Below are positions 1 to 64,000 of a DNA stretch of 64,000 bases, in pieces (positions within the stretch are counted from its first letter, which is position 1; the number at the start of each line of letters is the position of its first letter). The DNA comes from a virus: positions 37,597-101,596 of the IMG/VR virus record IMGVR_UViG_3300042868_010125. One strand, written 5' to 3'. Below the pieces are notes generated by a model. The model had not been told where the DNA came from and ran no database searches. It was given only the letters and a program-made list of their open reading frames with translations. A program made the position numbers and the translations under genes.

Positions 1-2
1 GG

Positions 3-146
3 ACCTGCCCCATCTTCATACAGCCTATCTTTTTTGCCCATGCAGGTAGGGTACAAACACGAATAGCCTTTGTCAAACGCTTAAAAAGTCAGGAAGATAG
101 CTCAGTTTGCACTTTTTGTAAAGCCCCTGATACCCTTTGCCTCTAA
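3..146 (+). CDS. Possible 3' end of a gene running in from the left edge
   Basis: One plus-strand frame is open from the left edge to a TAA at 144-146, about 47 codons. The C-terminal part reads like a real protein, with a basic stretch and a CxxC pair in SSVCTFCKAPDT that could be half of a zinc knuckle. No start is visible because the window begins inside it. Its end lies 29 bases before the ATG of the next gene, which fits a co-directional operon. The frame is short enough to be open by chance, so this is tentative and no function is assigned. Confidence 0.3.
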   Translation, partial: TCPIFIQPIFFAHAGRVQTRIAFVKRLKSQEDSSVCTFCKAPDTLCL

Positions 147-175
147 TAACAAAAGAGAGAGAAAAGGTAGTACAT

Positions 176-760
176 ATGAAGACGCCCCAAGGATATACAA
201 AGACGAATGCAAAATTGCCTGAAGAGGTATATGAAAATTTTAAAAAGATTGCATCTGACTTAGAACTTCGTAATGCTTACATTAAAGAGTTAAGAGCAGC
301 GTCTTGGAGTCTTCAAAGTATTGCAGATGCAGCAGGCATCTCTAGTAGAGAACGAGTTCGTCAAATTATTGAAGGACGCTATAAACATTTAAGTTCTTCT
401 AAAGTATCTACTGACTTCTCTGTTCCTGCACTGCCTTTAAAAGAGGTTAAGCAACCAAGAGTTATTACCGAGCCTTCAGAACAAACTCTCTCTAAGTTAT
501 TAGAACTCAAGCCTAGTGCTCAAAAGGTACGCTCACACTCTCCTAATTTTAGAAAAGAAGCAGAGCAGTACACCGAGTTAATTAACCATGCCATTACCGT
601 TGAAGGAGTAAGTGTCCGACACTTAGGTAAGCGCTTAGGTGTCTCTCCAAGTGCTCTTCGTTTTCGTATGGCTAGATATGGTTACATTACTAGTCATGAT
701 GGAAAGAGTATTTGCTACAAACCAATCTTAGATAAAAACAGATACGTCTTGCAGTCTTGA
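176..760 (+). CDS. Helix-turn-helix DNA-binding protein, phage regulator
   Basis: A predicted protein of about 194 residues with two likely helix-turn-helix regions. The first, around residues 40-65, contains SLQSIADAAGISSRERVRQI, the pattern of sigma-like or recombinase HTHs. The second, near residues 125-165, contains VSVRHLGKRLGVSPSALRFR. The second region and its approach resemble residues 35-75 of the gene at 13901, so the two may be distant paralogues. I chose the ATG at 176 because AGAGAGAAAAGG precedes it at good spacing; an upstream TTG at 137 in the same frame lacks a ribosome site. It overlaps the next gene by four bases (TTGA), suggesting coupling. Likely a transcriptional or modification-linked regulator; the target is unknown. 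Confidence 0.7.
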   Translation: MKTPQGYTKTNAKLPEEVYENFKKIASDLELRNAYIKELRAASWSLQSIADAAGISSRERVRQIIEGRYKHLSSSKVSTDFSVPALPLKEVKQPRVITEPSEQTLSKLLELKPSAQKVRSHSPNFRKEAEQYTELINHAITVEGVSVRHLGKRLGVSPSALRFRMARYGYITSHDGKSICYKPILDKNRYVLQS

Positions 761-1038
761 TACAAGAAGATGTAATTGTTTTTCATCCTCATCGCTCAGA
801 CGGGTTTAGGATTCAAGGGCAAACAATAAATACGCTGACCAGTTTTATGGGAACAGGTGGGCTCAACATGTCCATGGTTGCCACAGAAAATATTCGAAGA
901 ATCACCCCTGAAGAGTGCGAAACTCTGCAGGGGTTTCCTTTAGGATGGACTAGTACCCAAGCAGATACGCACAGGTACAAACAACTAGGTAATGCTGTAA
1001 CTGTCAATGTTGCAACATGGTTAGGTAATCGAATATGA
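757..1038 (+). CDS. Orphan C-terminal half of a C5-cytosine DNA methyltransferase
   Basis: A 93-residue protein that matches only the C-terminal part of Dcm-type C5-cytosine methyltransferases. Residues 48-93 hold motif IX (RRITPEECETLQGFP) and motif X (RYKQLGNAVTVNV). The first 40 residues (RIQGQTINTLTSFMGTGG) resemble the end of a target-recognition domain. It lacks the SAM site and the catalytic PCQ motif, so alone it cannot be catalytic. It starts at a TTG overlapping the previous stop, and its own stop overlaps the next ATG (ATGA). It may pair in trans with the catalytic half that follows, giving an alternative target domain, or be a remnant of a duplicated gene. A tight overlap on both sides and an intact frame argue for expression. 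Confidence 0.75.
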   Translation: MIQEDVIVFHPHRSDGFRIQGQTINTLTSFMGTGGLNMSMVATENIRRITPEECETLQGFPLGWTSTQADTHRYKQLGNAVTVNVATWLGNRI

Positions 1039-1763
1039 GCACATTCGTTTCTTTATTCGCTGGCGTTGGTGGTTTCGATCTTGGCTTTGAAAAAGCAGGG
1101 CACACTTGTGTTGGTCAAGTAGAGATAGATAAAAATGCTCAGAAGATATTAAAAAAACATTGGCCTGACATTCCATTACATGATGATGTTAAGACAGCAA
1201 TAGAGTGGGCAAAGGAGAGTGATTTAATTGGAAAAGTTGACATCGTCTGCGGAGGATTCCCTTGCCAAGACGTCAGCGTCGCTGGAAAGCGTGCTGGTAT
1301 CGCTGGGGCAAGAAGTGGACTCTTCTGGGACGCAATACGATTTGCGCAGGAAGTCAAAGCACACACTATCGTCTTGGAAAATGTGCCAGGACTTTTATCA
1401 AGCAACGAAGGACGCGATTTTGGAGTCGTCATCTCTGAAATGGCCAACGCAGGGTATAGCCACATCGAATGGCGAGTTTTGGATTCGCAATTCTTCGGAG
1501 TCCCCCAACGTCGTCGTCGAGTCTTCATTGTTGGAAGTGTTGGAGACAGAAGTAAATCCCCGATACTTATTGAGTCCGAAAGCCTGCGAGGGGATAATGC
1601 GCCGAGCAACTCGTCGCGGAAAAACTCTTCCACCAGCGCTGGAAAAAGCACTGTTGCAAGGATGCGAGGGTTCGGAGACTACGAAGTAGATACTGTTGCA
1701 TCCACTTTGAAGGCGAGGGACTATAAAGATGTCACAGACATCGTGGTTCGTCAAAGTAATTAG
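1035..1763 (+). CDS. C5-cytosine DNA methyltransferase, catalytic half (motifs I-VIII)
   Basis: A 242-residue protein carrying all N-terminal motifs of C5-cytosine methyltransferases: motif I FAGVGGFDLG (about residues 8-17) for SAM binding, motif IV GGFPCQDVS with the catalytic Cys (about 73-81), motif VI VLENVPG and motif VIII QRRRRVF. It ends inside the variable region, before the target domain and motifs IX and X, which lie in the next frame (1729-2277). The two frames overlap by 35 bases. This layout is like M.AquI, a natural two-subunit C5 methyltransferase encoded by overlapping genes with an alpha subunit of similar size. A sequencing or natural +1 frameshift is the alternative. Likely role: modification of phage DNA against host restriction. 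Confidence 0.88.
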   Translation: MSTFVSLFAGVGGFDLGFEKAGHTCVGQVEIDKNAQKILKKHWPDIPLHDDVKTAIEWAKESDLIGKVDIVCGGFPCQDVSVAGKRAGIAGARSGLFWDAIRFAQEVKAHTIVLENVPGLLSSNEGRDFGVVISEMANAGYSHIEWRVLDSQFFGVPQRRRRVFIVGSVGDRSKSPILIESESLRGDNAPSNSSRKNSSTSAGKSTVARMRGFGDYEVDTVASTLKARDYKDVTDIVVRQSN

Positions 1764-2277
1764 AAGTGGTGCAAGATATGAAGATGGAACACTTCCGCCA
1801 GAAGTATGGCGCGAGAGAGTTATTTGTCCTACTTTGAATGCTTTTGATAATAGTGGAGACTCCAGAGCAGTAGTAACAATTGTTCACTCTATTCAAAATA
1901 CTGTAATTGGTAGAGCAGATACCGCTGGTCCTCAAGGGAAAGGGTATGGAGAAGTGACTGACCCAATGTTTACTGTAGACACATCTTCTCCTCACGCTGT
2001 ATCAGTTACACCTATTCAAGATGCAAGAGAAATTGATAAAAAACAAAATGGATTAGGAATAGCAGAGGCTGGCGCTCCTGCATATACCGTTGACACAATC
2101 TCACATCAGGCAGTTAATTTTTCAACAATAGTAAGAAGACTCACTCCTAGAGAGTGCGAGAGACTACAAGGTTTTCCAGATGACTGGACTGGCGATCAAT
2201 CAGACTCTGCTAGATATAAACAAATGGGAAATGCAGTTACAGCAAATGTCGTTGAGTGGATAGGGAGAAGATTATGA
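1729..2277 (+). CDS. C5-cytosine DNA methyltransferase, target-recognition half (motifs IX-X)
   Basis: A 182-residue protein completing the methyltransferase begun at 1035. The first 40 residues include GTLPPEVWRERVICPTLNAFD, in the style of a phage Dcm target-recognition domain; motif IX (RRLTPRECERLQGFPDDW) and motif X (RYKQMGNAVTANV) lie at the C-terminus. It shares these motifs closely with the orphan half at 757. It may start at the ATG at 1729, with a plausible GCGAGGG ribosome site about 11 bases upstream, giving a separate subunit. Alternatively it could be made by a +1 shift near AAT-TAG at 1758-1763, giving one fused polypeptide. Which is used cannot be told from the sequence. Confidence 0.82.
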   Translation: MSQTSWFVKVIRSGARYEDGTLPPEVWRERVICPTLNAFDNSGDSRAVVTIVHSIQNTVIGRADTAGPQGKGYGEVTDPMFTVDTSSPHAVSVTPIQDAREIDKKQNGLGIAEAGAPAYTVDTISHQAVNFSTIVRRLTPRECERLQGFPDDWTGDQSDSARYKQMGNAVTANVVEWIGRRL

Positions 2278-2429
2278 ATAAATTAGAGCCTAAATACGGC
2301 TGGGGATGCAAAGATAATCACGTAGACAAACAAGCGTTGGCTACTCAGATAGAGCAATTAGAAATTGATATCTCTTTGAGCCCTACTGAAGTCCTTGCTT
2401 ATGTTGCCAAACTTGTAAAAAGACTATAG
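2274..2429 (+). CDS. Small uncharacterised protein (51 aa) coupled to the methyltransferase
   Basis: The ATG at 2274 overlaps the methyltransferase stop in an ATGA arrangement and opens a 51-codon frame ending in TAG at 2427-2429. The product starts MNKLEPKYGWGCKDNH and ends in a helical, basic segment (EVLAYVAKLVKRL). The stop-start overlap is the main support, since it matches the spacing used throughout this operon. No domain is recognised. It may be an accessory of the modification genes or a small regulator. Confidence 0.6.
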   Translation: MNKLEPKYGWGCKDNHVDKQALATQIEQLEIDISLSPTEVLAYVAKLVKRL

Positions 2430-2440
2430 TATTCTTTTTA

Positions 2441-2606
2441 CCGATAGGGGTTGCGATGAGCCCCGTACTTTAGCAAAAGACTAAAGACGCTGGAAACCTA
2501 TAACAATGGGCAAGGATATACGTGGGATGCGAGCTATAGCCCATGATTGGACAAGAGGGGAGCCTAACTTACGGTTAGGCTATAAGAAACCCACCTGCGT
2601 ATATCC
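2441..2606 (+). ncRNA. Candidate structured RNA with a pseudoknot
   Basis: The 186 bases between the ORFs at 2274 and 2616 hold strong complementarity with no matching gene. Helices seen by eye: GGGG 2447-2450 with CCCC 2461-2464; CTTTAG 2468-2473 with CTAAAG 2481-2486; ATAGG 2444-2448 with CCTAT 2497-2501 (competing with the first); GGATATACG 2514-2522 with CGTATATCC 2598-2606, continued by TGGG 2523-2526 with CCCA 2590-2593; and AGCCTAAC 2561-2568 with GTTAGGCT 2574-2581. ATGGGC 2506-2511 can pair with GCCCAT 2539-2544, which crosses the long helix as a pseudoknot. I do not recognise the family. Either strand could be the transcript. Confidence 0.5.
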
Positions 2607-2615
2607 GAATTACTT

Positions 2616-2930
2616 TTATTCATATCCTTGGTTTTTAAAAAATATCAATCCTTCTTCAGTAGCAGAGAACACTGCTTTAAGATCTTCGTTATATTCAATT
2701 TTGATAAGACCCATTTCATACAAATCAATTAAATTATCGTTTATTCCATTCATAATTTCATCGTACATTTCAGGAAGTAGAATTTTCATTAACTCAAAGT
2801 TATATGTGTAAGTGAGTTCCCCATCTTCATCAAAACCATCTTCTATTAAAATTCCAGCCTCAATCATGCGTTCTACAAAATCATCCGCCTCGTCATCCGA
2901 GAGATACTCGAAGTCTTCCATGTCATCCAT
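2616..2930 (-). CDS. Acidic uncharacterised phage protein
   Basis: A 104-residue, strongly acidic protein beginning MDDMEDFEYLSDDEADDFVE, predicted mostly helical. The start at 2930 faces the plus-strand gene at 2961, with only 30 bases between them, so the two are divergent with overlapping regulatory regions. The reverse reading frames over this region have much poorer amino-acid composition, so the minus strand is the coding one. The acidity could mean a DNA mimic or a protein that binds a basic partner, but nothing shows this. No family recognised. Confidence 0.65.
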   Translation of the reverse strand: MDDMEDFEYLSDDEADDFVERMIEAGILIEDGFDEDGELTYTYNFELMKILLPEMYDEIMNGINDNLIDLYEMGLIKIEYNEDLKAVFSATEEGLIFFKNQGYE

Positions 2931-2960
2931 ACTAGAAATCTTAACTGATATACTGGATAT

Positions 2961-3200
2961 ATGATTTATTCTAAGTTTGGCGAGTCGGATGTTTATGTTT
3001 ACTCCATCGCTGGTCGCGGCCTTGTATGCGCAATGTGTTACTTTGGTGACGAGTTAGAAGTTTCCTTTAATGCAGAGTCAACGCAAGAAATGATTGACCA
3101 CCTTAACGCCCACCAAAAAATTGGTCACTCCCTCCCTCCCAATCTCCTTAACCTCCTCCTTCTCGATAACCTAGTTAATTATCCCGATTCTCTTTCTTAG
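2961..3200 (+). CDS. Small zinc-finger-like actinophage protein
   Basis: A 79-residue protein whose first 55 residues match a small family common in actinobacteriophages: SDVYVY, then a CxxC pair (VCAMC at about residues 23-27), then HLNAHQKIGH with paired histidines. Together these could bind one zinc ion. The last 20 residues, after GHSLPPNLL, are encoded by an extreme pyrimidine tract (3127-3200) that also fronts the conserved promoter at 3202. The C-terminal end may be shaped by that tract rather than by protein function. The function of this family is not established. Confidence 0.7.
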   Translation: MIYSKFGESDVYVYSIAGRGLVCAMCYFGDELEVSFNAESTQEMIDHLNAHQKIGHSLPPNLLNLLLLDNLVNYPDSLS

Positions 3201-3201
3201 T

Positions 3202-3263
3202 ACGGAACGAGAGCGCGAAAAAACAGATTTTCAAAGCAAGGTATAATTAACTTCTTTAAGGAG
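3202..3263 (+). promoter_or_regulatory. Conserved composite promoter, copy A
   Basis: ACGGAACGAGAGCGCG followed by an A-tract begins at 3202, and TATAAT lies at 3242-3247, exactly 40 bases further on. The same block, with the same 40-base spacing, precedes two other glycine-rich genes (4770 and 6866). No TTGACA-like -35 box is present at the usual distance; the conserved block occupies that position. The ribosome site AAGGAG is at 3258-3263, before the ATG at 3268. A pyrimidine-rich tract lies immediately upstream, as in the other copies. Confidence 0.75.
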
Positions 3264-3267
3264 TTTC

Positions 3268-4167
3268 ATGCCAATCCTAGGAACATCTGCGTCGGGATAC
3301 GTTGATCCTTCGTACACACTTTATCAAACATTTAATGCATCTGGAACATTCACTATGCCTAATACTGCAACGCAGGTGGCAATTTTTATTATTAGTGGCG
3401 GAGGTGGCGGAGGTGCTGGCGGAAACGTTGGAAACTTAAATACTAAATTCCAAACTTATAACACTGGTGCATCGGGAGGTGGTGGCGGTGCGTCTGGAAT
3501 TGTTGCCGCTGCCCAAGATGTGACATTAACTCCTGGAGCAACTTATCCTATAGTCGTTGGTGCAGGTGGCACTGGCGGTACTAAAGGTTTTGTACCATAT
3601 AACGGTGGTACAGGTGGACAAAGTTCATTTTCTAATAACAGCAGCAGCCTGATAACAGTTAACGGTGGTGGAGGAGGTACTAGTAACTATGCAACTAGAA
3701 CAGGTGGTCCTTCTGCCGGAGGAACTGTCGGTAGTATCAGCGCAAACGTAGTGTATAACTCCGCTTCACCGCAGGCAGGTGGAGATAGCGCAACAGCACA
3801 AGGGAGCGCGGCCATATCAAACAACACCGCAATTAACCTAAGCATGACACTTCCAGGAGCAGGAACAGTCAATAAACAGATAGGCTCCGGCGGAGCGGGT
3901 GGAGGGTCAGGTGCTTCTGGTCGTAACGGAGCAGGACTAAATAACGGTGGGTCATCAAGCAACGGTGGCGGAAGCGGAGGTAACGGCGGTAACGCTACTA
4001 CTAACGCCGGATCGACCGGTAACATCGGAAACGGTGCTAATATTATTGGTGGTGGAGGAGGCGGTGGTGGCGGTGCAGGAACTCCTTCCACTGACGCTGG
4101 AAACGTAGGAGACGGAACAAACGCCGGGGCAGGACAAGCTGGACAGGTAATCATCTACGTTAAGTAA
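3268..4167 (+). CDS. Glycine-rich tail adhesin/fibre protein 1
   Basis: A 299-residue protein with a short N-terminal leader (MPILGTSASGYVDPSYTLYQ), a beta-type segment (FNASGTFTMPNTATQVAIFI), then long glycine runs typical of the glycine-rich domain found at tips of phage tail fibres. It ends GQAGQVIIYVK, the usual closing strand of that domain. The MP(I/L)LG leader is shared with the genes at 4837, 6936 and 8172, so the leader may be an attachment or assembly segment and the glycine-rich part the receptor-facing part. Ribosome site AAGGAG and a strong -10 lie upstream. Long reverse-strand frames here are shadows of the GGN codons. Confidence 0.78.
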   Translation: MPILGTSASGYVDPSYTLYQTFNASGTFTMPNTATQVAIFIISGGGGGGAGGNVGNLNTKFQTYNTGASGGGGGASGIVAAAQDVTLTPGATYPIVVGAGGTGGTKGFVPYNGGTGGQSSFSNNSSSLITVNGGGGGTSNYATRTGGPSAGGTVGSISANVVYNSASPQAGGDSATAQGSAAISNNTAINLSMTLPGAGTVNKQIGSGGAGGGSGASGRNGAGLNNGGSSSNGGGSGGNGGNATTNAGSTGNIGNGANIIGGGGGGGGGAGTPSTDAGNVGDGTNAGAGQAGQVIIYVK

Positions 4168-4241
4168 TAACATAAATCTTTCACCGCAGGTCAGACAAAT
4201 TCAAATAAAATATTTAAGAACCTGCTACTAAATAAGTAATT

Positions 4242-4709
4242 TTACTTGTTGTGTTCCTTTGCCATCTCTGCAAGAAAATCAGGGGTGCCTATCCAGTTTT
4301 TAGCGCCGTCAACAGCCCACATAAGATTTAACTGCTTACGCAACGCGTACATAAGTATCCACGTCAATGTTCTTGAGTCAAGAGTATTGCCTGCCTCAAC
4401 GAGAGATAGAAACTCGATATCCGTATCAGGAAGCTTCTTTCGCATAACTATCGCATTAACCTGGTTAGGTTTTAACCACTCGGGAAACTCAGAGTTATCC
4501 AGCCACTCGCACTTAAACGAGACGCACGGTTCCTTTGGCCGCTGTGAGTAAATAGTGCATCCTGTTCCAATAGCAATAAAGTGACATGGACGACCTGGAT
4601 AGAACTCGTGCCCGTGTGCACTTCCTGTCAGATAACCTTCGCAGCACTTCGTGCAATCACCACAACTACGTTGCACTGGTTTTAACTCTAACTTTACTTT
4701 ATTGCTCAT
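4242..4709 (-). CDS. YkgJ-family zinc/iron-chelating cysteine cluster protein
   Basis: A 155-residue protein with the signature of the YkgJ (UPF0153) metal-binding family: CGDCTKCC at residues 16-23, then CHF, GCTIYSQRPKEPC and FKCEW further on. These cysteines would bind an Fe-S cluster or zinc. I start it at the ATG at 4709; a longer frame reaches 4796 but its extra residues are a Lys/Gly translation of the purine-rich ribosome-site tract. It is the only minus-strand gene in the glycine-rich gene region and sits tail-to-tail with the first fibre gene. The biochemical role of this family in phages is not established. Confidence 0.8.
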   Translation of the reverse strand: MSNKVKLELKPVQRSCGDCTKCCEGYLTGSAHGHEFYPGRPCHFIAIGTGCTIYSQRPKEPCVSFKCEWLDNSEFPEWLKPNQVNAIVMRKKLPDTDIEFLSLVEAGNTLDSRTLTWILMYALRKQLNLMWAVDGAKNWIGTPDFLAEMAKEHNK

Positions 4710-4769
4710 TATGAAATCATACCACCTTCCCCCTCCTTTTTTCATCCTCTTCTTCTTTTTCTTCTCCTT

Positions 4770-4832
4770 ACGGAAAGGGAGCGCGGAAAAACGCATTTTT
4801 AATCTAAGGTATAATTAAGCATCTTTAAGGAG
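4770..4832 (+). promoter_or_regulatory. Conserved composite promoter, copy B
   Basis: The conserved block begins ACGGAAAGGGAGCGCGG at 4770 and TATAAT lies at 4810-4815, the same 40-base spacing as copies A and C. An AAGGAG ribosome site at 4827-4832 precedes the ATG at 4837. The pyrimidine tract upstream (4725-4769) doubles as the purine-rich leader of the minus-strand YkgJ gene, so the two genes share a divergent control region. Confidence 0.75.
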
Positions 4833-4836
4833 TAAC

Positions 4837-5661
4837 ATGCCAATTTTAGGAACAGTAAGTTCTGGATATGTGCAACCAGTGTACTCACTTGCGCTAACTG
4901 CTAACAACACCCAAAACTGGACCGTACCTGCGGGAGTGAGTAGCATAGTTGTAGTTACAATTGGTGGAGGAGGATCAGGAAGCTCTATAAGTAATAATGG
5001 AAGTCTATCTGGTGGTGGAGGCGGAGGTGCAGGTGGAGCAGCAGCAGCAATCATCCCTGTAACAGCAGGACAGACATACTCTGTTACTGTAGCAGGTGCG
5101 TCTGGGACATCAAAGATTACATCACCTAACTCTGTTGATTTGGTAACTGCAAACGGAGGAAGTAACGTTGCCACTGTTACGCAGAACGGTGGAAGTGGTG
5201 GCAATGGAAGCTCTAATATTGAAAAATCATTTACAGCATCTGGTGGAAGTGGTGGTAACGGTGGTAACTACTCAACCTCAAGTGCGTTAGGAAATAACGG
5301 TGATAATGGAGGAGCAAATTCCACTGGAAACTTTGCTATTGACGTAGCAGGACTACCTAACTACGCTGTTTCCTTATATGGTGGAGGCGGTGGCGGAGGC
5401 GGAGCTTTTGCCTCTGGAAGCAGACTTGTCTCAGCTAAAAGAAACGGTGGAACTGGCGGAGGAAACGCGGGAAATGGAGGAAGTGGCTTTTACCAAAATA
5501 GCACTAACTCACCTGTAAGTGCTAATGCTGGTAACGCAGGAACTGTAGGCGGTGGCGGAGGTGGAGGCGGCGGTGGTTACTTTTTTATTAGCGTAGAACA
5601 AGGTAGAGGTGGCGATGGTGGAGCTGGATCAAACGGACAGGTAGTAATATATTCTGCCTAA
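4837..5661 (+). CDS. Glycine-rich tail adhesin/fibre protein 2
   Basis: A 274-residue paralogue of the gene at 3268. It has the leader MPILGTVSSGYVQPVYSLAL, a beta segment (NNTQNWTVPAGVSSIVVVTI) and several glycine runs up to ten residues long, closing with GSNGQVVIYSA. The leaders of the two proteins align without gaps (MPILGT, SGYV, P.Y), while the glycine-rich parts differ, as expected if receptor-binding parts diverge under host pressure. Its promoter is copy B. The likely location is the distal tail or fibre tip of the virion. Confidence 0.77.
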   Translation: MPILGTVSSGYVQPVYSLALTANNTQNWTVPAGVSSIVVVTIGGGGSGSSISNNGSLSGGGGGGAGGAAAAIIPVTAGQTYSVTVAGASGTSKITSPNSVDLVTANGGSNVATVTQNGGSGGNGSSNIEKSFTASGGSGGNGGNYSTSSALGNNGDNGGANSTGNFAIDVAGLPNYAVSLYGGGGGGGGAFASGSRLVSAKRNGGTGGGNAGNGGSGFYQNSTNSPVSANAGNAGTVGGGGGGGGGGYFFISVEQGRGGDGGAGSNGQVVIYSA

Positions 5662-5700
5662 CTAGCATATCATTTATTTTTAGGATATGTAAAGTAAGAT

Positions 5701-5741
5701 TATAATTTTAGCGATAAAATTAACAAGTACGAAAGGAAAAG
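5701..5741 (+). promoter_or_regulatory. Promoter -10 and ribosome site for the 5744 gene
   Basis: TATAAT at 5701-5706 lies 38 bases before the ATG at 5744, and the purine-rich GAAAGGAAAAG at 5731-5741 is an obvious ribosome site. The conserved block of copies A-C is absent, so this gene is probably under different control from the glycine-rich genes. Confidence 0.5.
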
Positions 5742-5743
5742 AT

Positions 5744-6043
5744 ATGGGTACATACGCGGTTATTGAGAACACAAAGGTAACAAACGTTATCGTAGCGGAG
5801 TCTAGGGATATCGCCGAGGACGTGACAGGACATACGTGCGTCGAGTACACCGAGTCAGATCCTGCAGGAATCGGCTGGGACTATGACGGAGAGATGTTTA
5901 TCTCACCTCGTCCCTTTGCATCATGGACCTTTGATAGAGCTACAAAGACATGGAACGCTCCAGTTCCTATGCCTAAAGATGGGCTTTATACTTGGAACGA
6001 AACAACTGGCTCTTGGGATGTTGTAGCACCAACTGAAGAATAA
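5744..6043 (+). CDS. Small tail-fibre-associated protein
   Basis: A 99-residue protein of a type common beside fibre genes in phages of aquatic bacteria: an N-terminal strand pair (YAVIENTKVTNVIVAES), GIGWDYDGEMF, then PFASWTFDRATKTWNAPVPMP and YTWNETTGSWDVV. The W-x-D and T-W repeats resemble tail-fibre assembly and small structural proteins. It is distantly similar to the gene at 7825 (GIGYSYD). Its place between two adhesin genes suggests an assembly or cap role. This is inferred from context and style. Confidence 0.65.
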   Translation: MGTYAVIENTKVTNVIVAESRDIAEDVTGHTCVEYTESDPAGIGWDYDGEMFISPRPFASWTFDRATKTWNAPVPMPKDGLYTWNETTGSWDVVAPTEE

Positions 6044-6098
6044 ATGTAATAGTATAGTTTTCTTGCGTAGACTTAGCTCACAATAGAAAAGACGTACT

Positions 6099-6827
6099 AT
6101 GACAAACATTGTTTTTACCGATACTTTCGGTGTACCTGAAGAATATATACCTAAGCCTGCAACATCTTTTGTACCTGACTGGTATAAAAATATGGAGTCA
6201 TATATTACAGGTGAAAAAACTCCTGACGGAAATGGAATGACAACTGGTACGTTAAAACGTTGTATGCCAGTCTTCGACTCTATTACTGCAGGCTATATTT
6301 TGACTACGTACGTTGATGTTTATGTATCACAAAAAGATGGAACGTCGATAAGTAAAAGTACAGGTAGAAAGAAAAAGATAAAGGTACCTTGGTACGAGTG
6401 GCCATCATATGGGCCAATACAATTTCACCCAGTTGAGCAAGCCCCAGAACACCCTCTTGCAAATGGTTTTTCATACCCTAAATGGATTAATCCATGGAGC
6501 ATAACTACACCTCCTGGATACTCAGTTATGTTTACAGCGCCAGTTCATCGCAAATCAGTCTTTACAATACTAGATGGGGTAGTAGATACCGACACTTACA
6601 CCGCCCCTGTTAACTTCCCTTTTGTGCTTAAAGACCACACATACGAAGGGCTAATCCCTGCAGGCACTCCTATGGCACAGGTAATTCCATTTAAACGCGA
6701 GTCCTGGGAAATGACAATAGGAAATAACGAAGAGTTACTACAGCAAAACAAAGTAACAACTCTCTTACGCACAAAGTTTTTTGACTCATACAAATCTCAA
6801 TTTAGAACTGTCAAAGAGTACAAATAA
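6099..6827 (+). CDS. DUF6065-like phage protein
   Basis: A 242-residue soluble protein without signal peptide. The C-terminal half (WSITTPPGYSVMFTAPVH, LDGVVDTDTYTAPVNFPF, IPAGTPMAQVIPF) resembles the DUF6065 family, whose members share PPGYS and a GVVDTD segment and look like a beta-rich fold. The N-terminal half contains FVPDWYKNME and RCMPVFDSITAGYIL. Function is unknown for the family; similar proteins occur among phage and bacterial genes of unassigned role. The ATG at 6099 follows AGAAAAGACG as a weak ribosome site. Confidence 0.6.
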   Translation: MTNIVFTDTFGVPEEYIPKPATSFVPDWYKNMESYITGEKTPDGNGMTTGTLKRCMPVFDSITAGYILTTYVDVYVSQKDGTSISKSTGRKKKIKVPWYEWPSYGPIQFHPVEQAPEHPLANGFSYPKWINPWSITTPPGYSVMFTAPVHRKSVFTILDGVVDTDTYTAPVNFPFVLKDHTYEGLIPAGTPMAQVIPFKRESWEMTIGNNEELLQQNKVTTLLRTKFFDSYKSQFRTVKEYK

Positions 6828-6865
6828 CCCCCTCCCCCCTTTTTTACTCTCTGCTGCCTCCTCTA

Positions 6866-6930
6866 ACGGAACGAGAGCGCGAAAAAACGCATTTTTAAAC
6901 TGCGCTATAATTAGCTATCTAAACAAAGGA
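6866..6930 (+). promoter_or_regulatory. Conserved composite promoter, copy C
   Basis: The block ACGGAACGAGAGCGCG begins at 6866, and TATAAT lies at 6906-6911, again exactly 40 bases on. A pyrimidine-rich tract (6828-6865) precedes it. An AAAGGA ribosome site at 6925-6930 lies before the GTG start at 6936. Copies A and C match each other over the whole first 16 bases, including the GAGAGCGCG core. Confidence 0.75.
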
Positions 6931-6935
6931 TTCCC

Positions 6936-7778
6936 GTGCCACTTTTAGGAACTTCTGCTTCTCAGAATAGCAAATCTTTCTTAAATACCCCTGTCGAGTT
7001 ACTTGTAGTTGGTGGTGGTGGTTCAGGTGGTGTTTATTGGGCTGGTGGTGGTGGAGCTGGTGGATACAGAACTTTTTCAAATTTAAGTGGAGTAAAGGGA
7101 ACTACTTACACAATTGTTGTAGGCGGCGGTGCAGCAGCTAGAACAACAGGTCAACAAGGTGGACGTTCAGGCAGCGCTAGTTCTGCATTTACATATAGTT
7201 CTGCTGGTGGTGGTGGTGGCGGTGGAGATAACGGCGGCGAAAGAATTGGTCTTGCTGGTGGTTCTGGCGGAGGTGGTGCTGGCAATGTAACTTCCGCTGG
7301 TGGTGCTGGTAATACTCCTTCAACTTCTCCTTCACAAGGAAACAATGGTGGTAGCGGTGACGGTAACGCTGGTGGCGGAGGTGGTGGAGCTGGAGCCGTT
7401 GGCGCAAGCGGCTCAGGAAACGCAGGTAACGGTGGCAATGGAGCAACTTGGTCAATAAATGGAATAACTTATGCAGGCGGAGGCGGTGGAGCTGCAACCA
7501 GTGGTAACCGTGGATTAGGTGGAACAGGTGGTGGTGGAAATGCTGACCCAGCTGCGTTTTCTAATGCAAGTCCAGGAGCTGCAAATACTGGTGGTGGAGG
7601 CGGTGCGCAAAGACAAAATGGAATGGGTGACTCAGGAGCAGGTGGCTCTGGTGTTGTCATAGTTGCATTTCTTTCTTCTTACCCTACTGCCGCATCTACA
7701 ACAGGCTCACCGACAGTTACAACAAGCGGAAGTTATCGTCTATACACTTTTACAGCTAACGGAAGCATCACGTTCTAA
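6936..7778 (+). CDS. Glycine-rich tail adhesin/fibre protein 3
   Basis: A 280-residue paralogue with leader MPLLGTSASQNSKSF, starting at GTG. The segment VELLVVGGGGSGGVYWAGGGG and the close GGSGVVIVAF are typical of the glycine-rich domain of phage fibre tips. The C-terminal extension (TTSGSYRLYTFTANGSITF) is the usual final strand pair. The extension is nearly the same as in the gene at 8172 (TTSGGYRIYQFTANGSITF) but is missing from the first two copies, so proteins 3 and 4 form a sub-pair. Its promoter is copy C. Confidence 0.78.
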   Translation: MPLLGTSASQNSKSFLNTPVELLVVGGGGSGGVYWAGGGGAGGYRTFSNLSGVKGTTYTIVVGGGAAARTTGQQGGRSGSASSAFTYSSAGGGGGGGDNGGERIGLAGGSGGGGAGNVTSAGGAGNTPSTSPSQGNNGGSGDGNAGGGGGGAGAVGASGSGNAGNGGNGATWSINGITYAGGGGGAATSGNRGLGGTGGGGNADPAAFSNASPGAANTGGGGGAQRQNGMGDSGAGGSGVVIVAFLSSYPTAASTTGSPTVTTSGSYRLYTFTANGSITF

Positions 7779-7824
7779 AAACAGTATAAAATAGGACTAG
7801 CAATCGTTTCAATAAGGAGACAAA

Positions 7825-8157
7825 ATGGCACATTGGGCAGAAATAGACGAGGACGGAATCGTTCTTCGTGTAACCGTCGGATCTAACAATGACGCCGACG
7901 AAGGCTATCAGTGGCTCATCGACAACCTAGGTGGAACCTGGGTTAAGACAAGTTACAACACACAAGGCGGAGTTCACACAAACGGTGGAACACCTTTAAG
8001 AAAAAACTACGCGGGTATCGGGTATTCATATGACTCCGAGCGCGATGCGTTTATCCCGCCTAAAGCTAGCTGTCATGACGAGGAAACACTAAACGAGGAC
8101 ACATGTCTTTGGGAGTGCGGTAACGAAGAGCACACCGCGCCTCCACAAATAAGTTAG
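7825..8157 (+). CDS. Small tail-associated structural protein
   Basis: A 110-residue protein of a family often seen beside fibre genes in phages of aquatic bacteria: MAHWAEIDEDGIVLRVTVGSNND, then GGTWVKTSYNTQGG, RKNYAGIGYSYD and a C-terminal CLWECG. It is distantly similar to the 5744 gene. A strong ribosome site, AAGGAGA at 7814-7820, precedes the ATG. It lies between glycine-rich genes 3 and 4, and the fourth starts 14 bases after its stop. Probably a virion or fibre-assembly component. Confidence 0.65.
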   Translation: MAHWAEIDEDGIVLRVTVGSNNDADEGYQWLIDNLGGTWVKTSYNTQGGVHTNGGTPLRKNYAGIGYSYDSERDAFIPPKASCHDEETLNEDTCLWECGNEEHTAPPQIS

Positions 8158-8159
8158 GA

Positions 8160-8165
8160 TAAAAT
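8160..8165 (+). promoter_or_regulatory. -10 box for a leaderless start at 8172
   Basis: TAAAAT at 8160-8165 is followed by six bases and then the ATG at 8172. No usable ribosome site lies between. A transcript starting at the ATG would be leaderless. The same hexamer, six-base gap and ATG pattern recurs at 9159, 13606, 37954, 41637 and, on the minus strand, at 45816. Confidence 0.5.
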
Positions 8166-8171
8166 AAGCCT

Positions 8172-9038
8172 ATGCCAATCCTAGGAAACACATCATCTCA
8201 CGGTAAAGGCTCACGTATGGTTACGCCCAACGTTGAGTATCTTGTAGTCGGAGGTGGTGCAAGTGGCGGCTCTGGAGGTCGCGCTGGTGGAGGTGGCGCA
8301 GGTGGTTTTAGAACTGCAACAGGTCTTGCAGTAACTGCTGGAACACCTTTAACTGTAACTGTTGGTGCTGGCGGTGCTGGTTCTACTGGTAACGGAAACA
8401 ATGGAAATGCATCAGTATTTGGATCTATTTCTTCCGCTGGCGGTGGCCGCGGTGGCGCAGGCATTAATGGACAAGTGGGAGTTGCAGGTGCGGCTGGCGG
8501 TTCAGGCGGCGGCGGTGGTTGGACTAACGGCGGTGGTTCTCCTGTTGGAGGTGCTGGTAATACTCCTTCTGTTTCTCCTTCACAGGGGAACAGTGGTGGT
8601 AACGGCGCTAATGACAGAGGTGCTGGTGGCGGGGGCGCTGGTGGCTCTGGTGACAGTGGCAATGGAGGTACCGGTGGCACTGGTGGTGCTGGAACTTCAT
8701 CATCTATAACAGGAAGTTCTGTTGGATACGCAGGCGGTGGTGGTGGTTCAGGTGGCGGAGGTGGCGGAAGCGGTGGTGGAAGCGGAGGCGGTAACGGCGG
8801 TAATGCTTTTGGAGGCCTAGGTACTGCTGGCGGAGTAAACACTGGTGGTGGCGGCGGTGGTGGCGGTGCAGAAGGCGGCACTACTTATGCAAGCAGAGCA
8901 GGCGGTTCAGGATTTGTAGCAATTAGATATGCAGACAGTTTCCCTCTAGCAACCGCAACAACTGGTTCACCAACTGTTACAACATCAGGCGGATATAGAA
9001 TTTACCAGTTTACAGCGAACGGGAGTATAACCTTCTAA
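8172..9038 (+). CDS. Glycine-rich tail adhesin/fibre protein 4
   Basis: A 288-residue paralogue with leader MPILGNTSSHGKGSRMVTP. VEYLVVGGGASGGSGGR and closing GGSGFVAIRYADSFPL match the glycine-rich fibre-tip domain, and the C-terminal TTSGGYRIYQFTANGSITF is nearly that of protein 3. It lacks the conserved A-C promoter and appears to use a leaderless start, or is read through from the 7825 gene. The long reverse frame across it (8198-8881) is a Pro/Ala shadow of GGN codons. Confidence 0.77.
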   Translation: MPILGNTSSHGKGSRMVTPNVEYLVVGGGASGGSGGRAGGGGAGGFRTATGLAVTAGTPLTVTVGAGGAGSTGNGNNGNASVFGSISSAGGGRGGAGINGQVGVAGAAGGSGGGGGWTNGGGSPVGGAGNTPSVSPSQGNSGGNGANDRGAGGGGAGGSGDSGNGGTGGTGGAGTSSSITGSSVGYAGGGGGSGGGGGGSGGGSGGGNGGNAFGGLGTAGGVNTGGGGGGGGAEGGTTYASRAGGSGFVAIRYADSFPLATATTGSPTVTTSGGYRIYQFTANGSITF

Positions 9039-9158
9039 TTGTCAATAGACAGTTTTACCCTCAGATTGAGCGTGTAAAGGTAAGAAATCGTCCAATGTGA
9101 CACTTAAGAAATCTCCCTAGGGGAGGCTATTAAATGTACAGTTTTAAGTCTAAGTCTG

Positions 9159-9164
9159 TATGAT
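9159..9164 (+). promoter_or_regulatory. -10 box for a leaderless start at 9171
   Basis: TATGAT at 9159-9164 lies six bases before the ATG at 9171. No Shine-Dalgarno sequence is visible upstream. The 120 bases before it (9039-9158) hold no gene; they contain only a short hairpin, CTCCC 9113-9117 with GGGAG 9121-9125. Confidence 0.5.
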
Positions 9165-9170
9165 ACAGTC

Positions 9171-9917
9171 ATGAATATGCTCAATAAAATCCATAATGAA
9201 GACTGTTTAGCAACAATGGCTCGTATGCCTGATGGTTTTATTGACCTAACAGTCACATCTCCTCCTTATGACAATTTACGCAAGTACAACGGTTACTCTT
9301 TTGATTTCGAGACCATAGCCAAAGAACTATATAGAGTTACAGCAGATAACGGAATGCTTGTGTGGGTTGTTGGTGATGCAGTCATCGCTGGCTCCGAAAC
9401 TGGGACAAGTTTCCGACAAGCACTCTTTTTCAAGGACATTGGTTTCAAACTCCACGACACAATGATTTACGAAAAGAACAGCCCTGCCTACCCAGCAAGT
9501 TCAATAAGTAACCGTTATACGCAAATCTTTGAGTATATGTTTGTCTTTGCCAAAGGTCAGGTTCCTAAACACCTTATCTGCGATAAACCAAATAAGTGGG
9601 CTGGCTTTAAGGATTTCTCTGGAAAACTTAAAAACCCAGTTCCAGATTTTTCACCTAGAAACAATATCTGGAAGTACACAACATCTTTTAACGGAGTGAA
9701 GCACCCTGCCCCATTCCCTGAATCTTTAGCGCAAGACCACATCCTTAGTTGGAGTGACGAGGGAGCCACTGTCTATGACCCATTTATGGGAAGCGGAACG
9801 ACAGCAAAAATGGCTGCTTTATTCAATAGAAATTTCGTTGGTAGCGAAGTAAGCAGTGAATACTGCGAACTAGCCAATGAAAGACTAAACAAAACACATG
9901 ACGAGAGAAGGAAATAA
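9171..9917 (+). CDS. Site-specific DNA amino-methyltransferase (N6-A or N4-C, beta class)
   Basis: A 248-residue protein with the catalytic motif TSPPY (residues 29-33) near the N-terminus and the SAM motif DPFMGSGTT (about residues 203-211) near the C-terminus. That order defines the beta class of amino-methyltransferases; TSPPY is found in both N4-cytosine and N6-adenine enzymes, so the base is uncertain. The C-terminus FVGSEVSSEYCELANERL is the usual motif following FxGS. No restriction partner is nearby, so it is most likely a solitary phage enzyme that protects phage DNA. It appears to be leaderless. Confidence 0.88.
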   Translation: MNMLNKIHNEDCLATMARMPDGFIDLTVTSPPYDNLRKYNGYSFDFETIAKELYRVTADNGMLVWVVGDAVIAGSETGTSFRQALFFKDIGFKLHDTMIYEKNSPAYPASSISNRYTQIFEYMFVFAKGQVPKHLICDKPNKWAGFKDFSGKLKNPVPDFSPRNNIWKYTTSFNGVKHPAPFPESLAQDHILSWSDEGATVYDPFMGSGTTAKMAALFNRNFVGSEVSSEYCELANERLNKTHDERRK

Positions 9918-10168
9918 TGAATCTAGATAACTGGACACAACCTTTCGAGATTGCCTTTAAGTTGGCTATGTTCTCTTTAGGTTGGCTACTTGTATTGCTA
10001 ATTGGGTTTTTTGTACTTGCACTTTCAGTTGCACTTCTAAAATCTGTCCCTGCATTATTTAAGGGCAAAAAGAAATTAAAAAAGGCTACCTTAGAAGACA
10101 CCTATAACGATGCTATGAATCGATTTGCTAAGGCAAAGAACTTCAAGGTTGTAAAAGACGAAGAATAG
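9917..10168 (+). CDS. Small single-pass membrane protein
   Basis: An 83-residue protein with one long hydrophobic segment at about residues 16-44 (LAMFSLGWLLVLLIGFFVLA and following) and a basic, helical cytoplasmic tail (KGKKKLKKATLED). Its ATG overlaps the methyltransferase TAA by one base, so it is translationally coupled. The topology suggests an inner-membrane phage protein; a holin or antiholin role is possible but nothing proves it. Confidence 0.65.
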   Translation: MNLDNWTQPFEIAFKLAMFSLGWLLVLLIGFFVLALSVALLKSVPALFKGKKKLKKATLEDTYNDAMNRFAKAKNFKVVKDEE

Positions 10169-10231
10169 TCTTGTATACCGATTCTATATTAATAGCATAT
10201 AAAGCATATCTAGAGAAGGGTTGTTTTTTCT

Positions 10232-10888
10232 ATGACAGAAAATAAAAAGATAGCTTATTGCTATGCAAGAGTATCTACTCAAATGCAGGTTGACGACGGG
10301 GTCAGTCTAGATGCTCAGGAAAAACAACTTAAGTATGCAGCAGAGTCTCAGGGGTATGAGGTAGAGATGCTTCGTGAAGAAGGTCGTTCAGGAAAAAATA
10401 TCACTGGGCGACCTGTATTAACTGCTGCATTAGAGAGTCTTGATAAAGGTGAAGCAGAGGCTTTGTTTGTTACACGTCTCGACAGACTTGCTCGTTCTAC
10501 TAGAGACTTTCTTAGCATTGTCGATCGTTCACATAAGTACGGCTGGCGTCTAGCACTTCTTGATCTTGGTTTAGATACTGCTACGTACCAAGGTCGTTTT
10601 GTTGTAACCATTATGTCTGCAATGGCAGAGATGGAACGTGGAATGATTTCACTTCGGCAAAAAGATGTTCATCAAGATAGACGTGATAATAAAAAAGTAT
10701 GGGGTGTTGATTTAGGACCACTACCTTTAGTAGATAAATCAATTTCAGATAGAATATCTTCTGATAGAGATTTAGGTCTTTCTTATAAATCAATTGCAGA
10801 AAAACTTAATAGCGATGGGGTAAAGACAGTTTTAGGTGGAGTTAAGTGGTATGCATCAACTGTACGACATATTTATTTAAGGAAATAA
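10232..10888 (+). CDS. Serine recombinase (resolvase/invertase family)
   Basis: A 218-residue serine recombinase. The catalytic domain begins YCYARVSTQ with the nucleophile Ser at residue 15, includes RSGKNITGRP, the arginine motif FVTRLDRLARS and the AEMERG E-helix. The C-terminal third (SYKSIAEKLNSDGVKTVLGG, WYASTVRHIYLRK) is a short DNA-binding domain as in resolvases and invertases. It is too short for a large serine integrase. A ribosome site AGAAGGG precedes the ATG. It could resolve phage multimers, invert DNA, or integrate. No crossover sites flanking an invertible segment were recognised nearby. Confidence 0.88.
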   Translation: MTENKKIAYCYARVSTQMQVDDGVSLDAQEKQLKYAAESQGYEVEMLREEGRSGKNITGRPVLTAALESLDKGEAEALFVTRLDRLARSTRDFLSIVDRSHKYGWRLALLDLGLDTATYQGRFVVTIMSAMAEMERGMISLRQKDVHQDRRDNKKVWGVDLGPLPLVDKSISDRISSDRDLGLSYKSIAEKLNSDGVKTVLGGVKWYASTVRHIYLRK

Positions 10889-10899
10889 ATAACGTAAAG

Positions 10900-10905
10900 T
10901 ATAAT
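10900..10905 (+). promoter_or_regulatory. -10 box upstream of the surface-protein gene
   Basis: TATAAT at 10900-10905 lies 65 bases before the TTG start at 10971. The leader between them ends in a GGGGGA ribosome site just before the TTG. Confidence 0.45.
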
Positions 10906-10970
10906 TAGGGAGTAATTTAGTAAAAAACTAAATTAATAAGACATAAAACCCTACCCCTGGGGGACTCTGA

Positions 10971-13610
10971 TTGACTAACTTTAAACGCAAAGTTTTCTTG
11001 TTTATTGGTATAAGTCTATGTATTACAGTTTTTTCAATAATGTCGCCAGATAATGCCAAGGCTACAGATAACCAAGAGCAAGTTATTGTAAGCCCTGCTC
11101 AACAAGCAGTTAACTCTGCCCTTTCAACTGCCACTATAGAGGTTCAGCAGGCTATCACAGCCACAGATAGCGCGGCAGTAGAAGTGGCACAAGCACAAAC
11201 AGAATACTCTCAAGCACAATCTATCACCTCAGAATTAGCATCAAAAATATCTTTGGCTAATGCAGAAATAAATAATGTTCAAACTGCAATTAATACTATT
11301 AATAATGTTGACTTATCTGTTACTCCGATAAATCAAAGTTCTCAAGTAGTTCAAGATGCAAAGGCTACAATAACTGTTGCAACTACAGCTATAAGTAATG
11401 TAACAACACAAATAACAGAGGCTCAGACAGCAATATCTGAAGCTGTTGCAGCAAAAACAGAAGCGTCTACAGCTCAAGCAACTGCTCAAACCGAATTAAC
11501 TCAGGCAAACCTTGCTATTGATGCTGCTCAAACAGCAGTCAATAATTTACAAGCCACTATTGGAACTAGCACAAATGTTTTGGCTGGAGTAGATGATGCT
11601 GGTGTTCAAATGAATCTTCCGTTCGGAATGCAAATGGGTGGAACTGTTTACAACAATGTATTCGTTGGATCAAATGCAACAATAACATTTGGAACAAATG
11701 AAGGATGGGTTTACCATACAACTCCAGGCGCACCGTCAGTATCTATTGCTGGATGGGACTGGACTACTTGGAGCACAGGAACTGGAATTACTTATGCAAC
11801 AACTGGTACAAGTTTAGATATTGCCTGGGACCTTAGACCTTTTCCTCAACAAGATGCTTCTACGCAGATGGTTCAAATAAGATTTAATGCTGATGTGAAT
11901 CCAAATGATGGTGCATGGATAGCAAATGTAACTGCTAATGGACCAATACCAAATCAAGCGAGATTTAATGTTAGAGAAACAACCAACGGTGCACTCATTC
12001 CAATTACAGATACTAATGCTGGAGCAGGCTTTGCTGGACAAATAAGTCAAGGTGCAGCATTTACTCCGTATGTGGATCCAAACACAGAAACAGTTCAGGC
12101 AGCGGTTGACGCAGCAAATGTAACGATTGCACAATTAAACTCAAGCCTTACCCCAGTCGTTGCCCAGAACACTACAAACACGTCAGCAATAAATGCTATT
12201 AACACAACATCTTTAACTAATACCGTAAACTCAGCGGTATCAACAAAGACATCTCTTGAGTCATCATTAAACACTAAATCAAGTCAATTAGTTACTGCAA
12301 TTAATAACAACATTCCAACCCCTGCCCCAATAATTTTAACTCCAATTGTTGCAGGAACTACTGCAACTATTACACCGTCTTTACCTGAAGGATACACAGC
12401 AAACACTTGGTTTTATCAAGTAGTAACAGATGATCCAGATGCAGAAAATCCATACGAAGGTGGAACATATAATACAGATGGTGCACCAGCATCTATTCAA
12501 TTAACTGGTTTGACAGAAGGCGCTACCTATACAGTTAGAGTTGCTAATTGGTCTGGACCTGTAAGTCAATATACTGAGACTGTTATTTCTGTACCCGCAC
12601 CACAAGGCTCCAATTTAACTACTGGTGGAAATAGTTCCCCAATAGATACAACTCCAATAGATACAACTCCTGTTGACACAACCCCTGTAGATACAGAACC
12701 AGTAGACACAGAACCAGTAGACACAGAACCAGTTGATACAGAACCAGTAGACACAGAACCAGTAGACACAGAACCAGTTGATACAGAACCAGTAGACACA
12801 GAACCAGTAGACACAGAACCAGTAGACACAGAACCAGTAGATACTCCTGCAGAAGAAGTAGAGGCTGTATTTGAAGAAAGCGAAGTATCTATTGAAGAAA
12901 TATCAGAAAGTAATGCAAACCTTTCTGTAGAAGATGTTCAAGAAATTATTACTGATTTAATTAGTGATAGTGGTTTAGACGCGTCTGAAGTTTCTGCAGT
13001 ACTAGAAGCAATTGCTGAAGGTGGAGAAGTGTCTGCAGAGATTGCCGCTGAGGTCTCATCTACATTATCAGAGGGCGGAATAACAGAAGCGGAAGCAGAA
13101 TTTATTACAGAAATGCTTTCTGCAGATGGAGAAATAACAACTTCTGAAGTTGTTAATCTATCAGAAGCATTAAACGAAGACGGTAAATTTACTTTAGTAG
13201 AAAAAGATTTAGTTGCAGATGTATTAATCTCATCAGCAGAGGGGGAACCAGTAACTGCTGCCAACATAGAAGCAGCAGGGCTTGAGTATCGCGACCTTCC
13301 TCCAACAATTCCAGTAGAGGTAAGAGAAGATGCAAATGGTAATCCAGTAGTTATTCAAGCAGAGGTGGCATCTGCACTGCTTGTATTAGAAAGTCCAGCA
13401 GCACTAGCAGGTGCAATTGCTGCTTGTTTTAATCCAGATGAAGCAATTGAAGGATTAACAGAAGAAGAAAAATGTGAATTAGGCAAGGCACTACTTAACA
13501 TGGGTGCTGACATGTCTATACCAGAACGTGAAAAAGCAGAAGACATCGTAGTTGTAACCGTAATTGCTGGCCAGATAATTCTTGGTACAGCATATAGAAG
13601 AAAGGTATAA
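10971..13610 (+). CDS. Secreted, C-terminally anchored surface protein with coiled coil and EPVDT repeat
   Basis: An 879-residue protein starting at TTG after a GGGGGA ribosome site. A signal peptide (FLFIGISLCITVFSIMSP, predicted cleavage after NAKA, about residue 32) is followed by long Ala/Gln/Thr-rich coiled-coil helices (about 40-195), a beta domain of nidogen-like style (about 200-355: GGTVYNNVFVGSNATITFG), more coiled coil, an Fn3-like segment, then a Pro-Val-Asp-Thr repeat region (about 557-625) and an acidic helical C-terminal part. It ends VVVTVIAGQIILGTA then RRKV, a membrane anchor with a stop-transfer charge. It is likely displayed on the host surface during infection, not a virion part. 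Function, such as superinfection exclusion or adhesion, is inferred. Confidence 0.72.
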   Translation: MTNFKRKVFLFIGISLCITVFSIMSPDNAKATDNQEQVIVSPAQQAVNSALSTATIEVQQAITATDSAAVEVAQAQTEYSQAQSITSELASKISLANAEINNVQTAINTINNVDLSVTPINQSSQVVQDAKATITVATTAISNVTTQITEAQTAISEAVAAKTEASTAQATAQTELTQANLAIDAAQTAVNNLQATIGTSTNVLAGVDDAGVQMNLPFGMQMGGTVYNNVFVGSNATITFGTNEGWVYHTTPGAPSVSIAGWDWTTWSTGTGITYATTGTSLDIAWDLRPFPQQDASTQMVQIRFNADVNPNDGAWIANVTANGPIPNQARFNVRETTNGALIPITDTNAGAGFAGQISQGAAFTPYVDPNTETVQAAVDAANVTIAQLNSSLTPVVAQNTTNTSAINAINTTSLTNTVNSAVSTKTSLESSLNTKSSQLVTAINNNIPTPAPIILTPIVAGTTATITPSLPEGYTANTWFYQVVTDDPDAENPYEGGTYNTDGAPASIQLTGLTEGATYTVRVANWSGPVSQYTETVISVPAPQGSNLTTGGNSSPIDTTPIDTTPVDTTPVDTEPVDTEPVDTEPVDTEPVDTEPVDTEPVDTEPVDTEPVDTEPVDTEPVDTPAEEVEAVFEESEVSIEEISESNANLSVEDVQEIITDLISDSGLDASEVSAVLEAIAEGGEVSAEIAAEVSSTLSEGGITEAEAEFITEMLSADGEITTSEVVNLSEALNEDGKFTLVEKDLVADVLISSAEGEPVTAANIEAAGLEYRDLPPTIPVEVREDANGNPVVIQAEVASALLVLESPAALAGAIAACFNPDEAIEGLTEEEKCELGKALLNMGADMSIPEREKAEDIVVVTVIAGQIILGTAYRRKV
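12639..12845 (+). repeat. Tandem pentapeptide repeat P(V/I)DT(E/T) inside the surface protein
   Basis: A 207-base in-frame array encodes 14 PxDT units, of which the last ten are EPVDT. At DNA level the 15-base units show a higher-order 45-base period: two units ending TAGACACA and one ending TTGATACA, repeated, which indicates recent expansion by slippage or unequal crossover. The repeat forms an extended, acidic, stalk-like linker between the N-terminal domains and the acidic C-terminal part. Confidence 0.9.
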
Positions 13611-13611
13611 T
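13606..13611 (+). promoter_or_regulatory. -10 box for a leaderless start at 13618
   Basis: A perfect TATAAT at 13606-13611, overlapping the surface-protein stop codon, is followed by AGGAAT and the ATG at 13618. The AGGA could be a weak, too-close ribosome site, but the spacing equals that of the other leaderless candidates. Confidence 0.5.
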
Positions 13612-13617
13612 AGGAAT

Positions 13618-13803
13618 ATGAAATCGCTAAAGAAATGGGGCTTTGCAGCTCTAAATGAAAACTTTACATTTCTTGGTTTTTTTGTCGCCTGGGTTGTACT
13701 AGAGGGCAGTGCAAAAACAGTTGTAGGGTATGTAACAATAGCCTCAGTCGCCCTGTGGTTTGCCACTATAGGAATTAGAGAAAAAGCTGAAAAAGAAGAA
13801 TAA
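13618..13803 (+). CDS. Small two-helix membrane protein, holin-like
   Basis: A 61-residue protein with two probable transmembrane helices (NFTFLGFFVAWVVLEGSA and VVGYVTIASVALWFATIGI) joined by a short turn, and a charged C-terminus (REKAEKEE). I start it at the ATG at 13618 rather than the in-frame upstream codon at 13582 because the earlier start lies inside the preceding gene. Small two-helix proteins with charged tails are typical of phage holins, but no lysin neighbour is seen, so this is tentative. Confidence 0.65.
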   Translation: MKSLKKWGFAALNENFTFLGFFVAWVVLEGSAKTVVGYVTIASVALWFATIGIREKAEKEE

Positions 13804-13900
13804 TAGCTTTTATACTAAAAATATATTGCCTAGCGAGTCGTAAAACCCGTAGCCTAAAATCTCTAGTATGCTATAGATACAATAAGCATAATGGAGAATA

Positions 13901-14368
13901 ATGAGTTCAGAGCTAGTAGCCGAATATAAGGTTAAAATTGAAGCACTTTTTCCACTGGCAAAAAAGGCTTACGGCTCAAGAAAACAAGACACTCCTGCTC
14001 ATAGAGCAAGTAGAGAGTACACAAGACTTTTAGTTGAGTTTTCTTCTTTAGACGGGAATCTTCCTGAACTAGCAAAAGCACTCAAAGTTGCATACCCTGG
14101 AATTAGACGAAGAATTATCATGGAAAAAGTCTCTATCTCAAGCATTAAACAAGAGAGAAAAGCAGATATATCAGAATTGCCTAATGCAATAGAGAGAATA
14201 AAAAAAGCAAAAGAAGATGGTGGATCTGTTTTTTATCATAATCAACTTACAAAAGAATATATAAATGGATTTTCTTTACAAGATTTAGCAAAGGGATTAG
14301 GGCTCAATTCCGCGGCTCCTTTATATTATGGAGTACAAAGAAGTCTTAGTAGAGCGAGTAGAGTTTAA
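13901..14368 (+). CDS. Candidate terminase small subunit (HTH protein)
   Basis: A 155-residue protein directly upstream of the large terminase, ending two bases before its ATG. Residues 35-75 (SREYTRLLVEFSSLDGNLPELAKALKVAYPGIRRRI) look like a helix-turn-helix and align with residues 130-170 of the gene at 176. A second possible helix-turn-helix is GFSLQDLAKGLGLNSAAPLYYG near the C-terminus. Position and DNA-binding form suggest the pac or cos recognition subunit of terminase. A ribosome site, ATGGAGAATA, precedes the ATG. Not proven by motif. Confidence 0.55.
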   Translation: MSSELVAEYKVKIEALFPLAKKAYGSRKQDTPAHRASREYTRLLVEFSSLDGNLPELAKALKVAYPGIRRRIIMEKVSISSIKQERKADISELPNAIERIKKAKEDGGSVFYHNQLTKEYINGFSLQDLAKGLGLNSAAPLYYGVQRSLSRASRV

Positions 14369-14370
14369 GT

Positions 14371-15789
14371 ATGGGACAAAGTTTTATGGAGAAGATATCT
14401 CTTCTTTCTCCAGAAGAAAAAGCTGCAATACTTGCTGACTTAGACCCAGAAGTTCTTCTCTGGGATTGGCACTCTTGGGCACGTCCAGAACAACAATCCC
14501 CTGAAGGTGATTGGAATATTTGGATTTATCTTGCTGGTCGTGGTGCTGGAAAAACAAGAGCAGCAGCTGAGTGGGTAAGAGAGACAGCAAAGTACACAAA
14601 CACTGGTCAAAGACGTTTTGCACTTGTTGCTCGTACTGCAGCAGATGTGCGTGACGTTCTTGTTGAAGGTGAATCAGGAATTATGAATGTGACTCCACCA
14701 AGTGAGCGTCCATTGTATGAACCATCTAAACGTCGATTGACTTGGCCTAACGGAAATACTGCAACCTGTTTTACTGCTGATGAACCAGACTCACTTCGTG
14801 GACCCCAATTTACACATGCTTGGGGGGACGAAGTAGCCGCATGGAGACAGACTCCAGATGCTGCTGGTATGACTGCTTTTGATAACTTACGTGTGGGAAC
14901 TCGTTTAGGTGCTAACCCACAAATTATGATTACAACAACTCCTAAGCGTGTACCGCTTCTTTACTCTTTGTTAGAAGAAGAAAAGAAAGGTAAGAAAGTT
15001 GTTGTTACTAGAGGCTCTACTATGGATAACTCTGGAAACTTGAGCTCTGCATATCTAGACACAATTATGGGAGTTTACGAAGGCACACGGCTAGCAAAGC
15101 AGGAACTCTATGGAGAAATGCTTGACTCCATTGAAGGTGCATTGTGGACAATAGAGATGATAAGTAAGGCTAGACAAAATGTTTTACCACCTCACACTCC
15201 TTTAAGAGTTATTGGCGTTGACCCCTCCGTTGCAGAAAATCCTCGGGACTCCTGTGGAATTGTTGTAGTTGCATCTACTGCTGATAGAGATTTATATAAA
15301 CGTCACGCTTGGGTTTTAGAGGATGCAACCATCCACGGTTCCCCAGAAGTGTGGGCAAATAAAGTTGTAGAGATGGCTAGACGCTGGGGGGCACCAGTTG
15401 TAGCAGAAGTAAATCAAGGTGGAGCACTAGTTACTAATGCTATTAATGCTATTGACCCCAACGTAAAAGTATTTGAAGTTCACTCTAAGCATGGAAAACA
15501 ACTTAGAGCAGAGCCAGTAGTTCTTGCATATGAACAAGAAAGAGTTCATCATATTGGATACATTGCAGAGTTAGAAGACCAAATGACTGCATGGATTCCT
15601 GGTGAAGGAAAGTCTCCAGATAGAGTAGACGCTTTAGTCCATGCTTTAACGGCTTTACTTATTAAACCACCTAAAGGATTTATTGGTGGAAAGTTAACCG
15701 CAAAATCTCCAGCCGCCAGAAGACTCCCAAGTTTTAGAGGCGGTTCAGGTGGAAGAAGTGGTGGGTCTAGGGTTTTTAAGGCTAATTAA
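14371..15789 (+). CDS. terL: Terminase large subunit
   Basis: A 472-residue large terminase. The ATPase has Walker A GRGAGKT (residues 56-62) after WIYLA, a Walker B strand with the DE pair in AWGDEVA (about 150-156), and the coupling region TTTPKRVPLLYSLL. The nuclease domain begins VIGVDPSVAENPRDSCGIVVV (about 281-300), with the expected aspartate, and continues to DRVDALVHAL. The length is usual for the family. This is the motor that packages phage DNA and cuts it. It follows the candidate small subunit by two bases. The long minus-strand frame at 14384-14623 is a shadow. Confidence 0.95.
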   Translation: MGQSFMEKISLLSPEEKAAILADLDPEVLLWDWHSWARPEQQSPEGDWNIWIYLAGRGAGKTRAAAEWVRETAKYTNTGQRRFALVARTAADVRDVLVEGESGIMNVTPPSERPLYEPSKRRLTWPNGNTATCFTADEPDSLRGPQFTHAWGDEVAAWRQTPDAAGMTAFDNLRVGTRLGANPQIMITTTPKRVPLLYSLLEEEKKGKKVVVTRGSTMDNSGNLSSAYLDTIMGVYEGTRLAKQELYGEMLDSIEGALWTIEMISKARQNVLPPHTPLRVIGVDPSVAENPRDSCGIVVVASTADRDLYKRHAWVLEDATIHGSPEVWANKVVEMARRWGAPVVAEVNQGGALVTNAINAIDPNVKVFEVHSKHGKQLRAEPVVLAYEQERVHHIGYIAELEDQMTAWIPGEGKSPDRVDALVHALTALLIKPPKGFIGGKLTAKSPAARRLPSFRGGSGGRSGGSRVFKAN

Positions 15790-15809
15790 AATTTATTTAG
15801 CATTAAAAG

Positions 15810-18428
15810 TTATCTAGCAAATCTAGATGCAACAGACCAATCTACTTCTCCAGAAGGAACTGCTCTCGGAATGAGAGAACGTCCACCAACTGTTGCTTGA
15901 GAACCAGAACCAACAATAGTTAAGTTTCTATCCATAAGTTTTCTGTGGAATGCAATCTGAGTAAGTGGCTTTTCTCCACGTTCTTCACTCCATGCTCTGT
16001 AAACAGTGTAAAGCGTTTTTACAGATAAAGTAGAGCCCGCATTTTCATTAGTCTCTTCATTTAAGAACAAACCAATTCTGTCTTCATTCTTTCTATATAT
16101 CTCGGCCGCTTCGCTAACAACTCGACACCAACCAAGACCATCTTTAGAGCCAGAGCCTAAAACTTTAATTGCTCCTTCTACTGCCCAAGCAAGAACAGCA
16201 CTGAGTGCACCATCTGGGTCAAATATGTATTCTTTTAACTCTGGGTCAGGACTTTCTGGCACATGCAAAAATGGAACTGGTCTAATACGTCTCCACATAG
16301 CATCATCAGTAATTACTGGTCTGTGATTAGTACTTACCCATAGTTTTGCACGAGAACTAAAAGTAAAAGGTTTTTCACCAGGAGAACGAGCAGAGATTTC
16401 AGAAGAACCAGTTAATTTCTTAACTGAGTTTTCTTTTAGTCTTTCAGACTCAGGTAACTCATCTACCCACACCATTCGACGTCCACGCAACTCAGCCCAG
16501 TGGTAAAGGTCTTGGCTATTTGCTCTACCATCATTTTGCGCAAGAATACTTGAGTCCAAAGGCCAAGCATATTGCTGGGTACCTAAACACTTAACTAGTG
16601 CTTCAACAAAAGTATTCTTACCAGAACCAGCAGGACCGTAAACTAGAAACATAACATCATATTTTCTAGAACCAGTGAGAGAGTAACCAGCAGCACGTTG
16701 TAACCACTCTTGGAACTCTTTATCTCCATTAGTAGCAAAGTCTAAGAATTGTTCCCAACGGACATTTCTTTGACCAACAATGTATCCAACTGGTGCTCTT
16801 CTAGTTATAAATAGGTCAGGACGATTCTTTAACAACTCTCCTGTTTTAAGGTCAATAACACCATTCATTACACCTAATAAATTTTCATCCTTGTCCCACT
16901 CTTCTACATATCTATTAATTCTAGGGTCAGAGTTTCCTGCTTCAATTGCAGAGCGAAGACGACCAATTGATTTTGTTTGCTGAGCCCACTTAATAACTTC
17001 GCCTTGTTTATCTGGGTCATCATATTTAACAATCTCGCTGGCAATAAGAGTAGGAATCATTTTTGATAACTCTTTAACTTCTAAGCCTTCGGCATCTGGT
17101 TTCCAGTAACCATTATTCCAATGAAACCAGCCTAAACCAGGTGTATACCTAACTACATCTCTAAAAGTATCTACTAATCTACGACCATTTCCAATATCTG
17201 TAAGACTTCGCTTACCTTCTTCTCCACCATCTTCAACAGATATCGCATCCGTATCTTGAGGGATGTCTAAATTCTTAGCAGATAAAACTTGGTCGTTTGT
17301 GTAGCCACTTTCAATAGAACTAGTTATTGCACTATTTCTAGTGCTAGGAGTAGGAGGATGAACAACTCCCAAAACTGGTGTTATTTTTTCTACAGATGTT
17401 CCCTTTGAAGACGCTCTAGATTCTTCTTGAGAACGTACAGACCATTCTTGAAGCCCAGGCCATACTCTATTTGATTTAGGATTTTTTATAACAAAATCAA
17501 TTGCACGTCGAGTGTGCATCATTACGCTGTTAGTTCCCTCAAGTGGCATAGGAGGCTTAACTTTTTCAGCATTGAATCGAATCATCAAAGACTCAACAGC
17601 AAGACGACCTGCTTCAGTATTTACAGGAAACTTATTTGCAAGTGCACAAGCAAGTTCATAAAGACCGACTGCACGGTTACCTTCTTCAATACCTTCTTCA
17701 AGAACTTTATCAATATCAACTTTTTTACCTGAGTACTCTAAATCTTCAAATATTGAAGACCAATCTCCAGTACCAACATCAGTACCGCTAGACCTCTTTG
17801 TTCTTTTTCTTAAAACACTTAGTAGCTCTTCTGGCGCTTGAGCCATTTCCATTTCATGAGGGCCCTTGCCCTTTACCCACTCATAACAGTGACCTGAAAA
17901 GTGTCTAGAAGGTGCAATAAGAACATAACCATTGTGCTTAATATCAACGCCTTTTAAGCCTTGTTTATTTAAGTTTCCAACTAAATCTTCTGACTCACTG
18001 CACTTGTAAAATAAGTGACGACCACGCATGGCTTTTCCGCCACCAATTGTGTATTCACCAGTTATCGCTTCTACAGTTGGTGGAAGTGCTCCTTCAATCA
18101 GCTCTTCAAACTTTTCAAATGATTCTGGGCCACCAGCACGTGGGTCAATATCAATTACTAAAAATCCACTAGGACGACAGAAAACACCAATGTTGTAATC
18201 AGGTTGAGACGCCCACCATTCAGAAACTTTATTTACATCAGATGTAGCAGATGTGTTCCATTGATTTATTGCTGGGTGTTTACCAGTATCTTTTGGTTCT
18301 GCGTGTGAAGAGTTACAACTACATCTTCCATTTGCTATTCCATAACATGGAAGAATTTTCCAACCTTGTTCTGCATACCATTGCGCCCCTGGTGCAAGTC
18401 TGTTATTTGCGTACTCCCATGTACTCAT
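15810..18428 (-). CDS. Primase-polymerase fused to a D5/SF3-type helicase
   Basis: An 872-residue replication protein. The N-terminal part (about residues 10-210) is a primase-polymerase domain: GWKILPCYG, KHPAINQWN, NIGVFCRPSGFLVIDIDPR with the metal-binding DxD, and a final histidine region. The C-terminal half is a D5-like helicase with Walker A GPAGSGKN at about residue 596, VDELPES as Walker B, and STNHRPVI as sensor 1. It lies convergent to the large terminase and overlaps the upstream gene by four bases (ATGA). It would unwind and prime phage DNA during replication. Confidence 0.92.
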   Translation of the reverse strand: MSTWEYANNRLAPGAQWYAEQGWKILPCYGIANGRCSCNSSHAEPKDTGKHPAINQWNTSATSDVNKVSEWWASQPDYNIGVFCRPSGFLVIDIDPRAGGPESFEKFEELIEGALPPTVEAITGEYTIGGGKAMRGRHLFYKCSESEDLVGNLNKQGLKGVDIKHNGYVLIAPSRHFSGHCYEWVKGKGPHEMEMAQAPEELLSVLRKRTKRSSGTDVGTGDWSSIFEDLEYSGKKVDIDKVLEEGIEEGNRAVGLYELACALANKFPVNTEAGRLAVESLMIRFNAEKVKPPMPLEGTNSVMMHTRRAIDFVIKNPKSNRVWPGLQEWSVRSQEESRASSKGTSVEKITPVLGVVHPPTPSTRNSAITSSIESGYTNDQVLSAKNLDIPQDTDAISVEDGGEEGKRSLTDIGNGRRLVDTFRDVVRYTPGLGWFHWNNGYWKPDAEGLEVKELSKMIPTLIASEIVKYDDPDKQGEVIKWAQQTKSIGRLRSAIEAGNSDPRINRYVEEWDKDENLLGVMNGVIDLKTGELLKNRPDLFITRRAPVGYIVGQRNVRWEQFLDFATNGDKEFQEWLQRAAGYSLTGSRKYDVMFLVYGPAGSGKNTFVEALVKCLGTQQYAWPLDSSILAQNDGRANSQDLYHWAELRGRRMVWVDELPESERLKENSVKKLTGSSEISARSPGEKPFTFSSRAKLWVSTNHRPVITDDAMWRRIRPVPFLHVPESPDPELKEYIFDPDGALSAVLAWAVEGAIKVLGSGSKDGLGWCRVVSEAAEIYRKNEDRIGLFLNEETNENAGSTLSVKTLYTVYRAWSEERGEKPLTQIAFHRKLMDRNLTIVGSGSQATVGGRSLIPRAVPSGEVDWSVASRFAR

Positions 18429-18655
18429 TTTGACCCACTTACATAAGCAGTTTCTAGAGTAATTGGTAGTGAAGAAAACCAGTTATCCGCATCTTGAATA
18501 AGAATATAAACTCTTTCTCTTCCAGTTTCAGTAGTTGTTTTAATTGCACTTAATTCTCCGAGCCATACCGCTCTGGCAACAACTCTAGATGGTATTCCGT
18601 ATCTTAGAGCAGTGGCTCTTATGCTTAGTCTTTTTTGTCCTTGTATCAAAGCCAC
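18425..18655 (-). CDS. Small excisionase/MerR-like DNA-binding protein
   Basis: A 76-residue protein with a winged-helix-like form: RLSIRATALRYGIPSRVVARAVWLGELSAIKTT, then the wing GRERVYILIQDADNWF, which is the pattern of excisionase-family DNA-binding domains. I start it at the GTG at 18655, which has AAGGAAGGGG just upstream; a longer frame from a TTG at 18673 has no ribosome site. It is coupled to the primase by an ATGA overlap. It may autoregulate this minus-strand operon or act at the replication origin. Confidence 0.7.
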   Translation of the reverse strand: MALIQGQKRLSIRATALRYGIPSRVVARAVWLGELSAIKTTTETGRERVYILIQDADNWFSSLPITLETAYVSGSK

Positions 18656-18863
18656 GGCCCCTTCCTTACACAAATCGTTGACGAACTATAGACCAGGTTT
18701 TGATAAATTTGAACCATTTACGCAATATTAAAACTATAGAGCTTTTAAAACAAAAAGGGAAGAGACTCGCCAATATAAAAAAATAAGATACCCAAATATA
18801 TGTCAAAATTAGACCATTAGTCAAAAGTCACTATAACAATAGTCAGATAGGTGCTCCCACTTC

Positions 18864-19202
18864 ATGTTCAATGGTACTCAAGTTTGGTATGAAATAGTAG
18901 GTATAACAGGAGCAATCTCAGCCCTTTGTATTTTTATGTATTCAGTTTACAAAATAGCAAAAAGGATAGATGGCTCCATTGGGGTAGATGGAGAAGGTAG
19001 AACTCTATCAGAGAGAATGGATAAAGTCGAATACCAACTTTGGCCTAATGGCGGTCAGTCTATGGCTGACAGGGTTAACTCCATAGACAAAACCAATAAT
19101 CAAATGATGACAGAAGTTAAGATTATCAAAGAACTTGTCCTCGGGATGATAGATACAAATCATCAAGCATCTGTAGAGGCAAAAAAGAACAACTTAGCAT
19201 AA
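18864..19202 (+). CDS. Membrane protein with coiled coil, DUF2746-like
   Basis: A 112-residue protein with one N-terminal membrane helix (about residues 7-31, YEIVGITGAISALCIFMYSV) and a helical C-terminal part containing YQLWPNGGQSMADRVNSIDK. The LWPNGG-SxxDxV motif is typical of DUF2746-like actinophage membrane proteins, some of which are proposed as holins. It is divergent from the replication operon; the 190 bases between (18674-18863) are AT-rich with a TATAAC at 18832-18837 as a possible -10 and no recognised gene. Confidence 0.65.
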   Translation: MFNGTQVWYEIVGITGAISALCIFMYSVYKIAKRIDGSIGVDGEGRTLSERMDKVEYQLWPNGGQSMADRVNSIDKTNNQMMTEVKIIKELVLGMIDTNHQASVEAKKNNLA

Positions 19203-19232
19203 AAAGGACACGCCGAAAAAAAGTTTGCTTAG

Positions 19233-19328
19233 GTGCTATGAAAAAGTAGCACTTACCGTTAAAGTACCCGTATGAAAACAGTGTTTACTTACACGAACAC
19301 TTACTTACATATGAAAGGGGTACTTTAA
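19233..19328 (+). promoter_or_regulatory. Structured leader with an inverted repeat masking the ribosome site
   Basis: Two structures precede the ATG at 19330. A hairpin pairs GTGCTA 19233-19238 with TAGCAC 19247-19252. An 11-base perfect inverted repeat pairs TTAAAGTACCC 19259-19269 with GGGTACTTTAA 19318-19328. The right arm includes three G residues of the ribosome site GAAAGGGG (19313-19320) and ends one base before the start codon. Folding would hide the ribosome site, so translation may be controlled by RNA structure or a protein binding it. It could equally be a DNA operator. Confidence 0.5.
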
Positions 19329-19329
19329 A

Positions 19330-19635
19330 ATGAGCCTATCGGAGAAGCTAAAAACAGCAACTAGGTCTGAACCAGGCCTTCCTTGTGGGGTATCTAGATT
19401 ATTACTTACAGTAAGTGATGAAGATCGTGAGGCTTTAGAAGCAATCTTTTCTACTAAAGCTGGTAACGGGTCTGTATCCAATTTAAAGATTCATGAGATT
19501 ATATCTAGTGAAGGCCATAACATTGCATTTGCTTCAGTAAGACTTCACAGAGCAAGAGCCTGTAGATGTTTTATAGGGAAAACTAATCAATTAAAAAAAC
19601 ATTTAAACGATAAGTTAGAAAAAAATAATGACTGA
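19330..19635 (+). CDS. Small actinophage regulator-like protein
   Basis: A 101-residue protein: MSLSEKLKTATRSEPGLPCGVSR, a helix (SDEDREALEAIF), then SVSNLKIHEIISSEGHNIAFASVRLHRARACRC. This resembles short HTH proteins that precede metallophosphoesterases in actinophages. A structured leader lies upstream (19233-19328) and the ribosome site is partly inside it. The gene overlaps the metallophosphoesterase by eight bases, so the two are translationally coupled and presumably co-controlled. Confidence 0.65.
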   Translation: MSLSEKLKTATRSEPGLPCGVSRLLLTVSDEDREALEAIFSTKAGNGSVSNLKIHEIISSEGHNIAFASVRLHRARACRCFIGKTNQLKKHLNDKLEKNND

Positions 19636-20830
19636 GTCTATGGCTGAAAGGTTAGCCGCACTTATATCTCCTGGAGAGTCGGGCTCGGATATAAGAAAAA
19701 ATAATACTCCAGAAGCGTGGCGTCCCCGCATGGAGATAGATGAGGCTGGCGGATACCTAGTATCTATTCCTAGATCAGAAGGAAACTTGCCAGATGCAAT
19801 AGAAATTTTAAAAGAATTTAATTTAGACCCAAAGGACTGGATTGTTCGCTCGGTTCGTAGATCTAGATGGCAAAGATATGACGGTGAGTGGTTAGAGTCG
19901 GCAAGAATAAATGTAGTTGCAGCCGAGATGATAAGAAAAGAAAATGATTTAGATTTAGAAAAACTTATAGAGGACATAAAAAAATGGAGACCTGCCGCTA
20001 GAGAAACAAAAGTAGCGGGAGAGTTTGCTTTTGTCTTTGCTCCCAGTGACCAACAAATTGGTAAAAAAGGTAGCGGCGGGGGGACTTTAGAATCAGTAGC
20101 AAGAATTCATCAAACTACTGAGGGTGGAGTCCATAGATTAAAAGAGTTACGCAAGATAGGTAGAAGCCTAGGAACAACTGTGATTGCATTATTAGGAGAC
20201 CATGTAGAAGGAAATGTTTCTCAGCATGGAAAACTACAAGGTCAGGCTTCATCAGATTTAGGGCTCACAGAGCAAACAAGAGTTGCCCGTAGACTATTAA
20301 TGTCTCAGATAAAAGCATTTGCTGAGATATCAGACAGAGTAGTTGTCCCAGTAGTTAACGGAAACCATGACGAGGTAACTAGGCAAGTAGTGGCTAATCC
20401 AGCAGATGGTTGGAACACAGAAATTGCTAGCGCTGTGCAAGATGCTTGCGCAGAGAATCCAAATTTAGCCCACGTTGAGTTTAGATATCCAGAAAGTGAC
20501 CATCAAACTTTAGCAATAAATATAAATGGAACTATGCTCGGCTTATTCCATGGTCATCAATCTAGAGACCCAATTAAATATCTTTCAGGTCAAGCGGCGG
20601 GACAAACAGCGCTAGGCAACTGCGATGTTTGGTTATCTGGCCACTACCACCACTTTAAAAGTATGGACATTGGTCCTCGCTTCTGGGCGCAGTGCCCGAC
20701 TCTAGATCCTGGCTCTGCTTGGTTTAGAGATAGAACAGGGCTCGAATCTCCTGCTGGAGTTTTAACAATGGTTATCGGTGAAGGGTATGACCCTCGCAGA
20801 GATATAAGCATTATCCCAGCTAGCAGGTAG
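19628..20830 (+). CDS. Calcineurin-like metallophosphoesterase
   Basis: A 400-residue protein with the metal-site motifs of the calcineurin-like superfamily: DQQIG (about residues 138-142), GDHVEG (about 190-195), NGNHD (about 243-247), HGH (about 305-307) and SGHYHH (about 336-341). A helical N-terminal region of about 125 residues precedes the catalytic domain. Substrates of phage members are uncertain: nucleic acids, 2',3'-cyclic phosphates or nucleotides are all known for the superfamily. It is plus strand with its own partner gene. Confidence 0.88.
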   Translation: MTESMAERLAALISPGESGSDIRKNNTPEAWRPRMEIDEAGGYLVSIPRSEGNLPDAIEILKEFNLDPKDWIVRSVRRSRWQRYDGEWLESARINVVAAEMIRKENDLDLEKLIEDIKKWRPAARETKVAGEFAFVFAPSDQQIGKKGSGGGTLESVARIHQTTEGGVHRLKELRKIGRSLGTTVIALLGDHVEGNVSQHGKLQGQASSDLGLTEQTRVARRLLMSQIKAFAEISDRVVVPVVNGNHDEVTRQVVANPADGWNTEIASAVQDACAENPNLAHVEFRYPESDHQTLAININGTMLGLFHGHQSRDPIKYLSGQAAGQTALGNCDVWLSGHYHHFKSMDIGPRFWAQCPTLDPGSAWFRDRTGLESPAGVLTMVIGEGYDPRRDISIIPASR

Positions 20831-20840
20831 AAAAGTGCTC

Positions 20841-20971
20841 TATAATAAAGGTAGATTTATAAACACTTTTTTATAAAATAAAAAGTAAGAGTACTAAAAA
20901 TCTTGTAGAATAGGCAAAGACCTGCTTAGTTTTATCTCGTTCAGACGTGTTCGAGTGAGAGTATTTTGGAG
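20841..20971 (+). promoter_or_regulatory. Promoter -10 and long leader of the first collagen-like gene
   Basis: TATAAT at 20841-20846 precedes a 130-base AT-rich leader, and a TTTTGGAGA ribosome site lies just before the ATG at 20977. No gene is seen in the leader. Confidence 0.45.
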
Positions 20972-20976
20972 ATTTA

Positions 20977-23277
<2,301 letters not shown>

Positions 23278-23293
23278 AAGGAGCTGTTAAAAA

Positions 23294-25483
<2,190 letters not shown>

Positions 25484-25576
25484 TTTAATAAGAATTTAGA
25501 GTTTAATTTTATTTTAATCACCTTTTTTATTTAGGGTAAAATTGGCTTTGGGAATCATCCCACTCGAGTGAAATGA

Positions 25577-27724
<2,148 letters not shown>

Positions 27725-27741
27725 CCTAAATATTAGGTAGA

Positions 27742-27779
27742 AACTGCCCATCTTTTCACGAAGGTGGGCAGTTTTTTTA
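27742..27779 (+). terminator. Rho-independent terminator after collagen-like gene 3
   Basis: A 13-base-pair stem (AACTGCCCATCTT with AAGGTGGGCAGTT, one G-T pair) closes a six-base loop and is followed by a run of seven T. It sits 18 bases after the stop of the gene ending at 27724, and would separate collagen genes 1-3 from the next transcription unit. Confidence 0.93.
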
Positions 27780-27801
27780 TATAGAAAGTTCAAATTTGTA
27801 G

Positions 27802-27807
27802 TATAGT
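27802..27807 (+). promoter_or_regulatory. -10 box of collagen-like gene 4
   Basis: TATAGT at 27802-27807 follows the terminator and lies 34 bases before the ATG at 27841; a purine-rich AAGAGAG stretch precedes the start codon as ribosome site. The gene thus appears to have its own promoter. Confidence 0.45.
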
Positions 27808-27840
27808 AGTGCCATCCTTTTGCTGAAGTAAGAGAGTAAT

Positions 27841-29133
<1,293 letters not shown>

Positions 29134-29158
29134 ACTAACAGAAAAGGAAAAATAAAAA

Positions 29159-29539
29159 ATGGCAGCAGCACCAAATTTTGCCGCGACTGTTCGCGTCTCG
29201 GCAGCTAATATTGCAACAGCCGACACTTCGCGTACCTCACCTACCAACGTAGGTACCGTGTTCACCGCAGGAGCAAGCGGCTCACGCATCGACGAGATCA
29301 ACATCGTCTCGACGGGAACTACAACCGCGGGAGTAGTACGTCTATGGGTATACACTGGTTCAACATACTATTTACTTCAAGAAGTTATGGTGACTGCTGT
29401 TACTCCATCTACTACTCAAGCTGTGTTTTCATCCACATCTACCTATAATAATTTTATGTTACCTTCTGGGCATTCACTTAGAGCAACAACTAATAATTCA
29501 GAATCTTTTAACGTTATAGCTTTTGGTGGAGACTTTTAA
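29159..29539 (+). CDS. Small virion structural protein
   Basis: A 126-residue beta-rich protein, MAAAPNFAATVRVSAANIAT, with RLWVYTGSTYYLLQEVMV and a C-terminal PSGHSLRATTNNSESFNVIA. Proteins of this form are common next to fibre genes in phages of aquatic bacteria; a capping or baseplate role is possible. Its ribosome site, AAAAGGAAAAA, is clear. It lies between the collagen-like and propeller genes. Confidence 0.6.
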   Translation: MAAAPNFAATVRVSAANIATADTSRTSPTNVGTVFTAGASGSRIDEINIVSTGTTTAGVVRLWVYTGSTYYLLQEVMVTAVTPSTTQAVFSSTSTYNNFMLPSGHSLRATTNNSESFNVIAFGGDF

Positions 29540-29558
29540 TCTATAAAGGAGTCTTTTA

Positions 29559-32500
29559 ATGAATTATGGTAGGGAAGATGGATTTAATAATAACACCGAA
29601 ATAGTTAACGGTGAGTATAACCCTACAACTTTACAGAATGAAAGACAAGGTTATTTACGCTTTTTTCTTAAAGGATTTGAACCCGAGGATTTTTCATTGT
29701 CTTCTGTTGATGAGTCATATACTTTTAGTAAAAGATCAAGTAAGTCTTCTGTAGCAACAGGCCAGCTTTGGGCTAGAGAAACAATAAGTAAGACTCAAGT
29801 ACTATCTTCTGTTACATATGGAAACGGAGTGTGGGTAGCTGGTGGGGGACAAGGAAGTTTATTCATATCAACTAACGGTGGGACAGTATGGAATGTTCCA
29901 TCATCTTATACTTCTACCGCTAATAACATTAATACACTTTCATATGGAAATGGCGTTTTTGTAGCGGCAGGTGCTTCTGGATTCTTTAGAGTATCAACTG
30001 TAGAGACTACATGGAGTGCAATTGGAACTAATACTTCTTCAGGTATTCATGCAGTCGCGTATGGAAATGGTGTGTGGGTAGCGACAGGTGTACTTGGAAT
30101 ACTGTTACGCTCAGATAATTTATACACATGGAGTCAACCAACTACTTCAAATACAAGTACTTTAAACTCTATTTTTTACGGTAATGGTATCTGGGTTGCA
30201 GGAGGTAATAGTGGAGCAGTAAGAACATCTACTGATAGTGGTGTGACGTGGAGAGGATACGGATCTAACTTTGGCACAACTGCCATAACTTCAATTGCAT
30301 ACGGAAACGGCACGTGGGTCGCGGTGGGTGCAAGTGGAACGTTAAGAACGTCTACTGATGCACTAACATGGAACACGCAAACTTCACAGTTTGGTTCAAC
30401 TACTATTTTCTCGGTTGCATATGGAAATGGAATTTTTGCTGCGGTAGGAAGCGCAGGAACGTTAAGAACGTCTACTGATGCAATAAACTGGAACACGCAA
30501 ACGTCACAGTTTGGTTCAACTTTAATTCAATCCATTGCATATGGAAATGGAATTTTTGCTGCGGTAGGAAGCGCAGGAACGTTAAGAACGTCTACTGATG
30601 CACTAACATGGAACACGCAAACTTCACAGTTTGGTGCAACTGCTATTGCAGCCGTTGCGTACGGCAACGGTGTCTGGGTTGCAGGAGGAAGCGCAGGAAC
30701 GTTAAGAACGTCTACTGATGCAATAAACTGGAACACGCAAACGTCACAGTTTGGTTCAAGCGGTATCATTTCAATTGCGTATGGTAATGGAATTTTTGTT
30801 GCGGCGGGAGACGGAGGTACAATTTCATCATCAACTAACCCAGGCGTAGTGTGGGTTTCATCTAACTCTTTTTCTACAACTACTTTTACATCTATTACGT
30901 ATGGAAATGGAACTTTTGCTGTGCTAGGAGGCTCCGCTCCATCTATGCGCACATCTACAAACGCTGTTACCTGGGTTTCAACGATGCCTCCGATAAAACT
31001 TTCAGGTTCAAGTGGTTTACAATCAATTGCATATGGAAATGGACTGTGGGTTGTAGGTGGAACTTCAGGTGTTATGGCTATATCAACTGGAAATCTTGTA
31101 AAATGGAAAGAACTTGGTTCTGGCTCATCTACTATTCATTCAGTTGCGTATGGAAATGGCGTGTGGATAGCAGGGTACAGTGCCGGAGCTCTGCGGACCT
31201 CAACAGATAGTGCACAAAACTGGAATTTAGTTGGAGTAGATAGAACAGGTATATGTAGTATTGCATATGGAAATGGAGTTTGGCTAGTTTCACATGCAGG
31301 CACAGGTGATAGACAATACGTTATATCAACAGACAACGGTGCTACTTGGACTGATACGCAAAGTGCTGGATTAAATGGGCAGCAAGCTATTCAATTAAGT
31401 TTTGGTAATGGAACTTTTGTTGCTGCAATTACGGGTGGAGTGATACAAGCGTCAACTGATGATGGTACTACTTGGAGAAATAACGGAACCATAGACTTAG
31501 GCTCGTCTGCAGCTTTATCCGCTGTTGCATACGGTAGCGGCACGTGGGTAGCTGGAACTTCAAGTGCCTTAATATCGTCAAGTGATTCAATTTACTGGCA
31601 AAGAAGACATAATCCAAGTGGAGTAACATATTCTGCCTTTGGAAACAGCGTCTGGGTGGCAACTTCAGGAACTTCAATAAGAACCTCTGTTGATGGAATT
31701 TCATGGACACTGCAGACCTCTAACTTTGGTTCAAGTACTATATGTGCGGTTGCGTATGGGAATGGCACGTGGACAGCGGTAGGCGCAGGTGGAACACTGC
31801 GGACCTCAACGGATAACGGTGTGATCTGGAATACACAAACTTCACAGTTTGGAACAACTGGAATCAACGCTATTGCATATGGAAACGGCACTTGGGTAGC
31901 TGGAGGACAAGCAGGAACGTTAAGAACTTCAACAAACGGCGGTGTGACCTGGAACACGCAGACGTCAACGTTTGGAACCAGTGCGATTAGCTCGGTTGCA
32001 TATGGAAATGGTGTCTTTATAGCAGGAGGAGCAGGAGGAGCGATAAGAACTTCACCTGATGGTGTTACGTGGACCACGCGTACTTCTAATACTACAACTG
32101 CAATCCAGTCAGTCGCGTACGGCAACGGCACGTGGGCAGCTGGAGGAAATGGAGGAATGATAAGAACATCAACGGATAACGGTGTGACGTGGACAACACA
32201 GACTGGTTTTGGTACAAGTGTGATTAGCTCTATCGGATATGGTAACGGTTTATTCGTAGCTGCTGGACCTAGTGGTATGATGAGAACGTCAACGGATAAC
32301 GGTGTGACGTGGTATCAATATGGACCTAACTTTGGCACATCAGCTGTCCAGTCAGTCGCGTACGGCAACGGTGTCTGGGTAGCTGGAGGTGCGAGTGGAA
32401 CGTTAAGAACTTCAACTGACGCGCTTAACTGGAATACGCAAACGTCACAATTTGGTTCAAGTGGGATTAGCTCGGTTGCATATGGAAATGGAATTTTTGT

Positions 32501-34067
32501 TGCGGTGGGTATAGGTGGAGCGATAAGAACTTCACCTGATGGTGTTACGTGGACCACGCGTACTTCTAATACTACAAGTAGTTTGGATAAAGTTGCCTAT
32601 GGTAATAACACATGGGTAGCAGGAGGATTTACCAGTGGTGGAACTAACAGCATAAGAACATCAACGGATAACGGTGTTACGTGGACTACGCAGGCATCTA
32701 ACTACGGTGCTAACAATATTAACTCTTTACTTTATGGTAATGGAATATTTTTTCTTGCTGCGTCTAGTGGAAATTATAGAACTTCTACTGATGGACTAAC
32801 ATGGGTTACCAGAACATCTCCATTAGGTAGTAGCACCATAACAGCATCTGCTTATGGAAATGGTATATTTATAATTTCTGCTAACTTTGCAACGCGAATT
32901 TCAAGTAACGCTATAGACTGGTACACTCATGGTTCAAATTTTTCTTCTTCTCCTAGTACATGCGTTGTATCTTATGGTAATGGAATATTTTTAGCTGGTA
33001 ACAGCTCTGGTCAACTTTTTTCTTCTACTGACTCAATTTTTTGGACCACACGAACTTCTAACTTTGGATCAAGTGGAATTAGTGCTGTTGCGTATGCAAA
33101 CGGAACGTGGGTCTTGGGAGGCGCGGGGGGAACGCTGCGGACCTCAACTGATAATGCGATAACATGGAATACGCAAACTTCACAGTTTGGTGGAGCTGTA
33201 ATCCAGTCAATTACTTATAGTAATGGAATTTGGGTTGCTGGAGGTGCGAGTGGAACGTTAAGAACTTCAACTGACGCGCTTAACTGGAATACGCAAACTT
33301 CACAGTTTGGAACCAGTGCGATTAGCTCGGTTGCATATGGAAATGGAATTTTTGCTGCAGCAGGTGCGGGTGGAGCGTTAAGAACATCTACTGATGCACT
33401 CAATTGGTATGCTTATGGAATTCAATTTGGATCTTCTACTATTCAGTCTTCTGCCTACGGCAATGGAGTGTACGTAGCAGCTGGTGATGGTGGAACTTTA
33501 AAAACTTCAACTGATCTAATAGTCTGGACGCAACAAACATCACAGTTTGGATCTAGTATAATTCGCTCTGTTGCATATGGTAACGGCACGTGGACAGCGG
33601 TAGGCGCAGGTGGAACACTGCGGACCTCAACGAATAACGGTGTGACGTGGAATACGCAGACGTCAACGTTTGGAACCAGTGATATTCGCTCTATTGCATA
33701 TGGAAATGGCGTGTGGATAGCAGGAGGAGATACATTTGGTACAATTAGTATTTCAAGTGATGCAGTTAATTGGACAACTAGAGAATCAGGATTTAAAAAT
33801 GGTAAAGTTCAATCAGTTGCCTATGGAGATGGCTTATGGACAATTGTAAGTAGTGCTGAGCCTGTCAATAAGATAAGAACATCAACGGATAACGGTGTGA
33901 CATGGAATACACAACATTATACTGGCTCAAGCAGCTTTAACGCAGTTGCCTATGGAAATAATACATGGGTAGCACTTACTCAAGGGCACTTGTACAGATC
34001 TGACTTATTAGTGGGCTATAATCAACCTATAGACCCAAATCTATCTATTGTTGGATGGACACAATGA
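29559..34067 (+). CDS. Giant Asp-box beta-propeller protein, 35 repeats
   Basis: A 1502-residue protein after an AAAGGAG ribosome site. A 75-residue N-terminal region is followed by tandem repeats of about 40 residues, each with a strand (SVAYGNGVWVAGG), a turn and strand (GTLRTSTDALNWNTQTS), the STDNGVTW version being a classic Asp-box (S-x-D-x-G-x-T-W). I counted 35 YGNG-type strands, five sets of seven. This fits five seven-bladed propellers in a row; blades of sialidase or BNR type often bind glycans. No catalytic residues of sialidases are recognised. It probably forms a very large receptor-binding spike. It overlaps the next gene by four bases. Confidence 0.82.
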   Translation: MNYGREDGFNNNTEIVNGEYNPTTLQNERQGYLRFFLKGFEPEDFSLSSVDESYTFSKRSSKSSVATGQLWARETISKTQVLSSVTYGNGVWVAGGGQGSLFISTNGGTVWNVPSSYTSTANNINTLSYGNGVFVAAGASGFFRVSTVETTWSAIGTNTSSGIHAVAYGNGVWVATGVLGILLRSDNLYTWSQPTTSNTSTLNSIFYGNGIWVAGGNSGAVRTSTDSGVTWRGYGSNFGTTAITSIAYGNGTWVAVGASGTLRTSTDALTWNTQTSQFGSTTIFSVAYGNGIFAAVGSAGTLRTSTDAINWNTQTSQFGSTLIQSIAYGNGIFAAVGSAGTLRTSTDALTWNTQTSQFGATAIAAVAYGNGVWVAGGSAGTLRTSTDAINWNTQTSQFGSSGIISIAYGNGIFVAAGDGGTISSSTNPGVVWVSSNSFSTTTFTSITYGNGTFAVLGGSAPSMRTSTNAVTWVSTMPPIKLSGSSGLQSIAYGNGLWVVGGTSGVMAISTGNLVKWKELGSGSSTIHSVAYGNGVWIAGYSAGALRTSTDSAQNWNLVGVDRTGICSIAYGNGVWLVSHAGTGDRQYVISTDNGATWTDTQSAGLNGQQAIQLSFGNGTFVAAITGGVIQASTDDGTTWRNNGTIDLGSSAALSAVAYGSGTWVAGTSSALISSSDSIYWQRRHNPSGVTYSAFGNSVWVATSGTSIRTSVDGISWTLQTSNFGSSTICAVAYGNGTWTAVGAGGTLRTSTDNGVIWNTQTSQFGTTGINAIAYGNGTWVAGGQAGTLRTSTNGGVTWNTQTSTFGTSAISSVAYGNGVFIAGGAGGAIRTSPDGVTWTTRTSNTTTAIQSVAYGNGTWAAGGNGGMIRTSTDNGVTWTTQTGFGTSVISSIGYGNGLFVAAGPSGMMRTSTDNGVTWYQYGPNFGTSAVQSVAYGNGVWVAGGASGTLRTSTDALNWNTQTSQFGSSGISSVAYGNGIFVAVGIGGAIRTSPDGVTWTTRTSNTTSSLDKVAYGNNTWVAGGFTSGGTNSIRTSTDNGVTWTTQASNYGANNINSLLYGNGIFFLAASSGNYRTSTDGLTWVTRTSPLGSSTITASAYGNGIFIISANFATRISSNAIDWYTHGSNFSSSPSTCVVSYGNGIFLAGNSSGQLFSSTDSIFWTTRTSNFGSSGISAVAYANGTWVLGGAGGTLRTSTDNAITWNTQTSQFGGAVIQSITYSNGIWVAGGASGTLRTSTDALNWNTQTSQFGTSAISSVAYGNGIFAAAGAGGALRTSTDALNWYAYGIQFGSSTIQSSAYGNGVYVAAGDGGTLKTSTDLIVWTQQTSQFGSSIIRSVAYGNGTWTAVGAGGTLRTSTNNGVTWNTQTSTFGTSDIRSIAYGNGVWIAGGDTFGTISISSDAVNWTTRESGFKNGKVQSVAYGDGLWTIVSSAEPVNKIRTSTDNGVTWNTQHYTGSSSFNAVAYGNNTWVALTQGHLYRSDLLVGYNQPIDPNLSIVGWTQ

Positions 34068-37000
34068 ATAAAAATATAAGAAAAAACTACTATGATACAG
34101 GTGAAATAGTATTTGGTATTGACTCACCAGGAAGTTCATGGGTAAAACTTGATGGAAGCGTAGTTAAAGTTGATAGTAATTTTTCTAATAAACTTTCTAA
34201 TTCTTCTTTAGCAAATTTAAAATTTTTAAATGATGGAAGTGGACTAAATATATGTGCGGTTGCGTACGGCAACGGTGTCTGGGTAGCTGGAGGTGCATCA
34301 GGAGTACTGCGTACGTCAACAGATGAACTTAACTGGAATACGCAAACTTCACAGTTTGGTTCAAGTACTATTTTTTCAATTGCTTATGGAAATGGAACTT
34401 TCGTTGCTGTAGGCGCGGGTACAGCTTTAAGAACATCAGAAAATGGTATTACATGGACTACGCGAACTTCTACATTTTTTACAGCCATATGTGCTGTTGC
34501 GTATGGTAATGGCGCGTGGATTGCTGTCGGTAGTTCAGCAAGTGTAAGAACATCAACGGATAACGGTGTGACGTGGACAACACAGACATCTAATTACAGC
34601 GCAACTATATGCTCTGTTGCCTACGGAAACGGCACGTGGGTTTTTGGAGGTGTAGGTGGAGGATTACGTACCTCAACTGATAACGGTGTGACGTGGAACA
34701 CGCAAACAACTTTAAACTATTTAGTAACAGGAATTTCTAAAATAGCGTATGGAAATGGAATTTGGGCAGTAGCTTCAATTAACGCAGATGATACTATACA
34801 AACTTCTACTAACCTTATAAACTGGTCTATCCCAAAAACGTATACATCAGGACAAATAGCCAGTTATGCTTTAACATACGCAGATAATAAGTGGTTATTA
34901 GGAGGAATAAACAGTCAAGGAATTATGATTTCTACGGATGCACTTAACTGGAATACGCAGATATCATTAAATAATATAAATTCGATAGTTTACGATGCAG
35001 CTTATGGTAATAATGCATGGGTTGTAGTTGGACTGGGCGTAATTGCAACAACAAAAATATTAACTACTTTTAAAACACCTAATACATATCTCGGTAATGG
35101 TGTATATGGATGGATGAAAATAAAATGAATAATCAAGATTCTAAAAAAGAAGTAGTGTACAAGACTGGTAGTGTTATATATAGAAAAAGTTCATTAGGTT
35201 CACCAGGACCAGGCTGGTTAAATTTAAGTACTACTCAAACTATTAACTCAAATTCTAGACTTGGTAAAATAATTCCTTATTACTCTACTTGGTCTTCAGT
35301 TAATCATACTATTGGCTTAAGTATTATTAATTCTGTTGCTTATGGTAATGGGACATATATAGCAGCAGGTGCAGGAGGAGCGCTAAGGACCTCAACGGAT
35401 AACGGTGTGACGTGGAATACGCAAACTTCACAGTTCGGTGCAAATGGAATTTGTTCTGCTGCATATGGTAATGGAGCTTGGCTTTTGGTGGGAGACGGAG
35501 GAAATGCAAAAACATCACTAGATAATGCGGTAAACTGGATTAATTACGGAGTTAATTTTGGTTCAAGTACTATTTTTTCAACTGCCTATGGTAATGGAAT
35601 TTATGTTGCGGTAGGCGCAGGAGGAGCGCTAAGGACCTCAACGGATAACGGTGTGACGTGGAATACGCAAACTTCACAGTTCGGTGGAACTTCAATTTCT
35701 TCAGTTGCCTATGGTAATGGAGTTTTTGTAGTGGGAGGAGACTCGGCGGTATTAAGAACGTCTACTGATGCAATAAACTGGAACACGCAAACGTCACAGT
35801 TTGGAACAACTGGAATTCGTGCTATCACGTATGGAAACGGCACGTGGGTAGCTGGAGGACAAGCAGGAACGTTAAGAACTTCAACAAACATAACTGTTTG
35901 GAACGCTCATGGAAATCAGTTTGGTGCAACTGCCATATCTGCGGTTGCGTACGGCAACGGTGTCTGGGTAGCTGGAGGTGCGAGTGGAACGTTAAGAACT
36001 TCAACTGACGCGCTTAACTGGAATACGCAGACGTCACAATTTGGTTCAAGTATTATTTATGCAGTCGCGTATGGAAATGGAGTATGGGTTGTAGGAGGCG
36101 CAGGGGGAACGCTGCGGACCTCAACTGACACGCTTAACTGGAATACGCAAACTTCACAGTTTGGAACTAGTATAATTAGTGCAATTGCGTATGGCAACGG
36201 CACGTGGGTAGCGGTGGGTGCGGGTGGAGCGTTAAGAAATTCAACGAATAACGGTGTGACGTGGAATACGCAGACGTCAACGTTTGGAACCAGTGATATT
36301 CGCTCTGTTGCATATGGTAATGGTGTCTTTGTAGTGGGAGGAGCAGGAGGAGCGATAAGAACTTCAACGAATAACGGTGTTACGTGGACCACGCGTACTT
36401 CTAATACTACAAGTAGTTTAAACGCCGTTTCTTATGGTAATGGTGTCTTTATAGCGACAGGAGCAGGAGGAGCGATAAGAACTTCACCTGATGGTGTTAC
36501 GTGGACCACGCGTACTTCTAATACTACAAGTAGTTTAAACGCCGTTTCTTATGGTAATGGTGTGTGGACTGCAGCGTCTTTTTCTGGAGGACTACGGACC
36601 TCAACTGATAACGGTGTAACATGGAATACTCAGACTCCTAACTTTGGTACAAGTGATATTCTTGGTGTTGCGTACGGAAATGGAACTTGGTTACTTGGAG
36701 GAAGTGGTGGAACTACAAGAACATCAACTAACAATGCTATAACTTGGATAGGATACGGTACTAATTTTGGAAGTACTCTTACTATCGATGCAGTTGGGTA
36801 TGGAGGTGGTGTGTGGGTAGCGACAGGATTTGCAGGAACACTGCGGACCTCAACTGACACGCTTAACTGGAATACGCAAACTTCAGAGTTTGGCGGTTCA
36901 AGTGGAATTAGTGCTGTTGCGTATGGTAACGGCACGTGGGTTGCGGGAGGAAGCGCAGGAACGTTAAGAACTTCAACAAACGGCGGTGTGACCTGGAACA

Positions 37001-37840
37001 CGCAAACGTCACAGTTTGGAACAAGTTCGATCGTAGCCGTTGCGTATGCAAACGGAACGTGGGTCTTGGGAGGCGCGGGGGGAACGCTGCGGACCTCAAC
37101 TGACACTATAAACTGGAATACACAAACTTCAGAGTTTGGAACAAGTGGGATTAACTCGGTTGCATATGGAAATGGAATTTTTGTTGCGGCAGGTGCGAGT
37201 GGAAAACTGCGCTCCTCAACTGACACTATAAACTGGAGATCTTATGGACCTAACTTTGGCACATCAGCTGTCCAGTCAGTCGCGTATGGAAATGGAGTAT
37301 GGGTTGCTGTAGGAATACAAGGTATGCTGCACTCCTCGACTGACGCGCTTAACTGGAATACGCAGACGTCACAATTTGGTTCAAGTACTATATGTGCAGT
37401 TGCTTATGGAAATGGAACTTTCATTGCGGTGGGTGCTAGTGGAACGTTAAGAACTTCAACTGACGCGCTTAACTGGAATACGCAAACTTCACAGTTTGGA
37501 ACCAGTGCGATTAGCTCGGTTGCATATGGAAATGGTGTGTGGGCCGCAGGAGGTGCAGGAGGAGCGCTAAGGACCTCAACGGATAACGGTGTGACGTGGA
37601 ACACGCAAAACTCTAACATTCCTATAACGTTAGGTATTTCTTCAATAGCCTACGGAGATGGAATATTTATTTTGGTAAGCTTAAATGGAGGAGTAAGAAC
37701 GTCTTTAGATGGAATAAACTGGACAACACAGGTATACTCGTACGCAGGCGCGGACACACTTGAGCCTGTTTCTAGGGTAGCGTATGGGAATAACTCTTGG
37801 ATTATCGCAGGAGGATCAAACCAGTCACTTTACATGGCTA
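29810..37840 (+). repeat. Asp-box repeat field across three genes (35 + 7 + 21 blades)
   Basis: Roughly 120-base repeats encode the propeller blades of the three genes at 29559, 34064 and 35125. Units are often identical over tens of bases within and between genes, for example the run encoding GTLRTSTDALNWNTQTSQFG near 30335, 32395, 33250 and 37440. Such identity implies recent duplication or gene conversion. The region is also likely to be misassembled by short-read methods. Confidence 0.88.
34064..35128 (+). CDS. Single Asp-box beta-propeller protein, 7 repeats
   Basis: A 354-residue paralogue. I start it at the ATG at 34064, which overlaps the previous stop (ATGA); the upstream ATG at 34055 is less likely. 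The N-terminus (YYDTGEIVFGIDSPGSSWVKLDGSV) is shared in form with the next gene, followed by exactly seven propeller strands by my count. It ends YLGNGVYGWMKIK. A single set of seven is what one seven-bladed propeller needs. Confidence 0.82.
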   Translation: MNKNIRKNYYDTGEIVFGIDSPGSSWVKLDGSVVKVDSNFSNKLSNSSLANLKFLNDGSGLNICAVAYGNGVWVAGGASGVLRTSTDELNWNTQTSQFGSSTIFSIAYGNGTFVAVGAGTALRTSENGITWTTRTSTFFTAICAVAYGNGAWIAVGSSASVRTSTDNGVTWTTQTSNYSATICSVAYGNGTWVFGGVGGGLRTSTDNGVTWNTQTTLNYLVTGISKIAYGNGIWAVASINADDTIQTSTNLINWSIPKTYTSGQIASYALTYADNKWLLGGINSQGIMISTDALNWNTQISLNNINSIVYDAAYGNNAWVVVGLGVIATTKILTTFKTPNTYLGNGVYGWMKIK

Positions 37841-37926
37841 AAAACAGCAAATCTATCCCTAAAACTTACCATGTACTTACTCCTATAGAGGCTCCAGTAG
37901 GATACACTCCTTGGATTAAAACCTAA
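35125..37926 (+). CDS. Asp-box beta-propeller protein, 21 repeats
   Basis: A 933-residue paralogue, starting at the ATG at 35125 in an ATGA overlap with the previous gene. The N-terminus (VVYKTGSVIYRKSSLGSPGPGWLNLS) resembles that of the 34064 protein. I counted 21 propeller strands, three sets of seven. The C-terminal strand pair before the end is of the YGDG then YGNN type, as in the 29559 protein, and it ends EAPVGYTPWIKT. It is predicted to form three seven-bladed propellers. Confidence 0.82.
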   Translation: MNNQDSKKEVVYKTGSVIYRKSSLGSPGPGWLNLSTTQTINSNSRLGKIIPYYSTWSSVNHTIGLSIINSVAYGNGTYIAAGAGGALRTSTDNGVTWNTQTSQFGANGICSAAYGNGAWLLVGDGGNAKTSLDNAVNWINYGVNFGSSTIFSTAYGNGIYVAVGAGGALRTSTDNGVTWNTQTSQFGGTSISSVAYGNGVFVVGGDSAVLRTSTDAINWNTQTSQFGTTGIRAITYGNGTWVAGGQAGTLRTSTNITVWNAHGNQFGATAISAVAYGNGVWVAGGASGTLRTSTDALNWNTQTSQFGSSIIYAVAYGNGVWVVGGAGGTLRTSTDTLNWNTQTSQFGTSIISAIAYGNGTWVAVGAGGALRNSTNNGVTWNTQTSTFGTSDIRSVAYGNGVFVVGGAGGAIRTSTNNGVTWTTRTSNTTSSLNAVSYGNGVFIATGAGGAIRTSPDGVTWTTRTSNTTSSLNAVSYGNGVWTAASFSGGLRTSTDNGVTWNTQTPNFGTSDILGVAYGNGTWLLGGSGGTTRTSTNNAITWIGYGTNFGSTLTIDAVGYGGGVWVATGFAGTLRTSTDTLNWNTQTSEFGGSSGISAVAYGNGTWVAGGSAGTLRTSTNGGVTWNTQTSQFGTSSIVAVAYANGTWVLGGAGGTLRTSTDTINWNTQTSEFGTSGINSVAYGNGIFVAAGASGKLRSSTDTINWRSYGPNFGTSAVQSVAYGNGVWVAVGIQGMLHSSTDALNWNTQTSQFGSSTICAVAYGNGTFIAVGASGTLRTSTDALNWNTQTSQFGTSAISSVAYGNGVWAAGGAGGALRTSTDNGVTWNTQNSNIPITLGISSIAYGDGIFILVSLNGGVRTSLDGINWTTQVYSYAGADTLEPVSRVAYGNNSWIIAGGSNQSLYMAKNSKSIPKTYHVLTPIEAPVGYTPWIKT

Positions 37927-37953
37927 TATTATGATATTTAGCATAGTTTATGA

Positions 37954-37959
37954 TACTAT
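37954..37959 (+). promoter_or_regulatory. -10 box for a leaderless start at 37966
   Basis: TACTAT at 37954-37959 lies six bases before the ATG at 37966, without a ribosome site. It would start transcription of the glycosyltransferase cluster. Confidence 0.4.
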
Positions 37960-37965
37960 ATCTAC

Positions 37966-38721
37966 ATGCTAAAATTGGACACTATACGTAGTACAACTTT
38001 GTTTGTCGCGACACCGTGCTACGGTGGACTAGTAAATGAAAAATACGTACAGTCCTTACTTCAACTAGTTTCTAAGTCAGCACAGTATGGAATGAAGTTA
38101 GGATACTTTACACGCTCTAATGAAAGTTTAATCACAAGAGCAAGAAATGATCTTGTTTTTACTTTTCTACAAACTCCAGCAACCCACCTAATGTTTATTG
38201 ATGCTGATATAAACTTTAATCCAGACGATGTATTTAAGATGATTAGCATGAATAAAGACGTTATTACTGGAGCGTATCCTACAAAAATGATAGATTGGCA
38301 AAAAATGGCTAGCTCTGCGTCAAATGATGTTAAAACGCTACAGTCTAATGCAATTCGCTATTCTTCAGGTGTAAATAAGTTAACTAGTACTTCTAGCACA
38401 ACTGAAAATGGATTATTAGAAATATATGATGGTGCTACTGGTTTTATGCTTATTAAAAGACCAGTTATAGAAAAACTTATAAAAAGTTATCCTGAAACAC
38501 GCTATATTCCAGAGGTTTATGATGAAGAGTCTCAGAAAGGAATGTCAAAATACGCTATTTTTGATACCATGATTGATAATGGAAGGTATCTCAGCGAGGA
38601 CTACACGTTTTGTCGTCGTTGGCAAAATATTGGTGGAAAAGTATACGTTGACCCAACAATAGTCTTAGACCATGTAGGAACTTACACTTTTAAAGGTGGA
38701 AATATATCGGAGGATAACTAA
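37966..38721 (+). CDS. GT-A fold glycosyltransferase
   Basis: A 251-residue protein opening LFVATPCYGGLVNEKYVQSL, with SRARNDL-type RARNDLVFTFL and the metal/nucleotide-sugar motif FIDADINF (about residues 74-81). A further D-x-x-YTFCRRW region near the C-terminus is typical of the acceptor or metal site. It is cytosolic, with no signal or membrane segment. It is the first of a six-gene plus-strand sugar cluster that directly follows the propeller genes. Donor and acceptor sugars cannot be told. Confidence 0.78.
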   Translation: MLKLDTIRSTTLFVATPCYGGLVNEKYVQSLLQLVSKSAQYGMKLGYFTRSNESLITRARNDLVFTFLQTPATHLMFIDADINFNPDDVFKMISMNKDVITGAYPTKMIDWQKMASSASNDVKTLQSNAIRYSSGVNKLTSTSSTTENGLLEIYDGATGFMLIKRPVIEKLIKSYPETRYIPEVYDEESQKGMSKYAIFDTMIDNGRYLSEDYTFCRRWQNIGGKVYVDPTIVLDHVGTYTFKGGNISEDN

Positions 38722-38725
38722 ATTT

Positions 38726-39403
38726 ATGGACACACAAATACCTCATTTTAATGTACTTATAGCCACACCTGGGCACTCAATGCAACAAGCTTATGTGCGT
38801 AGTCTTGCAAAAACTATTTACTTTTTTGATCAAAACCAAATTACTTGGAATTTTTTAACTGAGTACTCATCTTTAGTTGCTGACGCAAGAGAGAAAACTA
38901 TCGGAGGACTAGGGTATCAAGATCCTAATGACTCTCGTCCAGGCCATGGATTATATAGTTACGATCGAATACTTTGGATCGACTCCGACATCGAGTGGGA
39001 ACCAGAGGACGTACATAAGTTACTTAGTAATGACGTTGAAGTTGTTTCTGGCTGTTACATGCTTGCAAATGAAGAAGTGACAGTGTACCCAAAGGTTTTA
39101 CGTGGAGGGATGACAAAAGAAGAAATAATGTCAAGAAAAAAACCTTTTGCTGTAAGAGGAGTTGGTTTTGGATTTTTAGCTGTAAAACAAGGTATATTTG
39201 AAAAAATAAAGCGTCCTTGGTTTTCACAAACGGAAGTAGAAGTAATAAATGAAGAAACTGGTGCTGTAGAGTATAAATTTCCTTTAATGGGAGAAGATCT
39301 TTCCTGGTGTGAAAAAGTTCACAGGATGGGAGTTACTATATGGGTAGATCCACTTGTTAGAGTAAATCATCACAAGCAAGTTAAAATTGAGTGGCCAAAG
39401 TAG
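38726..39403 (+). CDS. GT-A fold glycosyltransferase
   Basis: A 225-residue protein: HFNVLIATPGHSMQQAYVRSL, EYSSLVADARE, ILWIDSDIEW with the DxD-like motif (about residues 79-81), and GVGFGFLAVKQGIFEKIKRPWF. It closes DLSWCEKVHRMGVTIWVDP. I prefer the ATG at 38726, with GGAGG 12 bases upstream, to a GTG at 38696 inside the previous gene. It is a paralogue of the gene at 40932 (KQGxFExIKRPWF in both). Confidence 0.78.
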   Translation: MDTQIPHFNVLIATPGHSMQQAYVRSLAKTIYFFDQNQITWNFLTEYSSLVADAREKTIGGLGYQDPNDSRPGHGLYSYDRILWIDSDIEWEPEDVHKLLSNDVEVVSGCYMLANEEVTVYPKVLRGGMTKEEIMSRKKPFAVRGVGFGFLAVKQGIFEKIKRPWFSQTEVEVINEETGAVEYKFPLMGEDLSWCEKVHRMGVTIWVDPLVRVNHHKQVKIEWPK

Positions 39404-39457
39404 CACTAAAGTTATTTTAAGTAAATAATAAATACTAAAGTTTAGAGAGGAAACTAG

Positions 39458-40378
39458 ATGATTGACCCTAAAGGTGGAGAAGATATTATGCTAGAAAACC
39501 TAGCAAAATATGTTGATCTTGATAAGTATAATGTAAACATCATTAATTCTAAGTGTTATAGAGATTTAGTTGATATGGATAAGCGCAATATCTTATGGCA
39601 GCATATCCCCGCGAATCAAAGTGTTGTTCAAGGAATTAAAGATAAATATTTTAATAGATTAATAGATGCATATGTGTATGTCTCACACTGGCAGCATGAA
39701 AAATTTCGTTATATTCATCAAATTCATCTAGAAAATGCGTATGTAGTTAGAAATGCAATAGAATCAATTAGTTATGTAGAAAAGCCAAAAGAAAAAATAA
39801 AACTTATATATACTTCTATGCCATATCGTGGTTTAGATGTTTTACTTGACTCTTTTGAGCTTTTAAACAGAGATGATATAGAATTAGATATTTATTCTTC
39901 TACTCAGATATATGGCCAAGAATATGTAGAGTATGAAGGTAATAAATATGAGCAACTTTTTGATCGCGCTCGCAGTATGAAAAATGTTAACTATATCGGA
40001 TATGCTCCACATAAAGATGTTATCTTAGCTCTTCAAAAAGCTCATATCTTTGCTTATCCTTGTATTTTTGAAGAGACAGCCTGTCTTTCCATGATAGAAG
40101 CAGGCGCAGCTGGATGTAACTTAGTTACAACAAACATTGGAGGATTACCAGAAACAGGTTCTATATATGCAAAGCTAGTTCCAATTCAAGCAGATGCCAA
40201 AATTCTTATTGCAAATTACGCCAAGGCACTAGAAGAGACTATAAATAATTATTGGTCACTTGAAAATCAAGAATTTATTAAAGAGCAATCTGATTTTTTT
40301 AATAAACACTATAGCTGGGAAACTAGAAAATATGAGTGGATTAAGATATTAGAATCTCTTCCAGATCAGGTTAAATAA
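39458..40378 (+). CDS. GT4-family (GT-B fold) glycosyltransferase
   Basis: A 306-residue protein with the C-terminal nucleotide-sugar region of retaining GT4 enzymes: IKLIYTSMPYRGLDVLLDSF, VNYIGYAPHKDVILALQKAH, and the E-x7-E-type signature FEETACLSMIEAGAAG followed by TTNIGGLPETG. The N-terminal domain is shorter than usual; it starts MIDPKGGEDIMLENLAKY after an AGAGAGGAAA ribosome site. The first domain may be trimmed compared with cellular homologues. Its stop overlaps the next start by one base. Confidence 0.8.
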   Translation: MIDPKGGEDIMLENLAKYVDLDKYNVNIINSKCYRDLVDMDKRNILWQHIPANQSVVQGIKDKYFNRLIDAYVYVSHWQHEKFRYIHQIHLENAYVVRNAIESISYVEKPKEKIKLIYTSMPYRGLDVLLDSFELLNRDDIELDIYSSTQIYGQEYVEYEGNKYEQLFDRARSMKNVNYIGYAPHKDVILALQKAHIFAYPCIFEETACLSMIEAGAAGCNLVTTNIGGLPETGSIYAKLVPIQADAKILIANYAKALEETINNYWSLENQEFIKEQSDFFNKHYSWETRKYEWIKILESLPDQVK

Positions 40379-40896
40379 TGCCTTCTTCACACCCAGAAAA
40401 TAAAAGTTGGCTGCTTAAGAAAATTAAGCAGATTAAACCTAAAAATATTTTAGACGTTGGTGCTGGAGAAGGAACTTATGGAGAATTTATAAAATCATTT
40501 ATAAATTCTAACATTGTTATTGATGCAATAGAAGTTTGGCAACCATATATAGATCATTTTAATTTAAAATCAATATATGATAATGTTTATCAAAAAGACG
40601 TAAGAGTATACGATAATTTTGATTATGATATAGTAATTTTTGGTGATGTTTTAGAGCACATGTCAGCAAATGATGCTATTCAACTTTGGAATAGATGTTC
40701 TAAACAAGCAAAGTACGCGATAATATCTATACCTATAACTCATATGCCACAAGGGGCTTTCAATAATAATCCATATGAGATTCATGTGGAAGAAGACTGG
40801 AACTCTGAGCTAGTCTTAGAAAAGTTTCATAGTATTATTGACTATAAACTTTTTCAATTTACAGGAGCATTTATCGCAAAGTTTACTGGTAATTAG
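40378..40896 (+). CDS. SAM-dependent methyltransferase
   Basis: A 172-residue class I methyltransferase. Motif I is ILDVGAGEGTYGEF (about residues 22-35), followed by the acidic IEVW and, later, DIVIFGDVLEHMSANDA (motif post-I/II). It overlaps the GT4 gene by one base and lies inside the sugar cluster, so methylation of a sugar in the glycan is plausible. There is no DNA-target motif. Confidence 0.78.
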   Translation: MPSSHPENKSWLLKKIKQIKPKNILDVGAGEGTYGEFIKSFINSNIVIDAIEVWQPYIDHFNLKSIYDNVYQKDVRVYDNFDYDIVIFGDVLEHMSANDAIQLWNRCSKQAKYAIISIPITHMPQGAFNNNPYEIHVEEDWNSELVLEKFHSIIDYKLFQFTGAFIAKFTGN

Positions 40897-40931
40897 TTCT
40901 ATGTTATTAACTAATAGTTTAGGTAAAATAC

Positions 40932-41615
40932 ATGAAAAAACACATTAATGTTCTTATTGCAACTCCAGGAAGATCAATGGAGGCAGAGTATGTAAAAAGT
41001 TTAATTTCAACAATAACTTATCTTAAAGACGTTGGAATTAGCTATTTATTTTTAAATGAGTACTCTTCTGCTGTAAGTACTGCTAGAGAAGCTACAGCAA
41101 TGGGTTCTAAATTTTTAGACGCATTTAATCAATCTCCAGTTAGAGGAGAAGTTACATATGATAAATTCTTTTGGATAGATTCTGATATATCTTGGACTAT
41201 AGCTGATTTTATGAATATGTATAGTTCAGATAAAGATATAGTTTCAGGAATATATATAGATCAATTTGGTACTCCTATGTTTGCAATAGACACTCCTGCA
41301 GGACAAGAAATTTCTGCTTATAAAATTATTACAGAACAAGAATATCGTGAGATATCATCTGCTGGATTTGGGTTTATTTGTGTAAAACAAGGTGTTTTTG
41401 AAAATATAAAAAGACCTTGGTTTGAGACTCATTTTTCAAAAATACATGGTAGTAACGGAGAAGAGTTTTTAGTCCCACTTGCTGAAGATTTTTCTTGGTG
41501 CAGAAAGGCTCAAGAAGCTGGATATAAAATATTTTTAGATCCTAGAGTTCAAGTTGCTCATCATAAGAAAGTAATGATATTCCCAAAAGATCTTATACGC
41601 AATCCAGAATTATAG
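40932..41615 (+). CDS. GT-A fold glycosyltransferase, paralogue of the 38726 gene
   Basis: A 227-residue protein: HINVLIATPGRSMEAEYVKSL, EYSSAVSTAREAT, FFWIDSDISW, AGFGFICVKQGVFENIKRPWF, then DFSWCRKAQEAGYKIFLDP. Nearly every block matches the 38726 protein, so the two arose by duplication and then diverged. They may act on successive sugars of one glycan. Confidence 0.78.
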   Translation: MKKHINVLIATPGRSMEAEYVKSLISTITYLKDVGISYLFLNEYSSAVSTAREATAMGSKFLDAFNQSPVRGEVTYDKFFWIDSDISWTIADFMNMYSSDKDIVSGIYIDQFGTPMFAIDTPAGQEISAYKIITEQEYREISSAGFGFICVKQGVFENIKRPWFETHFSKIHGSNGEEFLVPLAEDFSWCRKAQEAGYKIFLDPRVQVAHHKKVMIFPKDLIRNPEL

Positions 41616-41636
41616 ACATTTATAAATTTATCATGA

Positions 41637-41642
41637 TAAATT
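41637..41642 (+). promoter_or_regulatory. -10 box for a leaderless start at 41649
   Basis: TAAATT at 41637-41642 lies six bases before the ATG at 41649. It is the weakest match of the leaderless series. Confidence 0.35.
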
Positions 41643-41648
41643 AGGCTT

Positions 41649-42689
41649 ATGATTAAAGTTGCCGCATACGCTATTGCCCTGAACGAGGAGAAGCACGCTC
41701 AGCGTTGGGCAGACACCACTAAAGATGCAGACTTTAGATTAGTCTGTGACACAGGCTCTACAGATAAAACAGTAGAGATATTAAGAAGCAATGGGATTAT
41801 TGTCTATGAAATAAGTGTAAAGCCTTGGAGATTTGATGTTGCAAGAAATACTGCTCAGAGTTTATTACCAGCAGATATAGATGTGTGTCTAAGTTTAGAT
41901 TTAGATGAAACAGTAGATAAAGACTTTTTTAAAAAAGTAAAAGAGCACTGGGCGCCAGGGGCTAACAAAGGTTGGTGTGATTTTGACACTGGTCATACTT
42001 GGCTAGGTGCTCGCTTGCACGCTAGAGATGGTGTGTATTGGAAATATCCTATTCATGAAGTATTTGTTCCTTCCCTTGATACACCTTTGATGAGTTGCAC
42101 TATTCCTACCAAGATGTACCACAAACCAGATAATACAAAATCTCGCGGGCAATATATGACAATGTTAATTGCTGCAAGTAAAGAGTTTGGTGAAGACCAT
42201 CGAATTTGGGTATATCTGTGTCGTGAATATTACTATTACAAGATGTGGGATTTAGTAATTAGTAGCGCTCAAAAAGTTAGTGATTTTAGTAAAGACTGGT
42301 TCGTGGAACGTGCAGCAGTATGTAGATTTGCATCTGAAGCATGCAGAAATTTAGGAAGACTTGAAGAAGCACACACGTGGGCAGATAAAGCAATTTCTAT
42401 CGACCCATGCGGTGAGGCGTATTATGAAAAAGTACGTTGCTACTATGAACAAAGTGATTGGGGTGGGGTGTGGGAAACTTGCAAACTAGTTGCTACATGC
42501 CAACCAACTAATCACTACCTATCATCTGAAGCTCTATGGAATTGGATGCTAGATGATATGAGAGCGCTATCTGCTCATTACCTAGGTGATAAAGCAAAGG
42601 CAGTAGAGTATGGAGAAAAAGCACTTATAGGAAATCCAACGGATGCCAGATTAATAAATAATATGGTTTTTTATAAGCAAGGTATCTAA
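41649..42689 (+). CDS. GT2-type glycosyltransferase with C-terminal helical repeats
   Basis: A 346-residue protein. The GT2 domain opens VAAYAIALNEEKHAQRW, then LVCDTGSTDKTVEIL and the DxD-type SLDLDE (about residues 78-83). The following 180 residues are helical, TPR-like (CRNLGRLEEAHTWADKAISI, LGDKAKAVEYGEKALIG). This GT2-plus-TPR form is known in bacterial glycosyltransferases of tail-fibre and surface-glycan clusters. Its stop overlaps the start of the next gene by one base. Confidence 0.8.
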   Translation: MIKVAAYAIALNEEKHAQRWADTTKDADFRLVCDTGSTDKTVEILRSNGIIVYEISVKPWRFDVARNTAQSLLPADIDVCLSLDLDETVDKDFFKKVKEHWAPGANKGWCDFDTGHTWLGARLHARDGVYWKYPIHEVFVPSLDTPLMSCTIPTKMYHKPDNTKSRGQYMTMLIAASKEFGEDHRIWVYLCREYYYYKMWDLVISSAQKVSDFSKDWFVERAAVCRFASEACRNLGRLEEAHTWADKAISIDPCGEAYYEKVRCYYEQSDWGGVWETCKLVATCQPTNHYLSSEALWNWMLDDMRALSAHYLGDKAKAVEYGEKALIGNPTDARLINNMVFYKQGI

Positions 42690-43555
42690 TGACTCAGCCA
42701 AATGTATTTTTAGCCCTTCTTGTAAAACAAAAAGAAGCCGTTCTTCCATTATTTCTAGAAAGTCTCAACAACTGGGACTACCCTAAAGAAAACATATTTA
42801 TCTACATCAGAACTAATAACAACACAGATAACACAAAAGGGCTTTTAGAAGAGTGGATAGAAGAGTACGGTGATAAATATAAAGGGCTAATCTACAACAG
42901 CGAAGATGTTCCACAAAAAGTAGAGCAGTACGATGTTCATTTCTGGAATGGTGAAAGGTTTAGAGTCTTAGGAAAAATTCGTCAAGAGAGTATGAACCAA
43001 GCCTTACTCACAGATTGTGAATACTACTTTGTAGTAGATATAGATAACTTTTTGTTCCCAGAAACACTCAAAGAATTAGTCAAACTAGACCTACCTATAG
43101 TTGCCCCATTTTTAAGATACGCGGTTGCTTTCGGTGAAAATGCTGATACTCCTGTAGAGGCTGCTAAGCGAGAAGGTCACATGAGTATGTATTACTCAAA
43201 CTATCATGACAAGGTAGATGACTTTGGTTCAATTATTGCAGAAGATGTTTACTACAAAATTTTAAATCAAGAGGTAAAAGGACTAATTGAGTGCATGTGC
43301 GTTCACTGCACCTACCTAATTAAAAGAGAGCATCTCTCTGAACTTACTTACCTAGAGGAGTCAGACCGCTGGGAGTACATGGTTTTTTCTAACTCTGCCA
43401 GAGACAAAGGGATACCTCAGTACATAGACAATAGAACTATATATGGCGTACTCACATTAAGTGAAAATCTTGGGGCCTCTAGATGGTGGTTTAACTATCT
43501 AAAAGATGAAAAAAATAGAACAGAAAAATATAAATCTATTATTAATTTTAGTTAA
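42689..43555 (+). CDS. Glycosyltransferase resembling procollagen galactosyltransferases
   Basis: A 288-residue protein. The N-terminus (PNVFLALLVKQKEAVLPLFL, then DYPKENIFIYIRTNNN-TDNTKGLLEEWI) has the order and spacing of the first domain of procollagen galactosyltransferases (COLGALT): the DYPxExIxIYIxxNxNxDNT block, then RxxRQxSxNQALLTDCEYYFVVDIDN with a DxD-type site at about residues 115-119, then a conserved IVAPFLRYA and CVHCTYLIKREHL region. No signal peptide is present. Its presence beside four collagen-like genes is suggestive. The assignment rests on my recall of that family's pattern and needs a profile search. Confidence 0.62.
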   Translation: MTQPNVFLALLVKQKEAVLPLFLESLNNWDYPKENIFIYIRTNNNTDNTKGLLEEWIEEYGDKYKGLIYNSEDVPQKVEQYDVHFWNGERFRVLGKIRQESMNQALLTDCEYYFVVDIDNFLFPETLKELVKLDLPIVAPFLRYAVAFGENADTPVEAAKREGHMSMYYSNYHDKVDDFGSIIAEDVYYKILNQEVKGLIECMCVHCTYLIKREHLSELTYLEESDRWEYMVFSNSARDKGIPQYIDNRTIYGVLTLSENLGASRWWFNYLKDEKNRTEKYKSIINFS

Positions 43556-44126
43556 GAGTTACAGTACGTTTTGGTTTCCAACCAACCCTTTCAAACTCTA
43601 AAAGAGTAGTTACATCTAAATTAAATGGGCTCAGCGACAAATCTAGGCATCTATAGTCACCATTATTAATATCTCTATTAACTAAATCTGCCGAGGCAAA
43701 ATCATTAGTTACTAAAGAAAATTTTGAAGACTTAATAATTTTTACAAGTATGTCAATCACATCTTTATTACATAAATGCTGCAGAACATCTTTGCATATT
43801 ATTAAATCTACTTTTGGTATTTCATAAGTAGTTATGTCATGACTAATAAACTCTACGTTAGAAGCAGAGTAAGAATTATTGTTAGACTCTATGACAGACT
43901 CTACAACATCTACACCTAGGTATGAAACAGATGATAAATCAAGAAACTTAGAGAACTGCCAGTCCCCACATCCAAGGTCAAGCACAGTTTTTATTTCAGG
44001 TTTATTAATATATTTTTGTAAAACATCTACATACTCTTTTACATTTTCTATCTTAGAGCCAGCTCCAGAGCCCCCATGCCAGAGGTCTTCTTTGTAAATT
44101 TTAGAAAATACCTCTTTGTTATTCAT
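43548..44126 (-). CDS. SAM-dependent methyltransferase, class I
   Basis: A 192-residue protein, starting at the ATG at 44126, one base after the previous gene's stop; a longer frame to 44174 lies inside that gene. Motif I VLDLGCGDWQFSKFL is followed by YLGVDVVESVIESN and DLIICKDVLQHLCNKDV. It overlaps the plus-strand gene at 42689 tail-to-tail by eight bases. It lies with the epimerase and so is likely to modify a sugar. Confidence 0.78.
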   Translation of the reverse strand: MNNKEVFSKIYKEDLWHGGSGAGSKIENVKEYVDVLQKYINKPEIKTVLDLGCGDWQFSKFLDLSSVSYLGVDVVESVIESNNNSYSASNVEFISHDITTYEIPKVDLIICKDVLQHLCNKDVIDILVKIIKSSKFSLVTNDFASADLVNRDINNGDYRCLDLSLSPFNLDVTTLLEFERVGWKPKRTVTLN

Positions 44127-44127
44127 T

Positions 44128-45132
44128 TTACATAAGCCTATCTGTCCATGTTTTCGGGGTTTTGTCGGTAACAAACTCTAGAGGCAGGTGATAATTAAAC
44201 TCCCTAGCGCCTTTAGACTTAATCCAATTTACTAATTCTACTAACCCAGAGTCTAACGAAGTAGTAGTTTTGTAATTTAAAAGCTCTCTTGCAAGATTGG
44301 CTGAACAATTAGCGTGAAAGACTTCTTGAGGCCTTCCTGGCATATAAATTGACTCTAACTTAAAATCAAGAATTATTGATAGTTTATAGGCCAACTCATT
44401 TATAGTAATAAACTCTTCATCTGGACCTATATTAATAGTTCTCCCATGAGCAACATCGGTCTCACATGCAATCATTAGAGGGTCAATGACATCTTGCATA
44501 AATGAAAAGCATCTTTTTTGCTCGCCATTTCCATAGATAATAGGTTGCTTGCCTTGAAGCATTCTATTTATCATAATCGAGGCTACGTTTCTGTAAGGGT
44601 CATCAAATTTTTGCCTAGGGCCAATAATGTTGTGTGGAACCAGTATTACGTAATTAAGCCCGTGAGTATCTGCAATATTTTTTATCATAAGTTCAGCCGC
44701 ATATTTTGCAATCCCATACGGATCCTGAGGCTTAGGAGTCATTGACTCAACGAATGGAACTACATCTTGAGTCCCATATCTTGCCATAGAAGATAGGTGA
44801 ACAATTTTTTTAACATTTGCCTTTACACAAGCACTCATTATGTTTGTAGTTATCTGCATAGTGTTTCTGACAACTAGAGAGGGGGAAAATACGGAAAGTC
44901 CTTCATAGGCAGTACACGCACTGTGCACTACCAAATCTACATCTTTAAAAAGTGGCTGAATCAGTTCTAAATTATCTAAATCTAAATTATTAAAGTCAAC
45001 ACCTGATGGAACGTTTTCTTTATAGCCACCTAATAAATTATCTATTCCTACAACCTCGTAGCCTTTAGCAAGAAAAGAATCTGCTAAGTGACTTCCCATA
45101 AATCCTGCTACACCAGTTATTAGAACCTTCAT
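44128..45132 (-). CDS. NAD-dependent nucleotide-sugar epimerase/dehydratase (extended SDR)
   Basis: A 334-residue protein with the Rossmann motif GVAGFMGS (residues 7-14), DNLLGGYKENV, the downstream LSSMARYG, and YGIAKYA with the catalytic Tyr-x3-Lys. It then has the PHNIIGPRQKFDDPYRNV and GEQKRCFSFMQDV blocks of UDP-glucose-4-epimerase-like enzymes. It probably supplies or alters the nucleotide sugar used by the neighbouring glycosyltransferases. Its start overlaps the stop of the 45129 gene by four bases (ATGA). Confidence 0.85.
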   Translation of the reverse strand: MKVLITGVAGFMGSHLADSFLAKGYEVVGIDNLLGGYKENVPSGVDFNNLDLDNLELIQPLFKDVDLVVHSACTAYEGLSVFSPSLVVRNTMQITTNIMSACVKANVKKIVHLSSMARYGTQDVVPFVESMTPKPQDPYGIAKYAAELMIKNIADTHGLNYVILVPHNIIGPRQKFDDPYRNVASIMINRMLQGKQPIIYGNGEQKRCFSFMQDVIDPLMIACETDVAHGRTINIGPDEEFITINELAYKLSIILDFKLESIYMPGRPQEVFHANCSANLARELLNYKTTTSLDSGLVELVNWIKSKGAREFNYHLPLEFVTDKTPKTWTDRLM

Positions 45133-45809
45133 TTATTAATCGCCTCTTTTAATTTTGTAATATCACTTTGAAAATTTGTCATTTTATATCTAGCCAAAGC
45201 GTTTCTATCTCGCTCATACATCCAAGGAGAGTTTATTGCATCATATAAATCATCAACAGGTGCTTTACGAACAGCGTAGTGGTGATGCTCTAAAATAACT
45301 TCAGGGCAATACCTTAATGTTCCCATAAAATCACCTAATAGTTTCCAAAAATTATCTATATATAAGTGTAGTAACTCGGGAGGGGCTAAATATCCAAGAG
45401 TTTTTACAATATTTGAATCAAAACAAGTTCCATTGCTAGGCAAACGAGCACTCTGAGCCAAATCATCTGGGTACGAAATACCCATAGGCACATCTTTTAT
45501 TGCATTAATAAGGTTTTCATCCCACTTAGGTGTCATCACAGTTGTGTCATCGGCTGCCCAGAGAATGTAGTCATAATCATTCATATATTTATTTGCCATA
45601 CGATTTAGTTTTTCGTTTACACCTAATTGCTCTGGTTTAGGTCCTATCTCGTACTGAACACCACTCATTCTTGGGTATAAAGCATGATCGTCTTCATCTA
45701 AACAAGCAATTATGTCCGAGACCGTTGAGTGCTGTCTTAAAGACTCCACTGCTCTAACAAACCTTTTAGGGCGAGTTCTAGATGGAACTAGTATCACCGA
45801 GCGAGTCAT
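45129..45809 (-). CDS. Small GT2-like glycosyltransferase
   Basis: A 226-residue protein opening SVILVPSRTRPKRFVRAVES, with CLDEDDH and WAADDT motifs (about residues 36-42 and 84-89) in the place of a DxD site. The tail HHHYAVRKAPVDDLYD is common in phage and cyanobacterial GTs of this kind. It starts a minus-strand operon with the epimerase and methyltransferase, from what appears to be a leaderless promoter at 45816-45821. Confidence 0.72.
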   Translation of the reverse strand: MTRSVILVPSRTRPKRFVRAVESLRQHSTVSDIIACLDEDDHALYPRMSGVQYEIGPKPEQLGVNEKLNRMANKYMNDYDYILWAADDTTVMTPKWDENLINAIKDVPMGISYPDDLAQSARLPSNGTCFDSNIVKTLGYLAPPELLHLYIDNFWKLLGDFMGTLRYCPEVILEHHHYAVRKAPVDDLYDAINSPWMYERDRNALARYKMTNFQSDITKLKEAINK

Positions 45810-45815
45810 GTATAA

Positions 45816-45821
45816 ATTTTA
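45816..45821 (-). promoter_or_regulatory. -10 box for a leaderless start at 45809
   Basis: Read on the minus strand, TAAAAT at 45821-45816 is followed by six bases and the ATG at 45809. There is no purine-rich ribosome site. Confidence 0.45.
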
Positions 45822-45834
45822 ACACGGAATACAT

Positions 45835-45869
45835 AAAAATAGGGACTACTCTCTATAAGTAGTCCCTAT
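45835..45869 (-). terminator. Rho-independent terminator on the minus strand
   Basis: A perfect 12-base-pair stem (45839-45850 with 45858-45869) closes a seven-base loop. On the minus strand it ends in a run of T (45839-45835). It lies just after the stop of the 45882 gene, before the next minus-strand promoter. Confidence 0.9.
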
Positions 45870-45881
45870 CTTTAGAGTAAA

Positions 45882-47024
45882 TTACTTAGATATGCCCTCA
45901 CCCTTAATGACTGTTTCTTGTCCTGTAGCAAGATCACGGACTACAAGCGAAACGGTGTAATCACGACCTTCTCCAAGAGATCCAACATTTAGAGTCTGAG
46001 CAGAGCCATCTGTTCCAATTGCAGTAGTTGAGCCAGATTTATTATCACGAACAATAAGAGTTGCCCAAGATTTACTTGCATCAAAGTTTGGAACTGCAGG
46101 CATTGCAATAGCCACAGATAAAGCACCTGAAGAATCTACAACTCGAGAAGAGATAGATGGAGCAGTAATGGTTGCTCTATCTGTGGTGTCACTTCTGGCT
46201 GGAGTTGGTGCTGGAGCAGTTGAAGCAACAGTTGCAACTACAGGGTTTGATATTACAGTTTCAGTATTTGTCAAAGTATCTCGGATTACAGTTTTTACTG
46301 TGACATTTTGGTCTTGAGGCAGGTCATTAATAGTTACGGTGTTTTGCCCCTGCATTAGACCAACAGAGGTAGTTGAGCGACCATCTGTAACTGTGTAAAC
46401 AGAAACAACTGATGTAGATGGCAAGTCTTGGATACCAGCAACATCAACAGTCATTGAGACCGAGTTGTCCGCATTAAGTACCTGAGTTGTAACTACAGGT
46501 GAGTTTGCTTGCGCTACAGCAGGACCAGTTGGCTCCGTAGGCAGTGTTACAGGAGATAGTTGGGTAATTCCATATGTAGGGGTAACCTTTACATCAGGTG
46601 CAACATAAACAGAAACAATCGACCCCTGAGTAATTGGCTTAAGTCTGGTCACACCATTTGAATCAACATACTTAACGCCAGCACTAGCAGGAAGTTTTAC
46701 AATAATTCCGTATGAGTCGATAACTCTATTTGGTGAGTAGCCATCCCATGTCACAATGCGGTCAACAACGCCATCGACAATAACTGCATACTTTGCCTTA
46801 GGAGTTGGACCATCTGTAAGACCAGACATCTGCGGTGTTGATGTGATTGCATCTAAAGTAATTGCAAAGTAACCATCTGCTCTTGTCTGAAGCAAATCTT
46901 CTGAGTTCATTCGAGATACTGTGCTTTGCGCATCTGTATCTGCTACCCAGCCAGCAAATGCTGGACTACCAATAAGTGTTAGCGCTACCGCTAAACCTAA
47001 TATACGTACTTTATTCTTTAACAC
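45882..47024 (-). CDS. Secreted beta-domain protein with signal peptide
   Basis: A 380-residue protein from a GTG start with GGAG six bases upstream. It has a clear signal peptide (LKNKVRILGLAVALTLIGSPAFAG, cleavage after AFA). The mature part has an N-terminal beta region, then two Fn3- or immunoglobulin-like segments (VSMTVDVAGIQDLPSTSVVS, LSVAIAMPAVPNFDASKSWA) joined by Pro/Thr-rich linkers. No anchor is seen at the C-terminus. It is probably exported to the host surface or medium during infection. The terminator at 45835-45869 ends the transcript. Confidence 0.7.
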   Translation of the reverse strand: MLKNKVRILGLAVALTLIGSPAFAGWVADTDAQSTVSRMNSEDLLQTRADGYFAITLDAITSTPQMSGLTDGPTPKAKYAVIVDGVVDRIVTWDGYSPNRVIDSYGIIVKLPASAGVKYVDSNGVTRLKPITQGSIVSVYVAPDVKVTPTYGITQLSPVTLPTEPTGPAVAQANSPVVTTQVLNADNSVSMTVDVAGIQDLPSTSVVSVYTVTDGRSTTSVGLMQGQNTVTINDLPQDQNVTVKTVIRDTLTNTETVISNPVVATVASTAPAPTPARSDTTDRATITAPSISSRVVDSSGALSVAIAMPAVPNFDASKSWATLIVRDNKSGSTTAIGTDGSAQTLNVGSLGEGRDYTVSLVVRDLATGQETVIKGEGISK

Positions 47025-47092
47025 ACTATCTCCTAGTCATTTTGTCTCTTGAGAGGCAATACTAGTAGGTGTGTCAAAAAATAGCAAGTGGG

Positions 47093-47617
47093 CTATGAAA
47101 CTGCTTTTTTACGCTTGTTTTTCTTCTTTAGTTTCTCTTTTTTCTTCTCTAATTTGGCTGCTTTATCGATTTTTTCAGCCTTGTACGCCTCTACCGCGTT
47201 GGCGCTAGTTCTACTTCTCCAAGCAAAGCCACACTCGGTACAGGTAACAATTTTTGCTGTAGTCCATCTTCCAGTTGTTGATAGTTTTTCTACAGATGTT
47301 TCTAGTTTGCTAGGTCTTGCAGTACAAAATGGACAATTAGGGTATCTACGACGTCGAGTCTCTTCCCCAAGATATGAGACGGAAAGAGTTCTGCGAATTT
47401 CAATTTCATCTTTGCCTCCCCATATTCCCCAGATTTGTCTGTGTTCTAAAGCCCACTGTAAACAATCTTTTCTTACAGGACAAGAAAAACATAAATTTTT
47501 AGCGTCATATTTTTCAGAGAAATCTTTAGAGAAGAACCAATCTAAATATTTTTTATTGGCTGGTTTAGCGCATAAAGACTCGCTTTGCCATTTAAGGCTT
47601 TCTGCTGGTTTCCACAT
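47093..47617 (-). CDS. WhiB-like Fe-S transcriptional regulator with zinc-ribbon extension
   Basis: A 174-residue protein. The Wbl domain has Cys16 and the C43-x2-C46-x5-C52 set (LCFSCPVRKDC), giving four cluster ligands, then GIWGG at residues 64-68, the beta-turn that contacts the sigma factor region. The C-terminal part adds CPFC (95-98) and CTEC (126-129), a zinc-ribbon-like pair absent from standard WhiB proteins, then a Lys-rich tail. It is likely to redirect host transcription. It appears to start from TAAAAT at 47625-47630, leaderless with a 7-base gap. Confidence 0.9.
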   Translation of the reverse strand: MWKPAESLKWQSESLCAKPANKKYLDWFFSKDFSEKYDAKNLCFSCPVRKDCLQWALEHRQIWGIWGGKDEIEIRRTLSVSYLGEETRRRRYPNCPFCTARPSKLETSVEKLSTTGRWTTAKIVTCTECGFAWRSRTSANAVEAYKAEKIDKAAKLEKKKEKLKKKNKRKKAVS

Positions 47618-47624
47618 ATACTCT

Positions 47625-47630
47625 ATTTTA
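47625..47630 (-). promoter_or_regulatory. -10 box for the WhiB-like gene
   Basis: On the minus strand TAAAAT at 47630-47625 is followed by seven bases and the ATG at 47617. There is no ribosome site. Confidence 0.4.
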
Positions 47631-47672
47631 AACTAAAGTACTATAAATCTACTGACTAAAACACTATATTTA

Positions 47673-48011
47673 CTATATTTCTATCCAAGTAGTTAATTCA
47701 ATATTTTCGACTATATCACCATACTCAGTCTCAGAATTTTCGTCGCAGACAACGTACTCAAACTCTTCCTCTAGAATGCCACACCAGCCCCTAGTAATTT
47801 GACAATTTTCAATTAACTTAAAACTATCTCCTAAAGAATCAGCAACTCCATCTCTTTGAATAGCAGATGCTAGTGCTCTAGAAACAAGATCGTTATCCAT
47901 ATCTACGTGATCTAGTGTGTAGTAAACGGTGGCTTCTGAGTTTTTTTTATCATAGCCAGAACCATTCCACTCACACCAAAGCTCTTCCCCAGGTCTTGTG
48001 TCTTTTTTCAT
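47673..48011 (-). CDS. Uncharacterised small phage protein
   Basis: A 112-residue protein (MKKDTRPGEELWCEWNGSGY) with an acidic C-terminus (GDIVENIELTTWIEI). It shares an operon with the small proteins at 48027 and 48382. No domain is recognised. The composition looks coding and the frame fills the gap between stop and start of its neighbours. Confidence 0.55.
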   Translation of the reverse strand: MKKDTRPGEELWCEWNGSGYDKKNSEATVYYTLDHVDMDNDLVSRALASAIQRDGVADSLGDSFKLIENCQITRGWCGILEEEFEYVVCDENSETEYGDIVENIELTTWIEI

Positions 48012-48026
48012 TAGTTTTTCTAGGCT

Positions 48027-48374
48027 CTATTCCTCTTCTGTAGAGTAGAAATTAAACTCAAAGTCTTTGGAAAACTCATCGTTAGTAAAATACACCTCTT
48101 CTTGCTTTTTTAACTCGTATATCCCAGCGATAGTTACCGACCCACACATACAGCAGACATCTACAGAGCCAGTGTTTATTATCTCTGGGATATCTACACC
48201 AACAAGTTTTACAAGGATGTTGCCATCCTCATTCACACTCTGAGGCTCCCATTTGGAGTGCTCTTCCATCCAGCACAGTTCGCAAAGAGCCATAGGGCTA
48301 AGCATTGAACCGTCTTCCATATATAGCCTCTCTCTAGGCATATCTAGTAGGACAATTCTAGTTGTATTTCCCAT
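48027..48374 (-). CDS. Small protein with two CxxC pairs
   Basis: A 115-residue protein starting MGNTTRIVLLDMPRERLY. CELC (about residues 31-34) and CCMC (74-77) could coordinate zinc. The C-terminus is acidic (EFNFYSTEEE). Its start lies seven bases after the stop of the WhiB-like gene at 48382, so it is coupled to it. Function unknown. Confidence 0.6.
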   Translation of the reverse strand: MGNTTRIVLLDMPRERLYMEDGSMLSPMALCELCWMEEHSKWEPQSVNEDGNILVKLVGVDIPEIINTGSVDVCCMCGSVTIAGIYELKKQEEVYFTNDEFSKDFEFNFYSTEEE

Positions 48375-48381
48375 TCTAGAT

Positions 48382-48654
48382 TTATTTTAAATCTATATTT
48401 ACAGAAATTTTTTGATGCTTCCTTATATTAGTTCTGTCCTTGGGGCTTAGCCCTCCCCAAAAACCAAATAATTCATTTTTAATGGCCCAGTCAGCGCACT
48501 CGGCTTTATGAGTACATCTTTTACATATGGAGTTTGCCATAACATATGTACTCATTGAGTCCACTTTCTTTTCATCTTTATCTTCAGTGTAAAATATCTC
48601 TACACCCACTTCTGCGCATAACGGTTCTTCAAATTCCCATGGTCCACGAGACAC
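48382..48654 (-). CDS. WhiB-like Fe-S regulator 2 (minimal)
   Basis: A 90-residue Wbl protein starting at GTG after an AAAAGGAG ribosome site. Cys13, Cys44, Cys47 and Cys53 (ICKRCTHKAEC) give the C, C-x2-C-x5-C set, followed by GFWGG at residues 64-68 and the basic RTNIRKHQK end. It is smaller than the 47093 protein and has an acidic insert (EDKDEKK) between the first Cys and the rest. Two different Wbl proteins in one phage suggests a timed takeover of host transcription. Confidence 0.88.
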   Translation of the reverse strand: MSRGPWEFEEPLCAEVGVEIFYTEDKDEKKVDSMSTYVMANSICKRCTHKAECADWAIKNELFGFWGGLSPKDRTNIRKHQKISVNIDLK

Positions 48655-48700
48655 TTGGCTCTCCTTTTAAAGTTTGGTTATATGGTTATTAACTTACTAA

Positions 48701-49030
48701 CTAATTTTTCTTGCTCTCCAAACTTCCTACTTCATAACCACATGCAGCATAACCAGCAATATCAACCCAAGTGTCAGGTTGGAATCCAGACTTAGAAGCG
48801 TACCTAGCCACTTTAAGCCCAACCATCATCATTGCAACATCTTCATTGGTAATATTAATACCTAGAGTTACAGACCAAATTTTTGCTGTTCGTTCAAAAT
48901 TATCTTCAGGGTCTCCGTACTGTTTGTTTCTTTCCCCCGAAATAATTCTGGCAGCCTCTCGCAACGCTTCAACACGTAAGGTAGTAGTTTCACTAGTTGT
49001 CGTTGTTTCTTCTTCATTACCTGATGTCAT
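48701..49030 (-). CDS. DUF6378-like phage protein
   Basis: A 109-residue protein. After a Thr/Glu-rich N-terminus it carries ISGERNKQYGDPEDNFERTAKIWS, then ITNEDVAMMMVGLKVARYAS and WVDIAGYAACGYEV, the conserved blocks of the DUF6378 family found in many phages. The ribosome site GAGGATAAAA is inside the previous gene. The function of this family is not established. Confidence 0.78.
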   Translation of the reverse strand: MTSGNEEETTTTSETTTLRVEALREAARIISGERNKQYGDPEDNFERTAKIWSVTLGINITNEDVAMMMVGLKVARYASKSGFQPDTWVDIAGYAACGYEVGSLESKKN

Positions 49031-49235
49031 CTTTTATCCTCGCTATAACTAGAGCATTGTATTTTTTGGGAAGATTTTTATCAGCGGTGCTTTCAACACT
49101 TACTTCATAATTAACGTATTTTAGTGGGTCATCAGAGTTTATTGCAAGGTAAGAAGATATCTCTTCTTTAATGTTGTCAATAATTTCTTGGTGGTTATCC
49201 CCAGGTACGCAAAACTTATATGTAACTGTTTTCAA
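49017..49235 (-). CDS. Small uncharacterised protein
   Basis: A 72-residue protein starting at TTG, directly after the stop of the 49237 gene (one base apart). The segments TYKFCVPGDNHQEIIDNIKE and YVNYEVSVESTADKNLP suggest a small alpha-beta fold. It overlaps the DUF6378-like gene by 14 bases. No family recognised. Confidence 0.5.
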   Translation of the reverse strand: MKTVTYKFCVPGDNHQEIIDNIKEEISSYLAINSDDPLKYVNYEVSVESTADKNLPKKYNALVIARIKDDIR

Positions 49236-49236
49236 G

Positions 49237-49668
49237 TTACAAGCGCTTTTCTAATTGTTCTGCTCTCAAATGGACTCCGTCTAGAAGAGGAGTTTTATTG
49301 TCATCACTTTTAACAATAATATCTCCATAGCGAATGCCTACAACGCGACCTCTTCTTCCATTAAAGTCTTTACCGCTCTTATTATCAAAAGCATCAAACT
49401 TTATTCGAACGTAATCTGCCAAGACAATTGAGCCAGGAGTTACTTGAACCCAAGTTTCGCCCTTTTCTTCTTTTACAAGAGCGTGACCTAATGACAACTT
49501 AGCAAAGATAGCAATAATATCTTTAGAGTAGTCAACTTTTTCTTCTTTATTTTTTTCTTTTACATCTTCCCATGACTTGAGAAGAGTTAAAACAGAGTCA
49601 CCAACAATTCTTCTGGTCTTATTTTTTGTCAGTTGCTCTTTCACCCAAGCGATATCTACATCAGCCAT
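49237..49668 (-). CDS. Uncharacterised protein with a KOW/SH3-like C-terminal part
   Basis: A 143-residue protein. The N-terminal helices (WVKEQLTKNKTRRIVGDSVL) are followed by a beta region GSIVLADYVRIKFDAFDN, then NGRRGRVVGIRYGDIIVKSD, which looks like a KOW- or SH3-type barrel that binds nucleic acid or protein. It follows an AAAGGAAC ribosome site. Nothing else is known. Confidence 0.6.
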   Translation of the reverse strand: MADVDIAWVKEQLTKNKTRRIVGDSVLTLLKSWEDVKEKNKEEKVDYSKDIIAIFAKLSLGHALVKEEKGETWVQVTPGSIVLADYVRIKFDAFDNKSGKDFNGRRGRVVGIRYGDIIVKSDDNKTPLLDGVHLRAEQLEKRL

Positions 49669-49698
49669 TTTTTGTTCCTTTCTTAGTTAGTTTGTTTA

Positions 49699-50709
49699 TT
49701 ACTTTTGTAACAGTATGTTTCCGATATTCTCTTTTACACTCTCCCACGAGGGTATATTTTGAATATAAGACTCTTTTTGCTTTTTAGATAGTTCAACTCT
49801 TTCTATAGGGCTCATCTCCTCTATAGAGTTTGGAAGCATCGACCACTCTGGACCCATACTTGTGGTCAGTCTCCAGTCGGTAATTGCTGGTACCCCAACA
49901 TATAGTGCCTGAGACAGAGTGGGGAACCACCAAGGGTTTCCAGACTTATAGACTGAAACTAGTGCACCCATAGAGTTAGTTAATCTAGTGAGTATGTCTT
50001 TATTGCCTTCCCACTTAGTCGCTCTGTAGTTGACCTGAGGATTAGACAGGGATACAGACACTTTACGATACCAATCAGTCTTAGGGTTATCGATACACCA
50101 ATAATTTCCATCGGCATAGTTTTGAATCGGGTTATTAATTTCTAAAAGAGCGGCGTCTGGGGACACTAAAAATAATTTTGTTCTATCTACATTAGGTATG
50201 TATTTAGTAACTACTTCTTCTTTCGACCAAGGATATGATGGAATAATTGTTTTAGGCCAAGCATTTCCATAAAGTTTCTTAGCGCCCTCTATAACATTTT
50301 CATAGTTTTTAGGCTCCTGAGCCAACTTATACTCTCGCTTTTTAGAGTAAAAACTTCCAAAGAAGGATTCAGGTTTTCTGTATATATCTCCTAAACTAAA
50401 GTAAAGTTTGTGGGGGTCAATGGTGTCCATAAATAGGGATAGAGTCCCTAAATCACTAGCGTGATTAATTACAGACAGCGCCCCGTATGCCCTATGAGAT
50501 GCAATACCTGTTGGTTTAGAGATACCTACCAAGACAGAATCATATTGAGATAAATAATCTTTACTCATAGTTACTGAAGGATCTTCCCAAGTAACATCAA
50601 AACCTAATTCAGTTAAAGCAATATTAATAATTCCAGCAAATGAAGGATTCTTTTCGTTTGTATTTTTGGACGCGTGGGAAGCAGTGCATCCTGTAATTAA
50701 TACCTTCAT
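49699..50709 (-). CDS. Possible GT-B fold glycosyltransferase in the replication region
   Basis: A 336-residue protein opening MKVLITGCTASHASKNTNEK and containing WWFPTLSQALYVGVPAITDWR, which resembles the nucleotide-sugar loop of GT-B glycosyltransferases. The N-terminal part has a Rossmann-like VGISKPTG. It lies far from the sugar cluster, between small regulators and the replication genes. A role in DNA-base glucosylation is possible but no base-modifying enzyme is seen here; a glycan or unrelated role is also possible. Ribosome site AAGAGG precedes the ATG. Confidence 0.5.
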   Translation of the reverse strand: MKVLITGCTASHASKNTNEKNPSFAGIINIALTELGFDVTWEDPSVTMSKDYLSQYDSVLVGISKPTGIASHRAYGALSVINHASDLGTLSLFMDTIDPHKLYFSLGDIYRKPESFFGSFYSKKREYKLAQEPKNYENVIEGAKKLYGNAWPKTIIPSYPWSKEEVVTKYIPNVDRTKLFLVSPDAALLEINNPIQNYADGNYWCIDNPKTDWYRKVSVSLSNPQVNYRATKWEGNKDILTRLTNSMGALVSVYKSGNPWWFPTLSQALYVGVPAITDWRLTTSMGPEWSMLPNSIEEMSPIERVELSKKQKESYIQNIPSWESVKENIGNILLQK

Positions 50710-50796
50710 AGAAACCTCTTATATCTAAGATGATTACTAGATGTTGTTGTTAATTCCCCTGAACAACAACAACACCTAGTAAACTCTATCTTTTAT

Positions 50797-51309
50797 TTAG
50801 AACGGGGCAGCAGGAGCGGCAGCAGGTGCTGGCGCTGGAGCAGGTGCTGGTGCAGGTGCTGGTGCTGCTGCAGTTGTAGGTGCTGCAGAAGTTTGTGCGG
50901 CGATTGGGTAGTAGTTCTTGATTTCATTCTTCTTAGAACCATTCCAAGTACGTGTGCCAACCTGAGCACGGAAACGCTTACCATTAATTATTTGCTCGAT
51001 TTGAGCATTGGTTGGCGCTGGTTGCTGTAGGAAGTAATCACGAGGAACACCAAGAGCATGCATCTTTTTGAAAAAGATACCAAGAGCAGCAGGGCTATCT
51101 GGAGAAACAACTAAGTTGTCCCAGACAAGACGCTTGTTATGAGCGCCACCCTCAACCTGCGCTTTTACAGAGAACATTGTTTTGCCACTCTGTGTCATTT
51201 TGTGTGTAGCTTCTACAACTACAACATCATAATCGCCATCTGGAAGCGGATCATAGTTTCCTGATTCGCCTGCTTCTTTGATGAGGTCACCCCAGTTTAG
51301 AGTACTCAT
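50797..51309 (-). CDS. DUF669-like single-strand-binding candidate
   Basis: A 170-residue protein. Residues 1-130 (LNWGDLIKEAGES, GDYDVVVVEATHKMTQSGKT, LVWDNLVVSPDSPAALGIFFKKM) fit the DUF669 family of phage proteins, thought to bind single-stranded DNA and often next to recombinases. The C-terminus is a Pro/Ala-rich tail ending in Phe (AAPAAPF), recalling the protein-binding tail of SSB. It follows the Sak4-like ATPase gene by three bases. Confidence 0.7.
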   Translation of the reverse strand: MSTLNWGDLIKEAGESGNYDPLPDGDYDVVVVEATHKMTQSGKTMFSVKAQVEGGAHNKRLVWDNLVVSPDSPAALGIFFKKMHALGVPRDYFLQQPAPTNAQIEQIINGKRFRAQVGTRTWNGSKKNEIKNYYPIAAQTSAAPTTAAAPAPAPAPAPAPAPAAAPAAPF

Positions 51310-51312
51310 TTG

Positions 51313-52092
51313 TTATACCTCTTTCTTTTCTTTAGTGGTTTTTTCTTGAGCAGTTTGCTTAACTCCAAAAATAGTATTAAGCATTACTTCGATTGATAAC
51401 TTATCTTGTTCGACTATAGAACCTAGGCGACCTTGTACTCGCTCGCCAGCCTCATAATCATTTGTTCTTTCCACATACATACGCCTTACTTTGTAGGGAG
51501 GCTGCAGCGGATCTGGGTTTGCCATTTGCTCCACTGTCAACGCACCAAGAATGTCGTAAAAATATGGTGCTTGAATTGCTAGTTGACCTTGTAGATATGG
51601 ACGGTGTCTTCCATCCTGACTTGTTCTTGACATAGCAGTTAGTACAACTGCTTCAAGAGGATTTGTAGCATGCATAGTTAAATCGCGAAGGTCACGAAGA
51701 AGACCGCCCATGTGACGAAGTAGTTCTCCCCATTGCTGCATCTTCATTTGTTCTGTGCCAGCGATACTATCCATACACTTCACTTGTAGTTCAGAGATTG
51801 AATCGATAATCAAACTCTTAAAGTGGTGCTTTCCAAGTTGTAACCACTGATACACCTTAATAACAGTGTCATAGTCACGAACAGTAACTACAACAGTGTC
51901 CCAAGTTCCATCAGCAATTGGTGGTTCCTCGCGAAGAGGATCCCAATACTTAACAACGATAGGTAGGAATCGGTGCCCACCCTCGACGTCAAGCATGAGT
52001 CGTGGGTATGGAGCAGTTACAGCAAAAGTAGATTTACCTACCTTGCTTTCTCCGTACACCATAACCGTAAGAGAGCGTTGAATCTCACTCAT
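51313..52092 (-). CDS. Sak4-like RecA-fold ATPase (recombination mediator/annealer)
   Basis: A 259-residue ATPase with Walker A GESKVGKST (residues 14-22), a DVEGG, and Walker B FKSLIIDSISEL. Its size, the AAA/RecA-like fold and its place between a DUF669-like and a RecB-like gene fit the Sak4 group of phage single-strand annealing or strand-exchange proteins. The ribosome site is AAGGAGG. Confidence 0.78.
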   Translation of the reverse strand: MSEIQRSLTVMVYGESKVGKSTFAVTAPYPRLMLDVEGGHRFLPIVVKYWDPLREEPPIADGTWDTVVVTVRDYDTVIKVYQWLQLGKHHFKSLIIDSISELQVKCMDSIAGTEQMKMQQWGELLRHMGGLLRDLRDLTMHATNPLEAVVLTAMSRTSQDGRHRPYLQGQLAIQAPYFYDILGALTVEQMANPDPLQPPYKVRRMYVERTNDYEAGERVQGRLGSIVEQDKLSIEVMLNTIFGVKQTAQEKTTKEKKEV

Positions 52093-52095
52093 ACG

Positions 52096-53022
52096 TCACT
52101 CGCCTCCTTTTTTCTCTGTTTCATAGTATGCATAAGGATTAGTCTCCTCATACATTTCACTAAGTGCTTGTTCAGCGGCGCTTCCGTCGTCAAACATTGG
52201 GCAGATAGTAAAAAATTGGCATTTCCATTTGCAGTCACGACTTGCTTTTGGATAAGCATTAAATGCGTGGCTTTCACCAGAATCTAAAGCATGTCTTACT
52301 CTCATCAAGTCTGTGATTGTTCCGTGAATTCTATTCCAGAAAGAACGCATAGTAAAGATGTTATGACGAATTTCTATTTGGTCGTAGAAAGGAGGTTTAG
52401 CGGCCGCAGTTCTGCGAACTTTTTTAAGAAGAGTAAATATTCCGCCTTCACTTCTTTCCGATTCATCTCTTTTTGTAGACTCTAAAAGCATGTATGTCAT
52501 AACCTGTTCATTCATATGAGCCATATTTGCAAACTCAGATAAAGAACCTCCTACAGTTTTAAAGTCTCTAAACATTCTTACGCCATCGCCTTTACGACGA
52601 ACACGCATATCAAGTTTTCCTTGAAGTTCTACTTCACCATTAAACAAGGGTGCAATAATTGTTTCTTCGGTAGATATCATCTCTAACTCGGCGTCAATAC
52701 CGTTTTCTTCTACCCATTGCTCGTACCCCTCAAGCATAATGCGACCTAACTCACCTTCTGTTTCAAGGTTAGATACATCTCTAAAATCTTGGAGTAAAAG
52801 TTGTTTGTCTTGTTCAATTAATTCTGCGTGTGCAGTAAGCAAAGGAACGCCTTGCGTATAGTGAGCATCTAAAGCGGCGTGAATTCTACTTCCCATAGCC
52901 AATGGACCAGTCATGTCTTGGTGTTTAGGTTTTAATCCACGGTAATAAGTTAGCCACCATCTACGGCGACAATCTTTAAATGTCTGTATTTCTGAGTTAG
53001 ATAATCTAACAACTCCACTCAT
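52096..53022 (-). CDS. RecB/Cas4-like PD-(D/E)xK nuclease with Fe-S cysteines
   Basis: A 308-residue nuclease. LSNSEIQTFKDCRRRWWLTY opens the family; the core is GSRIHAALDAHY, then VELQGKLDMRVRRKGDGVRMFRDFKT with D-x(n)-(D/E)-x-K in GKLD...DFKT. The C-terminal CKWKCQFFTICPMF, with Cys near the N-terminus (DCRRRWW), suggests a 4Fe-4S cluster as in AddB/Cas4 relatives. It would resect ends for recombination with the Sak4-like protein. Ribosome site AGGAAA precedes the ATG. Confidence 0.85.
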   Translation of the reverse strand: MSGVVRLSNSEIQTFKDCRRRWWLTYYRGLKPKHQDMTGPLAMGSRIHAALDAHYTQGVPLLTAHAELIEQDKQLLLQDFRDVSNLETEGELGRIMLEGYEQWVEENGIDAELEMISTEETIIAPLFNGEVELQGKLDMRVRRKGDGVRMFRDFKTVGGSLSEFANMAHMNEQVMTYMLLESTKRDESERSEGGIFTLLKKVRRTAAAKPPFYDQIEIRHNIFTMRSFWNRIHGTITDLMRVRHALDSGESHAFNAYPKASRDCKWKCQFFTICPMFDDGSAAEQALSEMYEETNPYAYYETEKKGGE

Positions 53023-54818
53023 AGGTTTCCTGTCTTATCATCTTGTAGTAGTTTGAGAAGCTGGTCTTTATCTTTAACAATTTGTTCAAAGTTATCGGCT
53101 TTAGTTTCTAAAACTTGAATAACTCTTTCTTCTATAGTTCCCTCTGTAACATAGTCGGTAATTACTATAGAGTCGTGTATTTCGCTTCCGATTCTATGTA
53201 CGCGGTCTAGAACCTGCTTGTAATCAACTAAAGACCAAGGTCTTTGAAGCATTATCAAGCGACGAGCAGCAGTGAGTGTAATTCCAACTCCTCCCGCTTG
53301 GGCTGTAAAGAGAATCCATTTTATTGCTCCAGATTGGAAATCGTCAATAGCCTTCTGACGCTCATCTTCATCTTGGTCGCCTGTGATTAGACCGTGAGCA
53401 ATTTTTTTCTTTGTCAACTCTGCGCTGAGAAGATTAATAAGTTGTTTAGAGACAGCGCTTACTGCTACAGAGTCATCCCCAAAGTCCCCGTTGCCAATGT
53501 CATCCATCAGAGCATCAATTTTGCAAGAAGGAGAGTCTAATACTGCTTTAGGCTCACCAGTCTCTTCATTGACAACAATAGTTGCGTAAGAACTAGCAAA
53601 CTGAAGAAGTCGTATCGTCTGAGTCAGAACGCTAGGTGCTGCAAGGGTGTCCCCAGATTCGAGTTCAGATATCATCAAATCTCTCATCTGTTCGTAAGCC
53701 TTTTTCTGCTTAGTAGACATCTCTACATCTCTACGCTCTTTTAGAACTGGAGGCAGGTTAGGTAGTACAACTTTTTTAAGCATGCGTCTCATGTAAGGGT
53801 TTACGCTGCTGTAAAACTCCTCTTGCATCTGAGGTTTGACCCCTAGAACCATCATTCCACCAAAAGCGTTAAGCATCACATCAACCATTCGGTCAATCCA
53901 CTTTGTTTTGCTAGGCCAATCTTTTGGGGAAATCCAGTGAAGTATTGACCAAAGGTCTACAACATTGTTAGCAATAGGTGTTCCAGTTAGTGCAAAGCGA
54001 ATCTCAGCGGTACCAGAGGCAGACCAGAGAGCACGGGATTGTTTTGATTTAGGATCTTTACTTCTGTGAATCTCATCTGCAATCACTGCTTTAAATTTAA
54101 AATTGTTTAGTTCTCTTAAGTGGACTTCGCAACGGTTCTCGCTAATCTTTTCATCTTGACCTCCGCAAGCCTTGCACCTTGTTAAAGAGATAGAGCCGTA
54201 AGGAGAGAGTCTTGAGTGAGAGCGTAAGGACTCCCAGTTAATAATAAATACTTGCGCTGGTTGGTCAAATTGTTTTTTGCGTTGAAGAGCAGAGCCTTTA
54301 ATAACCTGCGTACTTACATCTGGCCACCATGTAACAAACTCTCTTGCCCAGTTATTTTTTAAAGTATTAGGGCAGACAATTAAAATAGGGAAAACATCTT
54401 CTCCTCTATCGTGTAACTCTTTTAAGGCTCTAATTGCCTGAGCAGTCTTACCTAAGCCAGGCTCGTCGGCTAGAAGAGCTCTTTTGGCAGTTGCTAGGAA
54501 GGCAACCCCTGCTCTTTGATGAGGAAATAGGACTTCATCGCCTTCGTAGGTCTCTAACTCTCTTAAATTATTGGCTGGGGTGATTCTTGTTGCTAATTGA
54601 TTGGCTGCCCAAGCGCCTAAAGTAGGCTTTATCTCTAAATCATTGCGGAATGTTGAGCGTAAGGCTAGACAGGTTGTCCAACTTAGGGGAACCCTCCAAA
54701 CCTGCTCAGAAGCGCTCCAGGAGGCTCCTGGGAGGCTTTTACAGAGTTCTTTATAGCGCCAATCAGCACTTATAAGGATATGCTCCCCTTGAGCATCTAT
54801 ATCTACAGATACTGCCAC
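53019..54818 (-). CDS. SNF2-type SF2 helicase
   Basis: A 599-residue helicase starting at GTG with an AAGGAGTCAGG ribosome site. An N-terminal HARP-like region (DWRYKELCKSLPGASWSASE) precedes motif I ADEPGLGKT (about residue 117), motif II VIADEIH (about 243), LTGTPIANN (motif III) and the C-terminal FTAQAGGVGITLTAA and DRVHRIGSEIHDSI blocks. A cysteine set (CKACGGQDEKI) lies in between. Such helicases support phage replication-recombination or fork remodelling. It overlaps the nuclease gene by four bases. Confidence 0.9.
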   Translation of the reverse strand: MAVSVDIDAQGEHILISADWRYKELCKSLPGASWSASEQVWRVPLSWTTCLALRSTFRNDLEIKPTLGAWAANQLATRITPANNLRELETYEGDEVLFPHQRAGVAFLATAKRALLADEPGLGKTAQAIRALKELHDRGEDVFPILIVCPNTLKNNWAREFVTWWPDVSTQVIKGSALQRKKQFDQPAQVFIINWESLRSHSRLSPYGSISLTRCKACGGQDEKISENRCEVHLRELNNFKFKAVIADEIHRSKDPKSKQSRALWSASGTAEIRFALTGTPIANNVVDLWSILHWISPKDWPSKTKWIDRMVDVMLNAFGGMMVLGVKPQMQEEFYSSVNPYMRRMLKKVVLPNLPPVLKERRDVEMSTKQKKAYEQMRDLMISELESGDTLAAPSVLTQTIRLLQFASSYATIVVNEETGEPKAVLDSPSCKIDALMDDIGNGDFGDDSVAVSAVSKQLINLLSAELTKKKIAHGLITGDQDEDERQKAIDDFQSGAIKWILFTAQAGGVGITLTAARRLIMLQRPWSLVDYKQVLDRVHRIGSEIHDSIVITDYVTEGTIEERVIQVLETKADNFEQIVKDKDQLLKLLQDDKTGNL

Positions 54819-54835
54819 CCTGACTCCTTACCTAT

Positions 54836-54879
54836 ATATGGACTGAAATATTTTTTAGTTTATTTTTTTCTGTCCATAT
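54836..54879 (-). other. Inverted repeat between resolvase and helicase genes
   Basis: ATATGGAC at 54836-54843 is the perfect complement of GTCCATAT at 54872-54879, with a 28-base AT-rich loop between them. It occupies the short gap before the helicase gene. It may be a weak terminator, an RNA hairpin or an operator. Confidence 0.45.
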
Positions 54880-55359
54880 CTATTTTAGCAGAACTACTGG
54901 CTTCCAACCGCTTTTAACCAACTTTAAAAGGGCGTGTCGTATGGCATCGTTTGCATGCCCTTCCCCGCCTTTATGCCACGTACCCAACTTTTTTAAAGCC
55001 TCGTTAGGGAACATAGTCTTAGCATCAACAGGAGATTGAAAAACGATTTTTTCAGGGTCATATTCCTTCACTCGACACATATGCTTTAGAACCCCTATCT
55101 GCTCAAGGCTAAATGGTGCCTGTGAATTTCTCACCGTCTGAGCAGTAATAACAAATCGCTCACAAACCACCAAAACATTATCGTAGGACTGAGTGGAAGA
55201 AGAAGCAATAGACATAGCCGTGTCCATCCAAGAAGCAAATGTCTCTGGGTCAACCTCTGCTGACATTTTAACTACTGGAGTCTCTTCTGGCACACCAGAC
55301 CACTCAACTAAACACACCCCTGTTGCTTTACCAGGGTCTACAGACACTATGTACTTCAT
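54880..55359 (-). CDS. RuvC-like Holliday-junction resolvase
   Basis: A 159-residue protein of the RNase H fold. VSVDPGKATGVCLVEW carries the first catalytic Asp, VVCERFV the Glu, and GGEGHANDAIRHALLKL the final Asp with the His. These match RuvC-like phage resolvases. It starts directly after the polymerase stop, with the GGGGAGAGAAG ribosome site inside that gene. It would resolve branched DNA before packaging. Confidence 0.85.
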   Translation of the reverse strand: MKYIVSVDPGKATGVCLVEWSGVPEETPVVKMSAEVDPETFASWMDTAMSIASSSTQSYDNVLVVCERFVITAQTVRNSQAPFSLEQIGVLKHMCRVKEYDPEKIVFQSPVDAKTMFPNEALKKLGTWHKGGEGHANDAIRHALLKLVKSGWKPVVLLK

Positions 55360-57180
55360 TTAATACTTCTCTCCCCAGTTTTCAAGTGGACCATCTATTC
55401 CAGCAGTTAGTGGAACATCCCAGCCTTCAGTAGTTGTCATACATTCTTGAACTATTTTCTTAAACTCTTCTGCTTGCTCTCTTGGTGCCTGTAAAACAAT
55501 TTCATCGTGAACAGGGACAATAAGATATTCGGTCAAATCTGCTTGGTCAAGTTTTATTAGATTACTTTTAAATATTTCAGCAGCTCCGCCTTGAATTAAG
55601 TAGTTAATCAGCGTGTAAACACGTCCTTCGTCGCAAGGAATCTTACGACCAGTCCAAGTGTAAATGTAACCTTGACCTTCATCCCTCTCCCTACGAACAC
55701 CAAGATTTTCAATATCTTTTTGAAACTTAATCATTCCTGGGTAACGCTTATCAAAAGCATCCGACACAGATTTCATCTGAGACTCTAGAACTCCAGCAGT
55801 AATTGCTTGTTTAGCAACTCCAGCACCATAGAGACGACCATAAACCATTCCCTTAATCAAAGTACGTCTTTTATCTGAACGAGTCATATCTGGTTCTTGA
55901 TACACCTCTCGACCAATTTCAGTAAAGGGGTCTGAGCCAGTTGCGTCAGCGCGATTAAAAAGATTAATTAAATTAGGATCTTTAGATAAAGATGCAAACA
56001 TACGGAACTCAACTTGGTCTAAGTCGGAGGTAATAATTACGTGGTCTTTGTCTTTAGGTATAAAAGCTCTACGAACAGTGTCATCTCCCTTTGGAAGGGT
56101 TTGTAGCGCTGGGTCAGTAATAGACATACGAGAAGTACGAGCACCTAGTGTTTTTACGGAAGGGTGAACAATTCCGTCAATTGACTTGTTTAAAAAGTTT
56201 AGGAAGTAGGTATTTGCCAGTTTATCTGCTTTACGTTGTTTTAAAATTGTCTCGGCAAGATTTTTAACCTCATCATTGCCTTGGATAGTCAGCAGGTGAA
56301 GTTGGTCTTTACTTGCAGATTTTTGACCAGAAGGGGTAGTTTCAGTTATCTCTGCACCAAGTTTTTCAAATAATCTCACTAGTTGAATATTGCTGGTGAT
56401 ACTAGTTCCAGCATAGGTTTTTTCAGCCCACTCTTTTACAGACTCGGTGTAATTAATAAGTTCTTCATACTTACGTTTCGAGTACTCTAAATCAACTCTT
56501 GCACCATTTATCTCCATACGAGTAACTATTTTTCTAGCAGCCATCTCGATTTCATAGGCTTTGTGGTAAGGCTTGTTAGGACCGCATTTTTCGTAAAACT
56601 TTTCCCATAAACGCATCGTTAAAATAGTATCGAGTGCGCCATAAGACCAATAAGGTTCAAAGTTTGTCGGGACAGTCCCCCATGTCCATCCATTTTTTGA
56701 TAAATCAATATCTAACTTATCTTGAAGGTGCGCAGCATGACCATCTACAAGTCTTGCTGATAAAGGTTTTAGTCCACCAGGACCTAGTGGGTCGATAAGG
56801 TGAGCCATAATCATTGTGTCATGTGCACGATGCCAAGGTATTTCCCAATTAGATTTAACTGCAAACCATCTTGCTTCAAATGCAATATTGTGACAAACAA
56901 TAGGTCCATCAAATTTACTCATTGCTTCATAAAAAACACCAGACCACTCTGCCCAAGGGATAGCCCAGCCATGCATACCGTCACCAACTTGAACTAAACG
57001 AATATCTCCATGCCAAGGAGATAGAGCATGGTCTCTAGGAGAACCTAGTTTTTCTCCAGTTTCGATATCTACAGCGATTGCATCGTGAGGACGTCGTTGC
57101 CCCAGCCAAGAGATAAATTCATTTGCTTTTTCTACAGAGTCAACAAGGCTTACTTGAATTCCATCTAGTCCGTTTGTCAT
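55360..57180 (-). CDS. polA: Family A DNA polymerase with 3'-5' exonuclease domain
   Basis: A 606-residue polymerase. The exonuclease domain starts AIAVDIETGEKLG with the catalytic D and E. Motif A SDLDQVEFRMFASL lies at about residues 382-395, motif B RRTLIKGMVYGRLYGAG just after 430, and motif C VPVHDEIVLQAP at about 551-562. No 5'-nuclease domain is present, which is usual for phage polymerases. Ribosome site AGAAGGA precedes the ATG. It replicates the phage genome together with the primase-helicase at 15810. Confidence 0.94.
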   Translation of the reverse strand: MTNGLDGIQVSLVDSVEKANEFISWLGQRRPHDAIAVDIETGEKLGSPRDHALSPWHGDIRLVQVGDGMHGWAIPWAEWSGVFYEAMSKFDGPIVCHNIAFEARWFAVKSNWEIPWHRAHDTMIMAHLIDPLGPGGLKPLSARLVDGHAAHLQDKLDIDLSKNGWTWGTVPTNFEPYWSYGALDTILTMRLWEKFYEKCGPNKPYHKAYEIEMAARKIVTRMEINGARVDLEYSKRKYEELINYTESVKEWAEKTYAGTSITSNIQLVRLFEKLGAEITETTPSGQKSASKDQLHLLTIQGNDEVKNLAETILKQRKADKLANTYFLNFLNKSIDGIVHPSVKTLGARTSRMSITDPALQTLPKGDDTVRRAFIPKDKDHVIITSDLDQVEFRMFASLSKDPNLINLFNRADATGSDPFTEIGREVYQEPDMTRSDKRRTLIKGMVYGRLYGAGVAKQAITAGVLESQMKSVSDAFDKRYPGMIKFQKDIENLGVRRERDEGQGYIYTWTGRKIPCDEGRVYTLINYLIQGGAAEIFKSNLIKLDQADLTEYLIVPVHDEIVLQAPREQAEEFKKIVQECMTTTEGWDVPLTAGIDGPLENWGEKY

Positions 57181-57217
57181 TTATCCTTCTGTCGTTTTGT
57201 TCTAGTTTAGTTCTTTT

Positions 57218-57688
57218 TTAAGGAATTGTCTCTATCCTATAGATAGTATCTATATTTTCATCATTCTTGGCAGCAACCTCTAAAAGTTCTCTAGCAACGT
57301 AGGTAAGGTATCTTGCCCCACTTTCGTTATATTTGTAAAGTGCATCTAGTACAGGCTGAGGATTATCGCTCACCTGAGCCCAGTAGCGATATCTTTCTGG
57401 GAAAACAATAGGCAATGACCTATTAGGGTAGCACTCTTCACAAGGAATAGCGTCTTTTTCAAGTTTGTCAGTAAACTCGTCGATTAGGTTATATCTCTCT
57501 ACTTTTTCACAGGTTGCTCCGTGATAAATTAAAGATACCCCGATGCGAGAAAGCACGTAAGAACCATTTTCAGTTTTATAAAGAGCAAACTCAATCCAGC
57601 GCACAGAGCCTTTACGCCAAGAAGAAGATTTACTCAATAGTTTCCCGTTAAACTGTAGGGTTCTAGAACTATCTTTTACTTCAAACAT
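57218..57688 (-). CDS. Conserved actinophage protein of unknown function
   Basis: A 156-residue protein starting MFEVKDSSRTLQFNGKLLSK. Conserved-looking blocks are SSSWRKGSVRWIEFALYKTE, IYHGATCEKV, IPCEECYP and WAQVSDNPQPVLDALYKY, matching a family I recall from actinobacteriophages. HxxxC with CxxC may bind zinc. It lies upstream of the polymerase in the same operon. Confidence 0.7.
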   Translation of the reverse strand: MFEVKDSSRTLQFNGKLLSKSSSWRKGSVRWIEFALYKTENGSYVLSRIGVSLIYHGATCEKVERYNLIDEFTDKLEKDAIPCEECYPNRSLPIVFPERYRYWAQVSDNPQPVLDALYKYNESGARYLTYVARELLEVAAKNDENIDTIYRIETIP

Positions 57689-57693
57689 AATCT

Positions 57694-57852
57694 CTACTTA
57701 TCTTGATCTTCAACAATTTTTGTTACATCCATTAATTGGGTTAGATCGGCACGAAGAGAGGCTATCTGACCTTCATAATTTGCAGTAATTTCGCCAATAC
57801 GTTGCTGTAGAGCAATAATCATTAGTTCGTTTTTTGTCTTTGGTGTCTCCAT
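57694..57852 (-). CDS. Small coiled-coil protein (52 aa)
   Basis: A 52-codon frame with ATG at 57852 and TAG at 57694-57696. The product METPKTKNELMIIALQQRIG continues ANYEGQIASLRADLTQLM, a heptad-type helix. It sits exactly between the genes at 57218 and 57862, with short gaps, and resembles the next gene in style (AQIAALQAQYDAV), so these two may be paralogous tail-fibre-like or chaperone proteins. Confidence 0.6.
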   Translation of the reverse strand: METPKTKNELMIIALQQRIGEITANYEGQIASLRADLTQLMDVTKIVEDQDK

Positions 57853-57861
57853 AGGTTTATA

Positions 57862-58086
57862 TTACTCTACATTTACAGCATCGTACTGAGCCTGAAGTGC
57901 GGCGATTTGTGCTTCGGCTGTGTCGATCATCTTGTTTGATGAAGCAATAATACTTGCCTCTGGAGCGTCAGTCGCGTTTTGCTCAATGATGTTGAGTTCG
58001 GCGCTGTACTTGTTAATTTTTACACCGCGTATGCGAGAGGCAATGAGGTTTAGCTTCTCTTCCTTTGTGATATCTGTACTTGACAT
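57862..58086 (-). CDS. Small helical phage protein
   Basis: A 74-residue protein, MSSTDITKEEKLNLIASRIR, with a helical C-terminus (DTAEAQIAALQAQYDAVNVE). A good ribosome site (AAAGGAAAA) precedes the ATG. Proteins of this form are frequent downstream of tail-tip genes. No function is known. Confidence 0.6.
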   Translation of the reverse strand: MSSTDITKEEKLNLIASRIRGVKINKYSAELNIIEQNATDAPEASIIASSNKMIDTAEAQIAALQAQYDAVNVE

Positions 58087-58135
58087 TATTTTTCCTTTTC
58101 TTTTATCTTTTTATTCTTGGTTTTCCAAGAAATCT

Positions 58136-58339
58136 TTATTCAATATTTAATTGTACTTTAACATTATTTAAAGCTCTTAAAATATTTTCTATATTGTTAA
58201 TTGCAGATACCAAAACTTCCTCATCTCCAGGCTGAAGAAGGTGAAGTTCTTCATTTAATATTCTATTATGCTCTTCTAGGTTAATATTATGAAGGTCTAT
58301 TCTAGAGTTAAGTATTAGCATTTTATCGTTTATGTCCAT
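58136..58339 (-). CDS. Small helical protein coupled to the tail protein gene
   Basis: A 67-residue protein starting at the ATG at 58339, one base after the stop of the 58341 gene, so it is likely to be coupled. A longer frame to 58396 lies inside that gene. The product (MDINDKMLILNSRIDLHNIN) is predicted helical and acidic. A chaperone or small tail component is possible. Confidence 0.55.
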   Translation of the reverse strand: MDINDKMLILNSRIDLHNINLEEHNRILNEELHLLQPGDEEVLVSAINNIENILRALNNVKVQLNIE

Positions 58340-58340
58340 A

Positions 58341-60347
58341 TTAAACCCATACTGAAAAGTCACTTCTATAAGTTGTTCCGTCTGTTCCAACAACAACAGC
58401 TCTATATCTTAGGTATCTAGGATTGGTATTAAATGTAACTGGCTCAGTTGCGCTAGCTATGTTACCAGGGCTACTATAGTCACCAGATAAGGTACTAACT
58501 CTGTTATCAAATGAAGAATTTCCAACAACTAAGCCTCCACCAGTTCTTCTCGGTCTTGTTCCCGATGTAATAAGTCCAGCCGGGTTACTTCCTTGACCAG
58601 TGGCTGTGTTTGCTGTAGAGTACTGCCACTCCCAAGTAATATTTGAGGCAGTGTAATCTCCAGATGTTGGAAGCTGATTGTTCCAACCCCATCTTAATCT
58701 AGAAGATGAATTTAATCTGTTAAATGCTGGAGCTGTCATTGTTCCCCAGACGACAGGGTTAAGTGGTGCCGCAGTGGTAGCGATAGAACTTGAAAACGCA
58801 GTCGTAAATTCCTGCACATCAGAACTTGTTGACGAAACCTTAACCTTTGCATAGTACGTCGTACTTGCAGCTCCTCCAGTCCAAACATAAGACCAGTCAC
58901 CAGTGGTAAGAGCGGGAGTTGGTAGACCAGTACTTATAGTAGAGATTAAAGTTTGAGAAGAGTTGTATATGTAGATTTCGCTTATTACTACATAGCGTGC
59001 TCCTGATGTAACGGGTCCAGCAGTGCCCGAGATAGTAAAACCTGTTGAAGTAGCTGTTCCAACTGATATGGAGGTAGTAGGAACTATGTATGCCCTACTA
59101 GAAACAACGCCGTATGCTATAGCACTATCCCCTGTCTGACTTGCTCCGTCATATCCAGTTACTTTAGCTCTAAAATAGTAGGATGGAGCTGTAGCATCAC
59201 TAAGCGTAATTGTGTACTGTTTGCTTGCGTTTGCAGTATATGCTGGACTATCTGTAGGCACTGCTGGATTGGATGAGTAAAGAATTTCATATTTATACGA
59301 ACTTGCCCCTGTCCAAGTTCCTTCAGAGACCGTAATAACTGAACCACTGCTAAAATTATTAGTGTCTGTTGATAAAGTTGGTACCACTGTGTTTACTGGA
59401 CCTGCTGTAGTAGTAAATGTAACACTTCCGTAGTTTGTTCCAGTAAAGTAGTAGTTGTTTGCTCTAACTAAAACCGTATATGAAGTACTTGCTGTAAGCC
59501 CGGTAAGATTTACCGACGTGTTTGTTGACGTCGATGTCCAACTTCCTCCGCCATTTAAAGAGTAATCATAACTTTGAATGTCTGACATGCCTTTACTTTC
59601 TCTAAGTGGGGCTGTCCAAGATATAGTGGCAGAGGTTTTTCTAACGTTAGACTCCGTTACTGAAGTTGGCGCCTGTGAAGATGAACCTTGATTTGCAACT
59701 ATGGTGAAATACCCATCATCATTTGACCCAGAGGTTACAGAGGACGAAGCAAGCCATACAGGGTGTGTTGAAGAGCCAAACTCTGTAAATGAAGTGGCAA
59801 AGGCTGAAGTTGTTCCGAAGTAAACTCTGTACTCTCCTCCTACGGTTCTACCAGAAGTAATGGCACTATAACCTGTGCGTGACCCATCAACGTAGTACGC
59901 AGTGTTGGAATAAGTGGATGTAGGGAATGCAACAAGTTTAATAAGTGCGTAGTCCTGACCGTTAGTAAAGTGCACCTCATACTCTATTTCAAAATTAGTT
60001 CCACCAAATCTTTTTCCACGCCAAAAAATATAAAATTTAGAACTGTCTGCGGCCCAACGTACCGAGCTCATTTCGAGGTCTGCTGGAAGTATGCCTAACA
60101 CTCTATCGACGGTACTGGATATGTTTATAGCAGACTGTCCTCCGTCAAAAGAAATGTAGCCGTTTGTTCCGATGTGCACTGTGTTTCCGAAAGAAAAAGT
60201 ATAAGTACGTGAAGTTGAAAAAAATTGGCGCCAAGTCCCAGATACGTTTATCCATCCTTGCGAAACGCTTCTCCAAGTAGATGAAACTTTTATCCAGATC
60301 TGAGACGCGGACCTCCAGGTAGAACTTGTTTTTATATATGCAGGCAT
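58341..60347 (-). CDS. Minor tail protein with W-repeat adaptor and Fn3-like domains
   Basis: A 668-residue protein. The first 40 residues are a threefold repeat (SSTWRSASQIWIKVSSTWRS and WINVSGTWRQF), typical of the tail-attachment adaptor in actinophage minor tail proteins. A nidogen-like beta domain follows (FGNTVHIGTNGYISFDGGQS to IYFGTT), then an Fn3 domain (SATISWTAPLRESKGMSDIQ) and several immunoglobulin-like segments. No collagen is present. It probably sits at the tail tip and touches the host surface. It overlaps no neighbour and follows the 60352 gene by four bases. Confidence 0.78.
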   Translation of the reverse strand: MPAYIKTSSTWRSASQIWIKVSSTWRSVSQGWINVSGTWRQFFSTSRTYTFSFGNTVHIGTNGYISFDGGQSAINISSTVDRVLGILPADLEMSSVRWAADSSKFYIFWRGKRFGGTNFEIEYEVHFTNGQDYALIKLVAFPTSTYSNTAYYVDGSRTGYSAITSGRTVGGEYRVYFGTTSAFATSFTEFGSSTHPVWLASSSVTSGSNDDGYFTIVANQGSSSQAPTSVTESNVRKTSATISWTAPLRESKGMSDIQSYDYSLNGGGSWTSTSTNTSVNLTGLTASTSYTVLVRANNYYFTGTNYGSVTFTTTAGPVNTVVPTLSTDTNNFSSGSVITVSEGTWTGASSYKYEILYSSNPAVPTDSPAYTANASKQYTITLSDATAPSYYFRAKVTGYDGASQTGDSAIAYGVVSSRAYIVPTTSISVGTATSTGFTISGTAGPVTSGARYVVISEIYIYNSSQTLISTISTGLPTPALTTGDWSYVWTGGAASTTYYAKVKVSSTSSDVQEFTTAFSSSIATTAAPLNPVVWGTMTAPAFNRLNSSSRLRWGWNNQLPTSGDYTASNITWEWQYSTANTATGQGSNPAGLITSGTRPRRTGGGLVVGNSSFDNRVSTLSGDYSSPGNIASATEPVTFNTNPRYLRYRAVVVGTDGTTYRSDFSVWV

Positions 60348-60351
60348 GGGA

Positions 60352-61587
60352 TTATGTGTACACCACTACTATATCTCCGTCAGATCCACCTGAAGGAGTT
60401 CCTGCAGTTGCAGTTGGGTATATATTTCTAAGACCTGCTGTTCCGTATGAAGCAGACGATGAGGCAGATGGCATCTTAATTGTATAAAGAGAATGCACTT
60501 CAGAAGCTTGAAGCTCGATTCGCACTCCTGCGTTAATAAACAAATATCCATCGCCTGACTGGCCATCGGCGTTAATTACTGTTGCAGTGCCTCCACCGAA
60601 CTGATAAATCTCAAAATATGGGGAGGCTGTTGGACCCCAAGTTAGGCTAGGGCTGTTGTATAGCAAGGTATTTGTAAGTGTAAACTGACCGCCTGCACTT
60701 CCAGCAGCAAGTTGAATAGTAGAGCCTGAAATTGTTCCGCCACTAATAAAGTTTCCACTTATAGTCCCTGATGTTATCTGTGATGCAACAATATCTCCTG
60801 TATAAATTGTTCCTGCTCTAAGTGTTCCAGCCTGTAAAACACTTACATCAAGACTATTTGCTGCAATACGTGCGGCATTAAGAGTGCCAACCGAAATTGT
60901 TCCAGCATCAATGCTAGATATTGCTTGATAACCAAGACCGTACTGAACCCAAGCACTTCCTGACCACCTAGAGATACGATCTCCGTTTGCAGTATCAAAC
61001 CACAAATCACCTGTTGCAAATGTCCCCGTTGGGGTTGAATTTTGACGATATACCTTATTTTTTCCATCTGCCGTGGTTTGTGCAGCGCTTGCAGCGGCGG
61101 CGGCGGCAGCAATTGCTGTATCCTGAATATTTACCCAAGCAGTGCCATTCCATACATAAAGTTTGTTTCCATCATCTGTGTCATACCAGATATCGTTTAT
61201 CTTTAAAGAACCAGAAGAAGGTGCAGTTGTTTGCGAGTAGATGGTGTTTTTTCCATCTGCTGTTGCCCGAGCAGTGGCATCTGTTATCTCTACATAATCT
61301 CCCTCTTCTTCACTATACAGTTGACCTCCGCCTGTATCAGGGTCTACAACTAATAATCCGTCTTTTGGATTATCAATTACATCTGCAGGATTTTCTGTAG
61401 TTATTACAGTAGTACCAAAATCAACTTCATCTGCGGTAATACTACTAGGGGCTATAGCAGCAGCATTAATAACTCTTTTTTGCAGTTTTGTTCTAATAGG
61501 CTTGCGTTCTAAGTACTTAAGTCTACGTCTAACATCAGAGATACTATTACCTAAATTTTTATTACTGTTTCTTCTTCTACTTGTCAT
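60352..61587 (-). CDS. Tail fibre/tip protein with WNGTAW and Ala-rich helix
   Basis: A 411-residue protein. After a basic N-terminus (MTSRRRNSNKNLGNSISDVR) come two copies of a NxIYSQTTAPSS-IWYDTDDG-WNGTAW and VYRQNSTPTG-LWFDTANG-WSGSAW segment, linked by an alanine-rich helix (AIAAAAAAASAAQTTADG). Next is a repetitive beta-helix-like stretch (ISSIDAGTISVGTLNAARIA, GTISGNFISGGTISGS) and a C-terminal globular end. This form is common in phage tip or fibre proteins near the baseplate hub. Ribosome site GGAAGGAGGACAG lies inside the previous gene. Confidence 0.78.
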   Translation of the reverse strand: MTSRRRNSNKNLGNSISDVRRRLKYLERKPIRTKLQKRVINAAAIAPSSITADEVDFGTTVITTENPADVIDNPKDGLLVVDPDTGGGQLYSEEEGDYVEITDATARATADGKNTIYSQTTAPSSGSLKINDIWYDTDDGNKLYVWNGTAWVNIQDTAIAAAAAAASAAQTTADGKNKVYRQNSTPTGTFATGDLWFDTANGDRISRWSGSAWVQYGLGYQAISSIDAGTISVGTLNAARIAANSLDVSVLQAGTLRAGTIYTGDIVASQITSGTISGNFISGGTISGSTIQLAAGSAGGQFTLTNTLLYNSPSLTWGPTASPYFEIYQFGGGTATVINADGQSGDGYLFINAGVRIELQASEVHSLYTIKMPSASSSASYGTAGLRNIYPTATAGTPSGGSDGDIVVVYT

Positions 61588-64000
61588 TTTTTCTGTCCTC
61601 CTTCCATTCGTCTATAAGTTCTAATGTTACTGTCTCTGGAAATGCTGGTGTCTCTGGGACGCTGACGCTGTAACTAATAATTTTTCTAACAATAACATCG
61701 CCTCTAGGCTCTAAATCATTTGCTAAACGCATTCTAACAAACTCGTCATCAATTATTATTGAACACCAGTCTCCTGGCAGATAACTTCCAACTACAGGAT
61801 CTATAGAACCATTTACAGAAATAGTAAAGATAGCCTCTGGCGGTCTAGATTCCCCAAGAAAGTCCTGAGCATATGAATACAAAGCTTCTTTACCAGCAGC
61901 AACAGTATTGACATCATTTTTTTCTTCTATTTGGTCTAAAATAGGCCACCCTTGTTTTAGCAAGGATGTATCAGTAGCTGCTGCATATGGTTGACTTGCT
62001 GTTCCATCTAAACTATCTGCATTTCCTCCTACCCACATGCGGGTAGCGGAGTTTTCTGCATTTTCATTTAAAGTAAATTCAAATACATTACCTGGATACT
62101 CAAAAACGTTTTGGTCAGCACCGAGAGCACTTAGCGGTAGAACTATGCCAATATATCCTTCGCAAGCGGTGGAAGGTACATTATTATTGTATGAATAGAA
62201 AGTAAAAGTAGTAGTTGTGGGCACACTGACCACTACAACAGTCCCATCGAAAGATAGTCCTACATCCGTAAGAACTACTTCATCCCCGACAGATAGATTA
62301 TGGATAGTCTCTGTAGTTACTGTAGCAATATTAGATGTTAATTGTTTATTAGTTACTGCTATTTTTTCTGGAGGAGTCTTAAAGGGAACAAAAGCAAAAC
62401 TTCTTGTAAATTGATTATTCTGAAAATCACAATCTATTCTGTACTCGAAACCATCTAATTCTTTAGCAAAATCTTCTAAGATTTCTCCAAACATTCTTAA
62501 GTCAGACCCTCTAAAAACACTTTGAGTAGAGCCTAAATACTTACCACTCAAGTCCGCTGTAGAAGTAATAGCAATATCAGAGTTTGAGGAGTATGACCCG
62601 TAGGTTCCAGCAACTGCTCTTGCTCCCCAAGAAACAGTTCCACCGTATACTGCTGAAGTCGCATAATTTAAAACGGAATATTTATTATATCTAAGTGTTC
62701 GTGTATCTGGAACTACTGTAACTATGCTTACTCCATCATAATCAGACCCAACATTTTCAACAACAATGCTTTTTCCAGCAGTTAAATTGTGAACAGAACT
62801 AGTAGTTAATGTCACTGTTTTGTAAGAAGCCTCCCCTACTACCACCGCGGTGATTGCTGTGTCAGGGTTGTCTACTGGATAACTAAAAGAAGAGTTAGTT
62901 GGAACATCAACTACTATATGAGTACCGTTTAGCACTGCTTGAACTGTAAAAGTAACTGATTCAGATGAGATTGCTGCCAAAGTAGGTTTGTTTAGAGTCA
63001 CTGTTGTGCCAACTACTTTTTGAACAATAGTATTTGCACTTAACTTTCCAGTAATCGAGACCAACATGCCTGGGCTTATGTTCGAGGCATCTGTAACTGT
63101 CATACTTGTAGAGCCTGAAGAAGCAGTGGCAGTTTTGTTATAAGAAACTATATTATCTAACTTAGAAACGCTTACATAATCTCCTACTGCAAGCCCATGC
63201 TCAGTAGAAGTTGTTAATGTAGCAATATTGTCTGTAACTTGTTTGTTAGAGATAGATAAAGTAATAGTAGATATTGTTTTGGAAGTAACATCATAGGACG
63301 TATAGGGTGTTACAGCAGCAGAAGATATATTTCCAGCGCCTGTAACAACAAAACTAAAGCTAGTAGTAGTTGGAATAGCAGTTATTGTCCTAAATCCATC
63401 TAAAACACCGTCAACTGCAACTATTTCTACTAGTTGACCTTCAATTAAATCGTGAACTTCAGACGTAGTTAATGTAGCAGTGTCAGAAACGCACACTTTA
63501 TTAGTTACTGTGTACTCTAAATCTGTTGCAGGGGTTACCTCGTCGTTGATAAACTCATTTGCACTAAAATCATCATTTAACCATCCTAAAATATCTCTAG
63601 CAACATCGTAAGAGTCAACTACAGAACGAGCCTGACCTATGTCTGACCTACTAAGAGATAAAGTAGCACTACTTGCAAATGAAAAACTTGCCAAAGATGG
63701 AACTGCAGTGATGGTATGAACACCGTTTAATGCAGAATTTAGTGCGTAAACTTCTACAGTGTCTCCCACTGCAAATTCATGGGCTGTATTTGTATAAATT
63801 GTTGCAGTTCCAGCCGATGCTTCATACTCGGTGCAGTAATAAGGCTCGCTGCCATAATAAAGAGTTTGCCACACTGCTCTGTGGTACAAATAACTTATAA
63901 ACTCAGCGCCATCTACAGTTAAAGTTTTATTTTGAGGAGAATAACTTCTACTCCATATAATCCCACCCCAGACGCAAACACCATTTCTAAGAATGTATAT
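61577..64000 (-). CDS. Tail/baseplate protein, 5' end cut by the window edge
   Basis: The frame stays open past the first possible start (TTG at 63889) to the right edge: upstream codons read YILRNGVCVWGGIIWSRS and SYSPQNKTLTVDGAEFISY, so the gene continues outside the window. That upstream part matches the siphovirus tail-hub type (RNGxxVWGGIIW). Inside the protein are five copies of a 50-residue module (NKQLTSNIATVTTE and HNLSVGDEVVLTDVG, closing VPTTTTFTFYSY). The C-terminal region (TISVNGSIDPVVGSYLPGDW) continues the hub fold. It overlaps the next gene by 11 bases. Confidence 0.82.
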   Translation of the reverse strand: MYILRNGVCVWGGIIWSRSYSPQNKTLTVDGAEFISYLYHRAVWQTLYYGSEPYYCTEYEASAGTATIYTNTAHEFAVGDTVEVYALNSALNGVHTITAVPSLASFSFASSATLSLSRSDIGQARSVVDSYDVARDILGWLNDDFSANEFINDEVTPATDLEYTVTNKVCVSDTATLTTSEVHDLIEGQLVEIVAVDGVLDGFRTITAIPTTTSFSFVVTGAGNISSAAVTPYTSYDVTSKTISTITLSISNKQVTDNIATLTTSTEHGLAVGDYVSVSKLDNIVSYNKTATASSGSTSMTVTDASNISPGMLVSITGKLSANTIVQKVVGTTVTLNKPTLAAISSESVTFTVQAVLNGTHIVVDVPTNSSFSYPVDNPDTAITAVVVGEASYKTVTLTTSSVHNLTAGKSIVVENVGSDYDGVSIVTVVPDTRTLRYNKYSVLNYATSAVYGGTVSWGARAVAGTYGSYSSNSDIAITSTADLSGKYLGSTQSVFRGSDLRMFGEILEDFAKELDGFEYRIDCDFQNNQFTRSFAFVPFKTPPEKIAVTNKQLTSNIATVTTETIHNLSVGDEVVLTDVGLSFDGTVVVVSVPTTTTFTFYSYNNNVPSTACEGYIGIVLPLSALGADQNVFEYPGNVFEFTLNENAENSATRMWVGGNADSLDGTASQPYAAATDTSLLKQGWPILDQIEEKNDVNTVAAGKEALYSYAQDFLGESRPPEAIFTISVNGSIDPVVGSYLPGDWCSIIIDDEFVRMRLANDLEPRGDVIVRKIISYSVSVPETPAFPETVTLELIDEWKEDRKNDK

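What the first reader, a model, noticed from the sequence alone, without database searches (positions are those of the whole stretch)
42689..43555. A collagen-galactosyltransferase-like enzyme beside four collagen-like genes
The protein shows the order of conserved blocks I recall for procollagen galactosyltransferases, including a DYPKENIFIYIR-type strand, RQESMNQALL and VVDIDN. The phage also encodes four collagen-like fibres of G-X-T type. In Bacillus BclA, G-X-T collagen repeats are O-glycosylated on Thr, so glycosylation of phage collagen shafts by this enzyme is a testable idea. The seen part is the block pattern and proximity; the function is inference.
Basis: partly seen in the sequence, partly recalled or inferred. 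Interest (0 to 1): 0.88.

Follow-up and report, generated by a model that had tools for sequence, protein, structure and literature searches.

The report
Phage enzymes likely sugar-coating collagen-like fibres
A lake bacterial virus carries a gene related to one half of the human enzyme that puts sugar on collagen; related genes in bacteria often lie near collagen-like genes, which suggests, but does not prove, that these microbes and viruses sugar-coat their own collagen-like proteins.

Summary
The 288-aa protein at 42689-43555 is a clear relative of procollagen galactosyltransferase 1 (COLGALT1): E 7e-16 by sequence, 1e-24 by profile, Z 30.6 over 253 residues by fold. The relation is to COLGALT1's N-terminal domain, described as catalytically dormant in animals, not to the catalytic GT25 domain, which this protein lacks. 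The phage's collagen stretches hold no lysine in 324 triplets but threonine at 76% of Y positions, so threonine is the plausible acceptor, not hydroxylysine.

(1) The gene is coupled (TAATG overlap) to a GT2+TPR gene laid out like C. difficile SgtA, which puts GlcNAc on collagen-like threonines. In 19 of 25 bacterial relatives the two are one polypeptide; Mesorhizobium adds GT25, giving the COLGALT1 domain order. (2) 15 of 25 bacterial relatives lie within 10 kb of a collagen-like gene, against 0 of 20 control windows.

In phages the evidence is weaker: related phages often have collagen genes without this gene (19 of 28), and the tree-aware test has no power. Donor, acceptor and activity are inference. 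Best reading: second enzyme of a two-gene threonine O-glycosylation module for collagen-like tail fibres (about 0.58).

The parts
42689..43555 (+). P0001: stand-alone GT-A domain related to COLGALT1 N-terminal (GalT-N/GT1) domain; D117-x-D119-N120 and H206 kept in all 42 aligned rows
41649..42689 (+). GT2 + TPR gene (346 aa), same layout as C. difficile SgtA; its stop TAA overlaps the P0001 start ATG by one base (TAATG)
   Evidence: Pfam TPR_2 and TPR_14 above cut-off, Glycos_transf_2 just below it; phrog_13126; sequence; directly upstream of the P0001 homologue in 57 of 68 viral loci; a GT2 domain is fused to the P0001-like domain in 19 of 25 bacterial loci
20977..23277 (+). collagen-like tail fibre 1 (766 aa, 101 GXY triplets in runs, Thr at Y in 75)
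23294..25483 (+). collagen-like protein 2 (729 aa, 63 triplets, Thr at Y in 51)
25586..27724 (+). collagen-like protein 3 (712 aa, 97 triplets, Thr at Y in 73)
27841..29133 (+). collagen-like tail fibre 4 (430 aa, 63 triplets, Thr at Y in 48)
37966..38721 (+). phrog_1574 protein (function unknown), GT-like by weak matches only
   Evidence: E 6.6e-49 to phrog_1574; weak Anp1 match
38696..39403 (+). phrog_1574 protein (function unknown), GT-like by weak matches only
39458..40378 (+). GT4-type glycosyltransferase (Glycos_transf_1)
   Evidence: E 2.7e-14
40378..40896 (+). methyltransferase-like (below Pfam cut-offs)
40932..41615 (+). phrog_1574 protein (function unknown), GT-like by weak PHROG match only
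43548..44174 (-). SAM methyltransferase, convergent with P0001
   Evidence: Methyltransf_31 E 2.8e-9
44128..45132 (-). NAD-dependent nucleotide-sugar epimerase/dehydratase
   Evidence: Epimerase E 4.7e-53
45129..45809 (-). glycosyltransferase (phrog_14945)
   Evidence: E 3.2e-40

Best explanation
P0001 is a metal-dependent GT-A glycosyltransferase of the family to which the N-terminal domain of animal COLGALT1 and the accessory domain of LH3 also belong. It is the second enzyme of a two-gene module: the coupled upstream GT2+TPR protein (SgtA/GmaR-like) puts a first sugar on threonines of the Gly-X-Thr stretches of the tail fibres, and P0001 adds the next sugar or acts on the same peptide. Other cassette enzymes (GT4, epimerase, methyltransferases) may lengthen or cap the glycan. 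Likely use: stiffening, hydrating and protecting the collagen shafts, or varying the virion surface. Shown here: homology, fold, retained DxD and His, gene coupling, bacterial fusion, bacterial closeness to collagen genes, Thr-rich and Lys-free collagen stretches. Inferred: catalysis, donor sugar, order of action, acceptor, use.
For: COLGALT1 is the best match by sequence and by fold: Z 30.6, 253 aligned, rmsd 2.3, against 21.4 for Mnn9 and about 17 for GT2 enzymes, on a model of pLDDT 94.3. D117, D119, N120 and H206 are kept in 42 of 42 aligned rows; the first three lie in no search seed, H206 in one of the six alternative seeds only. TAATG overlap with the GT2+TPR gene; that partner is detected in 62 of 68 viral loci, directly upstream in 57 (many near-copies). 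19 of 25 bacterial relatives have an N-terminal GT2-like part in frame with the P0001-like domain (Pfam-confirmed in the 6 scanned); the closest solved structure of that part in L079 is GmaR (E 4e-10), by recall the Listeria flagellin O-GlcNAc transferase. SgtA, with the same GT+TPR layout, adds beta-O-GlcNAc to Thr of BclA3 collagen repeats (PMC7157674, passages). Collagen-like gene within 10 kb in 15 of 25 bacterial loci against 0 of 20 regularly spaced 20-kb windows of four such genomes; PF01391 in 24 of 25 of the genomes. In 249 genomes of one order, 7 of 7 GT+ genomes are collagen+ against 96 of 242 without. 247 of 324 Y positions are Thr, 0 of X or Y is Lys.
Against: No activity shown. 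The closest animal domains are inactive in their enzymes (PMC13382579). Among 28 terminase-related phages without P0001, 19 have collagen genes, so P0001 is not needed for collagen fibres. The phage association of the GT2+TPR gene with collagen (17 of 17 with it, 4 of 13 without) shrinks to 3 tree-independent pairs, without significance. Ten of 25 bacterial loci have no collagen gene in reach: five are cut short by a contig end on at least one side (L070, L077, L082, L090, L094), five have about 10 kb on both sides (L074, L087, L089, L091, L092). Not all bacterial neighbours are Thr-rich: Thr at Y is 34-53% in four loci, and the two Methylobacter ones hold 3 and 5 Lys. Four divergent phage loci (L066-L069) show no partner nearby at tblastn E 1e-6, though L066's record has one elsewhere (G015). 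The phage GT2+TPR protein is only weakly like the bacterial fused part (hhalign probability 96.9 over 85 columns) and GmaR (E 0.0034). The bacterial test did not correct for species relatedness.
Confidence: 0.58

Rival explanations
1. The cassette, P0001 included, modifies a host surface polymer (wall glycan, S-layer or glycolipid) to exclude other phages or to change receptors; presence of collagen genes in the same phage is incidental.
For: Phage glycosyltransferases are often read this way (PMC7029224, passages; PMC10202952, passages, which also proposes DNA protection). The cassette holds several GT-like genes and an epimerase. Many related phages have collagen genes without P0001.
Against: It does not explain the bacterial closeness to Gly-X-Thr genes or the fusion with a GT2 part whose best solved match is GmaR.
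Confidence: 0.2
2. P0001 is a non-catalytic companion: like COLGALT1 GalT-N and LH3 AC it binds metal and nucleotide, or the collagen strand, and supports the GT2+TPR enzyme.
For: Closest relatives by fold are domains described as dormant. It is mostly encoded next to, or fused with, a plausible catalytic GT. The N-terminal DXD of human COLGALT1 was essential for its activity (PMC3244457, passages), so a conserved DxD does not by itself prove catalysis in this domain.
Against: DxD-N and His kept in all 42 aligned rows; six of 25 bacterial relatives are stand-alone ORFs.
Confidence: 0.15
3. P0001 glycosylates another virion protein (capsid or tail tube), as reported for some mycobacteriophages (recalled; an announcement suggests it for phage Maravista, listing and start of abstract seen).
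For: Actinophage background (WhiB-like gene).
Against: No known capsid-glycosylating enzyme was compared here; the bacterial relatives lie near collagen genes in contigs not shown to hold virion genes.
Confidence: 0.07

Closest known systems
Human COLGALT1/GLT25D1
   Same: P0001 matches its N-terminal domain almost end to end; a Mesorhizobium relative aligns over both domains (24-441, E 7e-42)
   Different: P0001 has no GT25 domain; lysine is absent from the phage collagen triplets; the animal N-terminal domain is described as dormant (PMC13382579)
LH3/PLOD3 accessory domain and the accessory part of mimivirus R699
   Same: fold (Z 26.7 and 21.8)
   Different: parts of enzymes that work on hydroxylysine (PMC6082870, PMC11838735, passages); no PF13640 match in this phage record
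Clostridioides difficile SgtA with BclA3
   Same: GT+TPR enzyme encoded beside a collagen-like gene; acts on Thr of the collagen repeats (PMC7157674, passages)
   Different: works without a second enzyme in the assays seen; no COLGALT-type partner is mentioned in the passages seen; SgtA itself was not compared by sequence
Mimivirus L230
   Same: virus-encoded enzyme that glycosylates viral collagen (PMC9614988, passages)
   Different: acts on hydroxylysine with glucose; giant virus of amoebae
Yeast Mnn9 / Pfam Anp1 (GT62)
   Same: next fold in rank outside the collagen enzymes and R699 (Z 21.4); weak Pfam match
   Different: P0001 is below Pfam's cut-off (25.9 against 28.8 bits)

Membership tests
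COLGALT/GLT25D procollagen galactosyltransferase | N-terminal GalT-N (GT1) domain | tested here: met
COLGALT/GLT25D procollagen galactosyltransferase | C-terminal catalytic GT25 domain (PF01755) | tested here: not met
   no match in P0001 at E up to 1; present as fusion in Mesorhizobium and as overlapping next gene in L070
COLGALT/GLT25D procollagen galactosyltransferase | acceptor hydroxylysine in Gly-X-Lys | tested here: not met
   0 Lys in 324 triplets of the four fibres; PF13640 not found in the record. Holds if the fibres are the substrate
COLGALT/GLT25D procollagen galactosyltransferase | transfers galactose from UDP-Gal | not testable with these tools
   needs an assay
SgtA-type threonine O-glycosylation of collagen-like proteins | GT+TPR enzyme encoded immediately beside the collagen-like gene | tested here: inconclusive
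   GT2+TPR gene is in the same phage but 12.5 kb from the last collagen ORF; in DSL-LC01 it lies 3 kb downstream of annotated collagen genes
SgtA-type threonine O-glycosylation of collagen-like proteins | Thr-rich Gly-X-Thr repeats | tested here: met
   247 of 324
SgtA-type threonine O-glycosylation of collagen-like proteins | sequence relation to SgtA itself | not tested
   SgtA sequence not at hand; GmaR turned up instead
SgtA-type threonine O-glycosylation of collagen-like proteins | HexNAc transfer to Thr | not testable with these tools
   needs an assay
Anp1/Mnn9 (PF03452) | score above Pfam's curated cut-off | tested here: not met
   25.9 against 28.8 bits; Mesorhizobium L079 passes (40.8 bits)
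GT2 (PF00535, PF13704) | score above Pfam's curated cut-off | tested here: not met
   17.6 against 23.3 and 21 against 27.5 bits

The most novel reading that the evidence does not exclude
P0001-type domains are working prokaryotic collagen-modifying glycosyltransferases, and the dormant N-terminal domain of animal COLGALT1 is their descendant: the GT1+GT25 collagen enzyme arose in bacteria that glycosylate Gly-X-Thr collagens (Mesorhizobium-type GT2+GT1+GT25 proteins), reached animals and switched from threonine to hydroxylysine, while lake actinophages kept GT1 with its GT2+TPR partner to coat their tail fibres.
Probability: 0.25. Interest if true: 0.9.

Novelty: new variant of a known kind. 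Interest (0 to 1): 0.76.

Why it matters
In the papers seen, glycosylation of collagen-like proteins outside animals is described for few systems (BclA-type spore proteins, mimivirus). A module found in phages, Alpha- and Gammaproteobacteria, joined in Mesorhizobium with the second COLGALT domain and often near Gly-X-Thr genes, would give a general enzymology for prokaryotic collagen glycosylation, a concrete role for some unexplained phage glycosyltransferases, and a testable origin for a dormant domain of an animal collagen enzyme.

Tried and rejected
Hydroxylysine galactosylation of the fibres: rejected for the collagen stretches, no Lys in the triplets. Plain phage co-occurrence as proof: 15 of 16 GT+ records of 40 kb or more have collagen (three of the 16, the window's own among them, carry the identical gene), but so do 19 of 28 GT- relatives (Fisher 0.05); the exception G010 has the gene at its contig end. 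The GT2+TPR/collagen association in phages looked strong (Fisher 5e-5) but rests on 3 independent pairs. GenBank phages with a hit of the GT2+TPR protein: 53 records, of which 7 were examined; 7 of 7 have PF01391 over the cut-off, against 4 of 11 (6 of 11 at E 1e-3) jumbo phages without the gene, picked by me from memory (Fisher 0.01). Five of the six jumbo ones share a DNA ligase upstream, so they are not independent; minor evidence. Absence of a family from the VIA list was not used. A first model from 9 close rows was poor (pLDDT 65) and was replaced. No P0001 relative was found in 50,697 GenBank phage records at E 1e-3, in PHROGs at 0.1 or in NCBIfam at 0.1. Print: the searches (7 papers listed; 5; 15 listed of 49) showed, by title and start of abstract plus passages of a few, no paper on phage or bacterial COLGALT-type enzymes near collagen-like genes; the library is open access only, so this is weak. 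The invariance of RTNNNTD, WNGERFR and SDRWEYM in A2 is partly by construction (search seeds) and was not used.

Full report
What is there. The ORF 42689-43555 is open, starts with ATG and encodes 288 aa. The window is bases 37,597-101,596 of a 101.6-kb virus record. A WhiB-like gene, a large terminase (76% to Actinomycetia phage DSL-LC01 from a lake sample) and PHROG matches point to a tailed phage, probably of freshwater Actinomycetota (host is inference).

Family. phmmer against PDB sequences: COLGALT1 E 7.3e-16, LH3 2.7e-6. A 9-row profile: COLGALT1 1.3e-24, over 2-149 and a second stretch 169-256, including VVDIDN/VDADN and VHCTYL/VHSTFL. Pfam gives only sub-threshold Anp1, GT2-type and CAP59 matches; PHROGs and NCBIfam give none up to E 0.1. 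An AlphaFold2 model from a 42-row alignment has pLDDT 94.3, pTM 0.92. Fold comparison: COLGALT1 residues 49-321 Z 30.6 (253 aligned, rmsd 2.3), LH3 293-542 Z 26.7, mimivirus R699 21.8, Mnn9 21.4, GT2 enzymes about 17. So P0001 is of the COLGALT1 N-terminal domain type. In the animal enzyme the C-terminal domain is catalytic and this one is described as dormant (PMC13382579, section 5 read); yet a DXD at 166-168 was essential for activity (PMC3244457, passages). That paper puts 166-168 in the N-terminal domain, whereas PMC13382579 names 461-463 as the GalT-N motif; I could not settle this, as the two 2025 structure papers are not held.

Relatives. 68 viral loci and 25 bacterial loci, many viral ones near-copies. 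D117, D119, N120 and H206 are kept in all 42 aligned rows; D117, D119 and N120 lie in no search seed, H206 in one of the six seeds. In a tree the phage genes plus one actinobacterial MAG gene (L070) stand apart from the other bacterial ones on a starred branch; the program warns of long branches.

Partner. The upstream gene 41649-42689 (TPR above Pfam cut-off, GT2 just below, phrog_13126) overlaps P0001 by one base, TAATG. Among 68 viral loci tblastn finds it in 62: directly upstream (3-38 nt) in 57 and convergent at 633 nt in 5. Of the other six, two contigs begin at or inside the P0001 gene and four divergent loci show none nearby; the record of one of these four (L066) has one elsewhere. 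In bacteria, 19 of 25 relatives carry an N-terminal GT2-like part in the same frame (read from the N-terminal sequences; Pfam-confirmed in the six scanned); six are stand-alone. For L079 its best solved match is GmaR, E 4e-10. Phage partner against bacterial part: hhalign probability 96.9, E 1.9e-10 over 85 columns. Mesorhizobium proteins continue into GT25 (PF01755, E 6.5e-16 to 4.8e-18 in the three of seven scanned), and L079's part from the P0001-like domain on aligns with COLGALT1 24-441, E 7e-42. L070 has a GT25 gene overlapping the P0001-like gene (E 2e-11). SgtA of C. difficile has the same GT+TPR layout, lies beside bclA3 and adds beta-O-GlcNAc to Thr of its collagen repeats (PMC7157674, passages).

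Acceptor. The four fibres hold 324 GXY triplets in runs of at least four: Thr at Y in 247, Ser in 10, Lys at X or Y in 0. No PF13640 match in the record. In the bacterial neighbours Thr at Y ranges from 34% to 100%, at or above 95% in 10 of 15 loci and 34-53% in four; the two Methylobacter genes hold 3 and 5 Lys.

Co-occurrence in bacteria. A collagen-like gene (at least 12 triplets in runs of six or more in one frame) lies within 10 kb in 15 of 25 loci, against 0 of 20 regularly spaced 20-kb windows from four GT+ genomes (13 of the 20 from two Mesorhizobium genomes). The 15 include six from Mesorhizobium and two from Methylobacter, so about nine lineages. Of the ten without, five are cut by a contig end and five have about 10 kb on both sides. 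PF01391 is in 24 of 25 of these genomes. In an even draw of 249 genomes of the Mesorhizobium order, 7 have the GT and all 7 have collagen, against 96 of 242 without; with ten or more matches, 5 of 7 against 4 of 242 (Fisher 0.0018 and 3e-7). Leaving out three genomes already known from the scan: 4 of 4 and 3 of 4 (p 0.026 and 6e-5); of these four, three have a collagen gene within 10 kb of the GT. Species relatedness was not corrected.

Co-occurrence in phages. Of 33 records with the GT given to the search (out of 69 available, the own one included) 28 have PF01391. Of the 30 terminase relatives of 40 kb or more among the 80 loci kept (of 440 found), 2 have P0001, 21 have collagen, 17 have the GT2+TPR gene; all 17 have collagen against 4 of the 13 without. 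On the terminase tree this is three independent pairs, none opposite, not significant. In DSL-LC01 the GT2+TPR gene follows two annotated collagen genes, a hypothetical gene and an annotated halogenase.

Reading. The GT2+TPR enzyme most likely primes threonines of the collagen shafts, and P0001 extends or assists. Shown: homology, coupling, fusion, bacterial closeness, Thr-rich and Lys-free repeats. Inferred: catalysis, sugar, order, acceptor. A host-polymer target and a non-catalytic role remain open. As a member of COLGALT it fails two tested features (GT25 domain, Lys acceptor); 'works on collagen like COLGALT' stays plausible.

Print. Full-text searches of the open-access library showed no description of such phage or bacterial enzymes (listings, and passages of a few). 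Nanopelagicales phages are reported with glycosyltransferases and collagen-like proteins; DNA protection or superinfection exclusion is proposed for the former (PMC10202952, passages).

Noticed in passing
L079 8789-11593; also L073, L075, L078, L081-L083: Mesorhizobium proteins of about 930 aa (819 in L075) with GT2-like + COLGALT1-N-like + GT25-like parts (Pfam scan of the GT25 part in three of seven), six of seven near Gly-X-Thr genes; L075's collagen ORF also has a DUF4347 domain.
   Followed up: partly
L070 5207-6816: Contig of an actinobacterial MAG with a P0001 homologue overlapping a GT25 gene: a split COLGALT-like layout outside phages.
   Followed up: partly
L071 8795-11869, L077 2-2902, L086 1586-4594: P0001-like domain with further C-terminal parts: sulfotransferase in L077 by Pfam; L071 and L086 unidentified by Pfam, guessed by appearance only.
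   Followed up: partly
L220 (DSL-LC01) 535-7077: Lake phage record with two annotated collagen genes, an annotated tryptophan halogenase and the GT2+TPR gene in one run.
   Followed up: partly
window 29559-37926: Three proteins built of repeats like RTSTDNGVTWNTQTSQFGTS between the fibres and the cassette; possibly beta-propeller-like (guess).
   Followed up: no
window 3268-9038: Several glycine-rich proteins that begin MPxLG, on the + strand.
   Followed up: no
window 1035-2277; L069 4483-5548: What looks like a C5 DNA methyltransferase reads as two overlapping ORFs, in this phage and in a divergent relative; two genes, a frameshift site or chance.
   Followed up: no
window 10971-13610: Long protein with a tandem PVDTEP stretch, after a serine-recombinase-like ORF at 10232-10888 (by appearance).
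   Followed up: no
phages PaBG, Lu11, HRDY3, NCTB, Alexandra, JA29 (L221-L226): Jumbo phages with a distant relative of the GT2+TPR gene, 6 of 6 examined holding collagen-like repeats.
   Followed up: partly
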